From Owenia fusiformis (taxonomy: Eukaryota; Annelida; Polychaeta; Sabellida; Oweniidae): 64,000 bases of DNA. This document shows, piece after piece, positions 1 through 64,000 of the stretch; the stretch's first letter is position 1; each line of letters begins with the position of its first letter. The stretch spans positions 248,001 to 312,000 of the forward strand of contig CAIIXF020000005.1 of assembly GCA_903813345.2 (NCBI GenBank). Direction: 5' to 3'. Made by a program: the position numbers and the translations under genes. Under the pieces are notes generated by a model. The model did no database searches. It saw only the letters and a list, made by a program, of their open reading frames with translations, and was not told the DNA's origin.

Positions 1-2510
1 AAATATTGAAAAAAATCACAAAATTCAAGTACTGGTATGAGGTTCCATATCCATCCGCCAAAAGGTATATAGTCCATTTAAAAACTTGTGGTTTTGTACT
101 AAATAACGCCATAGTTGACTTCTAGGGTACCTAGTATGCCACTATTTTGTATCAAAATATAGAGGAGGAGTTCAACTTTCATTTAAATTACGAAAATAGC
201 GATGTATGTCAAAATATAGTTCTGGCGTGAGCATGTCTACTACGCGTTGCCTGTCATCTCAGAATTGAGGAAATGGTAGCAAACGTGAGTTACAATAAAT
301 GGACGCTGATATCTCAAAAAGTAACCGGACTCCCTATAATTTGATGTAGATCAATCGAACCCCTATATGAACATGTACATTTTGATATCTAACACTATGG
401 GGGGGGGGTAAGCGTTTTATAGTTGATCACGAACGCCATATGTGTAAAGTATTGTTCTGAATTTTCGATTTTGGTGTTGGATTACGGTACTCACACATTC
501 TGGGGTACATATCGCCATTTTCGAACAAATTAGCCCATACAATGACTATATTTCTGCAATCTTCTATACATAACCTTCATCTTGACACTATATTAAACAT
601 AGGGTTTGGGTCTCGATTTTTAAATATCACTACGCCAACATAGGGACTTATTTTTAGGTAAAATCTCTGCTTCACCGATGAAAATTAACGAATAAAGTAG
701 TTCCTGTTTACGGGACCATATTCTTGAGATTTTTTTCTAAAAATGGCACATTTAAAAAGAACTTGGCCCCTGCTTTACATACATACCTCAAATGCCCACA
801 GTATATACACTTAAACCTACTATACACACCATTGAAGTTGGCATAGCTTCGTTTTTAAAGTTTTAAAAAACACCCGGAAGTGGTATTTACCGTAAAAACA
901 CCTTATAGTACTGAACATGGGTGAATTGGAATGTTTGTTCGATGGCATTATTACACCAAAAGTAGTGCGAAAATGGCCTTTTCACGTGTTGGCATAAAGT
1001 TTTGATGACATTTAAAGACACAGTTCCTCCTTCCCGTACATTATCTCATGGAAATTGGCATACCAGCGCAAAGATCTTTGTTTTGTGGTGAAGAAAAGCT
1101 ATCAAACATTGTCTGAAGAGCAGATTTATCTCCGTAATTCAACTTTTAGCATGGCGACCTTGACCTTGAAAAAATATAATAGCCATTTGGGCGATAATAG
1201 GTGATTCAAAAGTAAAATTAATGCTTTTTCGTAGTTTTACTTTGACCAAGCCTAGAAAAAAATCGAAGTGGTAAACCTACCCCCAAATTTTTTGACAAGT
1301 GTTCTAGATGATATCAAAGTTTAAGAAAATTTGTATATCTAGAAATATTTTAAAAATTAGTGCCATTATGGTGGGTTTGGGTGCTTTTTGCTCTCTTTTT
1401 TTAGCCCATTTCTATGGTTGCCATGGCAACTATTAGGTTTTGGTAACCATGTCAACTTGATTTTTCAAGGACATCCGCCTGATAGTAGTTGGGCCAAGTT
1501 TGATGGAAAATGGGCCTTGTTTGATATCCTGGCAGTGAGGTTGATTGTGGCAAGTTGTAAAACGCCAAACAATGGTGGAGTCATACCTGATGCTTGGATG
1601 TTCGCATTTTATTTAGCTCTCGTAAAATGAACGAACAAACGTTCCATTTTCACGCATGTTCGGTAATATAACGTATCATAACTTCCGGAAATGACATGCC
1701 TTGGGAATATTTTCACTTCGTTTACATTTCTTGTATAACTGTACTTATTGTTGATCGGACAGAAAGAAAGATAGAAAATAGAAGGTCGAAGGGTTTTTAT
1801 AAAAATATATTTCAAAAATTCTTGACACCCTGTAAGTCGTAGGTCGTAGGGTCGAAGGGTCGAAGGGTTTTTAGTACATTCCCTTGTTGTAACCCCATGA
1901 TTTGCAGCAACTTCAGAGATCTTTTTCCCTTGGGAAATTTGTTGAAGTATGTCACTTCTCCTCCGTGGTGTGTATGCTCTCGATGAAACGGTAGGGCTCT
2001 TGTACATAGATGTATCTTCTCTGGTAGATTTAAAATATATTAGATGGATTAAGTTGTCCTGGGAGAAAACCTTTAACCCCCTTCATTTTGATACCTCAAC
2101 TTGAACTACAATTCTGTAATCTGCATGGTAAACAAATTCAAAATGAGCAGCAAAAGGTCAATTTTGCTACAAAATAGCAACAAAATGTGAAAAAATGCGA
2201 AACAATGTAACAACTTCACTTCTCTGCAAAATGAACACCTGGCATAGTTAGACAAATCAAAAAAAATTGAATGTTGGAAATTGTTTCTAATTTAGCTGTG
2301 AAAAATTTCATGGTGATTGAATAAAGGGAAAATGTTTAAAACAGGTTTAAAAGTTTGTGACTAATTAGTGTGTGGGGTACTATCAATGATATCAAAATAA
2401 ATATCAATGATATTAAATAGTATAATAAGTTAATTAATTGACTAATTAATGTCAAAAAGTGAGTGGTAACATATGGTAGGGGTGCACCGGATTGATCACT
2501 ATGTTCAGCC
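1..2510. repeat. Gene-free repeat region at left edge
   Basis: Positions about 120-500 are a diverged copy, in reverse orientation, of parts of the transposon at 11245-14062 (matching blocks around 11765-11860, 12935-12990 and 13635-13840). This copy lacks the nested element at 12995-13634 and so shows that insertion's empty site near 305-330. Around 1820 a minus-strand motif cagggtgtcaagaa resembles a mariner-type TIR, with a short minus-strand HTH-like fragment (RRRSDILQQISQGKKISEVA) at 1890-1990. GGTCGAAGGG-type short direct repeats sit at 1785-1867. Confidence 0.5.
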
Positions 2511-2850
2511 AATTTAACTTTGTTTGAATACAATACAACAGCGAGAGGGTCGTTTGCATCATTTACTATACCATCATTTTTGTTACCTTGTGGTACGAAA
2601 ATAACTATTACCATACTCCTAGCTCTGAATAAAGTTCATAACGAGGGAAATTTAAGCTCACATATTGGTTTGAATCTGAATCAAGAAATTCTACCACCTT
2701 ATTGGAGTAAAGAAAAACTACGCAATTTAAGGTATGTATTATACCCTATACAGAAACATGCATACTGACAGTGAAGATATAGGGGTACACGCTGGCGAAT
2801 ATGTCACTGAAGTTTATGATAACTGCTGATATGAATATGTTTTGTAAGTT

Positions 2851-3072
2851 GGAAAGGTACTGCGTGTAGATATTGATGATAAGGAATTTAGTTTATGGAG
2901 TAGCAAAATGTGTCTTCTTCCTCTAAAAAGTGACTTTATTTGTCTGAAAACCTCCAATATTTTATCTGTCATGGAAGAGCCGATCCCAACAGGGAAATCT
3001 AAAAACCTATTCAAACTGAGTCCTGAGATGCAAACGTGGTTCAAGATCTATTTGACCAAGTTAAGGATATGA
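2851..3072 (+). other. Possible coding remnant (open frame without start)
   Basis: An open frame of about 72 codons ends at a TGA at 3072 and reads with protein-like composition (for example FSLWSSKMCLLPLKSD and FKLSPEMQTWFKIYLTKL). It has no good ATG and no acceptor that fits the open frame at 2520-2731, which ends at a possible AG|GTATGT donor. It could be a terminal exon or a relic of a mobile-element protein. No family recognised. Confidence 0.2.
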
Positions 3073-4454
3073 AGGAATAAGTGAAGTTATGTATCGTATG
3101 ATATCAGGAGACACTTAGCGTTGCTTCTTTTTGACGATAATTACATATTTTATACTAAATAGTATTGATTCCGCGATTGTGAGTCTTGTATCATTTACGT
3201 TACAAAGGCTTCCAGCATTCAAAATGTGTAAAGAAAGAAAAAATAACTTTAATCCTGCATTTATTCTTTAAAACATGTAGCGCATGTTGCAGTTACTAGT
3301 AGTTAATTACTATTATGTGCTGCATACATAGTTGGGATTGGTTTATCTTTAATGTCGCTATTTTAGAATTTAGTGAGTTTCACCATCATTTAGTTGACAT
3401 GATGAGGCATTGGACTATGTTTGTTTCAAGTGTTATTATTGCTTAAACTTCAGTGTAAACATGACATAAGAAACATCAGTTTATATTTTGCAATTATTTC
3501 AAAATGATATAACTGATTCTACGATGCTCCTATTTTGGATCATATACGTTACCAAGGGTGTTATGATATATAAATCTTAATTAAATAATGCCTGGTGTAT
3601 CAAACAACAAGACGTAACCATCATTTTATTCTTCATACTATACAGTATACATCATCAGAAAAGAAAGATAAATGTAACGTAGTTAGACTGATTTTCTTCA
3701 AAATTGTAATTACGTGTAGCACTTTTTTCGTGAAAAGGAAAAATAAGTTCATCTGTAATTATTGTCTTCAATGTGAGTTTGTTTCACACATAAATCTTCA
3801 AAATTTCTGACATATGATTCAATATCAAGGCAAAATAATAAAACATCAAATTAAACCCACTTCAATTTTCGTCCATTTCACTCATGGAAATGAGCCTAGT
3901 TACTAATTGAGAATGGATGCAACATTTTTTAAATAGTTCATACTAACAGAAAACGTGTACCACAGTTATGGGAAGTTTACCTATTGTATGCATTCTGCAG
4001 ATTATGTTTGATGTTTATTTTTCATGAATTGGTAATTGTACGCGCGTAGTCTGCTTATATGTGGAATTTGTTTTAGTCTGAAATTCTGCGCAATCAGCTG
4101 TCTTGAAGTCTGAAAATCTGTGATTCTGTTGTCTGCCTTCTACGAGATTGAAATCTGCTTTGGCAACATATTACAATTTAATAACTTAGCTTAGTCTTTT
4201 GTTTTTGCTTTTCGAAGTCTGCATCCTGCAAAAGTGCTGTTTTACATTGATGTATTACATACCCAGCGAAGCATTTGTATTGAAGTCAATGGAGCTGAGG
4301 GTCGGCTATATATTCCTGTATAGCCGCCAAACCTTTTACCATGACAATCTTATGACGTCATCGGGACGTCATGTTTCATTTCTTCCTAATTTCACTCGCA
4401 CACAGACACGTGGCGTCATTGACATAACGTAGCCATGATATAAAAGTATGTAAT
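3073..4454. other. No gene seen
   Basis: AT-rich DNA with no convincing open frame, splice structure or array. Its right end (about 4280-4440) grades into sequence beside the MITE hairpin at 4460-4580. Confidence 0.4.
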
Positions 4455-4459
4455 ACAAC

Positions 4460-4580
4460 AGTTATGTCCGTATCATTGAATGTATGCCTTCGGTCTGTCG
4501 TAATATAACCCTCGCAAGCTCGGGCTATATTGGTGACAGACCTTAGGCATATATTCAATGATAGGGACATAACTGCTAAA
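4460..4580. mobile_element. MITE-like perfect hairpin
   Basis: A near-perfect palindrome of about 118 bp. CAGTTATGTCC at the left pairs with GGACATAACTG at the right, and the arms run continuously through TATCATTGAAT and GGTCTGTC to a centre at the CTCGCAAGCTCGGG segment. No coding capacity. Confidence 0.7.
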
Positions 4581-4720
4581 TATTTATTGCGTGGGGTGAA
4601 TACATTATATGGTAAGTTTCAGGCCGATAAAAAGATGGCAGTAGTGTATTCAAGTTCAAAGACAAGAGTTTTAATCGGAGAGTCGAACATTGAAGGGTAT
4701 ACCCAGGTGTACATATAAGG

Positions 4721-4934
4721 CAGGCCCGTAGCCAGGGGGGGTTCGCAGGGTTCGGGCGAACACCCCCCCCCCCCCCCTGGCCAACAATTCTTTCAAAATC
4801 ATGCAGTTTTTCACCATTTTGAGCACTTCTCTTGTGATTTTAGCCATATTTGGGCCAAAATTGGCAAATGTGAACCCCCCCTGGAAATTTTTGAAAACTG
4901 AACCCCCCCTTGGCAAATCCTGGCTACGGGCCTG
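4721..4934. mobile_element. Non-autonomous TIR element, CAGGCCCGTAGCCAGG family, copy 1
   Basis: Termini CAGGCCCGTAGCCAGG and CCTGGCTACGGGCCTG are exact reverse complements. TAAGG is duplicated on both sides (4716-4720 and 4935-4939). The interior is rich in C and G homopolymers. Related copies lie at 44803-45091 and, degraded, near 53968-54142. Confidence 0.8.
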
Positions 4935-5350
4935 TAAGGGTTATGTACTGGGAGGTTTTGAATATAGGGTATATCCGATTCCTGAGGGATATTTATATTG
5001 TTACTTTCCGGATTATTGGGTTTCTGTAATCTCTAATGGGATTCGGACGAATGGGATTCGCCGCTATGCTTAGTCAAATCACTGATTCTTGCATATGAAA
5101 CCAACAATTGTTGAATCGGGACACGATAGGTGGTGCTAGTGCGGATATACTCCGAGAAGTTTAGCTTAATCCTACCTCACTGAAAATGGACCCGCTCACA
5201 TGTGGACTAAACAGACTCAATATAAACCTATCAGAAAGACAATCGTAATTTTTTAAGATTTCTCTTCTCCAGTCGTAACCTCTCTCTTTCGATTGGTCTA
5301 AATCTGAAAGGAAACTGAAATTGAATGAGATAATCATAATGTATGGAATT

Positions 5351-5549
5351 GTAACGACCCTTGGGCACGTCCGTCGGGGAGCTGTAGTGTACCAAGCCAG
5401 ATACTAGACTCGAAAGGGAGTGTGCTAAATTCAACGCCCATTGCGGGAATCGAACCCAAGACCTTCCGCTCTCCAAGAGTGAGACGCTCTACCCCTGAGC
5501 CATAAAGGCTAGCCACTACAGCTGAGCTACAGCTATCGAAGGTCGTTAC
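5351..5549 (-). mobile_element. tRNA-like short element with GTAACGACC inverted ends
   Basis: On the minus strand 5510-5437 resembles a tRNA: an A-box-like TGGCTCAGGGGTAGAGCG and an exact B box GGTTCGATTCC. The anticodon arm does not fold into a standard seven-base loop with U33, so it is not called a tRNA gene. The tRNA-like part sits between inverted GTAACGACC ends at 5351 and 5549, which suggests a tRNA-derived SINE or a TIR element that carries a pol III promoter. Confidence 0.6.
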
Positions 5550-6108
5550 AGAATCATGTTGGTTGGACTATACTACTTTACATGAATATTATGACTCTAA
5601 CATATGAATCAGTTTAAACGTTTAGACTTTGTTGTTTAGAAATGCACGGATCTGGGGTTTATGGGGTTTTGTAATTGTGAGGTAACATTCCGTCCAAAAC
5701 CATGATTCTGGTTAAGATTAATAAGTTAGAAACAAAAGGTTGGTATTTCATCGTTTGGAGAATCTGAGACCAACATCTGAGGTATGTTACTCCAAGTGAG
5801 TATGAATTGTTTACCTGCCTTTTTTACAAGTGATTGTAAATAAGCGAATAATATAAGGGTGATTTATGAACCTCTTACTGTAAGGTATACTGACAATGTT
5901 ATATCATATCGGCCACTGATAAGAAAATGTATTTTGGTTTCGTTTTGATATTAAGTGGGACATCTTAACAAATCAACTATCAGACAACTATACTATGAAC
6001 TCAAATGGAGGGATTATACTGACTAATATTACGATACAAACAGGGTTACAACCGAGAAAATGTTGAATAAATGACTTTCTACATACCTACATCAGACAAC
6101 AAATTATA
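5550..6108. other. Upstream region of the trefoil gene
   Basis: No repeat or clear core promoter was recognised between the tRNA-like element and the ATG at 6109. The 5' UTR and any upstream non-coding exon are not defined. Confidence 0.3.
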
Positions 6109-9100
6109 ATGTGGCCTCTGCTTGTTTTCCTTATCGGACTGAATGCTGCTGTGATATCAAAACATCAAGGTAAATCATTGTTCATATCATGGTGAGGGTC
6201 TATGAACAAAAGGGCCCATGCGTATGTATGTAATCATTCACAAATACAGATGTTGCATTGAGACACTGGCGTTTAACGTATCTCAAACATCATGCCTAGT
6301 AACACAAAACTCACGGCACATGTATCTCTATGGAGTTTTATTAAATCATTTGTTTTTATTCATTGATGGTTTTCTAAACCATGAATGATCTGCATTTTAA
6401 TCAAAAACAAGATGCTTCGATTAAGTGGCGACAAATGGAGCGCTCAAATCTCCTATGAACTACATGCCTGGGGAATATCCTCATTGAGTGGGAAATCCAC
6501 ATTTCCATTTCCTCATTGAGTGGGAAATCCACATTTCCAACACAATTAGGATGGGGAGAAGGGGTAAGTTTTGTTTGAAAACCCAATGATGTAACACCTA
6601 CGTTTCACAGTTAAATAATTCTCAAGTGTTTCAGCTAGTGTTATTTTCACAAATACATATATAATCGTATACCATACGCAAATAAACAACAAGATCCACC
6701 ATGTCTAAAATGCAATGATTGCTACGTAACATCGACCTCCTCACAGAAATATTAACTTTTGTATAAGCAAAATGGTTGAAATGATTCAACATATTTATAG
6801 AAAAAACTTTTAAATTCAGACTGCACCTATGTAAAGACGTGTGATCACACTGAAATAAGACGCATCACTATAAGTAACTTTAAGCTTATATAATGTTCCT
6901 TAAAGTCCCCGTCTAAAGTTTGAAAATATTTTTTTTAACATTCATTTACTATTTGTCAGGACTTAAAAAGTGATTTTAGAGATTTTTGAACAAAAAAAAA
7001 TTTTTGAAAAAAAAGTTGTGAGCATTTCATTTCTCAAATATTCAAATTTCCCGCCATTTTCAAAAAATGTTGAAATTTCTTAATCATCAAATATTTCTTA
7101 ATGCATTTCAAAAAAGATTATCTTTTTAACACCAATGCAAATATTGAACAAAGGACACTCTATTTAAACAATAAAATGCCATATTTGATGGGCCACTTCA
7201 ATGTTTTAGCATATCAAAAATATTTTGAAACATTAGTGATGTCACTAAGGTAGCAAAAACTTTTTGAAAAAAATTGGAATTTTTTTTTCGATGTCAATCT
7301 TTTCTAAATATGCTAGACTTTCATAAAAACCCAATGTTGATAGTCTAACCAGGTTAAAAGGAAGCATAAATTATGTTTTAGATATCATTGTACCATTGGT
7401 TTCTATGAGAACTAAAATTTTGAAATGCATTTTTCTCAGAACCATTTTCATGCACTGATAAGTTCATTTCTCGCTTATTTATGAACCGATTTTCTTAATT
7501 TTTTCGGCAAAAAACATGGGAGGATGAATGCTATGCATTGGTATGAATTGTGGCTAATTAGAAGATATGAGTGACCTCTAAAAGTTGGTTTTAAATAAAT
7601 TCACAAATTTTGGAACAAAAAGTCTGTCAAAAACCACATACTGTATCACACTTTGATAACATTGGGTAAGACTACAATATAAGCCAAAGTGGTTTAAACT
7701 TTATATGGGGCCTTTAATGGTCCTCAAAAATACAGGAAATGTTGTTATTTAGTATACTTTACATTGATAACACAACACAAAAATATGAGCTGCGATTGCT
7801 ACGTCGTTTCTATCTACTCTTAGGTATCTGTTACGTTATCACTATCACTTTGCTACGTCGAAGTAGAATAATTTGACAGAATGACTGATTTATTCCAACA
7901 AATCTTCCAAATATACTATCTGACCAATGTTCTATATAAATAAAAGCCCAAGTCGTATATATTTTTAAAATGGAGTCCATGTAAATGAATTTAACCATGG
8001 GCTTTCAACTAGAAGGGTAGGCAACTTCCCATTTTTCACACATAAGCATTGCCTTTGGGTTTTCAAAATTGGAGAATGTACACATTCAAAGGAAAACCTT
8101 ATTTTGTACTTTTTATGGATGGTTTAAAGAATTAACTCAAAAATAAAAACATGATTATCTACATACATGTTGATAATTTGATAAAAAATGGAATTCATCA
8201 TAATTGTGACAATACACAAAGCGAACATTCTCCCACAAATTATGTTTTTATTGGAATGTGTTCTTGAATAATTACCCACAATGCAATATTCGAAGAGAAC
8301 ATCTTGATACCTCTTATTCTTATTGGTCTTTTTTGTTTACTTTTACATGAGATTGAATGTATCTTATGCTTTAATCATATTGAAAATTTATTTTTATTCA
8401 AAATAATACTAAAACATATACATTTATCTACTACTTTTTGAAATATTATTTACCATAAAAGGGAAGCATGGCATTGCTCATTTTGAAGGTCCCATGTTTA
8501 TTACACAGAGTTAATTGAAAGCCCATGATATAACTTACCTTAAATTCTACTTTAAAGTTGTTCATAGGAAATACATGGCGTCTGCTGAAAATCTTACAAT
8601 ATGCAAAGTTACTCACTCACCGATCAACGTGTATACTTAATTTATAGCCAGTTTATTGAATCATCGATGTATTGATTAAAGTCACATTACTTGTGCTAGA
8701 AAAATACACCAAATGAATTATAATATATAGGATTTAATAAAAACCCATAGAGATGCATGTGCCGTGAGTTTTGTGCTACTAGGCATGATGTTTGAGATAC
8801 GTTAAACGCCAGTGGAGAAGGAGTGATGTAGATGCATGGTTGACGTTTTTAAATCTGACGGTACAGACGCAATCGATAAATATCATACCACATCACGTGA
8901 TATTTTCATATTGACAGTATATAAAGCATAAACATACTCCTCAAAAACGTTAAGAACCAGTCTTTTTCCTCATAGGTTTACATGTTAAAACCCATGTATG
9001 TTTGAACTCTATTTTCTAAGCCCTAAACGAAAGAAAAACTGATAATGTAAATGGATATGTACATTGGCTCTAATCTCTATATTTCTGGAAATTTTCAATC

Positions 9101-12100
9101 AAGTTAATCTTTCCGTTACATTAGGTTTAAAATTGATGTCAAATTTGATGAATTAGAGAAGGTAGAACCCATGTAAAACATTTATCGGAGTATTTTTGAA
9201 CTTATTTTCTGACCCCCTGTGTTATTTCAATGAGAGGTTTTTGAGAAATAATTTTGACTTCGGAGACTAATAGCTTTGTAAAAACCGGAGAAATAAATCA
9301 ATTTAAATCGTAGCCAAGTTAGCAAATTTAAATTCAATTCGGTCTATTTAAATTTTTAGAGCAATCCGATGTATGGATATTTGGTTTACATAGCTTCTAC
9401 CATTTTTAAAAAAAAATATTAAAGACACCAATTTTTGATCTATTACAACGGAGAGATTTCTAAAATATAGAGAAAAGAGTCAAGGTGTATATTCATTTAC
9501 ATTATCAGCTTTTCTTTCGTTTCGGGCATAGAAAATAGAGTTCAAACATACATGAGGTTTAACATGTAAACCTATGAGGAAAAAGACTGGTTCTTAATTT
9601 TTGAGGAGTATAGTTGAGAACTCACACTTATATAGTAGTAAATACATGTATATTGGAAAACATCATTTATCTAGCTTTTCATCATGCACCCTAATTCTTT
9701 ATTCACCTTCTTTCATTTTGACCAACATCTGCAATCCACTTGTAAAATGTACAAACCTGAACATATGTCCAACATATAAATACAGAAAACCGGTAGAGGC
9801 CATACAGTTAGCTGATATCTTATACATGATCAAAAGTAAAGTTCATGAAATATTTTAAAGAAACAGAAATCGCCATGAACAGTTATAACTATACATCTAT
9901 GAATGATACATAATGGCACTGGTAAAACACTAGAAACATTATATTTCATTTTAGATGTTGAATGTCAAGGTTCAACAACAAAGTTACCATGTCCATATGG
10001 CATGAATGATACATAATGGCACTGGTAAAACACTAGAAACATTATATTTCATTTTAGATGTTCAATGTCAAGGTTCAACAACAAAGTTACCATGTCCATA
10101 TGGCATAAATGATACATAATGGCACTGGTAAAACACTAGAAACATTATATTTCATTTTAGATGTTCAATGTCAAGGTTCAACAACAAAGTTACCATGTCC
10201 ATATGGCATGAATGATACATAATGGCACTGGTAAAACACTAGAAACATTATATTTCATTTTAGATGTTCAATGTCAAGGTTCAACAACAAAGTTACCATG
10301 TCCATATGGCATGAATGATACATAATGGCACTGGTAAAACACTAGAAACATTATATTTCATTTTAGATGTTCAATGTCAAGGTTCAACAACAAAGTTACC
10401 ATGTCCATATGGCATGAATGATACATAATGGCACTGGTAAAACACTAGAAACATTATATTTCATTTTAGATGTTGAATGTCAAGGTTCAACAACAAAGTT
10501 ACCATGTCCATATGGCATAAATGATACATAATGGCACTGGTAAAACATTAGAAACATTATATTTCATTTTAGATGTTGAATGTCAAGGTTCAACAACAAA
10601 GTTACCATGTCCATATGGCATGAATGATACATAATGGCACTGGTAAAACATTAGAAACATTATATTTCATTTTAGATGTTGAATGTCAAGGTTCAACAAC
10701 AAAGTTACCATGTCCATATGGCATGAATGATACATAATGGCACTGGTAAAACATTAGAAACATTATATTTCATTTTAGATGTCCAATGTCAAGGTTCAAC
10801 AACAAAGTTACCATGTCCATATGGCATGAATGATACATAATGGCACTGGTAAAACACTAGAAACATTATATTTCATTTTAGATGTCCAATGTCAAGGTTC
10901 AACAACAAAGTTACCATGTCGATATGGCATGAATGATACATAATGGCACTGGTAAAACACTAGAAACATTATATTTCATTTTAGATGTTCAATGTCAAGG
11001 TTCAACAACAAAGTTACCATGTCCATATGGCATGCATGATACATAATGGCACTGGTAAAACATTAGAAACATTATATTTCATTTTAGATGTTGAATGTCA
11101 AGGTTCAACAACAAAGTTACCATGTCCATATGGCATGAATGATACATAATGGCACTGGTAAAACACTAGAAACATTATATTTCATTTTAGATGTTGAATG
11201 TCAATGTTCAACAACAAAGTTACCATGTCCATATGGCATGAATGCAGTACTGTCAACCCCCAAAGATTTTCTCGCGGGACAGATTTTTTAGACCCAGTGC
11301 CCAAAATTCGCGGGATTTTGCGGGACATCTACTAAATTCGCGGGATTTCGCGGGACATTTAAGGGATTTGCGTGATTGCACTAATAGGCCAAAATTTTTT
11401 TTATCAAATTCGCGGGATTTCGCGGGATCATTCGAGGGACAAACACCCTAATTGCGGGACAGTTAACAGGTGACCACCAAAAACTTCATAGAGGGACAGA
11501 TTTTTTAGACAAAGTGCCCTAAATTTGCGGGATTTCGCGGGACAGTCCACCTAAATTTGCAGGATGTCTCGGGACATTCAAGGTATTTGCGTGATTGGGA
11601 CTAATGTAAAAGCGTGTAAAAGTACTTAAATCAAACTTTCATATACTGATTAATCAAATATAATGCACAGTTACATTGTAACTTAAATAAACGTCAACAC
11701 AATACGCATAGGAATTTAATTAAACTTTATTGTAATTTATCAAAAACAAAAACCACGCTTCAGGTGTGAGTACCGTAATCTAACACGAAATTCAAAAATT
11801 CGGAACAATACTTTGCACTTCTGGCGTCGTGACCAACTATGAAACGCTTACCCCCATAAAATAATGTTATACGAGGGTATATCATAAAGTTCTCATGATA
11901 TCTCTCTAATTTTTTTATTTTTCAATATATTCTGATGAATTTTTCACAGAATGTGTAGTATAGATTGCTGTATTAATCTATCAACAAATATTTGGTATAA
12001 CAGAAATATTATTTAAGAAATGGTTGCCATGGTAACCGGAAATCAAGGCACCCGGGGCAAATAAAAGATCGTGCAGGGATAGCCCAAACTAACTATACAT

Positions 12101-15100
12101 AATAAGTTATCAAATAAGCTATGAAACACATCAAATTGTTAAATACCATGTATTCTTGACTGTTTTAAACTATTATAATTGTCATGTGAATTGTGTGATC
12201 TCATAATGGATGATTGTAATGCTTCATTAGAAGTGATGTTAGACACTACAACTGTTTTGTCAAGTATTCCAAGGAAAGTCGATTTTTCCACTTTAGTTCA
12301 TCTTAAATAAGTAATAGACTCCGCATAGGGTGTAATTATGTTGATATCTTTGCAACATATTTGTTTAAGATCATCTTTAGTATGAGCAAAGGACATCAAG
12401 GATTTTTCGAACTAAACTAAACTTTTTATCAGTGTGAATATTATTTTTCTGATGATCCCTGCATCCATGCATTATCTTACTCAGTCAAATCTGATCATTA
12501 AGCTTTGATTCTCAGAGTCTGGTATCACATCCAATGAAGCATGTAAGCATCCCCTATGACACCAAACAATCCACATGATCAATTTATTTTATAAAAGCAT
12601 TTAACGACATTACAGTTAACATTTTAATGTGTTTGGTAATTTATGAGAGTTTATTATGCCTGTAAATAAGGTTAATTTAGCTCATTCTCTCAATTATTTT
12701 TACTTGCCCCGGGTGCCTTGATTTCCGGTTACTATGGCAACCATTACTTATCTAATATTTCTGTTATACCAAATATTTTTTGATAGATTAATAAAGTATT
12801 ATATACTGCAGATTCTATGAAAATTTCATTAGATTATATTGAAAAATAAAAAAATTAGAGAGATATTATGAGAACTTTATGATATACCCTCGTATATTAA
12901 AATGTACCTATTCATATACTGTTTGAAAGCCCATGATATAGGGGTTCGATTAATCTACATCAAATTATAGGGAATGAGGTTACTTTTCTAGATAGGGTTT
13001 TTAGAAAAAAGGGTACCGGGTAGCAAATCCTCCATGCTGGGTTCAAACTTGGTACCCGGTCCAAAAACCGGGTATCAAAAAACGAAATATACGAATATAC
13101 AACATAATTAGATCATTAGAAAACGTGTAAGATTTGTTTTGAATTTACAAAAATGTATGTAACTTCCTTCAAAATTGAGCTAGAAGCTTCAAATAAAAGC
13201 ATTTTAAGGCTCTTTCTTCCTCTATCATCATGGTCACATTTCCATTGGTAATGAAGGGGGGGGATGCGATCGCACCCCCTCCTGGCTAGTACGCCAATGA
13301 CATTGTTAGACGATTTGAAAAACAAGACAAATCAATCTTACTCTATTTTCAATAGTTCGTATGTTGGTACGTGAATTGTTTTGATTATGATTTAAATCTG
13401 TAAATAGCTATCGTTGCTTTAGCAGAGAGGTGACGTGTGTTAATTTACATGATGCAACTTGTAAGATTTTGATTATCAATCATAATTTAAGTTATCCCAA
13501 TTTTCAAAAAATGTCCACTGAATTGTAAATTGTTATGTCTTACAATGTCATAGGTGTAGCCAGGGTACCGGGTACCAAGTTTAAACCCAGCATGGAGGAT
13601 TTACTACCCGGTACCCTGATTTTTCTACAAACCCTTTCTAGATATCAGCGTCCATTTATTGTAACTCGCGTTTGCTAACATTTGCTCACTTCTGAGATGA
13701 AGGCCACACGGGTAGTAAAAAGGCCAACGTTGTAACTATTTGTGACCTACATGTACATTGTACATCCCTATTTTCGTAATCAAAATGAAAGTTGAACCCT
13801 TCCTCTTTATTTTGATACCAAACAACAGCATGTTAGGTACTTAAAATTAGGTAAACTTTACTCCTCAAAAGTGCAAAAACTTAGCTTCTTATATAAGATA
13901 AGATAATCACAATATAGGGGATTGCAACAATTTCGGAAATTCGCGGAGGTCAAAGCCGTCATTTGCGGGAATTCGCGGGACATTGCGGGACACGCGAATT
14001 AGCCTAATTTTGATCAAATTCGCGGGATAATCCCGCCATTCGCGGGACACTTGACAGCTCTGTGAATGATACATAATGGCACTGGTAAAACATTAGAAAC
14101 ATTATATTTCATTTTAGATGTTGAATGTCAAGGTTCAACAACAAAGTTACCATGTCCATATGGCATGAATGATACATAATGGCACTGGTAAAACATTAGA
14201 AACATTATATTTCATTTTAGATGTTGAATGTCAAGGTTCAACAACAAAGTTACCATGTCCATATGGCATGAATGATACATAATGGCACTGGTAAAACACT
14301 AGAAACATTATATTTCATTTTAGATGTTCAATGTCAAGGTTCAACAACAAAGTTACCATGTCCATATGGCATGAATGATACATAATGGCACTGGTAAAAC
14401 ACTAGAAACATTATATTTCATTTTAGATGTTCAATGTCAAGGTTCAACAACAAAGTTACCATGTCCATATGGCATGAATGATACATAATGGCACTGGTAA
14501 AACACTAGAAACATTATATTTCATTTTAGATGTTCAATGTCAAGGTTCAACAACAAAGTTACCATGTCCATATGGCATGATGATACATAATGGCACTGGT
14601 AAAACACTAGAACATTATATTTCATTTTAGATGTTCAATGTCATAAGGTTCAACAACAAGTTACCATGTCCCTATGGCATGAATGATACATAATGGCACT
14701 GGGTAAACACTAGAAACATATATTTCATTTTAGATGTTCAATGTCAAGGTTCAACAAACAAAGTTACCATGTCCAATGGCTGAATGATACATAATGGCAC
14801 TGGTAAACACTAGAACATTATATTCTTTAGATTTCCAATGTCAAGGTTCAACAACAAAGTTACCATGTCCATATGGCATGAATGATACATAATGGCACTG
14901 GTAAAACACTAGAAACATTATATTTCATTTAGATGTTCAATGTCAAGGTTCAACAACAAAGTTACCATTGTCCATAATGGCATGAATGATACATAATGGC
15001 ACTGGTAAAACACTAGAAACTTATATTTCATTTTAGATGTTCAATGTCAAGTTCAACAACAACAAAGTTACCATGTCCATATGGCATGAATGATACATAA

Positions 15101-18100
15101 TGGCACTGGTAAAACACTAGAAACATTATATTTCATTTTAGATGTTCAATGTCAAGGTTCAACAACAAAGTTACCATGTCCATATGGCATGAATGATACA
15201 TAATGGCACTGGTAAAACACTAGAAACATTATATTTCATTTTAGATGTCCAATGTCAAGGTTCAACAACAAAGTTACCATGTCCATATGGCATGAATGAT
15301 ACATAATGGCACTGGTAAAACACTAGAAACATTATATTTCATTTTAGATGTTCAATGTCAAGGTTCAACAACAAAGTTACCATGTCCATATGGCATGAAT
15401 GATACATAATGGCACTGGTAAAACACTAGAAACATTATATTTCATTTTAGATGTTCAATGTCAAGTTCAACAACAAAGTTACCATGTCCATATCGCATGA
15501 ATGATACATAATGGCACTGGTAAAACACTAGAAACATTATATTTCATTTTAGATGTCCAATGTCAAGGTTCAACAACAAAGTTACCATGTCCATATGGCA
15601 TGAATGATACATAATGGCACTGGTAAAACACTAGAAACATTATAATTCATTTTAGATGTCCAATGTCAAGGTTCAACAACAAAGTTACCATGTCCATATG
15701 GCATGAATGATACATAATGGCACTGGTAAAACACTAGAAACATTATATTTCATTTTAGATGTTCAATGTCAAGGTTCAACAACAAAGTTACCATGTCCAT
15801 ATGGCATGAATGATACATAATGGCACTGGTAAAACACTAGAAACATTATATTTCATTTTAGATGTTCAATGTCAAGGTTCAACAACAAAGTTACCATGTC
15901 CATATGGCATGAATGATACATAATGGCACTGGTAAAACACTAGAAACATTATATTTCATTTTAGATGTTCAATGTCAAGGTTCAACAACAAAGTTACCAT
16001 GTCCATATGGCATGAATGATACATAATGGCACTGGTAAAACACTAGAAACATTATATTTCATTTTAGATGTTCAATGTCAAGGTTCAACAACAAAGTTAC
16101 CATGTCCATATGGCATGAATGATACATAATGGCACTGGTAAAACACTAGAAACATTATATTTCATTTTAGATGTCCAATGTCAAGGTTCAACAACAAAGT
16201 TACCATGTCCATATGGCATGAATGATACATAATGGCACTAGTAAAACACTAGAAACATTATATTTCATTTTAGATGTTCAATGTCAAGGTTCAACAACAA
16301 AGTTACCATGTCCATATTGCATGAATGATACATAATGGCACTGGTAAAACACTAGAAACATTATATTTCATTTTAGATGTTCAATGTCAAGGTTCAACAA
16401 CAAAGTTGCCATGTCCATATGGCATGAATGATACATAATGGCACTGGTAAAACACTAGAAACATTATATTTCATTTTAGATGTCCAATGTCAAGGTTCAA
16501 CAACAAAGTTACCATGTCCATATGGCATGAATGATACATAATGGCACTGGTAAAACACTAGAAACATTATATTTCATTTTAGATGTTGAATGTCATGAAT
16601 AAGGTTCAACAACAAAGTTACCATGTCCATATGGCATGAATGATACATAATGGCACTGGTAAAACACTAGAAACATTATAATTCATTTTAGATGTTCAAT
16701 GTCAAGGTTCAACAACAAAGTTACCATGTCCATATGGCATGAATGATACATAATGGCACTGGTAAAACACTAGAAACATTATATTTCATTTTAGATGTTC
16801 AATGTCAAGGTTCAACAACAAAGTTACCATGTCCATATGGCATGAATGATACATAATGGCACTGGTAAAACACTAGAAACATTATATTTCATTTTAGATG
16901 TTCAATGTCAAGGTTCAACAACAAAGTTACCATGTCCATATGGCATGAATGATACATAATGGCACTGGTAAAACACTAGAAGCATTATATTTCATTTTAG
17001 ATGTCCAATGTCAAGGTTCAACAACAAAGTTACCATGTCCATATGGCATGAATGATACATAATGGCACTGGTAAAACACTAGAAACATTATATTTCATTT
17101 TAGATGTTCAATGTCAAGGTTCAACAACAAAGTTACCATGTCCATATGGCATGAATGATACATAATGGCACTGGTAAAACACTAGAAACATTATATTTCA
17201 TTTTAGATGTTCAATGTCAAGGTTCAACAACAAAGTTACCATGTCCATATGGCATGAATGATACATAATGGCACTGGTAAAACACTAGAAACATTATATT
17301 TCATTTTAGATGTCCAATGTCAAGGTTCAACAACAAAGTTACCATGTCCATATGGCATGAATGATACATAATGGCACTGGTAAAACACTAGAAACATTAT
17401 ATTTCATTTTAGATGTCCAATGTCAAGGTTCAACAACAAAGTTACCATGTCCATATGGCATGAATGATACATAATGGCACTGGTAAAACACTAGAAACAT
17501 TATATTTCATTTTAGATGTTCAATGTCAAGGTTCAACAACAAAGTTACCATGTCCATATGGCATGAATGATACATAATGGCACTGGTAAAACACTAGAAA
17601 CATTATATTTCATTTTAGATGTCCAATGTCAAGGTTCAACAACAAAGTTACCATGTCCATATGGCATGAATGATACATAATGGCACTGGTAAAACACTAG
17701 AAACATTATATTTCATTTAGATGTTCAATGTCAAGGTTCAACAACAAAGTTACCATGTCCATATGGCATGAATGATACATAATGGCACTGGTAAAACACT
17801 AGAAACATTATATTTCATTTTAGATGTCCAATGTCAAGGTTCAACAACAAAGTTACCATGTCCATATGGCATGAATGATACATAATGGCACTGGTAAAAC
17901 ACTAGAAACATTATATTTCATTTTAGATGTCCAATGTCAAGGTTCAACAACAAAGTTACCATGTCCATATGGCATGAATGATACATAATGGCACTGGTAA
18001 AACACTAGAAACATTATATTTCATTTTAGATGTCCAATGTCAAGGTTCAACAACAAAGTTACCATGTCCATATGGCATGAATGATACATAATGGCACTGG

Positions 18101-21100
18101 TAAAACACTAGAAACATTATATTTCATTTTAGATGTTCAATGTCAAGGTTCAACAACAAAGTTACCATGTCCATATGGCATGAATGATACATAATGGCAC
18201 TGGTAAAACACTAGAAACATTATATTTCATTTTAGATGTCCAATGTCAAGGTTCAACAACAAAGTTACCATGTCCATATGGCATGAATGATACATAATGG
18301 CACTGGTAAAACACTAGAAACATTATATTTCATTTTAGATGTTCAATGTCAAGGTTCAACAACAAAGTTACCATGTCCATATGGCATGAATGATACATAA
18401 TGGCACTGGTAAAACACTAGAAACATTATATTTCATTTTAGATGTTCAATGTCAAGGTTCAACAACAAAGTTACCATGTCCATATGGCATGAATGATACA
18501 TAATGGCACTGGTAAAACACTAGAAACATTATATTTCATTTTAGATGTTCAATGTCAAGGTTCAACAACAAAGTTACCATGTCCATATGGCATGAATGAT
18601 ACATAATGGCACTGGTAAAACACTAGAAACATTATATTTCATTTTAGATGTTCAATGTCAAGGTTCAACAACAAAGTTACCATGTCCATATGGCATGAAT
18701 GATACATAATGGCACTGGTAAAACACTAGAAACATTATATTTCATTTTAGATGTCCAATGTCAAGGTTCAACAACAAAGTTACCATGTCCATATGGCATG
18801 AATGATACATAATGGCACTAGTAAAACACTAGAAACATTATATTTCATTTTAGATGTTCAATGTCAAGGTTCAACAACAAAGTTACCATGTCCATATTGC
18901 ATGAATGATACATAATGGCACTGGTAAAACACTAGAAACATTATATTTCATTTTAGATGTTCAATGTCAAGGTTCAACAACAAAGTTGCCATGTCCATAT
19001 GGCATGAATGATACATAATGGCACTGGTAAAACACTAGAAACATTATATTTCATTTTAGATGTCCAATGTCAAGGTTCAACAACAAAGTTACCATGTCCA
19101 TATGGCATGAATGATACATAATGGCACTGGTAAAACACTAGAAACATTATATTTCATTTTAGATGTTGAATGTCATGAATAAGGTTCAACAACAAAGTTA
19201 CCATGTCCATATGGCATGAATGATACATAATGGCACTGGTAAAACACTAGAAACATTATAATTCATTTTAGATGTTCAATGTCAAGGTTCAACAACAAAG
19301 TTACCATGTCCAAATGGCATGAATGATACATAATGGCACTGGTAAAACACTAGAAACATTATATTTCATTTTAGATGTTCAATGTCAAGGTTCAACAACA
19401 AAGTTACCATGTCCATATGGCATGAATGATACATAATGGCACTGGTAAAACACTAGAAACATTATATTTCATTTTAGATGTTCAATGTCAAGGTTCAACA
19501 ACAAAGTTACCATGTCCATATGGCATGAATGATACATAATGGCACTGGTAAAACACTAGAAGCATTATATTTCATTTTAGATGTCCAATGTCAAGGTTCA
19601 ACAACAAAGTTACCATGTCCATATGGCATGAATGATACATAATGGCACTGGTAAAACACTAGAAACATTATATTTCATTTTAGATGTTCAATGTCAAGGT
19701 TCAACAACAAAGTTACCATGTCCATATGGCATGAATGATACATAATGGCACTGGTAAAACACTAGAAACATTATATTTCATTTTAGATGTTCAATGTCAA
19801 GGTTCAACAACAAAGTTACCATGTCCATATGGCATGAATGATACATAATGGCACTGGTAAAACACTAGAAACATTATATTTCATTTTAGATGTCCAATGT
19901 CAAGGTTCAACAACAAAGTTACCATGTCCATATGGCATGAATGATACATAATGGCACTGGTAAAACACTAGAAACATTATATTTCATTTTAGATGTCCAA
20001 TGTCAAGGTTCAACAACAAAGTTACCATGTCCATATGGCATGAATGATACATAATGGCACTGGTAAAACACTAGAAACATTATATTTCATTTTAGATGTT
20101 CAATGTCAAGGTTCAACAACAAAGTTACCATGTCCATATGGCATGAATGATACATAATGGCACTGGTAAAACACTAGAAACATTATATTTCATTTTAGAT
20201 GTCCAATGTCAAGGTTCAACAACAAAGTTACCATGTCCATATGGCATGAATGATACATAATGGCACTGGTAAAACACTAGAAACATTATATTTCATTTAA
20301 GATGTTCAATGTCAAGGTTCAACAACAAAGTTACCATGTCCATATGGCATGAATGATACATAATGGCACTGGTAAAACACTAGAAACATTATATTTCATT
20401 TTAGATGTCCAATGTCAAGGTTCAACAACAAAGTTACCATGTCCATATGGCATGAATGATACATAATGGCACTGGTAAAACACTAGAAACATTATATTTC
20501 ATTTTAGATGTTCAATGTCAAGGTTCAACAACAAAGTTACCATGTCCATATGGCATGAATGATACATAATGGCACTGGTAAAACACTAGAAACATTATAT
20601 TTCATTTTAGATGTCCAATGTCAAGGTTCAACAACAAAGTTACCATGTCCATATGGCATGAATGATACATAATGGCACTGGTAAAACACTAGAAACATTA
20701 TATTTCATTTTAGATGTCCAATGTCAAGGTTCAACAACAAAGTTACCATGTCCATATGGCATGAATGATACATAATGGCACTGGTAAAACACTAGAAACA
20801 TTATATTTCATTTTAGATGTTCAATGTCAAGGTTCAACAACAAAGTTACCATGTCCATATGGCATGAATGATACATAATGGCACTGGTAAAACACTAGAA
20901 ACATTATATTTCATTTAAGATGTTCAATGTCAAGGTTCAACAACAAAGTTACCATGTCCATATGGCATGAATGATACATAATGGCACTGGTAAAACACTA
21001 GAAACATTATATTTCATTTTAGATGTTCAATGTCAAGGTTCAACAACAAAGTTACCATGTCCATATGGCATGAATGATACATAATGGCACTGGTAAAACA

Positions 21101-24100
21101 CTAGAAACATTATATTTCATTTTAGATGTCCAATGTCAAGGTTCAACAACAAAGTTACCATGTCTATATGGCATGAATGATACATAATGGCACTGGTAAA
21201 ACACTAGAAACATTATATTTCATTTTAGATGTTCAATGTCAAGGTTCAACAACAAAGTTACCATGTCCATATGGCATGAATGATACATAATGGCACTGGT
21301 AAAACACTAGAAACATTATATTTCATTTTAGATGTTCAATGTCAAAGTTCAACAACAAAGTTACCATGTCCATATGGCATGAATGATACATAATGGCACT
21401 GGTAAAACACTAGAAACATTATATTTCATTTTAGATGTCCAATGTCAAGGTTCAACAACAAAGTTACCATGTCCATATGGCATGAATGATACATAATGGC
21501 ACTGGTAAAACACTAGAAACATTATATTTCATTTTAGATGTCCAATGTCAAGGTTCAACAACAAAGTTACCATGTCCATATGGCATGAATGATACATAAT
21601 GGCACTGGTAAAACACTAGAAACATTATATTTCATTTTAGATGTTCAATGTCAAGGTTCAACAACAAAGTTACCATGTCCATATGGCATGAATGATACAT
21701 AATGGCACTGGTAAAACACTAGAAACATTATATTTCATTTTAGATGTCCAATGTCAAGGTTCAACAACAAAGTTACCATGTCCATATGGCATGAATGATA
21801 CATAATGGCACTGGTAAAACACTAGAAACATTATATTTCATTTTAGATGTCCAATGTCAAGGTTCAACAACAAAGTTACCATGTCCATATGGCATGAATG
21901 ATACATAATGGCACTGGTAAAACACTAGAAACATTATATTTCATTTTAGATGTCCAATGTCAAGGTTCAACAACAAAGTTACCATGTCCATATGGCATGA
22001 ATGATACATAATGGCACTGGTAAAACACTAGAAACATTATATTTCATTTTAGATGTCCAATGTCAAGGTTCAACAACAAAGTTACCATGTCCATATGGCA
22101 TGAATGATACATAATGGCACTGGTAAAACACTAGAAACATTATATTTCATTTTAGATGTCCAATGTCAAGGTTCAACAACAAAGTTACCATGTCCATATG
22201 GCAGCAATATATCGTCAAGTGAATGCGAGTACTACAACTGTTGCTATGACAATTCTTCATCTCCAATATGCTACCAAAGAGCACCAGGTGAGTACTCATA
22301 TCAGCAAGCATCCAGTTTCTCAGAAATACGATTTTATATTTCTTATTTCAATATGTAGACTAATGTGTTGGTATACCCTTTGCATTCGTTTGACTTCACT
22401 TCTTAAAAGAGAGCTTCGTCTTCAGTTTAACTAGACTCTGCACGCAGGGTAGTGTTGGTATGATATCGGAATCCAAATGTCTTCACATAAATTACCTGCA
22501 CTCTATTTAAAACATATTTCAGAATGTGTTAACTTAGCATGTGGAGATAATGAAACAACAACCATAGAATGCCCAGTCGATGATATGATCCGAATAGCAA
22601 GGGTGGGGAATGCTGCTCGAACAAATTGCAATGGGACGGATATATGTCTAGCTTATATTCGATACCCTAATAACACCAAAGCGAAATGCAATAATAAAAC
22701 AAAGTGTGCGTTACCAAACAAGACCTATGAAAATGGCCAGAGTGAACGATGCACAACATACGACGAGAGAGGAAAGGTCGTATACATTCCAACAACATCT
22801 CAATTTGTCTGCTTCAGATGTTATCCCATCCCAACTACTACAACTTCAACAACAACTACGGTATTACCAACCACTATAAGCCAGACTAGCTCTAACAGTA
22901 CTGTAGATGTACATGGCGGTTCAGGTAGGATGGTTATCCTTAGATCCTAACAACAGAATTATGGGGTGAAAAATATATATATTGGAGTTACATAAGTATC
23001 TCCATGGGCTTTCAATAGATTGAATGCCCATCGTATAAGATGAAGTAGTTTATTCAAAACAAAGATTAATTACCAACAAAATTATAAAAGAATTAAGATC
23101 AAAAGCTTTTCAAATATTAATTATTTATTCATATTTGACACTTGGGTGATTTGACACATTTGACATATTACAATTATTGAGCACATGTACAATGAATGAG
23201 TCAATAAAACGATAGGTTTCCGGGAGGTTTCGAGATGAGTTAACAAAAGAACGAGAATGCATGCAATGTTAAACGAAAATATCGTATACATGTATCAGAA
23301 TTAAAATGTTCCAAAATTAAATCATCTTTCTTTTCATGTAAAAAGGCCAATATCTAACATTAATCGATTATCACTTTTGCTTTATTTTGCAGATGTGGTC
23401 ATAATTTTTAACACATCCTGTAGTTTTAATTCTCAGCATAGTTGATCATGATTTCCATGGTATCCATTCTATTCTTATCTTTATTTGTTTACAACATAAC
23501 TTACCAATATGCTTTTTAACCTGTTTTGTTTTACTTAACCAGGTCTTAATATTCCACTGTTGCTCTACATTGTGGTCCCAGCAATCGTTGTTGTTGTCGT
23601 TGCGTTCATTATGTTGGGACTGTGGTACAAGTATCGCTATAAACGAAATGACAAAAGGTAATTTACCATCTAGCAAAGCCAGAAACTTGAATCTAACCCT
23701 CACTAATTCAATTCTAATCTTGACCTTGACCTTCACTTGACATTTCACTTATTAACTTCCAGTAAAACAAATAGCTTGAATTTTACTAAATGTACCATCA
23801 CGCCTTACCATCGACAAGGTACAGTCACGTGACAGTGACAAAATATACCGTAGTACACTTTTGATGTACTATGTCACTATAAACTGATTTTAAGCAAAGA
23901 CTATGATGTAGGTTTGATGAAGGTTTTCAAAATAAATTTGAGGAATACATAAAGCATTTCATGTTTGATTTCGCGTGTATTCGATTGACTGTACCTTGTC
24001 GATGGTTAGGCGTGACCATGTTATTTCAGATTATTGTTAGTGTTAATAAGCTGATATACACAATTCTCTTTTTGCTCTGCAACGATTAGTGGAATCAATT

Positions 24101-27100
24101 GGTGCAAGGGCCCCATAGGGACCTTGCGTTTTCATACTAAAGTTCGTTTTGGAGTTTTTTCTTATTGTTCTATGTATTTTAAGACATTTTAGAGACAGGG
24201 CCCTTTTTCTAAAGCTCTTTTTAGAAAAATAATTGAGATTACAGAGGATACCCATTATTACTGCTTTTTAACACAATGTTAACAGAAAATTCAAATTTCA
24301 AACTCCTTATCTCACTATAATTCACCAATGGAGAATGGAAGTTGAGCAACCAAACTTGGCATAAAGTTGGAACCTAAGATAAGCTCTAATCTGAGGGGTA
24401 TGATCTTTTGTGAAATTATATATTTGCCTAGCAACCACATAGCAACCATCTAAAATAACATATTTTACAATATAAATCCACTTAATATATGCTAGGATGC
24501 TATAAGACCATTGCAAAAAGTCTCCTTTTCCTAGAATGCAACAATTCAAACATGTTTACAGAAGTGACATTACCATGTTGCATAGCAACAACATGGCAAC
24601 AGGTTACAATGCCCATTTTGACATTTGCACACCATATTCCTATTATATGCTCACTTGTATGCTTTTAGATCCCTTCCACATTATTTCTTGACATACAGAA
24701 ATTGTATTTAAGCATAAATGTTTCCCTAGCAACTTCCTAGCAACAGCTTGAAATAATGGTTCAATTTGCCTAGCAATGACCTAGCAACAGCTTAAAATAG
24801 CAATGTTTCTCATAAAAATCTCACTATATATCGACTATGATGTACTTGAAGAAAATCAATATGTATGTCTTTTAATTTATAACGCTTTATGGGACATTTC
24901 TTGTCTTATTTCTTATCAAATTGCAAAAGTACTGCAATTCGTGTTTCAGTTCTAAGATAAAGTAAACACAAAATATTCATCGTATTTATCCTTGTTATAT
25001 TTTCAGCATTGGTACCCCTAAGATAATACTTTAATTGGGTTAATTGCTACAATTTCCTTTGCAGTTGCATAGTTTTGGTGCAGTAGAATGTACCATGGCA
25101 TTTGCAGTACCCTTTGCAGTCACATTTGGTGCATCCACATTTAATTATGACTTTACATGCCTCGGAGGCTTGCGACAGTATTGTCCATTTGGGTACCCAC
25201 AATCCTGATGCGCTCCTAAACCATCCCCATCGGTTTGGTGAAGAAAGAACTGGATCCACTTTATACCATTGTCCCCTTACATGTGCTCCTTGGAGAGTTG
25301 CTCGCATCACATGATGGAGTGCTGCATCGCATGTTGGAGGTACTCTATCGGGATCTATCTGTCATGAGTGAACATGTGCCTGCGCATGGTATTGGGATTT
25401 GTCTCACTGTTTGTAGGCTGGTAAACCAGGATAATGAACCTCTCAATTGTGCCCATAACTTCTGTTGTTACAGTTGATGGGCGATCTGCTAGAGTCAAAA
25501 GGACACCTGTTAGATCATTACATGTTAGATCTTGAAATGGAATGTAGTGATACGTTTTGCATTTTGAAAATGCTACATAGACCTCATTCTGTAGCTCAGA
25601 GGCACAGGCTAAGGCTATCACAATAACATTACTGTCTACTGATCTTATCATAAATGTCCTGCAACCTTTTCCCACACCATGAGACAAAAACATATGTGTA
25701 TCTGCCTCATGACATTTTTAATTTTCCACATTTGGATAGTAATATTCCACAGAACCCAGGGTATGGGGTTTATGTATCCCAGCAGGGCTTGTTCAAAATA
25801 CTAGTATATAGATTTTAAATCAAGACACCATATTTTACTGATTAAATCGTTAGGTCAAGGTTATACTTGTTAAAAGCTTAAAATCCTATCTGGCCTTTGC
25901 TGAAACATTCAAGTCATTAATTTCAAAGTTTCAAGTTTTACCACTTGAGATGCTGAAGGATGTAGGAATTGTGCAAAGAGCTCTATCTTTCTAGAAACGC
26001 TTGCAAATTGCTTGGTAGTTTGGTGTTAGGATAGGATTTCTCAGAATCAATGAGAACAAGAAAGAGTTCTTTGCACAACTAGCAAATGTTACAAGAAATA
26101 TTATGGCGGACGATGGAGTCTTTGTCTCAACCATTGAAGGAGAGTGTATCAGTAATCCTACTAATTATGACATAATAGTCCTTGCTCCCAAGAAGAGGCA
26201 GATACACATATGTTTTTGGATGTGTCTCATGGTGTAGGAAAAGGTTGCAGGACATTTATGATAAGATCGGTGGACAGTAATGTTGTGATAGCTTAATAGC
26301 CTGTGCCTCTGAGCTTCAGATTGAGATCTATGTAGCATTTTCAAAAGGCAAAACTAACGCTACATTCCAATTTATGAATTTGCTTGAGCACTAGGACCAC
26401 AAAGATCATGTGCGCTGCCAATGTTCCACGCCCTTGCTGGAACTGATACCACATCTGGATTTTACCATCATAGCAAGGTGACAGTTTTCCAGCAATGGAA
26501 CTTATGTAATGATCTTACAGGTGCCCTTTTGACAAGAAGCACATGTATGGGGGCTTCCTTCACCAAGCCTATGGGGATGGTTTAGGAGCCCATCAGCATT
26601 GTGGGTGCCCAGATAGACAATATTGCCCAAGCATCTAAAGCATGTAAAGTCATAATTAAATATGGATGTACCAAATGTGACTACAAAGGGAACTGCAAAT
26701 GCTGTGGTGCATTCTACTGAATCAAACTATGCACCTGCAAAGGAAATTGAAGCAATTCACCAAAATAAAGCATTATCTTAGGGGTATCAATGCTGAAAAT
26801 GTATCAAGTACTAATGTGATGAATATTTCCTGTTTACTTTATCTCAGAACTGAAATATGAATTGCAATTTGACATACATAAGACAAGAAATGTCCCATCA
26901 TGCTTTATACAAGAACTAAGGATTTTTAAGAGAGCAACTATAAAGCTTTATAAATTATAAAATATATATATATTGATATATATATATTGATTTTCTTCAA
27001 GTACATTTAGTGGATATAGTGAAATTCTTATGAGAACCATTGCTATTTTAAGATGTTGCTAGGTCGTTGCTAGGCAAATTTAACCTTTATTTCAAGCCAT

Positions 27101-28351
27101 TGCTAGGGAAAATGGTCAGACATAACTGCATCAATACATTTACTATATGTTAAGAAATAGTGTGGAAGAGATCCAAAAGCAGTGAACATATAATAGATAT
27201 ATGGTCTGCAAATGTAAAAATGGACATTGTAACCTGTTGCCATGTTGTTGCTATGCAACATGGTGATGACACTTCTGTAAATATGTTAAAATTATTGTAT
27301 TTTAGGATAAGAAGACTTTCTGTAATGGTCTTATAGCATCCTAGCATATATTAAGTGGATTTATATTGTAAAATATGTTATTTTAGGTGGTTGCTATGTG
27401 GTTGCTAGGCAAATGTATGATATCACAAAAAATCAAAGCCCCCAAGATTAGAGTTTATCCTAGGATCTAACTTTGTGCAAAGTTTGGTTGCTCAATTCCC
27501 ATTCTCCATTGGTGAATTATAGTGAGATAAGGAGTTTGAAATTTGAATTTTCTATTAAAATTGTGTTAAAAAGCAGAAATAATGGGTATCCTCTGTATTC
27601 TCAATTATTTTTCTAAAAAGGGCTTTAGAAAAAGGGCCCTGTCTCTTAAATAACTTTAAATACATAAAACTATATGAAAAAACTCAAAAACAAACTTTAG
27701 TATGAAAACGCAAGATCATTCACCAATTGATTCCGCTAGATCAGATCTATCATAAAACAAAATAACTTTCAACTTTTGAAATGTCTATTTATTTTGTGCA
27801 GATATCCTCCAAGTAGCCAAGAGTTGAGGGAAATTCAACTAAGACCTGATATTTTAGCTGCAAATGATGATGAACATATGCAATATGAAGATGTGTTTGT
27901 GGCAGAAAGAGACAATGACAGAAGAACTATTGATAAAGTGAACTTAGAAAATGATGCCAAGATGCAAAAAATGATAGAATTAGAGACGCTGTATGCTAAA
28001 CCAGAGAAGAAACCTCCACCAGTCCCAAAGAAAAACTTTAAACGAATCACTCCAAATACAAGTGCATCATCAACCAGTGACACAGATCCCATATCACATT
28101 ATTCACTGGAAAAAAGAGTTGGTGAAAACAGCACTCCATATGCATCGTCCCATGTTTCTATATCTTCATCGCCGCCCTCTTTACAACAAGATTCCGCCCC
28201 TGATGAGGCAACTAAGGGTTATCCAGAACCCGTCAATGCTGTTGCAGGTGAATATGACTCACTTAACCTCGGAACAGACAAACCTCCTGTGCGTTATGAT
28301 GGACGAAAGCGTTTATATGGATATTCTAAAGTGAAAGATACTTCGATGTAA
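6109..28351 (+). CDS. Trefoil-domain type I transmembrane protein, five exons (putative receptor)
   Basis: Exons at 6109-6169, 22156-22287, 22523-22924, 23543-23657 and 27802-28351 join in phase (61+132+402+115+550 nt) into 419 residues. Every intron starts GT and ends AG. Exon 1 gives a signal peptide (MWPLLVFLIGLNAAV). Exon 2 is a trefoil domain with six cysteines (C24, C33, C44, C49, C50, C59) and the diagnostic CxxxxCCYD. Exon 3 (66-198) is a cysteine-rich ectodomain that resembles the SUEL/rhamnose-binding lectin fold (C-rich, KAKCNNKTKC), followed by a Thr-rich stalk. Exon 4 is one transmembrane helix (about 203-226) with a basic stop-transfer YKYRYKRNDK. The 182-residue last exon is the cytoplasmic tail, with PPPVPKK (class II SH3 ligand, 308-314) and YEDV (Y265) and YDSL (Y388). 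Surface recognition with tyrosine-based signalling is an inference. I know no exact match for this domain order. The SUEL assignment is the weakest part; exon structure is strong. The exon 1 link rests on phase, signal peptide and strand. Confidence 0.8.
6264..8814. mobile_element. 2.55-kb non-autonomous TIR element in intron 1
   Basis: About 90-bp terminal inverted repeats begin CACTGGCGTTTAACG and are roughly 95% identical between 6264-6352 and 8726-8814. GAGA flanks both ends (6260-6263, 8815-8818). The interior has no open frame, only AT-rich sequence. A 28-bp direct repeat (CCTCATTGAGTGGGAAATCC...) lies at about 6478-6540. Confidence 0.8.
8937..9608. mobile_element. Tc1/mariner-type foldback MITE in intron 1
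   Basis: Inverted arms of about 150 bp begin CTCCTCAAAAA, with TA at both outer edges as expected for a TA target duplication. The inner part (9195-9430) is related to the segment at 46225-46500. Confidence 0.75.
11245..14062. mobile_element. 2.8-kb transposon inserted in the 103-bp satellite
   Basis: Termini CAGTACTGTCAA and TTGACAGCTCTG form an imperfect 12-bp TIR. TGAATG is duplicated exactly on both sides (11239-11244 and 14063-14068), and the array phase resumes without loss. Both ends hold a CGCGGGA-rich subterminal repeat (11265-11580, 13930-14045). A further inverted pair lies inside at 11868-12068 and 12703-12896. No transposase frame. The TIR style is hAT-like; that is inference. 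Confidence 0.85.
12995..13634. mobile_element. Nested 640-bp TIR element
   Basis: Ends GGGTTTTTAGAAAAA and TTTTTCTACAAACCC are inverted, followed inward by a GGGTACCGGGTAG inverted block. TTTCTAGATA is present on both sides (12985-12994, 13635-13644). The uninterrupted site is visible in the diverged copy near 305-330. Interior has no gene. Confidence 0.8.
22156..22287 (+). CDS. Trefoil exon (exon 2), source of the upstream satellite
   Basis: This single exon encodes the whole trefoil module (residues 21-64), bounded by phase-1 introns on both sides. The first 47 nt (22156-22202) are also the 3' half of the 103-bp satellite that abuts it. Divergence from the satellite begins at 22203, where the exon continues with AGCAATATATCG and the satellite reads ATGAATGATACA. 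This exon therefore carries the authentic acceptor at the right end of a row of near-identical decoys. The donor at 22288 is GTGAGT, a strong site. Confidence 0.85.
22374..22451. mobile_element. 78-bp MITE with 9-bp target duplication (intron 2)
   Basis: TACCCTTTGCA and TGCACGCAGGGTA are the ends, and GTGTTGGTA is duplicated exactly on both sides (22365-22373, 22452-22460). It is an internally deleted relative, in opposite orientation, of the 377-bp element at 39540-39916. Confidence 0.8.
23798..24015. mobile_element. 218-bp MITE in the last intron of the trefoil gene
   Basis: Inverted ends TCACGCC(T)TACCATCGAC... of about 30 bp, including CATCGACAAGGTACAGTC on both arms. No coding capacity. 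Confidence 0.7.
25047..25693 (-). pseudogene. Relic of a transposon-associated protein with a cysteine-rich tail, left arm
   Basis: Two minus-strand open pieces read in order. The first has GCRTFMIRSVDSNVIVIAL and TIERFIILVYQ. The second has PNRWGWFRSASGLWVPKWT, SQASEACKVIIKCGC and CDCKGYCKCHG. From memory of the families, this pattern (GC+..MIRTVDTDVV, then WGW, then ASEAC...CGC..CC) belongs to a protein widespread in transposons of marine invertebrates. It is broken by frame changes and lacks its N-terminal part. Confidence 0.6.
26160..26745 (+). pseudogene. Relic of the same protein, right arm
   Basis: Inverted counterpart of 25047-25693, more damaged: the GVGKGCRTFMIRSVDS segment is readable near 26230-26280 and the EACKVIIKYGCTKCDYKGNC segment near 26640-26700, with stops and frame changes between them. 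Confidence 0.55.
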
Positions 28352-28509
28352 ATGCAAATACAAACTTGAAATATAAGTAAAACGGTGAACACTTTAATTG
28401 GTCCATTTTTATGTCCCAATGATTGTCTAATTATTCTGCATATACTCATGAAACTTCAATTTGAACAAATGTTAGAAGATAAACAAATCTCGTACCATCC
28501 TGACATCCC

Positions 28510-29500
28510 GGGGGGTTCACTGTATATAAAACTCGACGGGGGTCCTAGGCTGAAGCCTCAAATATCAATATGTTCCCATACCAATCTGTCAAATTTCAAT
28601 ATGTTCCCATACCAACCAAAATAACGCCCAAAGGCCATACCAAATGTCCAAATATAGGACCAATGCCATACCAAATGTCCAAATATAGGACCAATTCCAT
28701 ATCAAATGTCCAATTATGGGACCAATACCATACCAAAAGTCAAAATGTAGGACCAATGCCATACCAAATGTCCAAATATGGGACCAATGCCATACCTTAA
28801 TTCAAAGTAAATGAAATATAGGATCAATGTAATACAAATGTGCAAATACAGGACCAATCGCCATACCTCAAATCAAGGACAAATGCCATACTGTAGTTGG
28901 GGTCATAAATGACCAAAATAACACGACTCACACTTTTACTCATAGCGATACATCACATAAAATGTTCGGATTCAGTTAAATATATTTTATTTTTAACATC
29001 TTACTCTTATCTTTGGCCCAATTTCTAGTCAATACATCAGTCTTAGAATGCATGATACTAGATAATAAGAATGAGATTCAACCTTAGATAGTTGACTAGA
29101 CTTACTGTACTGCTCAAGTTTTACCACAAAGTTGAAAGCCCACAATTTCTATTTTAAACAAGTTCATTAACGTGTACATTTATATGCATAAAATTAACAA
29201 TGATTAAAGTTGAATAAGGCCCTCGAAAAGAAGATACTTCGGGAAACGATCCAAAACAACTTCAAATTTGCAACTACTGGACCAATGCCATACCACAAAT
29301 GTTAGGTAACGTATCTACAACGACCATTCTCATACCAGAAAAGCAAAAGTCCGACCATTGCCATACCTCAGAAGTGAGAAATTTCCGGGCATTCCCATAC
29401 CAAATCCTAAAATATGGGTCCATTGCCATACCAAACGTTGAAAAAGGTACCCCACATGCGCCGAGGATCCCCGTCAAGGTTTATATATAGTGAACCCCCC
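28510..29500. mobile_element. 1-kb TIR element just downstream of the trefoil gene stop
   Basis: Inverted ends GGGGGGTTCACT..TATATAAA and their complement pair over about 41 bp. Inside, 28600-28880 and 29276-29440 hold degenerate ~31-bp repeats of the CCATACCAAATGTCC type in the same direction. Open frames there are products of the minisatellite. Confidence 0.75.
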
Positions 29501-30719
29501 TTTACTACAAATATTCAAAATGAGCAAATGGGCGAGTCCAATGGAGTAGAGAAGCAGAGGATATTCAAGAAGTGTTTACTTTAGACATTTCTTCAGTTCT
29601 AAGTGGATAAAGTATTACGGAAGAAAAATGACTTTATTATGTATACTTTAGAGCCTTTAGATACAATGAGTATGTACATGGATTTTCGTTTGGAGATGCA
29701 GAAGTCAATTATACAATTGTTTCCGAAATGATCGGTATATCTTCTTTGATTAGAAAAAAATTACAGCAGACGATTTAAACAAATTTACATTTAAGAAAAA
29801 TATGTGACCCTCCTACTAATTTGTATTTTCTAATGTTTAAAAGTCATTGGTGGAGGAAGGCATTTCACTCTACTATGTCCTTGCATTTGGTGTTCATGAG
29901 CAACCCATTTGGCATATTAGTAATGATTATGTATTTGTTTTTATTTGTCTGTTCCTTATTAATGGTTTATCGGTTGAAAGTTAGATGTTAATAAGGTACT
30001 TTCAAAAGTATACTAAACAATACAATTAGACAAACAAAGTATCTTATGCATTTCTAGGTGTTAGGTATAGTAGTGTGCATTTGACCCCTACACGTTCGTA
30101 TTATGTCAAGGGGTTGTAATTGCGTTAGTCTAACCATCTATTTGTTAAGGTGTCTATGGTCAAACTTTCATCATATTTCATCTTGGTGTGATTTTTACAC
30201 TCAGTCAGTTACACAAAGTAATATAAAATTCCAACAAGTATGAGTGTGAATTCACTACTCATTTATTTGTTTGAATACTGAAAAGCATTCACGTTCTACT
30301 CAGTCCATGACACACTGTAATAAAGTATTTGTAAATACATAGCGCAAAAATAGTTTATTATCTGCAGGCCTATCGCTATGTTTAATAAATAACCACATGT
30401 TCTAAGTCCAACTCTTTATAACCTAAATATGGTTGAGTGTATTATTTTATTAGGAGGCCCGACAGGAGCTCTGCACTTATCTATTTCCACCAATGAACTG
30501 CTTAAGAAATATAGACCGAAGAGCAGGTAGTATATTGATGGATAAATACCGCAGTGTTGGGCATTTATGAGAGAGGGGTTCGAAAGCGTTTATGCATAGC
30601 CCCAAGGTATTCATTCATCAGTATACCTGATCTGACCAAACTCACCAAAATGTTCCAAATGGTTACTCTATTTCCTACCTTTGGTTTAGCGTTTGCACTT
30701 AACGAAACATTTAGTGCAG
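29501..30719. other. No gene seen
   Basis: AT-rich sequence without recognisable exons, arrays or long inverted repeats. The open frame at 30554-30778 ends inside the foldback arm at 30725. Confidence 0.35.
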
Positions 30720-30724
30720 ACCAA

Positions 30725-31566
30725 GCTACACGGTGCTCAAGTCTTAACAATGGAAATTGTTCCGGACGTGTTTTTTAAACGATTTAGACGTGTTTTGTAA
30801 GAACATGGAATACGACATTCGTTAGAATGGAGCAAAAAGGTAAGAATATTCTATACTTTACAAATTAACATTACTTGACTTCTACCTAAGATGTTCGTCT
30901 TCATACCCACGTATCTATTTTGGCGATCATTCCATCATACTTCATAGTACTCGCAATAATATCCCAAAATGCCAGAAATATGTACTAAATTTGCATTTAG
31001 TGTTTTTTAATTAAGTTTAAACAGACTAACCATTTAACAACGTGGAATAATATTCACTACTCTAAAGATCGTGTTTATATTTTAACTATCTTTATCTTAA
31101 AATTGCCATAAATTACTGTAAATGTAGAAAGTGGAGTTAACGATGAAGAAGGGATATTTTTGGACACGCCCAAATAGTTTAATCCAAAAAAATATTCGGT
31201 CAATTGCTACTTATTTAAGCTCTTTTAATTTGTGGTTTTCGCACATATTGTGAGTACTTTTCTTATGAATCGATGTATTCATTGAATACAAGGCAGGCTA
31301 GTGATTTTCAGGCAAAAATTTGTGTAACACTGCCAGAATCGCTCATTTTCTGATTTAACAAGGTTATAGCATAAGATTCGTGCAAATAACGCGTTTGTGG
31401 ATACCTAAAGTTAGGATATATAGTATGGTTATAGTAAGCAATATAAATTACATAATTCCATAATCAAATTTATTAACCTACCTCTCAAGTTTTCCAAAAA
31501 CAAGTCTAAATCGTTTAAAAAACACGTCCGGGGCAATCTCCACTGGTAACACTTGGTCACCGTGAA
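30725..31566. mobile_element. Foldback element
   Basis: About 75 bp at 30725-30800, containing CGGACGTGTTTTTTAAACGA, is repeated in reverse complement at 31496-31566. No coding content in between. Confidence 0.65.
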
Positions 31567-32544
31567 GCTATGTATCGACGAATAAATACCGGGTAAAATA
31601 TTGACTTTGTTTACAGTTTATAGAAGGCGTGAATCCAGTCATGCTCGAATTAATGTTACTAGCTATCGTGTATACATTCTCCCTTCACAATCTATACATT
31701 TTAAGTTTCATTATTTTCAGTTATGAATTAATCTCAATAATTAACTGTTTAAAAAAAATCTACAGATCTTTAGAGATTTAAATCTGACCTCTACGATTTT
31801 TAACTCTACAAATGTAGACTAAATGCGACATAAATGTAATAAATGTCAAGGTCAACCTCAAGGTCAAAATGTTCCTCAGAGTCAGTTACTACTTTACGAC
31901 TAAGACCATGAGTGGAATGGCCGGTGTTATTATTAATTATATACCTATATAACCCTGTATGATATTTGACTAGGGGTATACCATAAATACAAGAATCATG
32001 AAAATATGAATCACTCTCGGAAAAGCCATATTTAGTTAAGACTTGGCATTACTATTACTTTACTAAACTTACTGAGTGATGTTATTGACTAACCGAAAAG
32101 TAAGTTATGAGATAAAAAAACCTTTGAAGCCTCTGCAAATTTTATGTCATGCTATTTAAAAAAGTTAATAATTGACAAATATTCTTAGAAACCTCCAGTA
32201 TGAGCATGCCACTTTGTCATGATTATATTTAACAACTTTTGTTTTAATATCAAGACTACAGTATTAACATCTGAATAACTAAAGTACTGGTAGTTATATT
32301 CATCGGCTCGTTGAAATCAATATAAAGAAAAGTTCGCTGTGTTCACACAAAAATAAGGCCTTTATGGCAGTGGAGAGGTCAAGTATCAACTTGATATTAG
32401 AAATGTAGCAACTCTGCGGTCTCTAAGTTGAATATGCAACCACTAAACATTCTCAATTAGTAAAGAAAACTACATCAACTTGTTATTCTCTGATATAAAA
32501 CATATGTCACACAATGGTCATTACGCATAAAATAACTAGTCTAT
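31567..32544. other. No gene seen
   Basis: AT-rich intergenic DNA. A short TCAAGGTCAACCTCAAGGTC direct repeat occurs near 31845-31870. The true PSMD6 terminal exon was searched for here and not found. Confidence 0.35.
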
Positions 32545-32583
32545 TTACTGATATATAATATTCCCTTTAAGCAACTTTTCATC
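32545..32583 (-). CDS. Weak candidate for the terminal PSMD6 exon
   Basis: After exon 7 ends in phase 0 at 33424, the next usable acceptor that I can connect to a C-terminus with any family resemblance is ccatttcag just before 32583. It would add DEKLLKGNIIYQ and a TAA. The family normally ends ETIKKGDLLLNR followed by a further ten residues, so the likeness is limited to an acidic start, a KG pair and two aliphatics, out of register by one residue. If real, the protein is 379 residues and truncated. It may equally be chance, with the true exon lost, unassembled or further left. Confidence 0.2.
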   Translation of the reverse strand, partial: DEKLLKGNIIYQ

Positions 32584-32735
32584 CTGAAATGGGAGCACAC
32601 TTGGGAAATTAAAGGTGCCTCTGATTCAACAGTTTTCCAATCAGATATTAATAATGGTAAAACAACATACGGGTATTTTCTTTTATACAAAATGAACAAG
32701 TATATTTTCTAACACAAAGATAGGCATGCTGACAT

Positions 32736-33181
32736 TTAAATGTTTGAAATGGCTACAGATAAACAGTGCATTAGGTACATCACAGTACAATGGTTGTAGT
32801 TCTTAGGTTCATGGCAATTTGTTGCAGTACTAAGTGCTAGTGAAGCACAGAGACTATCAAAAACACCACCAAATAGAGCTGAGAATGTATTAGGGACAAT
32901 CTTATTGAAAATATGAATATCAACTGTCCTTTCAGAAACAGCCCTTTTATGCCTCATTGTTAGGCCTTTATTAGCTGGCACGTCCTGCTGATTTATATTG
33001 TAGTGTTCATGGTCAACAGTTCTATTGTCCCAACATGTGCTATTAATTCTGTTGTTATATATTGATGACACGGCTGAGCTTTTGGAGTCTGTTTAGAAGT
33101 AAATCTCCCTGTTTTATAAGAGCCTGCAAGAAAACCATGTGACACTATTAAAGAGGCAATCAGACATAAGAGCACTTTCAT
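32736..33181 (-). pseudogene. Frameshifted ORF for a small secreted, furin-site precursor-like protein
   Basis: A start at 33181 opens a clear signal peptide (MKVLLCLIASLIVSHGFLAG). This frame stops at 32993. A second overlapping frame, open from about 33090 to 32736, continues with two N-glycosylation sequons (NST, NRT), a dibasic furin-like site RHKR, then about 70 residues with four cysteines ending CLSVAISNI. Together they look like a secreted precursor with a processed C-terminal peptide, but reaching it needs a one-base frame change in the 33,000-33,090 overlap and no plausible small intron exists there. It lies on the PSMD6 strand, left of PSMD6 exon 7. Either a broken gene or a base error. 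I do not recognise the family. Confidence 0.4.
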
Positions 33182-33423
33182 GAAAATATCAACTCTTTTG
33201 GGCTCAAATTGATAACTATTTCAGATTAATGACTATTTTTCAAATCTGAAAAATATGTCAGGATTTACAGATTGTCAACTGGATGATTTTAAAAATGTAA
33301 GGTCATTTTTTAAATTTAGGATGATAATGTCAATGAAAGACTTTAAATATCAACAGGGTGCAATGTAATATTCAAATAATTGCAATGTAATATTCAAATT
33401 CAGGATGGTCAAGATTGACTTAC

Positions 33424-36400
33424 CATGTATTGATGGTTTTTGCTGTCTGGTCTGTTAGTTTCTACAATGCCGCCAACTTTGTCAATCTTGCAGTGAAGTC
33501 GTCCTTGTGAGATAAACCTGGACAGCTCCCTAGAAAAAGTTACATTTTATGAGAATGGTATTAATATACAGAGATTATCCAATAATTATGCATATTATCC
33601 CATGCTCATCCATATATCTCTTGATAGAATAACAGATTTGGTATTACAGTATTAATACAATTGAATCATTAAGGTACTGGTCAAACGAAAACATTTTTGA
33701 AAAAATAGTACCATGGGTACTAGGCTCACGTGGGAAAGCTAAAATGAAACAGTGGAGGCCATTTTGAATCTTTGCAACATATTTTGCCGAAACTTGTAGA
33801 CATTGTTGATAATCTAGAAATAAAGGTACCTGTATAATTTCAAGCAAATTAAGGGAACACTTGTGGAGTCATGACCAAAAATAAGCTGAAACCTGATTTT
33901 TCCGCACTAAAAGTGGTCACCATTGAATATTTGCAACTAATTTTGCCGTAACTTAGACATTTTTGATAAAGTGTTTTAGGTACCTTGAAATTTGAAGCAA
34001 ATTAATGAAAAACTTTGAGAATTATAACCAAAAGAGCTGAAATCTGATTTTTGTACAATAAAAATGGCCAACATTTAGAAACAAGGTGAGCTTTTGAAAC
34101 ACCACTTATGGAACTATAGACGACCTTATGTAGACACATTTAAAAATTGCTATACCTGCACATGTTATTCTCTGGTACAAAATAAAGTGTGAAGGCATGT
34201 GTGTATTTCCTTGCTTTTTTCAGGAAAGCATCATTTCATTGTCTTCTTTCAGTAAACCTGATAAGAGGTCAATGGTAGCTCCAGGAAATGCTGATATTTC
34301 AAGAAAATGGTTGCATTTTCAATTTTCCAAATTTCTTCTTCAAGTTTGTCAACAACACTGGATTGCCACTGACCTCTTACCAGATATTCTAATAGAAGAC
34401 AATGTAATGATACTTTCCTGGAAAAAAGCAAGGAAAACACACATGCCTTCATACTTTATTTTGTACTGAAAATAACAAGTGCAGGTATAGCAATTTATTC
34501 AAAAATCTTTCTATTCCACCAATACCTTAATACTTCTACAAGAAAAATTCTAAACCGACTCAAAATCTCACCTGTCAATAAACTCGACTGTGACTCCAAA
34601 TGCCTTGGCCATATATACGAGAGTAAGGCTCTGATAAGACTCTAACAACTGGGCATACGCAAGCACTCTCATCTCCCTAGCGTAGAACCTGTAGTGCTTG
34701 GACAGGTACCTGTCATACTTCAGTTTCTCTTCCATCTGGGCTGAAAGTTAATTCACACGTTTACAATGGGTTTAAACATTGACCCACAGTTCAACAGTTC
34801 AGCAAAATAACAATATATTTTTACGATGCCAGGAATTTCTCAGTCTGTAAAAATATTGTAAAAGCTAACATATGTGTAAAATATCTACATATTTCTGAAA
34901 TTGTAACAAAAAGGGCTTCTAAAACTATATTCAGTGTGCTCATTTATGCTATTCCTTTCAATAGTTACCAACAACATATACTTTTCGAAAACTTCTTTGA
35001 ACTTACATTATTTCCCATCATATTTTCAAAGTCTTTTTAAACATAGGTCGGGTTGAAAAAGTTTGTCAAATTACAACAGCAGAGCCAGGGCAAAGATACT
35101 CAAAGATGCAACAGTTATCTTACAAGCTTTGAAGCAAATGGGCAATCCACCCACTTGGAATTTTTAAAATTCACATTTAAAATATCAGCAAAATTGATCT
35201 ACCTAGTTGTTTGAAGAATGATTCATATTGACACTCATACATAGAGAAAAGATATTCCTTCACTTCAGGCAGGCTATGTAGAACTTCTAGAATCTCAGAT
35301 CCACGGATCACCTTGAATTACATAAAATAAAAGATATATAACAAATCAAATAATTTGAGCATGTAAGACAGAAGTACATCAATCTGAAAACACTAGAGAC
35401 CAAACAAAACAAAATTCAGAATATCAAATAAAAATATTAAGGGACAATACTTGGTATACCGAAGAAAACTTGAGAGAGGCCATACTTTTGTTCACTTAAA
35501 AAATTATGACGAAAAATGTTCATAAATCATGAAAATAAATAATTAGAAGAATTCAAACAAGGTCATATTTACAATCTAATTTTTTTTACCTTTTCTCTAA
35601 GTTTTGGTCTTTCAAGGGCTATAACACTGCACAGCACAGTATATGTAACAAAATCCTTATAATCCATCAGTTCATATGAGGTGAATGTAGCCACTGTGTC
35701 TAGGAATAAGTTAGCTGCTGTTTTAAAGTCTCTTATAGCCATGCTGTAGGCTCCTTTGTAAACCTTTAGTCGGTTTCTTCTGTCCCAATCTCCACCTTCA
35801 TCTATCAGACTGAAAGGAAATCAGTGAATCTGTAATCTGTATCTTTTATTGTTTAATTTATTTTAACTAGATAACAACAACGTTGTTAAGTCTAAGTTAA
35901 CTCTAAGTAGACACATATAAAGTTTCAACAAAGTTGCACACATGTTGTTTGTAAATGGCGGACATTTTTCAAAATTTTAAAGTGTCATAAGACAGTGTGA
36001 CATGCTTAAGAGTTTTCACATATTTTCAGCAAAAATTAGAAAATAGCGTGTAAACTGTATTAGGGTCATCATTTTTCAAGATGGCTACAATGTGTTTCTT
36101 AAATATTTACATTTCTTGCTTTATTAATGTCCTATATAACTTTTTTACAATTAAAATATATTGCAATAAATCTGGCTGTGGTAGGGAAAAATGTCTAAAA
36201 TAATAAGCTACTTCGTTCATAAAGTCTTCAATACGTCCATCTCATTCGCAGTTCGTTCAGGTCGCACCACATCGGTGTGCAACGTCCTATAACACGTCCC
36301 TTGGTCTAGAAGGTCATCATGACCTGATTACAGAACGATATGGTCGCCATCGAATTTTTGAATCATTTCAAAATTCTAAAATCACCTTCCCGTCTGAGAA

Positions 36401-39400
36401 CGTTCATGAAGTTCGTAAATAGTCATTAGAAACTTGCAGCTACGTTCATTCCGTTCGCACACAGTTTAAAACCAGTTTTGAAGAACACAGTGGCAACTTG
36501 TTTGGTGTGATAGCTATATTTTTGCTAAGTCGTTCATAAGCAGTCTTTAATTCGTTCTTAATCAGTTTAAACCCATTTGCAATTAGTTCTACCTCATTCT
36601 CAATATGTCCTCAGACAGTTCAACTCGTTGTTAAAACGTCCCTAGTAGGATTGAAGTACGACGGTTCCGTTCACAGTACGTCCAAGTCGTCGTTAGTACG
36701 TTGTCACTCATTCTAATTGTAGAACATGACAACCACGAGAGCATTTTGAGCATGTTCTAAGTTCTAGAGGACCTACCTGTTCAAGTACGTTCGATGAAGT
36801 TGGTAAATAGACCCCAAACGGTTCTAAGTACGTCCAGTCCGTTCGTTCACAGTTGAAGCCCATTTTCGAAAATGTAGTGAGAACTAGTTTGGTATGATAG
36901 GGTTATATATTGTTCCTAAATTACTGTAGAATCGGCACTATGTGGCCATTTTGAAAATCAGCTTTCGAACAGAACTTCTACCCCATAAAGCATATGTGTA
37001 CAAAATATGAACAAAATTGGGCCAAAGGTATTTGAGTTATTGTCCGGATGGATGAATATATAGACGGAGACGTTCCCTATATGCCTAGGAACTTTGTTCA
37101 ATGGGATAATAATCTATACACTACTTCACCGGTGATCCGCTCGATTATGCTGGTTGAACCGTTTTGGTAACAAAATGTAGGACGTGGAAGGTACGACTTT
37201 TCTTTTTTCCTTATTTGACGCGTTGTAGGCAGAATCCACACAATGTTTTTCTCACAAACCTGTATTAGCATCATATGTTTTAGAAATTGCACATGTTTTT
37301 TCGCAAATATGTACATTTTCTTAAACTTATGATACTGATACACATTAGTGTTAAAAATGTTGTGGGAATTCTGTGTACAACGTGTGAAATAAGTAAAAAG
37401 AAAAACCGTACCTTCGATGTTCCGACATTTTTAGTCTTGCTTAAAAGACCCTGTACTCCCCCCCCCCCTTTATCCTTCTCTCTAGGGTCTTGTAACCACC
37501 AGTAAGACACTGATATGAATTATTCATGCTAGATGGTTATCTCTTAACACATTTTGATCAGCCAATCAGATTCTTTGTTGTTCTTAGAGCAATACATGGC
37601 TATGTTAGTGCCTCTTCACTGCCAAGAAAATAGTTCCTCATACTTGCGATTATATTTCCATGATTTTATCTTGTTGTGTATAGAAATACTTTTCTAAACT
37701 TAAATCCTTCTCTTAACAAAGGTTTAAAAGCATAAAAAAAGTATTACTAACTAAAACTCACTACAAGAAAGCATGTCTGGTGTATTGATATATCAAATAG
37801 TTCCAACCTCATTAATAATTCATGATTTCCGGATCTGTTTAGGAAGGTGGCAGCACCTGCATAAAATCAGTGGTTACAAGACTGTATATTGCAAGGTAAA
37901 GAGAGTGAAGGTGATGGGGGGGGTTGGATCAGTCTTTGAGCAAGACTACGACATTTTGTTACCAAAACGAACCATTTCGGTAACCAGCATAATCGAGAGG
38001 ATCACCAGTGTACTTATCATTTTAAATATTTCAATTCAAGACCTCGTAACAAACGAAAAATACAGCACTCTTGTATGTAAGTAAAGATTACCTTTGTGCT
38101 TTTTCCAAATTTCTTGTAATGAGATCATGATCCATATAAAAAAGACCTAGTCGAATTTGGTGGAATACCATGTCCAATTTATAGCCTAGCGTCACTGTTT
38201 TTTCACCTGTTTTACGGAACTGTGATAAACAATTCTCCTGAAAATATTACCAGAGATTATCAATCTACCTAATATTCAATAAAATCACGAAAAAAGTATT
38301 CACAAATCTTTTCTATTTAATCATACAACTTACAAAACATTGTGATATTTGATAAGAAATCTCAGCGCATCTTTAAAACGTATTAACACAACAAAATGTC
38401 ACCACATTCAAATGGTATCAAAAGTGCAACAATATTGTTAACTACCATCAAAAAACAGTTGATATAATGATGTGTCAACACTTCTTGGTGGCAACAATGA
38501 ACAAAAATAGATTTCACAAGTTCACTTACTTTGTCTCCAATTTTACAATAATATTCTGCTTTGTTCAACATGAAGTCTCGAACTTCTGTTTCGCCTAAAT
38601 TTTTCTCGGCATCCTCTATTTTACTATCAAGATCCTTCAGGTGTCCCTCGTTGGCTGCTCTCATCTTGGCAACAAGCTGCGTGTCTACCTTCCAGCCAAA
38701 CTCGGCTGCAACTTCTTCATAAAAGGGTGTCATATCTGAAATAGTAATTACTACGTTAGGTATGTATTTACTAAAATAACAGTACTGTCGCTTTAAAATG
38801 ATTAGTTGCCATGTTATATCCAGTTATGCATATATTTTATATTCAACAAGAAAATCCTATAGAATTTAGAACAAATTTGGTGAAATAGGGGTTTCATTAG
38901 GATTAAGAACATTAGGCATTTAGCAAAAAACAACAGGCGAACTTAAATCTTCAATATTTTGCCGCTAGCTTCGCTCACATAATTCTAAAATTATTCGCCG
39001 CTCACATTACCATTTTAATGAATGTTTCTCACTCGCTTTGATCTCATGCACAGCGGCTTAAACGTAAGAATATCTTGTATGATGTGTTTGTGAGTCGGGT
39101 GCCTAATGTGAGACTATGTCCTTTTGTTTAGAATATGTGCATTTTAATTGAGTAAACAAGGAATTGAAGCAAGACTACCTTGTTTAGAATGTACCCCCCC
39201 CCCCTCTCATTCATTTACAATTTACATTGAAATCAAAGATTGTCAAAGGAGTGTCTAACATAAATAAACTGTAAATGTAAATAAGTTACAAGCTAAGGAA
39301 CTTATGTGATTTTATGAAAAACAAAAATAAAAATAATCCACAAAAACACATTTGACATTTGATTCAGTGTAACAAGTAATAACAACAGTGTAAACTACAT

Positions 39401-41058
39401 CAGTGATACTACAAAGTGAAAACGAGCACCGGAGACTATATAAGGTGGCATTAAAGCACCACAAACAATTGGATATAAACAAACAAACATTAAGGTACAG
39501 CTGGAAAATAACATTTTGGTAAGAAATTGCTATACCTGCTTCCCTGCGTGCAGAGTGCAGAGTTAAACTACACTCTGCCTAGTAGAGACCATATTACAGT
39601 TTAGTAGCCCCGCCCCCACAATTGGTACTGGTGACAGTTTGGATAATAAATCACTTTTGACCAATGCGCTGACCAGGCCACCAATCAGCGAGCTTGAAGA
39701 AACATACGCAAAATGCGTTCTAATTAAATATGCGCATGTCATTGGTCAATTCCAGGCTCAACGATGACATCAGAAGGAATGACCATATATAGAACGTCGG
39801 TCAAATTTGGCCGACGAACACTGATTGGCACGGTGAGTTCACAGGTTTATTTTAGTTTGAAAGAGTGAAGACGAAGCTCTCTCTTAAGAAGCGAAGTCAA
39901 GCAAATGCAAAGGGTATATACCTGCACATGTTATTTTCTGGTACACCATAAAGTATGAAGGCATGTGTAAATTTCCATGCTTTTTTCAGAAAAGTATCAT
40001 TACATTGTCTTCTTTTAGTATATCTGGTAAGAGGCCAATGGGAACTCCAGGAAATTCTGATATTTCACCCTTTCTATTTTTCCAAATTTTCGTTTAAAAG
40101 TTTCCAGACAACACAGAACCTACAATTGACTTGTTTCCAGGTTTACTAAAAGTAGACAATGTAATGATACTTTCCTGAAAAAAGCAAGGGAATATACATG
40201 CCTTTATACTAAATTTTGTACCAGAAAATAACATGTGCAGGTATAGCAATTTTTTACCAAAATGTTACTTTCCAGCTAACCTAATCAACCAACCATGGCT
40301 TATCGCATCCTACGACCCCTTTAGGTTGTGGTCGTACGCCCGATTCATTGGTAAGCCTGTCTTTCTACAATGTCGGAGAATGGACTACGCATTGCACTAT
40401 TAAATGACCTACCTCGATACATTCCAGAGTATTTTAGAATTCTTTTTATGTTGTTAGATCGCCAATTGTATGGATTTATCGGCAGAACGAAGAGATTTTA
40501 GTTTTTACATCAGAGATATGTCAGCAATTTTCAAAATGTCGGAAGGGGAATTCCCCAGGGATTTCCCTTATGACTGGTGCATGCCGGGAACTGAATGGAG
40601 GAATTTGACAGTTAAAATAAGATAAATATTACACGCAAATATTGCTATCAAAAACGAAAATATCTTCGTTCTGCCGATAAACCCATACAATTGAAAACAA
40701 GATTCCAGTGAGATAATTATGTGATCTCAACGGTATGAACTTAATGTGAACCTTCAGTGCCAATACCACATCATAAGTATTATCCTAAAAAGACACGTCG
40801 ATCCTGATGCGTGTGTGATCGCATCGTAGAGTTGTTGTTGAGAGTGACTTGGCGAAATTAAAAATAATAAAATCAAAAAAATGTTTGATCCATTTTATGG
40901 AAGGAGTACTTACTATCTGCTTTAATAGCCTCCATTAAGTTATTCTGAATTGTTTTATCATTCTTGTAACGATCTGTTCCGAGCCTAAATCTCCATTGCG
41001 GTAGCTGAAGATTGGGATTCTTCTCCAAACCTTGTTCTTCCAAATTTTCGACCGGCAT
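33424..41058 (-). CDS. PSMD6: 26S proteasome non-ATPase regulatory subunit 6 (Rpn7), seven exons
   Basis: PSMD6/Rpn7 is a PCI-domain subunit of the 19S regulatory lid and helps assemble and brace the deubiquitinating lid. Exons on the minus strand: 41058-40914, 38735-38530, 38237-38092, 35809-35590, 35311-35203, 34740-34572, 33529-33424. All splice phases fit and give 367 codons. Recognisable stretches are [15 protein letters not shown] at the N-terminus, [62 protein letters not shown], and [20 protein letters not shown] in the PCI winged-helix region. The start at 41058 is chosen over an upstream in-frame ATG at 41076 because the family begins MP(L/V)ENLEE. The human protein is 389 residues, so about 22 C-terminal residues remain to be placed (see 32545-32583). 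Introns 1 and 3 are packed with transposons. Exon identity is secure. Confidence 0.95.
34144..34495. mobile_element. Foldback MITE in PSMD6 intron 6, copy A
   Basis: Arms of about 110 bp begin AATTGCTATACCTGCAC and pair with GTGCAGGTATAGCAATT. Same family as 39499-40277. The two ORFs on opposite strands here are the two faces of the inverted repeat. Confidence 0.8.
35865..37112. repeat. Dispersed repeat in PSMD6 intron 3
   Basis: Related sequence recurs at about 58790-59245 and 60060-60395. Shared marks are an AAGATGGCT..ATGTGTTT block and a right end with GGACAGACGGAGGCGTTCCC-type sequence followed by ATGGGATAATAA. This copy is interrupted from about 36200 to 36905 by a second repeat. Confidence 0.7.
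36200..36905. repeat. CGTTC/CGTCC-rich repeat nested in intron 3
   Basis: Contains two diverged internal copies about 380 bp apart (36405-36515 and 36785-36905), each with CCGTTCG, CAGTTxxAxxCC and GGTATGATAG-type blocks. Parts recur in reverse orientation at 47140-47350 and 47830-47870. Confidence 0.6.
37127..38010. mobile_element. Foldback element, CACTGGTGATCC family, copy 1 (PSMD6 intron 3)
   Basis: Ends CACCGGTGATCC and GGATCACCAGTG, with TACTT on both sides (37122-37126 and 38011-38015). Arms contain AAACGGTTCGTTTTGGTAAC-like sequence. The right arm is split by a nested element at 37432-37948. Confidence 0.85.
37432..37948. mobile_element. Nested 517-bp TIR element
   Basis: Ends TAGTCTTGCT and AGCAAGACTA, and CGACATTTT is duplicated exactly on both sides (37423-37431, 37949-37957). 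Arms pair over about 75 bp. Removing one duplication copy and the element restores the host foldback arm. Confidence 0.88.
39499..40277. mobile_element. Foldback MITE in PSMD6 intron 1, copy B
   Basis: Outer arms AGCTGGAAAATAACATTTTG... pair with ...CAAAATGTTACTTTCCAGCT, continuing into the AATTGCTATACCTGC arm shared with 34144-34495. The left arm is split by the insertion at 39540-39916. Confidence 0.8.
39540..39916. mobile_element. 377-bp element with 9-bp target duplication nested in a foldback
   Basis: TATACCTGC occurs exactly on both sides (39531-39539, 39917-39925). Ends TTCCCTGCGTGCA and TGCAAAGGGTA match those of the 78-bp element at 22374-22451. A TATATAG motif lies near 39788. Confidence 0.85.
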
Positions 41059-41414
41059 GTTGAAAACTGACGTCACGAAAAATGCACAGAAAAGACGAAC
41101 AAAAACAACGAATACACGAACTTGATTTCGTTCAGTGCTATATGCCTTATCAATCTTAAATTTCCCGGGATTTATTTATCATTGAATTAGATTCTTGATT
41201 AAACAGGTTCTTTATTTCTTTTGATGTAGCCAAGGGCAAGTAATCTTTTCCTGGCTTCTCTCTGAGATAGACGTCCTTTTTATAGCATACCAGATAAGAG
41301 GTTCGTAATACTTGATTCAAAAACTGTTAGCCTTTCGGTAATGTCAGAATCACCACCATCTCGATGAGTCATCAGAGCAGCCTGGTGACTTAAATCTGAA
41401 CATCTGAGTATTAT

Positions 41415-41948
41415 CACTGGTGATCCACTCGATTACGCTGGTTACCAAAACGGTTCGTTTTGGTAACAAAATGTCGGAACATCCGGAAGGTACGATTTTT
41501 CTCGTTTCCTTATTTTACACGTTGTAGGCAGAATTCCCACGACATTTTTTAACACAAACGTGTATCAGTATCATAAGTTTAAGAAAATGTACATATTTGC
41601 GAACAAATAGTTCAGAAGACAACAGAATCGTCGATTTACTTCCTCATTTAAGTTACATAAACGGTTTGGGTTAAAAGTGCAGATCTTAACTGTTTTTCGA
41701 AAAACCGTTTCTGTAACTTAAGTGAGGAAGTAAATCGACGATTCTGTTGTCCTCTGAGCTATTTTTTAGCAAACATGTACATTTTCTAAAACATATGATA
41801 CTGATGCACGTTGTGAGAAAAAACGTCGTGGGGATTCCGCCTACAACGCGTGAAATAAGGAAAAAAGAAAAATCGTGCCTTCGACGCCACATTTTGTTAC
41901 CAAAACGGTTCGTTTTGGTAACCAGCGTAATCGAGTGGATCACCAGTG
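41415..41948. mobile_element. 534-bp foldback, CACTGGTGATCC family, copy 2
   Basis: Nearly all of it is two inverted arms of about 250 bp. ATTAT is duplicated on both sides (41410-41414, 41949-41953). It sits about 360 bp upstream of the PSMD6 start codon, so it borders or replaces part of that promoter region. Confidence 0.9.
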
Positions 41949-41953
41949 ATTAT

Positions 41954-42660
41954 GTACACAAATGTGGAAACATATATGATATTATGATCATCATTGAGGT
42001 ATTACCAAAAAATTATGATGATGTTATTACAGAACAAGTTTTTAAATTCACGGGGTACCATCGAATAATTTTGGCAACGTACCGGAGAACGACATTTTAC
42101 TAAGAAATGGCAATAATTTAGCACAATATATTTTTTAACTAGAGTTCTACTTTGATTTTGACAAAAGTAAGTATTCCCATTCTGATACTCATAGCATCTC
42201 TCTCTGTTGCATCGCAGATGGATAGAGATGGAGAGGGCGTGGATTACCACGATGAAGTATTCCATGCAATGGCTATTCCATTCATGAGTTTGTAGGAATT
42301 CTGTTGGAACCCAGTTCTGATCAAGTACGAAGTTATTCAGGAAATCGGCGCAGTCGGACTTTACTCCGAAAGATGGTTTTTCGATTATAACTTTTTACAA
42401 CATTTAAGTATAGACTTTTGAAAAAAGTACAGAATAGTCCTTATACTATTGAATAATTCTGTTATTTCTGATTCACACGACTCTGATTTGTTTAATTAAA
42501 AAAAAGTTTTAAAAATATTACTTAGGAACGTAAAATTGGTGCAAGCTTTTTTCCGCTTTTGTCTATTGATGATCATAGCCTACAGCATAATTAATTTATA
42601 ACAAACAAGTAAATCTAGGATGTTTAAACTTTCTCAAAAGGGCCCTCAAAATATACTTTA
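41954..42660. other. No gene seen
   Basis: AT-rich sequence between the foldback and the minisatellite-bearing element. No exon or repeat recognised. Confidence 0.35.
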
Positions 42661-42679
42661 TTCAATTATCTACAACTTG

Positions 42680-42872
42680 GTGTAATATCTTCAACAACTT
42701 TGATGATGTACGAGTGATCAATAAGTAATGGACGCTTTTTTACACAGATACTTTTTATAGCACCCCAGTTGTCCGAAACCCAGTTGTCCGAAACCAGTTG
42801 TCCGAAACCCAGTTCTCCGAAACCCATTTTTCCGAAACCCAGTTCTCCGAAACCCAGTTGTCCGAAAAATTT
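42680..42872. repeat. Dispersed element with 15-bp minisatellite, copy 1
   Basis: A flank with GTAATGGACGCTTTTTTACA is followed by about seven units of CCCAGTTGTCCGAAA/CCCAGTTCTCCGAAA at 42763-42872. The same flank and minisatellite occur in reverse orientation at 48840-48945 and 49850-49905. Confidence 0.8.
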
Positions 42873-42899
42873 AGTCATACTTTACCAGATAAAGGGGGA

Positions 42900-43460
42900 C
42901 GCACCTCAAGCCAGTTTCATGTCATGTATTTGGCAAAATTAATGGCATGGATGCATTCTGATGTATAGATCTCTCTCTCACTGTCATCAAAACACAATAT
43001 ATATTACGGAACAGTTGATCTTATCTTATTCAATATATTTTATATAGGCAAAATAAAATGAAACATTTTGAAACCGATAAAATAAGTTAACGCATAAAAC
43101 TTTAAGAATAAACAGTACACATATTACGTTGTCAAAATGTTTCGTCGCATTTAATTTCTTAGTCTCTGTCTCTTATCAAATCGTAAAATGTAAAAGAACA
43201 AAACATTCTAAACGTAATCACTTGGGATTAACTGGAAACGAAGACAGGCTGTCCTCGTATCAAATTGGATGTTCTCCAATTCGCAAGAAGTTTCATTTTC
43301 GCCATGTACTCACTTCATCTTTTTGAATTTAATCTCTATTTCTCGAACAGAGTACCTAAATGAAGAATAATTTTTGGTTTCAAAAGATGTACACGACGTC
43401 AACTTTACTAAATAAACGCCCAGTAGGCTCATTTGCGTGAAAAGCCGGTAGTTGTATTTA
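42900..43460. other. No gene seen
   Basis: No exon, array or long inverted repeat recognised. Confidence 0.35.
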
Positions 43461-43779
43461 TACACTCCCCTCCATAAGTTTGGCAACCTTAGCTCCCCCA
43501 TTGAACTACGTGTTAAAGCCTCTTTACGTTTGAATTTTTATTTACGATGAAATAGCGTATAATATTGATGGAAACGTAACTTTACTTTATTTCCAATACC
43601 TCCTAATTTTCTAGATTTTTTTCCTCCATAACAAGAGATCGAAAATTGAACCGATAAATTTGATGAATTTTTTAAAATCGTCATTCCCGTATACACCCCG
43701 GGTGATCAATATCCTGTGTTCCGAATTTCGTTCCAGCAAGTCAGTGACCCGAGTTGTGTTTTACTGAATCCCGACAAAT

Positions 43780-43847
43780 ATGGCGGCTAATTTGACAACA
43801 GACGATGTTGATGTCGATAATTATTCAAAACTTTCTGACAGCATAAG
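43780..43847 (+). CDS. First-exon-like ORF, copy 1 (MAANLTTDDVDV...)
   Basis: An ATG in good context (caaatATGGCGG) opens 22 codons plus two bases, encoding MAANLTTDDVDVDNYSKLSD and then SI, ending at a GTAAGA donor. The 87 bases upstream and about 45 bases of putative intron downstream are duplicated in inverted orientation around 45967-45900. I could not find a second exon to the right. Function unknown. It may be a true gene start, a gene fragment captured by the surrounding TIR-bounded element, or chance, though the paired structure argues against chance. Confidence 0.4.
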
Positions 43848-44802
43848 GTAAGACTGAATATAGAGTGGCGCATTCGGTGCCTAAATATGTTTGCAACATT
43901 TTCTTAGTTGTTTATCCATATGCGTTGGGCATTACTGCTAATCGAAGCATAAGTAAACGTGACCTCATTTTCAACGCTCGCTGGAAAGTATGTCACCGAG
44001 CAGTTTTTGACCTTCTGTTAGTTAATGAGATAAACTGTTATCATGGTATAATTACTGGGTAGACGTTTAAAGTATGTACCAACTCGTGCTTCCAGTGAAT
44101 GTAAACCATTTCTTTGCATAAGCGTCCTAGAAGGCATAATAAGATATATTCCATAGTACCGAATAGGAATCGCCAGTGTTCCGACGCACTTCATGGATAA
44201 ATGCTTATAGACTATTGAATCATAATGAACAGAAGCAGTGTATACTCACGTGTGATATCTTAATTTATCAAAAGTAAGAATTGAATGCATTTGATAATAT
44301 TGATACTTTGCCAACTTGACTGATTTTTTTCTAGTCTGAGTAATTAATAAATGAGTAGTGGATTTGATTAATTGAGGATTTCCCATGTTAAAATATGTGA
44401 AAATTGTCAAGAGGCCACACACATCAGAGGATGAGAGTACAATACAACATGTGTAAATTATGAGACTATGTTGCAACACCTTCAAAGAATGGTCATTTCA
44501 CAATCCACATTGCACATACTGTAGCAGGCATTTTTATGATATATTTTAACATTGTCACAAAAATCAGGGATTGACAAAAAATATAGCATATCATATAGCA
44601 GGTATATGCCAGGTATTGTAATATATTTCAACGTTGTCACTGTTAGAGTAGGCATTACAATTTACCCATAAAAATATAATAATATTGACAACAGGCTAAA
44701 AAGTCTTCACTTAGTAAGCCATAGATAAAGGCGACGGTCACACCAGGCTTTCACGATAGCATTGCTAAGGTAATGGCAGGATCCATGCATAATTTATTAA
44801 AT

Positions 44803-45091
44803 CAGGCCCGCAGATAGGAGGGGGGGGGCCCTGGTCAGAAATTCTCTCAAAAACTTGCAGTTTTTCACCATTCTGAGCACTTTTCACATGATTGTTTGCC
44901 AAAACAACAGATCATACTTATAGTAGAAGGCTAGGCTCAAATAAACCTCAAATTGAGGTATTATCATTGAGATACTGATACTATACATACGATCGTGCTA
45001 TCAAAACTGTCAAAAGCCCCCCCCCCCCCTTGGCAAAAAATCCACCCTTGGTAAAACCGCTCCCCAATGGTGAATCCTGGATACGGGCCTG
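44803..45091. mobile_element. CAGGCCCG..CGGGCCTG family, copy 2
   Basis: Same ends and GC homopolymers as 4721-4934, with TAAAT duplicated on both sides (44798-44802 and 45092-45096). Confidence 0.75.
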
Positions 45092-45199
45092 TAAATGGTC
45101 ATCGTGGTTGTACCAGACAGCAATGCAATGTTTTGATTTGCACACATTTTTTATTTTTAAAAATCTAATTGAGAGCATCCTAATCATGTGAAAAGTTCA

Positions 45200-45267
45200 A
45201 TTTTTTTTGAATAGTTATATTCCTTCTATAAAGTGGGTACACTTTTTGGGACACCCTGTATTTGCAG
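45200..45267 (-). mobile_element. Solo mariner-type terminal sequence
   Basis: Minus-strand CAGGGTGTCCCAAAAAGTGT preceded by TA is typical of mariner termini. No second terminus or transposase was seen nearby. Confidence 0.5.
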
Positions 45268-45729
45268 TTCAATGCCAATGTGAAAATCAATATGCAGGGA
45301 AATTCGATCTTGAATTTGTAAAATAATAACAAGAAAGGTAGCACCAAATTAGCTTTCAAAGTATACAAAATATATATAATCTTATTCTGTAGCTTCGGGA
45401 CAATGACTATTTGAAAAATTTGAGGTGTTCAAAATTTGGCAAGATGTAATAAAATTGAAACCAAGGTGTTCAAAATTTGGATCAAGGTGTCCAGATTTGG
45501 ACCAAGGTGCCCACATTTTGAGGGGAGGTGTTCAACATTTCCAAGTCACTCATGTTAGGTGTTCCCAAGTTGACAGGCCTGTATTCGGTAGAATGGAATA
45601 TATCTTTCAACGACTTCTATGACGCTTATGAAATTTAATAGCTTGGATTCAAACATAGCACAAGTTGAGACATATTAATAAGGTATACTTTACAGTTATA
45701 CAATGCTCAGAGTATCCATCATTACTTAC

Positions 45730-45787
45730 AGAAGGCAAAGAACGACTCGCTGATATCGTTTTCTGCGAGCTTTTCGAATAGGGTCAT
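45730..45787 (-). CDS. Possible short exon MTLFEKLAENDISESFFAF
   Basis: An ATG at 45787 opens 19 codons and runs into a GTAAGT donor after 45730. The frame is open further upstream (KHETN before the M) but cannot be joined in phase to the exon ending at 45900. It lies on the same strand 113 nt downstream of that exon. The protein is not recognised. Could be an alternative first exon or chance. Confidence 0.2.
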
Positions 45788-45899
45788 GTTGGTTTCATGC
45801 TTCGATTTGCATTAATAGGCTACACATATGGATAATCGTTTAGGAACATGTGGAAAACATATTCCAGCACCGAATGCATTACTCTATATTCATTCTTAC

Positions 45900-45967
45900 C
45901 TTATGCTATCTGATTTGTTTGACACATTTTCGTCACCTGGCTCGTCCAGTGGCGAACGAGACGCCAT
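45900..45967 (-). CDS. First-exon-like ORF, copy 2 (MASRSPLDEPGD...)
   Basis: Inverted paralogue of 43780-43847. It has the same length (22 codons plus two bases), the same ATGGCG start and the same AGCATAAG|GTAAGA end, encoding MASRSPLDEPGDENVSNKSD and then SI. Upstream sequence is almost identical to copy 1 (one substitution and one single-base indel in about 87 bases), but the coding bases differ at roughly 24 of 68 positions, nearly all amino-acid changing, with no indel. Downstream exons were not identified. Confidence 0.4.
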
Positions 45968-46645
45968 ATTTATCGGGATTCAGTAAAAACACAACTCGGG
46001 TCACTGACTTGCTGGAACGAAATTCGGAACACAGGATATTGATCACCCGGGGTGGTATAATCCAAGGGGAAATAGAGAGTTCGGGGCAAATCAGAATCTT
46101 TTCAGTAAAAGATTCAGCAAAATTTTTTTGGTATAAAAAATTGAATTGTCTGACTTTTTTGTTCACTAAGTTTTAATTTATTTGATGAATACTAAATTAA
46201 TAGCGCTTCAAAGTCATTTTTGAAAATAATTTTTCGACTCCTGTGTTATTTCAATGGGAGAGTTTTCTTGAAAACCAATTTTGACTTTAAAGCCCTGTAA
46301 CTTTGTTGAACCTGAAGAAACATATCAATTCTTTGTTAAATAAAGTTAGCAAATTCAATTGCCTGCCTTACTCATATTTTGCAAGGACTTGGATGGATGG
46401 ATATTCTGTCATATGACGTGCGGTAAATCTACCATTTCCCATTGGATGACATGGGAATGACGATTTTCAAAAAGTCATCAAATTTATCATCAATTTTCGA
46501 CCTATTGTAATTTAGGAAAAAAATTGGAAAAAATTGATAAAATTTGAAGGTATTGGAAATAAAGTCAAGTTACGTTTCCATCAATATTATAGTTATTTCA
46601 TCGCCGGTTAAGTAAATAAAAATTCAACTTATGGAGGTGAGTGTA

Positions 46646-47139
46646 TCTTCTATTGACGGAGGATAATGTTTAAAGGGGCTACAGTGCCTGTGCGTAGGAA
46701 AACTACGCTTGCCTTGGGGACTCCGTACGGCGTATCCAGTTTTTCACACGCCGCAGGGACGAAATTATAACTCGGAGTTATAATATTTGTTCATTTCTGA
46801 GGTCCCGTAGAAATCAACTGGCTCAACAAGATTGAATCATTATTTGTCAATGTTTCACGATCACCTTTCATTTGATATTACATCCTAGCACTATGAATAA
46901 CATTTATAAATTGCCCTGATGTAAATAAAATGAAAAAAGTATTATTTATCAACAGAAATTTAAAATTCACCATGCGGCTGCCGTGGGAAGTCCTATTGAT
47001 CCTCATAAATTATCCCCTACTCATACTAAGTTAAAATGTGCCCATCGTGCGCCTAATGCTAATGGCGCTGTCACACTGCTCGTGTCCCGTCTCGTCTCTC
47101 AACGTACAAAGCATTCAGGCCAAAATTTAAGGAATAAGC
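46646..47139. other. No gene seen
   Basis: Unremarkable sequence with a short stem CTGTGCGTAGG..CCTACGCTTG-like near 46690-46715 and no exon. Confidence 0.3.
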
Positions 47140-47870
47140 TATAGTGAGCTGTTTCAGAACGCCGTCTGAAACGCCTTCTGATTCTGAACCCACTGTATTC
47201 ATTGGACGGTGGGAGGTCGTCCATGCTTACACTTTCAGTATCTGACCCTATTATCACACCAAACTAGTTCTCACTACGCTCTCGAGAACGGGCTTAAACT
47301 GTGTGGACGGATTGGAAGTACTTAGAACCGTATGGGGTCTACTTGCCTACTCGAAAGGGTAGTTCCAAAATTTCCACGTGGTCATCACTTTCTGCAATCA
47401 CGCGGTCTTCGACCGTTAATTGGAATTTTTGACCTACCAGATGCTTGAAAATCAAGGATTGCGAGTCTGATACTGGACCGTTTTTCTTCCATTATACCAT
47501 TAAAAGCAAAACAAAATTGCACTTCTGTCAGTGCATTACTTTATTGTAAAGAGTCTCTCGTTCTAGCAGCATTTTGGTCCCCACTCCCCAGCTGTTAGAA
47601 GGCCTTCTTACAGCTGGGGACCAAAATTACGCTGGAAGTAGGAACTCTGTTTAAGATAATAACTTACCATCAGAAAGAGATTTTTGTCATGCTTTGAATG
47701 GAACAAGTTTGAAGAAAAACGGTGCAGTATGAGACTCGTAATTGATTTTCAAATATCCGGTAGGTCAAAAATTCAAATTAACGGTCGAAGTTAGGACCGC
47801 GTGGCGACGTGGGGCAAAGGTTGAACTGTCTCAGAATGTATTGGGAACGAGGTAGAAATAAAGAATTCAT
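47140..47870. repeat. Inverted-orientation copy of the CGTTC/CGTCC repeat, interrupted by a foldback
   Basis: 47140-47350 matches 36770-36905 and 47830-47870 matches 36587-36633, both in reverse complement. Between them, 47365-47812 is a foldback with arms of about 190 bp (CGGTC..TTCGACCGTTAATT on both sides) and a central CCCCAGCTGT..ACAGCTGGGG stem. Confidence 0.65.
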
Positions 47871-48839
47871 ATGAACGAGTCATGCAAGATACTAAAGAGA
47901 TACAAATGCATTTTGATACTCAGTTTTTGGGCAATTAAAACTCCCTGTCTGCATTGAGTATAGTTATTTATTGTCCGGTGTATAATTTTGAAACATTATC
48001 CTAATTTTTCACAAAACTTTTTCAATGATTCTGCAATAGTTAATGGTTGACATCTATGGCACACTAAAACCGAATTTTTTTATGCAGGGTACGTACATGA
48101 TACAGATCAAATCTTGGCTCTACTACAAACTATTACACACTTACTTCAACAGTTCAATATATCGCAAAAACACAGTTTTGATTTTGAACAATATCACCAA
48201 TGGGAGAAATTCTTAAATCTAAATGTTTGGAAAGGAATACGTTTCTACTAAAACATACAAACCTCTTATATTATGATGAAAAAAGGATAGACATCTGATA
48301 TGTATATATGCCACATATATAAGTTATACGAAATGAGCATATTTTATTGATTTATCGAAAATTTGGACGAAATCTTAACAATGGGTGGTACTGAACAACC
48401 AAAATCTTCTTTTTAGATATTTTTCAGGGTAGAAATATCAATTGATATTGGAAAACATAATTAACCATATTTTATTGAATGAAAAAATTATCAAATGAAT
48501 ATATATAATTGTCACGGACGTCCATACGTTATTCGAATGAGATAGATATTACTTTCGCCAGAATATTCTCTTCGACTGTGATGATTGTCTAAAATGTTGG
48601 CGGCAGTCTTGAATTTTCACCAAGAAGGAGCGCGATTCGTGCTGGACAATGCGGTTCAAAATTTGTAGAATGTCCATATAAGTCTATGTGCTGAGAATCT
48701 AGTAAGAATATATATGATCGTGAACTTTCGGACCCATTATTGACCGGGCTAACCGATGTCAACGTGATGCGATGTTATGCTGTCCTGATTCGCGAAGTTG
48801 CGACAAGATTCGTTACCGCTAAGACATTTAATTTTTTAA
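47871..48839. other. No gene seen
   Basis: AT-rich sequence with no recognisable exon or repeat structure up to the minisatellite. Confidence 0.35.
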
Positions 48840-48945
48840 TTTTCGGAGAACTGGGTCGGAGAACTGGGTTTCGGACAACTGGGTTTCGGAGAACTGGGTT
48901 TCGGACAACTGGGTTTCGGAGAACTGGGTTTCGGACAACTGGGTT
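48840..48945. repeat. 15-bp minisatellite, copy 2
   Basis: Alternating units GGTTTCGGACAACTG and GGTTTCGGAGAACTG, in the reverse orientation to 42763-42872. Its flanking host element resumes at 49850, after the mariner-like insertion. Open frames here (TGFRTTGFRR) are repeat artefacts. Confidence 0.85.
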
Positions 48946-48952
48946 GACCCCT

Positions 48953-49808
48953 AAATTATCTATCAATTCTAAAGATTTGAAGATAAAATATGTAATACAT
49001 GTTGATATATCCTTATTTCTGTGAAGGAGGTACAGGAACCGACATTTACGTCACACATTCACTTTTTAGCCAATTTGGCATATTTTAGTTAGATTTGAAG
49101 TTTTTTATACGAAACAAGTGAAACTATTTCAGTTGTTTGAAATATTTTGCTGACTGGCAATACATAAACGGTAAATATTGTGATGTCAAAGTGTTGTATG
49201 GTATACCCTACTCCATATGCACAATGCACCTGGCCACATATCTCAAAATATCCAGAATATAATATCCCTGAACCTCAAAATTGAGCCCTTGGCTAATGTA
49301 CCTTTTTGTCTCGATCTGCCCACATGTGACTTATTAATTTCTATACTCGTATTACTACATATTTCTATTGAGAAAGGATGCAGGTTTAATGATATTGATG
49401 AAATAAAACAAACTGTGCGACTGCATTTTGCTACCATGTCAGAGAATGGATTAGGCCTTGTCTCACAATCTTAATTGGGTTAAAAGGATGAGGAAGTGTG
49501 TACATGTAGCACTTGATGGAACCTATGCAGTGGGCCCTGGAGGATGAATGTGGCATGAATACCACATAGTGATGATAGAATATTCAAAATAAAGTATGGC
49601 ATATTAAAATGGTGTAATTCATGACCATCATGGTTAGTTTTGTTCAGCCTGCATTCAACTGCATTGCATGTTCAACAAGCTAAAATAGCTTCAGAATGTG
49701 TGACGTTATGTCAGTTCCGGGGTACCTATACCTCCTTCACGGAAATAAAGATATATCAAAATATATCACATGTTTTGTTTTTAAATCTTCAGAGTTGATA
49801 GATAATTG
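48953..49808. mobile_element. Mariner-like element with ~180-bp inverted arms
   Basis: 48953-49130 pairs with 49630-49808, starting TTATCTATCAATTCT and passing through GTGAAGGAGGTA. TA lies at the ends. It is inserted in the minisatellite-bearing element, whose uninterrupted form is at 42680-42872. Confidence 0.75.
49205..49545 (+). pseudogene. Dead mariner transposase C-terminal fragment
   Basis: An open piece reads HNAPGHISQNIQ, then VPFCLDLPTCDLL in the place of the usual PPYSPDLxPCDF, then GCRFNDIDEIKQTV in the place of GxRFxDxEEIK. These are the catalytic-domain tail motifs of mariner transposases (DDD/DD34D group). The first two-thirds of the protein are missing and the start is not a real one, so it is inactive. 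Confidence 0.7.
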
Positions 49809-50049
49809 AATGATGTATCACTGGTGAGAAAATCAAGGGGATTGGTGTATAAAAACGTCTGTGTAAAAAAGCGTCCATTACTCAATTTATTGATCACCCC
49901 TCGTTAAATTGCATAATTTTACTCTAAAGATGGTATGGTAGAAATAGTGCCAGCTTTTTCCAACTTTTGATATTGGAGCTGATGATAACATCATAATAAA
50001 TCAACTACCCTATGTGCAATTTTGCTACTGAAAATTTGTATATACAGTG

Positions 50050-52300
50050 CCCTTAAGGTAGACCATGTCACACCACCATGACACACCTGAGATTTATATA
50101 TGCCTTTACTTTAGACCATGTTACACCTGAGACTTGCATATGCCTTTAAGGTAGACCATGACAAACCTGACGACCTGAGATTTACATATGCCCTTAAGGT
50201 AGACCATGTCACACCAATATGACACACCTGAGATTTATATACAGTGCCCTTAAGGTAGACCATGTTACACCACCTTGACACATCTGAGATTTATATATGC
50301 CTTTACATTAGACCATGTTACACCTGAGACTTGCATATGCCCTTAAGGTAGACCATGTTACACCACCATGACACACCTGAGATTTATATATGCCTTTAAT
50401 TAGACCATGTTACACCTGAGACTTGCATATGCCCTTAAGGTAGACCATGTCACACCAACATGACACACCTGACGACTTGAGATTTACATATGCCTTTAAG
50501 GTAGACCATGTTACACCAACGTGACACACCTGACGACTTGAGATTTACATATGCCTTTGAGGTAGACCATGTCACACCAACATGACACACCTGACGACCT
50601 GAGATTTACATATATCTTTAAGGTAGACCATGTCACACCAACATGACACACCTGACGACCTGAGATTTACATTTGCCTTTAAGGTAGACCATGTCACACC
50701 ACCATGACACACCTGACGACCTGAGATTTACATATGCCTTTAAAGTAGACCATGTCACACCAACATGACACACCTGACGACTTGAGATTTACATATGCCC
50801 TTAAGGTAGACCATGTTACACCAACATGACACACCTGACGACCTGAGATTTACATATGCCTTTGAGGTAGACCATGTTACACCAACGTGACACACCTGAC
50901 GACCTGAGATTTACATATGCCTTTGAGGTAGACCATGTTACACCAACATGACACACCTGACGACTTGAGATTTACATATGCCCTTAAGGTAGACCATGTT
51001 ACACCAACATGACACACCGGACGACCTGAGATTTACATATGCCTTTGAGGTAGACCATGTTACACCAACATGACACACCTGACGACCTGAGATTTACATA
51101 TGCCTTTAAGGTAGGCCATGTTACACCAACATGACACACCTGACGACTTGAGATTTACATACGCCCTTAAGGTAGACCATGTTACACCAACATGACACAC
51201 CTGACGACCTGAGATTTACATATGCCTTTGAGGTAGACCATGTTACACCAACATGACACACCTGACGATCTGAGATTTACATATGCCTTTAAGGTAGACC
51301 ATGTTACACCAACATGACACACCTGACGACTTGAGATTTACATATGCCCTTAAGGTAGACCATGTTACACCTGAGATTTACATATGCCCTTAAGGTAGAC
51401 CATGTAACACCAACATGACACACCTGACGACCTGAGATTTACATATGCCTTTAAGGTAGACCATGTTACACCAACATGACACACCTGACGACCTGAGATT
51501 TACATATGCCTTTAAGGTAGACCATGTCACACCACCATGACACACCTGACGACCTGAGATTTACATATGCCTTTAAGGTAGACCATGTTACACCACCATG
51601 ACACACCTGACGACCTGAGATTTACATATGCCTTTAAGGTAGACCATGTCACACCACCATGACACACCTGACGACCTGAGATTTACATATGCCTTTAAGG
51701 TAGACCATGTCACACCAACGTGACACACCTGACGACCTGAGATTTACATATGCCTTTGAGGTAGACCATGTTACACCAACATGACACACCTGACGACCTG
51801 AGATTTACATATGCCTTTAAGGTAGACCATGTCACACCACCATGACACACCTGACGACCTGAGATTTACATATGCCTTTTAATTAGACCATGTCACACCA
51901 ACATGACACACCTGACGACTTGAGATATGCCCTTAAGGTAGACCATGTCACACCAACATGACACACCTGACGACTTGAGATTTACATATGCCCTTAAGGT
52001 AGACCATGTCACACCAACATGACACACCTGACGACTTGAGATTTACATATGCCCTTAAGGTAGACCATGTTACACCAACATGACACACCTGACGACCTGA
52101 GATTTACATATGCCTTTAAGGTAGACCATGTCACACCACCATGACACACCTGACGACCTGAGATTTACATATGCCTTTAAGGTAGACCATGTTACACCTG
52201 AGATTTACATATGCATGTCACACCAACATGACACACCTGAAGACCTGAGATTTACATATGCCTTTAAATTAGACCATGTTACACCTGAGACTTGCATATG
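50050..52300 (+). repeat. 61-bp tandem array
   Basis: About 36 units of AAGGTAGACCATGTTACACC followed by AACATGACACACCTGACGAC and CTGAGATTTACATATGCCTTT. Units at the left edge (50050-50400) and right edge lack the GACGAC segment and are more diverged; the centre is homogeneous. The ORF at 52128-52376 is a product of the array. Confidence 0.95.
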
Positions 52301-53530
52301 CATGAATGTGAATCATACCTTTAATCCACATTTTTATTTAGGAGAATTAAGAATTTTCCCTTTGAAGAATGGATAACCTCACCATTTGAGAACATATCTG
52401 ATCACGGACCCTATGAGCACGCGTGATGAGGGATAATCACACTTAGTATAGTATAGTCAGTATATTGGTATTTAAGTAAGAAAAAAAGAATGCATTGGAA
52501 TGCCAATTTTCATTTTCCTATCAATTTTATCATCCGTGTATATTTAATTCTGCTTTTAAGTATACTATGTAGCAGCAGAGATGTGATTTTCCTTAAGTGA
52601 GATCGAGTCGTATTTAGGATGTAAAGGTTCTCTTAGGTAGACCATGCCAACAAGGCCCCATGAAAAGTTTCACCACTTTGGTTTGAAGTATAGCCGTACC
52701 AAATATTAGCAAGATAACAAAAGTGTTTTATAGAAAATTTCTCAAACTGTTTTTAATTACATGAACTTTTTTATTAAACAATTTTATTCATTTCTTCAGA
52801 AAATAACTTGGGGATACAAGTCGAAAGCCTTGATAAAAATTCTCTGAAGAAATGAATAAAGTTGTTTTAATATCTTTAAACCAGAGAGATGAACTTACAT
52901 AGAACTACGTGTACATGAAAATTGAATTTAAAGCAAAGGGTTGGATCAATTTGAATCAATAGAAATTAAAAAGCATATAAAAGTATATATGAAATCCCAC
53001 GCCCGTAAAACAGAGAGTATGAACTGAGGGGGGGGGGGGTTCGAAGATTTCCCAACTCAAGTTAACTTATACACTTTTAAGGTATGACACCTATTTAAAA
53101 GGAACGTCACTACCTTGCAAACTGCAAACACTCTTTTTGCTATAAACCATGAAGTGAAGGTCTACGCGACCTGTTATAAAATCATACATAATCCTGACAA
53201 AATGTATGTCATTATAGTTTTCAATAAGTTAAAAAACGTTATAAAAATAACAAATAATGAGGATATACAGCGAGTAAAGTTAGTTCTCCACTGCTTGGTT
53301 TATAGTAAAAGAGATTAAATTTTGCAGATTTGTTGAATTTCAATGCAGGAATCATACCCCCCCCCCCATCAACCCATTTTGTCCGTTTACGGTCCTGAGT
53401 CTGAAGAGCTGGAGAATTTTTGCAGATTTAACTCTTGTTTGTTGTACCAATCTTGGTTATACATGTATTTTATCCCTACTTATATATTGGAAATAAAAGA
53501 TGCATTTTCATTTACATCGTCATTACAATT
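52301..53530. other. No gene seen; one small hairpin
   Basis: A hairpin at 52776-52867 has arms AAACAATTTTATTCATTTCT and its near complement. A G homopolymer run lies at 53028-53039. This is also the region just downstream of the FReD gene stop. Confidence 0.4.
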
Positions 53531-56163
53531 TTACACATGATAGAGTACCATGCTCGTGAATCTCAATGAATAGTCATAACCCAACCAGTCTTTCCAGTAA
53601 ATGCCATCGTAGAAGCCACCAGAGGGTTTGTACTTCCCGGTGTGGTAGTAAAGTCCATTCAACATGGCGTATGCGCAGTAGTTGTACCACCAGCCAGCAC
53701 GCATGTTGATTGCACATTTATGGTAGTCTGGTTTGTCCTGCGTGGCAAATGGCATTCCATTTTGGTAACTCATATCATCTGGGACGTTGCCACTGAACCC
53801 ATAAATGTTAAGCTTGAAGCCAGTTGATTCAGGTCCAAGGACAAAATGGTTATACTGGGCATAGCGGGTATCACCGTTGAAATCTTGGAGAGTGATGTAC
53901 AGGATGCTATTGCCTGAAATAATACAAAATATGCTAATTACTGTAATGACTGAAAGGCACGGTAGTACAGGCCCTTAGCCAGAGAGCGGATGCTTTCCAT
54001 GAGGCCAGAAATTCAGTCTTTCAAAATCATTCAATTTGTCACCATTTCGAGCACTTTTTGCATATTTTTTAGCAAAATTGTAAAAAAGCTTTACTTCCCC
54101 CTTGACAAAAGCTCCCCCTTTGGTAAGATCTCGCTACGGGCAAGCCATACGCTTTTGCCAGAAATGATGTATTAAATGCTATTGTCTGTGAGGTTGTAGT
54201 ATACAAATAGTGACTGCCATGGGAAATAGTGCAAAATATTTTTCCCAAGGGAATATCCTGTCCACTGACATGCCAGTGGACAGGATATTCCCGTGGGGAA
54301 ATTTTTACAATATTTCCTGAGAATGAGGCAGTCACTATTTGTTTTATTATAAACCCCATATGTACTCTCTCTGTAAGCAAAAACAAGTTGAAACGTCTTT
54401 TGATTTCAACAGTCAATGCTTACAGTCTGAAAGGATGTAAATGGTGAAAAATTCTGGAAAGAAGAAGAAGTTTCACGTTTTTGAGTACCTTTCCCCTCCC
54501 TCCCTTGCAATACAGTTTCTCACTCTCAGGCTAGATCCCCTGAGCTAAAAATAGATGGCGAGGTAAAATCGATAGGTCTTTAAAAATGCTCATGTGTTAG
54601 ATCAAACCAGTTAGGATGTGACCACATTCCGACCTTTTTTATTTTTATCGTATAATGTACCTGTATTAGAAAGGTGGTATATATTATTCAGTCCAATCCA
54701 ATATTCTGTAGTCGGATGTCCAAATCCAAACTTGTAGTCATTATAGCCACGATTGAAGTTCTCTGTTCCCCCGAATCTGCGCTGAATTAAAGTTCCCGTT
54801 GCATTCAGTGAATGTTCACACCAAACCTGTAACGACAGCTTGAGAGAATATAGAATTTTCCGTGTTTTACTTTTTCCTCTGAAGCGTCAAATCTTGAATA
54901 AAAGCGATCAGAATATTTTTTGCACAAGTAGCGTTTCAGTTGGAAAATCGGTATGACTGCTGACTGTGAAGATAGGTCTTCGTTTAAAACAAAGGATAGG
55001 ATCGTGCTAACAAAGGATAGGATCGGAATGTCTGTGAAGATAATGAAAACATGATAATCGAATTCATGGGATTGCCATATTGTGATTTCAGAGATTGGTA
55101 CCAAACTCGTGCCATTTTAAACAGAAATGAAGGTTACTCACAAAGATATACCTATTACATGGAACAGATTATTTTCTTTGAAATATCGGAAAATCTGAGC
55201 TCAAAATAAATCAGTTTTTAGTGTTTTTGTACAAAATTGCTGACTCTTCATAGCGGATAAAGGAGTCTTCCGATCCCAACCCGCTTTTAAAAATATAACT
55301 AAATCCTGACCGACTATTATTGCATCGTTTACACATAACATTTTAGACTATACCTTAAAAGGACGAGTTGCATTGGGATATATATCGAACCATCCTGGTT
55401 CCGAATGTCCATTTTGATGGGCATGTTGACAGCCTGGAATGAGAGAGTGCAAAAGGACATCATTATATCATTATCATCTAGAAACCATTCCCTTCTATTT
55501 TAGTTCATTTTAAGTTGGAAAACAGAGATCTATGATACTTGGTATCACAAAGGAGGGGTTAGTATATATTTAGCAGCAGGTCGTTATTAAAAGAAACAAG
55601 ATTTTCACACAGCAAAATGCTTTTCACACAGAATGATTTCATGGTCTTATAAGTTGACGTGTCCTCGACCAAAGTTATTTTCATTATTTTTAATTCAATT
55701 TAATTTTTTCTTATTTTTTGTATTGTTAAATTGAAAGTAAAGTAAGACAAACTTATTTGCAGTAACAAATATTCTAAGTTGAATTTCAAGTGGATAACTA
55801 TTGGAAACCTTCGTTAAAATATGCTAAAAAATATAATGAAAAACGACCATCCGATTGCAGCTTTTCAATAACTTCGTATTTTGATCATACAGAGGCTGCA
55901 TGTATTAGGCTGCTTACGAATCGTGCAGAGACATGGTTGAAACTGTTAAGCGGCTTTAGTTTAAGAATATATGGTGTGAAAATCTTGAAACTTGTAAAAC
56001 GACCTTATTGACGTTGACCAAGGCGATGACATCCCATGATATATATAATCATTAAATTTATGATATATATAATTCTATACTTACTTTTATATTTAATTTT
56101 TTCAGCTACTAATGTCATTAACAAACACGCTGTTAGAAGCACAAATCTCAGTAGCGCAGCCAT
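53531..56163 (-). CDS. Secreted fibrinogen-related domain (FReD) lectin-like protein, four exons
   Basis: Exons 56163-56085, 55433-55354, 54826-54661 and 53913-53531 join in phase (79+80+166+383 nt) into 235 residues. Exon 1 is a signal peptide (MAALLRFVLLTACLLMTLVA). Exon 2 opens the fibrinogen C-terminal domain with C28 and NGHSEPGWFDIYPNATRPFK. Exon 3 has VWCEH (C56, partner of C28), QRRFGG and FGFGHPTTEYWIGLNNIYHL. Exon 4 has NGMPFATQDKPDYHKCA, GWWYNYC (C175-C188 pair), LNGLYY and WKDWLGYDYSLRF. The usual DGGGWTVFQRR is changed to NATGTLIQRRF, and the calcium-site DxD is degenerate (QDKPDY). There is no coiled coil or other N-terminal domain, so this is a minimal FReD protein. Family members act as pattern-recognition lectins in invertebrates; ligand binding here is inference. 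Intron 3 carries a MITE hairpin and a degraded TIR element. Confidence 0.93.
53968..54142. mobile_element. Degraded CAGGCCC family copy in FReD intron 3
   Basis: Internal sequence matches the copies at 4721 and 44803 (TCTTTCAAAATCATTCA, CACCATTTCGAGCACTTTT, TTTGGTAAGATCTCGCTACGGGC), but both termini are mutated. Confidence 0.6.
54190..54350. mobile_element. MITE hairpin in FReD intron 3
   Basis: A near-perfect palindrome of about 150 bp: ATAGTGACTGCC at the left pairs with GGCAGTCACTAT at the right, with a stem core GGAATATCCTGTCCACTG and a six-base loop ACATGC. Confidence 0.8.
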
Positions 56164-58139
56164 CTAGATCTCTGCCTACAATTTAGTGATCATTGTGAAT
56201 GAGGAAATACTGATATTATAGCAACAAATAAATGTTATCTATCCTCGGCTTCCCTAATATGAGGAGATTTAACTCATTTTGTGAGTAGTTGTTGGAAAAT
56301 GACTGTTCTGTTTCCTGTTGAAAGATATAATGTGCTTCATATGACTGCATCATGTGATGGGAATATGTCACATCATAAGAGGCATTGTTTTAAAATCATG
56401 TGTCTTGTGTAAATTACATTATTTTAAGTTTAAGGAAGAATATATTACCATAACCCCTCAAAAATACGAGTAAGATATTTTTGAATTATTCATTATTCGA
56501 GGGTATGAAAAGTTCATACCTTGTAAATCCAAGATTTGATTTTATTCATTTGACAAACGCTATTCGTATTGAATCAACGTTACACTACAACGAGTCCATC
56601 CTCCGAACGCAGGGGTCCAAACATCATCGAACACTTACAGAGTTCATGATGTCTTGACTACGTTCGGAGGATGCAATGAGCTTAGATGCGTCTCACCAAA
56701 TATATGAAAAACATCTACGCGTTGCGGTTTCAAGAATCATGGTATCAAGTTATGACCATATGCCTTAGCAACGATTTGGAAATCTTTAATTTATGCATAT
56801 CTCGTATAGCCTTTTAATAAAAATGCTTAACTTCCTCGTTGAACATTATATCTAGCACATTCGACATTTTGTTTTACTTTACTATTCTAAGGCCATTATG
56901 CATTCTATGTTGCAGTTTCGTTTTCATTCTTGATGTCAACCTAATACTAGTAGACAACAAAATTGTCATCACTGGGTATAAATCATTCAATCCATTCAAA
57001 ATGAATTTAACAACTGAAAAGTTTATTTTATGATATCATTTAATGTCTTAAACCTGAACACTTGTCATTGACCCTACAGCACGGTACCAAATGTCATGAT
57101 GATGACAAATCGATATAATAAAAATACGCTAAAATGTATGTTAAAAATACCCTGTGTAGTGTGTATTACATGTAATTGTTCGTTGTAAATACTTTTCAAA
57201 TACCCTCTTACCTTAGGAGTGCCAAGTGACTTCTATGATGGTCTCTCATATACGTTGGGTTACTCTTTAACATGGGACTTTGATTCAGTAATGTTAATGG
57301 GTAGCTTTTGATGCACATGTTAGCCTTCTTGATGATTCACTATCACATGCTTAAACCCGGGAATTTCACGCAGTAAATAACACATTTCAAGAACAATGTT
57401 TTTGTGTTTAGTAATATAATGAATAGTATGAGTAAATATGGTTCATTCGATATTTGATCTTGCATGAAGTACTGTACATGTGTAAATGTACTATACATGT
57501 ATAAATATATCAAAAGTATAAACAACTCTGTCAACACTAGATGATATTTTAAACATAGTGTAGCCTTTTATTCCTTGGCCTTAGCCCTTAGATCATAAGT
57601 ACTTAACCATGTTTGCTTTGAGCAGACTTTAATATTCCTACTATCAATGACCTATTGAGAAAGATTAAAATTATACTGGTTAAATACGTTTTCTAGAGGG
57701 GTTTCCACAATAGAGGAGTTTCTAAATACCTTTGAAATCTCACTAATTTTCGTTTTTTCATGAGATTTTTAAAGTTTTGCACTTTTTTTTACCTCTAATG
57801 ACTTACTTTTCTTTATTTTTGATAGCATTTTTGAATTCAGTGACAAATTTTCTTCAATTATAGCTTTGATTTAAACAGTTACCTTATTTAAATCATTTTC
57901 CATGACATTTAAAAAAACTCGGGCCACATCTCCATTGGTGCAATGCTAAAATTCATTACAATCCAATAGTATGCCATTCGAGTTTCCGACAGATTCAACC
58001 AACACTTTTTGATAAATCATGAAATTAAGTGACTATTGCAAGTTTCTAGCATTGAAGTGAATGGAGGTCTGGCCCAAGAAAATCGAAGACAAACAAGAGT
58101 GACTATGTCAGCGTTATTCACAGCTATTTAGACACCATA
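56164..58139. other. No gene seen; one hairpin
   Basis: Region upstream of the FReD gene. CATCCTCCGAACG near 56598 pairs with CGTTCGGAGGATG near 56675. No exon recognised. ORFs are short and unsupported. Confidence 0.35.
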
Positions 58140-58789
58140 CAATAGACCTTCCCAATAAATCCTGACCCCTATTTGTGAACCAAGGAAACTAGGGTATATT
58201 GGCTAGATTTATGATGTCACACTATACAGGCAGCAATATTTGTAAACAAAATTGAAAGAAGTTTTTGAAAATTAGCAATATTTTAATCCTATTTCTGCAC
58301 TGAAATTGTAAGAATGACATCATAACCAATAGATGGCATGATTTACTGGATTGGTCTATTGACAGAGGCCTATTGGCATTTTACTAATTATTTTTGTACA
58401 CCTTCAGGTAAAACATCATGATCCATTGAACCTATGTGTATGATAGCCCTGGTTTTGAATATAGCCCTTGATGGAGCACACGCAAGAGACAATAGTGCAC
58501 ATATCTTGAAATTAAAATCAACAGTTTTAGCTTTTCAAGTATCTTGAGAAGTTTGGAAGTTTGGTTTGAAAATTCCTACAATTTAGTTCTATGTGAAATT
58601 CATCAACATCAACAATTGATTTTAATTTTAAAACAATCATCGGTATTTGTATAATATGATAATAATGTGCAGACGATCTTATCAAATCTTGAAAACATAT
58701 TAATATAACAGTTTTAAATACATATCGTTTTATCATAAAAAAACATAAATGACACGCAAAAGCCAAAGTGTCAAAAGACAGCTGTGAAC

Positions 58790-60395
58790 CATGCTTATAA
58801 GTCATCACATATAAATAAGAACAAAATCCCTCCACTACTTTTGAAGTTATAGCAAAAATCATAAAATAGCATGTAACCGCCACCATTTTCCAAGATGGCT
58901 GCCATGTGTTTCCTAAATATCTACATTTCTACCTTTATTAATGTCTTATCAAACTTTTTTACCTTGAAAACGTATAAATATCAGTTTAACATTTGTACCT
59001 AAATTACTGTAAAATGGGCACTAAAATAGCCACCATTTTGAAAGTAACCATTTTGAAAATCAACTTTTGAACAGAACTGCTATTGAAAAAGGGTACAAAT
59101 GTATAAAAAATATGAACAAAATTGGGTCAGCGGTATTTGAATTATCGCCCGGACAGACGTACATAAGTATGTATGGACAGACAGAGGGACGGAGGCGTTC
59201 TCTATATCCCTCAAAACTTCGCTTCATGGGATAATGACCAGTAGAATATAACATGGGATTATATTTTTTGTATAAATTATAAAAAGCATTTATTTATTTA
59301 TAAATAGGCCATCTATACTTTAAATTCCAATGTATTCACAAGACATACCAAATTACCGACTAGACAACAGCAACGCCAAAGCGTAGCAAATCCCATTGAA
59401 CAGCCATAGCTGGCACTTTTACAAAAAAAGTATATAGTAAAAATGGCAGCCATTTTTCAAAATGACCACCTTGCACCACAAGTGTCATTAGACAGTGTGC
59501 CTTGCTTATAGTATTCACATACCAAATATGAAAAATCGCTCTGCTACTTTTCGAGTTATAGTAAAATACGCTAAAATGGCCGCCTTCTACCAAAAGTGTC
59601 ATTACAGTGTGCCATGCTTATAGTATTCACATACCAAATATGAACAAAATCGCTCCACTTCTTTTCCAGTTATAGTAAAAAACATTAACAAGCGGCCATT
59701 TTGAAAAATGGCCAACTTCTACCAAAAGTGTCATTAGACAGTGTGCCATGCTTGTAGTATTCACATACCAAATATGAACAAAATCGCTCTGCTACTTTTT
59801 GAGTTATAGTAAAATACGTTAAAATGGCCGCCTTCTACCAAAAGTGTCATTACAGTGTGCCATGCTTATAGTATTCACATACCAAATATGAACAAAATCC
59901 CTCAACTACTTTTCCAGTTATAGTAAAATACAATAAAATAGCGGCCACCTTCTACCAAAAGTGTCATTAGACAGTGTGCCATGCTTGTAGTATTCACATA
60001 CAAAATATGAACAAAATCGCTCCACTACTTTTCGAGTTACAGCAAAAATCTAGAATAGGGAGTGAAGGCAGCCATTTTGCAAGATGGCTGCCATGTGCCT
60101 TTTTAAGATCTACATTTCTAGATTTATTAATGCCTATATATTTTTTTCATAATTGAAATACATATTGGTATTACAGCTTTACATAGTGTACCTAAATTAC
60201 TGTAAAATCTGAACTAAAATGGCCGCCATTTTTGAATGAGCGGCCATTTTGAAAATTGGCTTTCGAGCAGAACTAATACCCCCATAGGGTATATGTCTAC
60301 TAAACATGAACAAAATCGGGCCCATGGTATTTGAGTTCTTGCCCGGACAGACGGAGGCGTTCCCTATATCCCTCCGAACTTCATTCGATGGGATA
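58790..60395. repeat. Dispersed repeats with a ~123-bp tandem expansion
   Basis: 58790-59245 and 60060-60395 are copies of the 35865-37112 repeat (both end with GGACAGA..GGAGGCGTTC and ATGGGATAAT). Between them, 59420-60060 holds about five units of ~123 bp with GCCACCTTCTACCAAAAGTG-type starts, GTGTCATTAGACAGTGTGCC and ACATACCAAATATGAAC. Confidence 0.75.
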
Positions 60396-60463
60396 ATAAA
60401 GTTATTTATCACATAGTTCTCAGACAGATGCGACATAGATGTCATTGACCAATTATATAATCA

Positions 60464-61303
60464 AAAGGAGGAGGGAAAGTAACGCAACAGATTTCGGACA
60501 GTCATATATTGGATCTTGGCTATTTTCTTAGGATTAAAACAAGTGCATATGTTAGGCCAATGCATTATCTCGAGGAAAAGCACTCGGCATGGAGATGATA
60601 AAATAATTTCGCCTTTGAGACAAGGAAGATGCAAACAACCCACCAACATGTTTTTCTGAAATGTTGTCCTGATTTTCAACCCCTTCCACCCCTGCTTTTT
60701 TAATTTTTGTTGCATCAATATGTTGCATTTTAAGAGACAGTTAACCCCTTAAAAGGAATAACTGATTCCTCTTAGATAAAGTGGAAAACAATATTTCCCA
60801 TGTTATTTTCCCATAGGAAAAACTCATGCAATCCATTGCATTTTAAGAGACAGTTAACCCCTTAAAAGGAATAACTGATTCCTCTTAGATAAAGTGGAAA
60901 ACAATATTTCCCATGTTATTTTCCCATAGGAAAAACTCATGCAATCCATTGCTTTCAGCTAATTTTGGTCACTCGTAATGGATATTTTTAAAACCCATGG
61001 AGGAATCACTTATTCCCTTGCAGGGGTTAACTGAGTGTCAAAATGCAACATTGATGCAACAAAAATTGAAAAACAAGGGGTGGAAGGGGTTGTAAATCAG
61101 GACGACATTTCAGAAAAAACATGTGGGTGGGTTGTTTGCTTCTTCCCTGTCTCAAAATCGAAACTATTTTATCATCTCTATGAGTGCTTTTCCTGGAGAT
61201 AATACATTGGCCTAACATATGCATCTGTTTAAATCCTCAGAAAATAGCCAAAGTCCAACATATGACTGTCCGAAATCTGTTGCGATACTTTCCCTCCTCC
61301 TTT
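60464..61303. mobile_element. Foldback with ~270-bp arms and an internal tandem duplication
   Basis: AAAGGAGGAGGGAAAGTA at the left pairs with its complement at the right, continuing through the ATATGTTAGGCCAATG-type and TTGTTGCATCAAT segments. The centre (60725-60960) contains a 113-bp segment twice. Confidence 0.85.
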
Positions 61304-61542
61304 AATGAAGGATATGGTTTTTATTCATTAATGGATATCACATTCACCATTGGTAATCATGTTAAAAGATAGGATGAACTTATGAATACAATATATATGT
61401 CCTATGTTGATTTCAAGTAGATGTGCAATACGCCAAAAATTTTCATTTTTGTATAAATACAAAACTACATACATGGATAATAGTTGAACAACAATAACAG
61501 GTTAGCACTTGTTTTTAGTAAATATGTAATGCAAATAACATG

Positions 61543-61862
61543 TATACACAAGGAGGATTGGCTCCCAGGATTGAAACTTGATATTTTCCAACAATGAAAA
61601 CTTTGAAATGTTATTATTTTCTGAAATTATAACCGACTATAAATTCAAAATAAACAAATCAAAAGATTCAAACCAATATCTCGATCATTTCTTGTGAGTT
61701 TTGGAATTTTCCGTTAGGAAATAAGACCAAAATTCATGATTCAAATGTTGAAGTGAACAAAATGGTGGCTGTCTGAATTCAAATTTTGTGTCACGACATG
61801 CCCATATATGGGATAGAATATCAATGTTGAACTCTGGGAGCCAATCCTCCTCGGTGTATACA
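61543..61862. mobile_element. Small foldback
   Basis: Arms GGAGGATTGGCTCCCAG and CTGGGAGCCAATCCTCC are perfectly inverted, flanked by TATACA-like sequence on both sides. Confidence 0.75.
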
Positions 61863-63180
61863 TAATGATATTTTACGTAGATGCAAAATAAAATGGCAAT
61901 ACATGTTTACAATGAACTAAATTGTAGTAAATGAAACATATCATTTTTATATGGTTGATTGACACATGCAATCTGAATGATAAATATGCATAAGAAATTT
62001 GAAGAAGCCTCAACAGAAATCAGTACAATTAATTTACTTCATATTCCAAAGGATGTGGAGTGTCTGGAAAGTGAGAAAGAAACAGGAGAAATAGTAAAGT
62101 AAGATCCAAAGCCTGCATTTTCACAACTTGTTAAAAAAACAAACTCTCAATTCTCATGTTGCAGTTTGCAAGTATTAACTACATACAGAATGATAGAGAA
62201 TGACACTTCCTTCATATGGGCCAAAAGTATTCCTTGTAGACAAATGTGTTCCTCACAGAGAATGATTAAGTTAATGATACTTGATTCTTTTGAAAAATTC
62301 CATGTATAGGGGTGTTTCTAACTGAAAGGTGTTTTACTGTCTGGTATATTTAGTGCACCAGGCATGACAGGCACTAAACAACTTACAGGTTTATCTACGA
62401 TGATCCAATTCATGTGATTCACTATATGTGATGATCAAATATATAAAATATTCACACATAGCTAGGCATGGTGTGTCCAATTCCAGCCAATCAGAACAGA
62501 TATTCATGTAATGAACAGTGTGTGAAATATCAATAACACATGCAAGGTCACTCGTTAAACAGTTGTCATGGTGATGAATGGACTTTTCACATTGGATTTG
62601 ATGACTTGCCAACTTGACCCTTGCAAAACATTTTATTGAAAATGTGTTCTTTCAGTGATTCCGTTCCTCTTGGATGATTTTGTAGTAAAAATTGCAATGT
62701 GTGAAAAGAATTTAACCCCAAGACTCAAAACATTGTTACATTGTGGCTGCATCATTCCACTTATATGTGGTTTCCTAACTTTGCATTCCCTCTGCGGGGT
62801 CATGCAAAGATTTGGAAACATGATATGATTCAGCAAACAATGCACTGAGTCCAGGGCTTAAATCCTTAAACCATACAATATGATCCACTATATTTGTGAT
62901 GATCCAAAATATAATTTATGTTAGATAACATTCATTCAAGTTTCATATGTACAACTAAGCACATCTCAATTATTTCATGCAGCATTGTAAAACTTCCATT
63001 GTACATCTTCCTACTTTAGTAAAAATAGTAGTCCACTATTGTAGAAAAAGTAGTCCACTATTGTAGAATAAGTATTCCAATGCAGTCTCTCTATGGAATT
63101 CTGACACACAGTTTGCTATTGTCATTTCACCTTGTAATTGAGGGCGATGTTTCTGTCAGTATACATATTTCAAGCTGGAA
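61863..63180. other. No gene seen
   Basis: No exon supported. A weakly repeated motif, TGATCCA..TATATxTGTGATGATC, occurs near 62400 and 62880, and TAGTCCACTATTGTAGAA occurs twice near 63030-63065. Confidence 0.35.
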
Positions 63181-63186
63181 GACTGT

Positions 63187-63257
63187 TAAGGAAACAAACA
63201 ATATTAACAAACAAACAATATTAACAAACAAACAATATTTACAAACAAACAATATTA
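63187..63257 (+). repeat. ~16-bp tandem repeat
   Basis: About four units of AAACAAACAATATTAAC in a row. Confidence 0.8.
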
Positions 63258-63654
63258 TTGGCCCCTTAGTATCTCAAAATTATTTATAAAAATAGTTCCA
63301 GTACTGGAGTCTCTTTGCATTTACTTTAAATATGGAAATTCTATTTGCATGCTATCAATTAAATAAATGACCTTTCATGCAGTTTCTTTTTTGAGATAAA
63401 AATATGGCACTATTTATTAATTGTTCCATCTACAACTGCATTTCATAGCAACATTGTTCTATCACTGTAAAGCCTCAGATGGATAAGATTTCCATCTTAA
63501 TAAGCAGCCAAGATATGGATATTCTTTCTGATTTAAATGAATGTCAATGCAAAATAAATCCCATGTGGACATATTATCAAGAAACAAATTGGTATTTCAT
63601 CTGTATTCGAGTTTTTTTTATCATTTTTGCTTTACAAATCTCTACTTTCTTACA

Positions 63655-64000
63655 GTATTGGGTATAAACATAGTAGAAACATACATTTTCAATACAACCA
63701 TTTATAAATAGGGGCTCTTCAGCAATAAAATAAATCAAATTTATCTTAAAAACTCTAAGCACCTTATAACCCTCCCTCCATCAATGATGTCTGTTAGTTT
63801 AGTATTGGGTTTTAGTTGAGTTTAGTATTGGGTATAAACATAGTAGAAATATAAATAGGGGCTCTTGAGCAATAACATAAATCAAATTGATCTTAAAAAA
63901 GGACCTTATAACCCTCCCTCCATCAATGATGTCTGTTAGTTTAGTATTGGGTTTTAGTTGAGTTTAGTATTGGGTATAAACATAGTAGAAATATAAATAG
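63655..64000 (+). repeat. Tandem repeat running off the window edge
   Basis: GTATTGGGTATAAACATAGT starts units at 63655, 63825 and 63967, giving spacings of 170 and 142 bp. Units share CCTTATAACCCTCCCTCCAT and ATCAATGATGTCTGTTAG. The array continues beyond the window. Confidence 0.85.

Follow-up and report, generated by a model that had tools for sequence, protein, structure and literature searches.

A mirage-type array of an intron-exon junction of satellite size in front of a trefoil exon of Owenia

Directly in front of exon 2 of a gene with a trefoil domain, the analyzed stretch of 64,000 nucleotides (called the window here) carries a 12.3-kb array of 92 copies of a 103-bp unit on the plus strand (window positions 9899-22203), and each unit is composed of the end of intron 1 and the start of exon 2 of this very gene. 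An array of such size and identity cannot be due to chance. It is a real and extreme example of a kind of repeat that is already known, namely the "mirages" of amphioxus, and its main value is that of a natural test of acceptor choice. Instead of a new mechanism, it probably represents a repeat that its host gene tolerates.

Structure of the array and its host gene

Tandem Repeats Finder detected a period of 103 in two parts of the array, both with a match of 98% (Table 1). Positions 1-56 of the unit correspond to the end of intron 1, including TTTTAG, and positions 57-103 to the 47 nt with which exon 2 begins. This anatomy agrees with the original prediction, which had described the unit as 53 nt of intron end plus 47 nt of exon plus ATG, and it also supports the seeding of the array from the gene's own splice junction that was assumed there. 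At the right end the array passes into the genuine continuation of the exon, with GGCA/GCAATA in place of GGCATGAATG (slashes within motifs mark borders), and the final, 92nd copy is the authentic acceptor together with the start of exon 2. The core of the acceptor reads TTTAG/AT in 90 of the 92 copies and TTTAAG/AT in the other two, and the acceptor AG is retained in all 91 upstream copies. Hence, the predicted number of about 92 copies in front of the real exon, the predicted end of the array exactly where exon 2 continues and the predicted presence of about 91 decoy acceptors were found as well.

A DNA search of the unit against the 498-Mb assembly yielded 94 matches, of which 92 lie within the array and two are single matches on contig C9; since such a genome-wide search may overlook very common words, the uniqueness of the array refers to the 94 matches found. 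Among them, the unit is arrayed at one place only, and the idea of a satellite dispersed over several loci that landed here by chance is unsupported. When the array was walked without gaps, 83 units could be placed; 33 of them are identical to the consensus, and another 26 deviate from it by T>C at position 61 alone. In these 83 units, 8 of the 56 positions of the intron part and 7 of the 47 positions of the exon part are variable, one of the variable positions lying in the T-run before the AG. Because intron and exon positions vary in this way, T-run included, the decoys do not look as if they were under selection.

Table 1. Features of the array and its host gene in window coordinates.
Feature	Position	Strand	Description
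Exon 1, coding part (MWPLLVFLIGLNAAVISKHQ + 1 nt)	6109..6169	+	Homologous exon in both C9 paralogs
Array, left part	9899..11244	+	13.1 copies of the 103-bp unit
Transposon-like insertion, 2,818 bp	11245..14062	+	Splits the array inside one unit; target duplication TGAATG
Array, right part	14063..22203	+	79.0 copies; last = real acceptor + 47 nt of exon 2
Five irregular units	14577..15085	+	92-97% identity, many 1-bp indels
Duplicated block	15495..20299	+	Repeat distance 2,580 bp; 109-bp variant unit per copy
Exon 2	22156..22287	+	132 nt, phase 1-1, trefoil domain; acceptor AG 22154-22155
Exon 3	22523..22924	+	Cysteine-rich domain, then Thr-rich stretch
Exon 4	23543..23657	+	Transmembrane-like segment (by eye); donor at 23658

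The donor of exon 1, AAG/GTAAAT at 6170, matches the consensus at eight of nine positions, and the sequence ...CATCAAG/GTAA is conserved in both paralogs of the gene on contig C9 (called C9A and C9B in the following). For the donor of exon 2, CAG/GTGAGT at 22288, the match is complete (9/9). The 44-residue peptide of exon 2, which is identical in C9A, reached 23.6 bits against the Pfam Trefoil family and thereby exceeded the cut-off of 21, under which longer queries from the array-bearing gene remained with 18.3 and 19.4 bits. Exon 3 weakly resembles the SUEL lectin domain (14.5 bits vs. a cut-off of 31.4, scored in a paralog), and a stretch homologous to exon 4 is found in C9A (39 residues, 79%). 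Both paralogs have kept exons 1 and 2 in the same order, with an intron 1 of approximately 4.2 and 7.8 kb, which supports the predicted splicing of exon 1 to exon 2.

Comparison of exons 2 and 3 with the two paralogs resulted in dN values of 0.105-0.120 and dS values of 0.30-0.35. Exon 2 taken alone differs from C9A by five synonymous and no non-synonymous substitutions and from C9B by five and two, respectively, and is under coding constraint. Constraint since the gene duplication does not prove, however, that the exon was used after the array arose. In this context it has to be considered that the array-bearing copy might be dying and that the array grew in it unopposed. The ATG at 6109 is not conserved but aligns with CTA/TTG in the paralogs, whose open frame has its ATG 34 codons ahead of the donor, and a stop interrupts that frame in the array-bearing copy. 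Still, exons 2 and 3 are open and show the dN and dS values given above, and exons 1 to 4 have all kept an intact donor, so that such a decay appears improbable.

With respect to the host, the homeodomains encoded on contig C1 (17.97-18.47 Mb) include one that is followed by KLTGP, which we take to be a signature of Lox5, and another one that is Lox4- or Lox2-like. Such a set presumably speaks for a spiralian rather than for amphioxus. Searches for COX1, GFP and molluscan haemocyanin families yielded no match; as control genomes were likewise negative for the latter two, these carry no weight here.

Origin and copy number of the array

The junctions of intron 1 and exon 2 in C9A and C9B are single-copy and match positions 28-103 of the unit once each (89 and 91%), and a 103-bp array was found in neither of these loci. 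Likewise, a survey of the gene family, in which exons like exons 1 to 3 were sought and tandem repeats with a period of at least 25 were considered, revealed no overlap with such a repeat for any of 19 exon stretches (12 loci, 104,907 bp). Since the array was found only here among the genome matches and the junctions of the paralogs are single-copy, it probably grew within the array-bearing gene copy. Positions 61-62 read CC in both paralogs, as they do in the real exon 2 of the array-bearing gene, and the 90 TTTAG copies are made up of 33 with CC, 47 with TC and 10 with TG at these positions. Eight of the ten TG copies are located near the left end of the array, whereas CC copies abound at the right end.

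The sequences fit a scenario in which the array would have arisen by local duplication after the gene duplication, followed by growth and homogenization within the array. Its starting point was probably a tandem duplication of a 103-bp stretch across the junction of intron 1 and exon 2 in the host gene copy. A short-homology origin of this first duplication is possible; the junction between units, GGC/ATG, has one base, A, in common with the right border. The subsequent amplification to about 92 units would presumably have involved unequal exchange, slippage and block duplication. An older array that was lost from both paralogs might also be reconciled with the present sequences.

The insertion that divides the array is transposon-like in several respects. 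Its termini, CAGTACTGTCAA and CAGAGCTGTCAA, are inverted and alike at 10 of 12 positions, and its first 146 bp were found at no fewer than 40 places of the genome with 99-100% identity, its own site included (40 of 577 candidates were scored). It is younger than the units that it splits. Within the right part of the array, the stretch 14577-15085 looks like unpolished long-read sequence, and the segments 15495-17719 and 18075-20299 of the duplicated block differ by three mismatches over 2,225 bp. The insertion, the five irregular units and the block repeat at 2,580 bp, as well as the weak donor in each unit described below, did not form part of the original prediction.

Due to the noisy five-unit stretch and the near-identical block repeat, the exact number of copies is uncertain. 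It is conceivable, though not the more probable case, that an assembly artefact adds to the length of the array and that the true copy count differs, which would concern the number of units and not the existence of the array and would be compatible with the other readings considered here. Both the noisy stretch and the near-exact repetition of the block point in this direction. On the other hand, the unit variants are ordered, their mix is unlike at the two ends, and the insertion with its target duplication lies inside one unit; a simple artefact would not yield such features.

Predicted consequences for splicing

Exon definition should favor the last acceptor, since it is the sole copy beside a strong donor. 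Exon 2 would be recognized across the exon, with its acceptor pairing with the donor 132 nt downstream, and the array would be excised along with the 16-kb intron. According to a study on splice site choice (PMC9225289), sites closest across the exon are favored when the flanking introns are long, and the class with a long upstream and a short downstream intron mimics exon definition. As introns 1 and 2 of the array-bearing gene, with 15,986 and 235 nt, belong to this class, the last acceptor should be favored on these grounds as well. The same study also describes an overall preference for the upstream 3′ site, which is reduced with long introns on both sides, a reversal not being stated there (PMC9225289). 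The original prediction had left three options, i.e., suppression of the decoys, constant use of the last acceptor or use of the decoys as a brake on expression, and among these it is the second for which the strong downstream donor and the exon-definition data provide the best support.

Taken together, it is probable that the array is a mirage-type minisatellite derived from the host junction which is most likely tolerated and removed with the intron, the last acceptor being the one used. We infer both the use of this acceptor and the neutrality of the array from sequence features. Several points run counter to tolerance. The 91 upstream acceptors are transcribed first, and even a low use of each decoy could add up. 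Many unannotated intronic splice sites are described as usable (PMC10809524), and in human genes new introns and alternative splicing can result from internal tandem repeats at exon-intron boundaries (PMC2812944).

If exon 1 were spliced to a decoy, the reading frame would end with MNDT and a stop for 79 of the 91 decoys, as had been foreseen, and all 91 would reach a stop within 33 residues. Each unit additionally contains a weak donor, CTG/GTAAAA, which with six of nine consensus positions is the best one of the unit (compared with nine for the real donor of exon 2). For 84 of the 90 acceptor cores this donor is located at most 140 nt away, in 78 cases defining a 70-nt pseudo-exon, and an in-frame stop is present in 83 of these 84 acceptor-donor pairs. 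None of the 546 GTs in the array proper, i.e., leaving out the transposon, matches the consensus at seven or more of nine positions; inside the transposon, seven of 139 GTs score 7/9 and none scores higher. The AGGT in the exon part of the unit (AAG/GTTCAA) matches at five of nine positions.

These features might suggest that the array acts as a brake or timer, in which decoy acceptors and weak donors would form poison pseudo-exons and direct part of the transcripts into nonsense-mediated decay, so that the length of the array would set the output of the gene. The AG kept in the 91 upstream copies, the stops that follow every one of them and those in nearly all acceptor-donor pairs are consistent with such a role, as are the splicing changes caused by human boundary repeats (PMC2812944). 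However, no such array was found in the locus of either paralog, the acceptor and donor of the decoys are no less variable than the rest of the unit, and the work on amphioxus mirages reports no interference with regular splicing (PMC3087553), which altogether renders a brake unlikely. A version that can be tuned by length, in which some 90 competing decoys and a fast-changing copy number would set the output of the trefoil membrane protein between individuals, is likewise unlikely.

Two further kinds of function were considered and rejected or not indicated. The units do not represent tandem coding exons, as 83 of the 84 pseudo-exons contain a stop and no long open reading frame passes through the array: in its right part, frames of at least 60 aa are found at the two ends only, and none of the open reading frames of at least 75 aa in the whole window lies inside the left part. 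Recursive splicing is not indicated either, since the acceptor of the unit is AG/AT rather than AG/GT.

A fourth option, which did not appear in the original prediction, is the in-frame skipping of the symmetric 132-nt exon 2. The array might mainly drive such skipping and thus lead to a protein without trefoil domain. Since exon 2 begins and ends in phase 1, it could be left out without a shift of frame, and exon 1 joined to exon 3 stays open through exon 3. Nevertheless, the purely synonymous differences of exon 2 to C9A, its fully matching donor and its unchanged acceptor make this a doubtful explanation.

Competition between splice sites is usually tested with few duplicated sites. In the present gene, a single intron contains some 90 nearly identical acceptors whose main differences concern position and downstream context. 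RNA of the host species would thus allow a direct measurement of the degree to which an exon is protected by exon definition.

Comparison with known systems

The original prediction had regarded a satellite seeded from a splice junction as a class not known before, which does not hold, as the mirages of amphioxus precede it and the one in the globin gene BflGb6 has the same anatomy (PMC3087553). Two other systems resemble it in part. Internal tandem repeats at exon-intron boundaries within human segmental duplications are similar to the array in that minisatellites expanded at the gene boundaries of recent paralogs, but they consist on average of 30-bp units in four copies, half of them are in coding exons, and they may stay in transcripts (De Grassi and Ciccarelli, 2009; PMC2812944). 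An intronic repeat is also reported to affect the splicing of ABCA7 (PMC5954066). The dual-specific splice sites of the polyubiquitin gene UBC also are tandemly repeated splice motifs within one gene; however, the unit there is a full coding monomer with an AGGT usable as donor or acceptor (PMC10809524). In the Owenia array, AGGT as combined donor and acceptor does not delimit the units, the acceptor is AG/AT and the decoys read to a stop.

Mirages were described as minisatellites spanning intron/exon boundaries in amphioxus (PMC3087553), with Adh3, the globins BflGb6 and BflGb9, PGBD5 and troponin C as hosts (PMC3087553, PMC3902484). In BflGb6, the 3′ end of the intron and the 5′ part of exon 2 are repeated (PMC3087553), and in PGBD5 the repeats are 60 and 108 bp long and number 2 to 7, troponin C being cited as a further case (PMC3902484). 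The splice signal is carried by many, but not all, of the amphioxus repeats, and Adh3 data and RT-PCR on globins suggest that regular splicing is undisturbed by mirages (PMC3087553; likewise PMC3902484). The array described here corresponds to these repeats in three structural respects: an intron/exon boundary of its host gene lies within the tandem unit, it sits at the authentic boundary, adjoining the authentic exon and sharing the sequence of this boundary, and its repeats carry the splice signal.

Within the literature collection and the query terms used, no report of a mirage of such size, or of one in a spiralian, was found. Amphioxus mirages are unstable in length, as illustrated by BflGb6 haplotypes with 6 and 3 copies, and the Owenia array with its 92 copies and 12.3 kb exceeds both BflGb6 and PGBD5, the two examples used for this comparison. 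Its units are also about 98% alike, compared with 81-100% in amphioxus, and its host looks spiralian, in contrast to the cephalochordate host range of the mirages. This suggests that mirage-type repeats extend beyond amphioxus and can attain the size of a satellite. A mirage of this size outside amphioxus is also relevant to the idea that new introns originate from repeats of this kind (PMC3087553).

Insertion within the array and flanking intron repeats

The 2,818-bp transposon-like insertion that splits the array (11245-14062) is bounded by 12-bp inverted repeats, 10 of whose 12 positions are alike. A search with the first 146 bp of the insertion gave 40 genomic matches of 99-100% identity (40 scored of 577 candidates), and the family to which it belongs therefore looks both young and abundant. 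Left of the array, intron 1 holds two further inverted-repeat pairs, which are perhaps additional inserted elements (see table).

Start codon of exon 1

In both paralogs of the trefoil-domain gene, the exon 1 frame has its ATG 34 codons upstream of the donor, and the same frame carries a stop in the array-bearing copy (window 6040-6169). The array-bearing copy seems to use a different start ATG from the paralogs.

Other features of the window and a Hox locus

Exons of two recognizable protein families lie near the gene (see table). A second large array, built mostly of a 61-bp unit, occupies 50048-52304, and similar 15-bp tandem repeats lie in opposite orientation at 42764-42867 and 48841-48945, with units CCCAGTTGTCCGAAA and TTTCGGAGAACTGGG.

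Inverted-repeat pairs and neighbouring exons (window coordinates)
Feature	Position	Strand	Measure
Inverted-repeat pair, intron 1, left of array	6264-6436 / 8640-8814		arms 80% identical
Inverted-repeat pair, intron 1, left of array	8934-9092 / 9456-9611		arms 90% identical
26S proteasome RPN7 exon, gene neighbour	38386-38823	(-)	53.1 bits
Fibrinogen_C domain exons, gene neighbour	53534-54886	(-)	95 and 49.5 bits

Elsewhere in the genome, one Hox cluster end (L007, G000:C1:17970400-17971050) contains two homeodomains whose match starts are 351 bp apart; by eye, both appear to be of posterior type.
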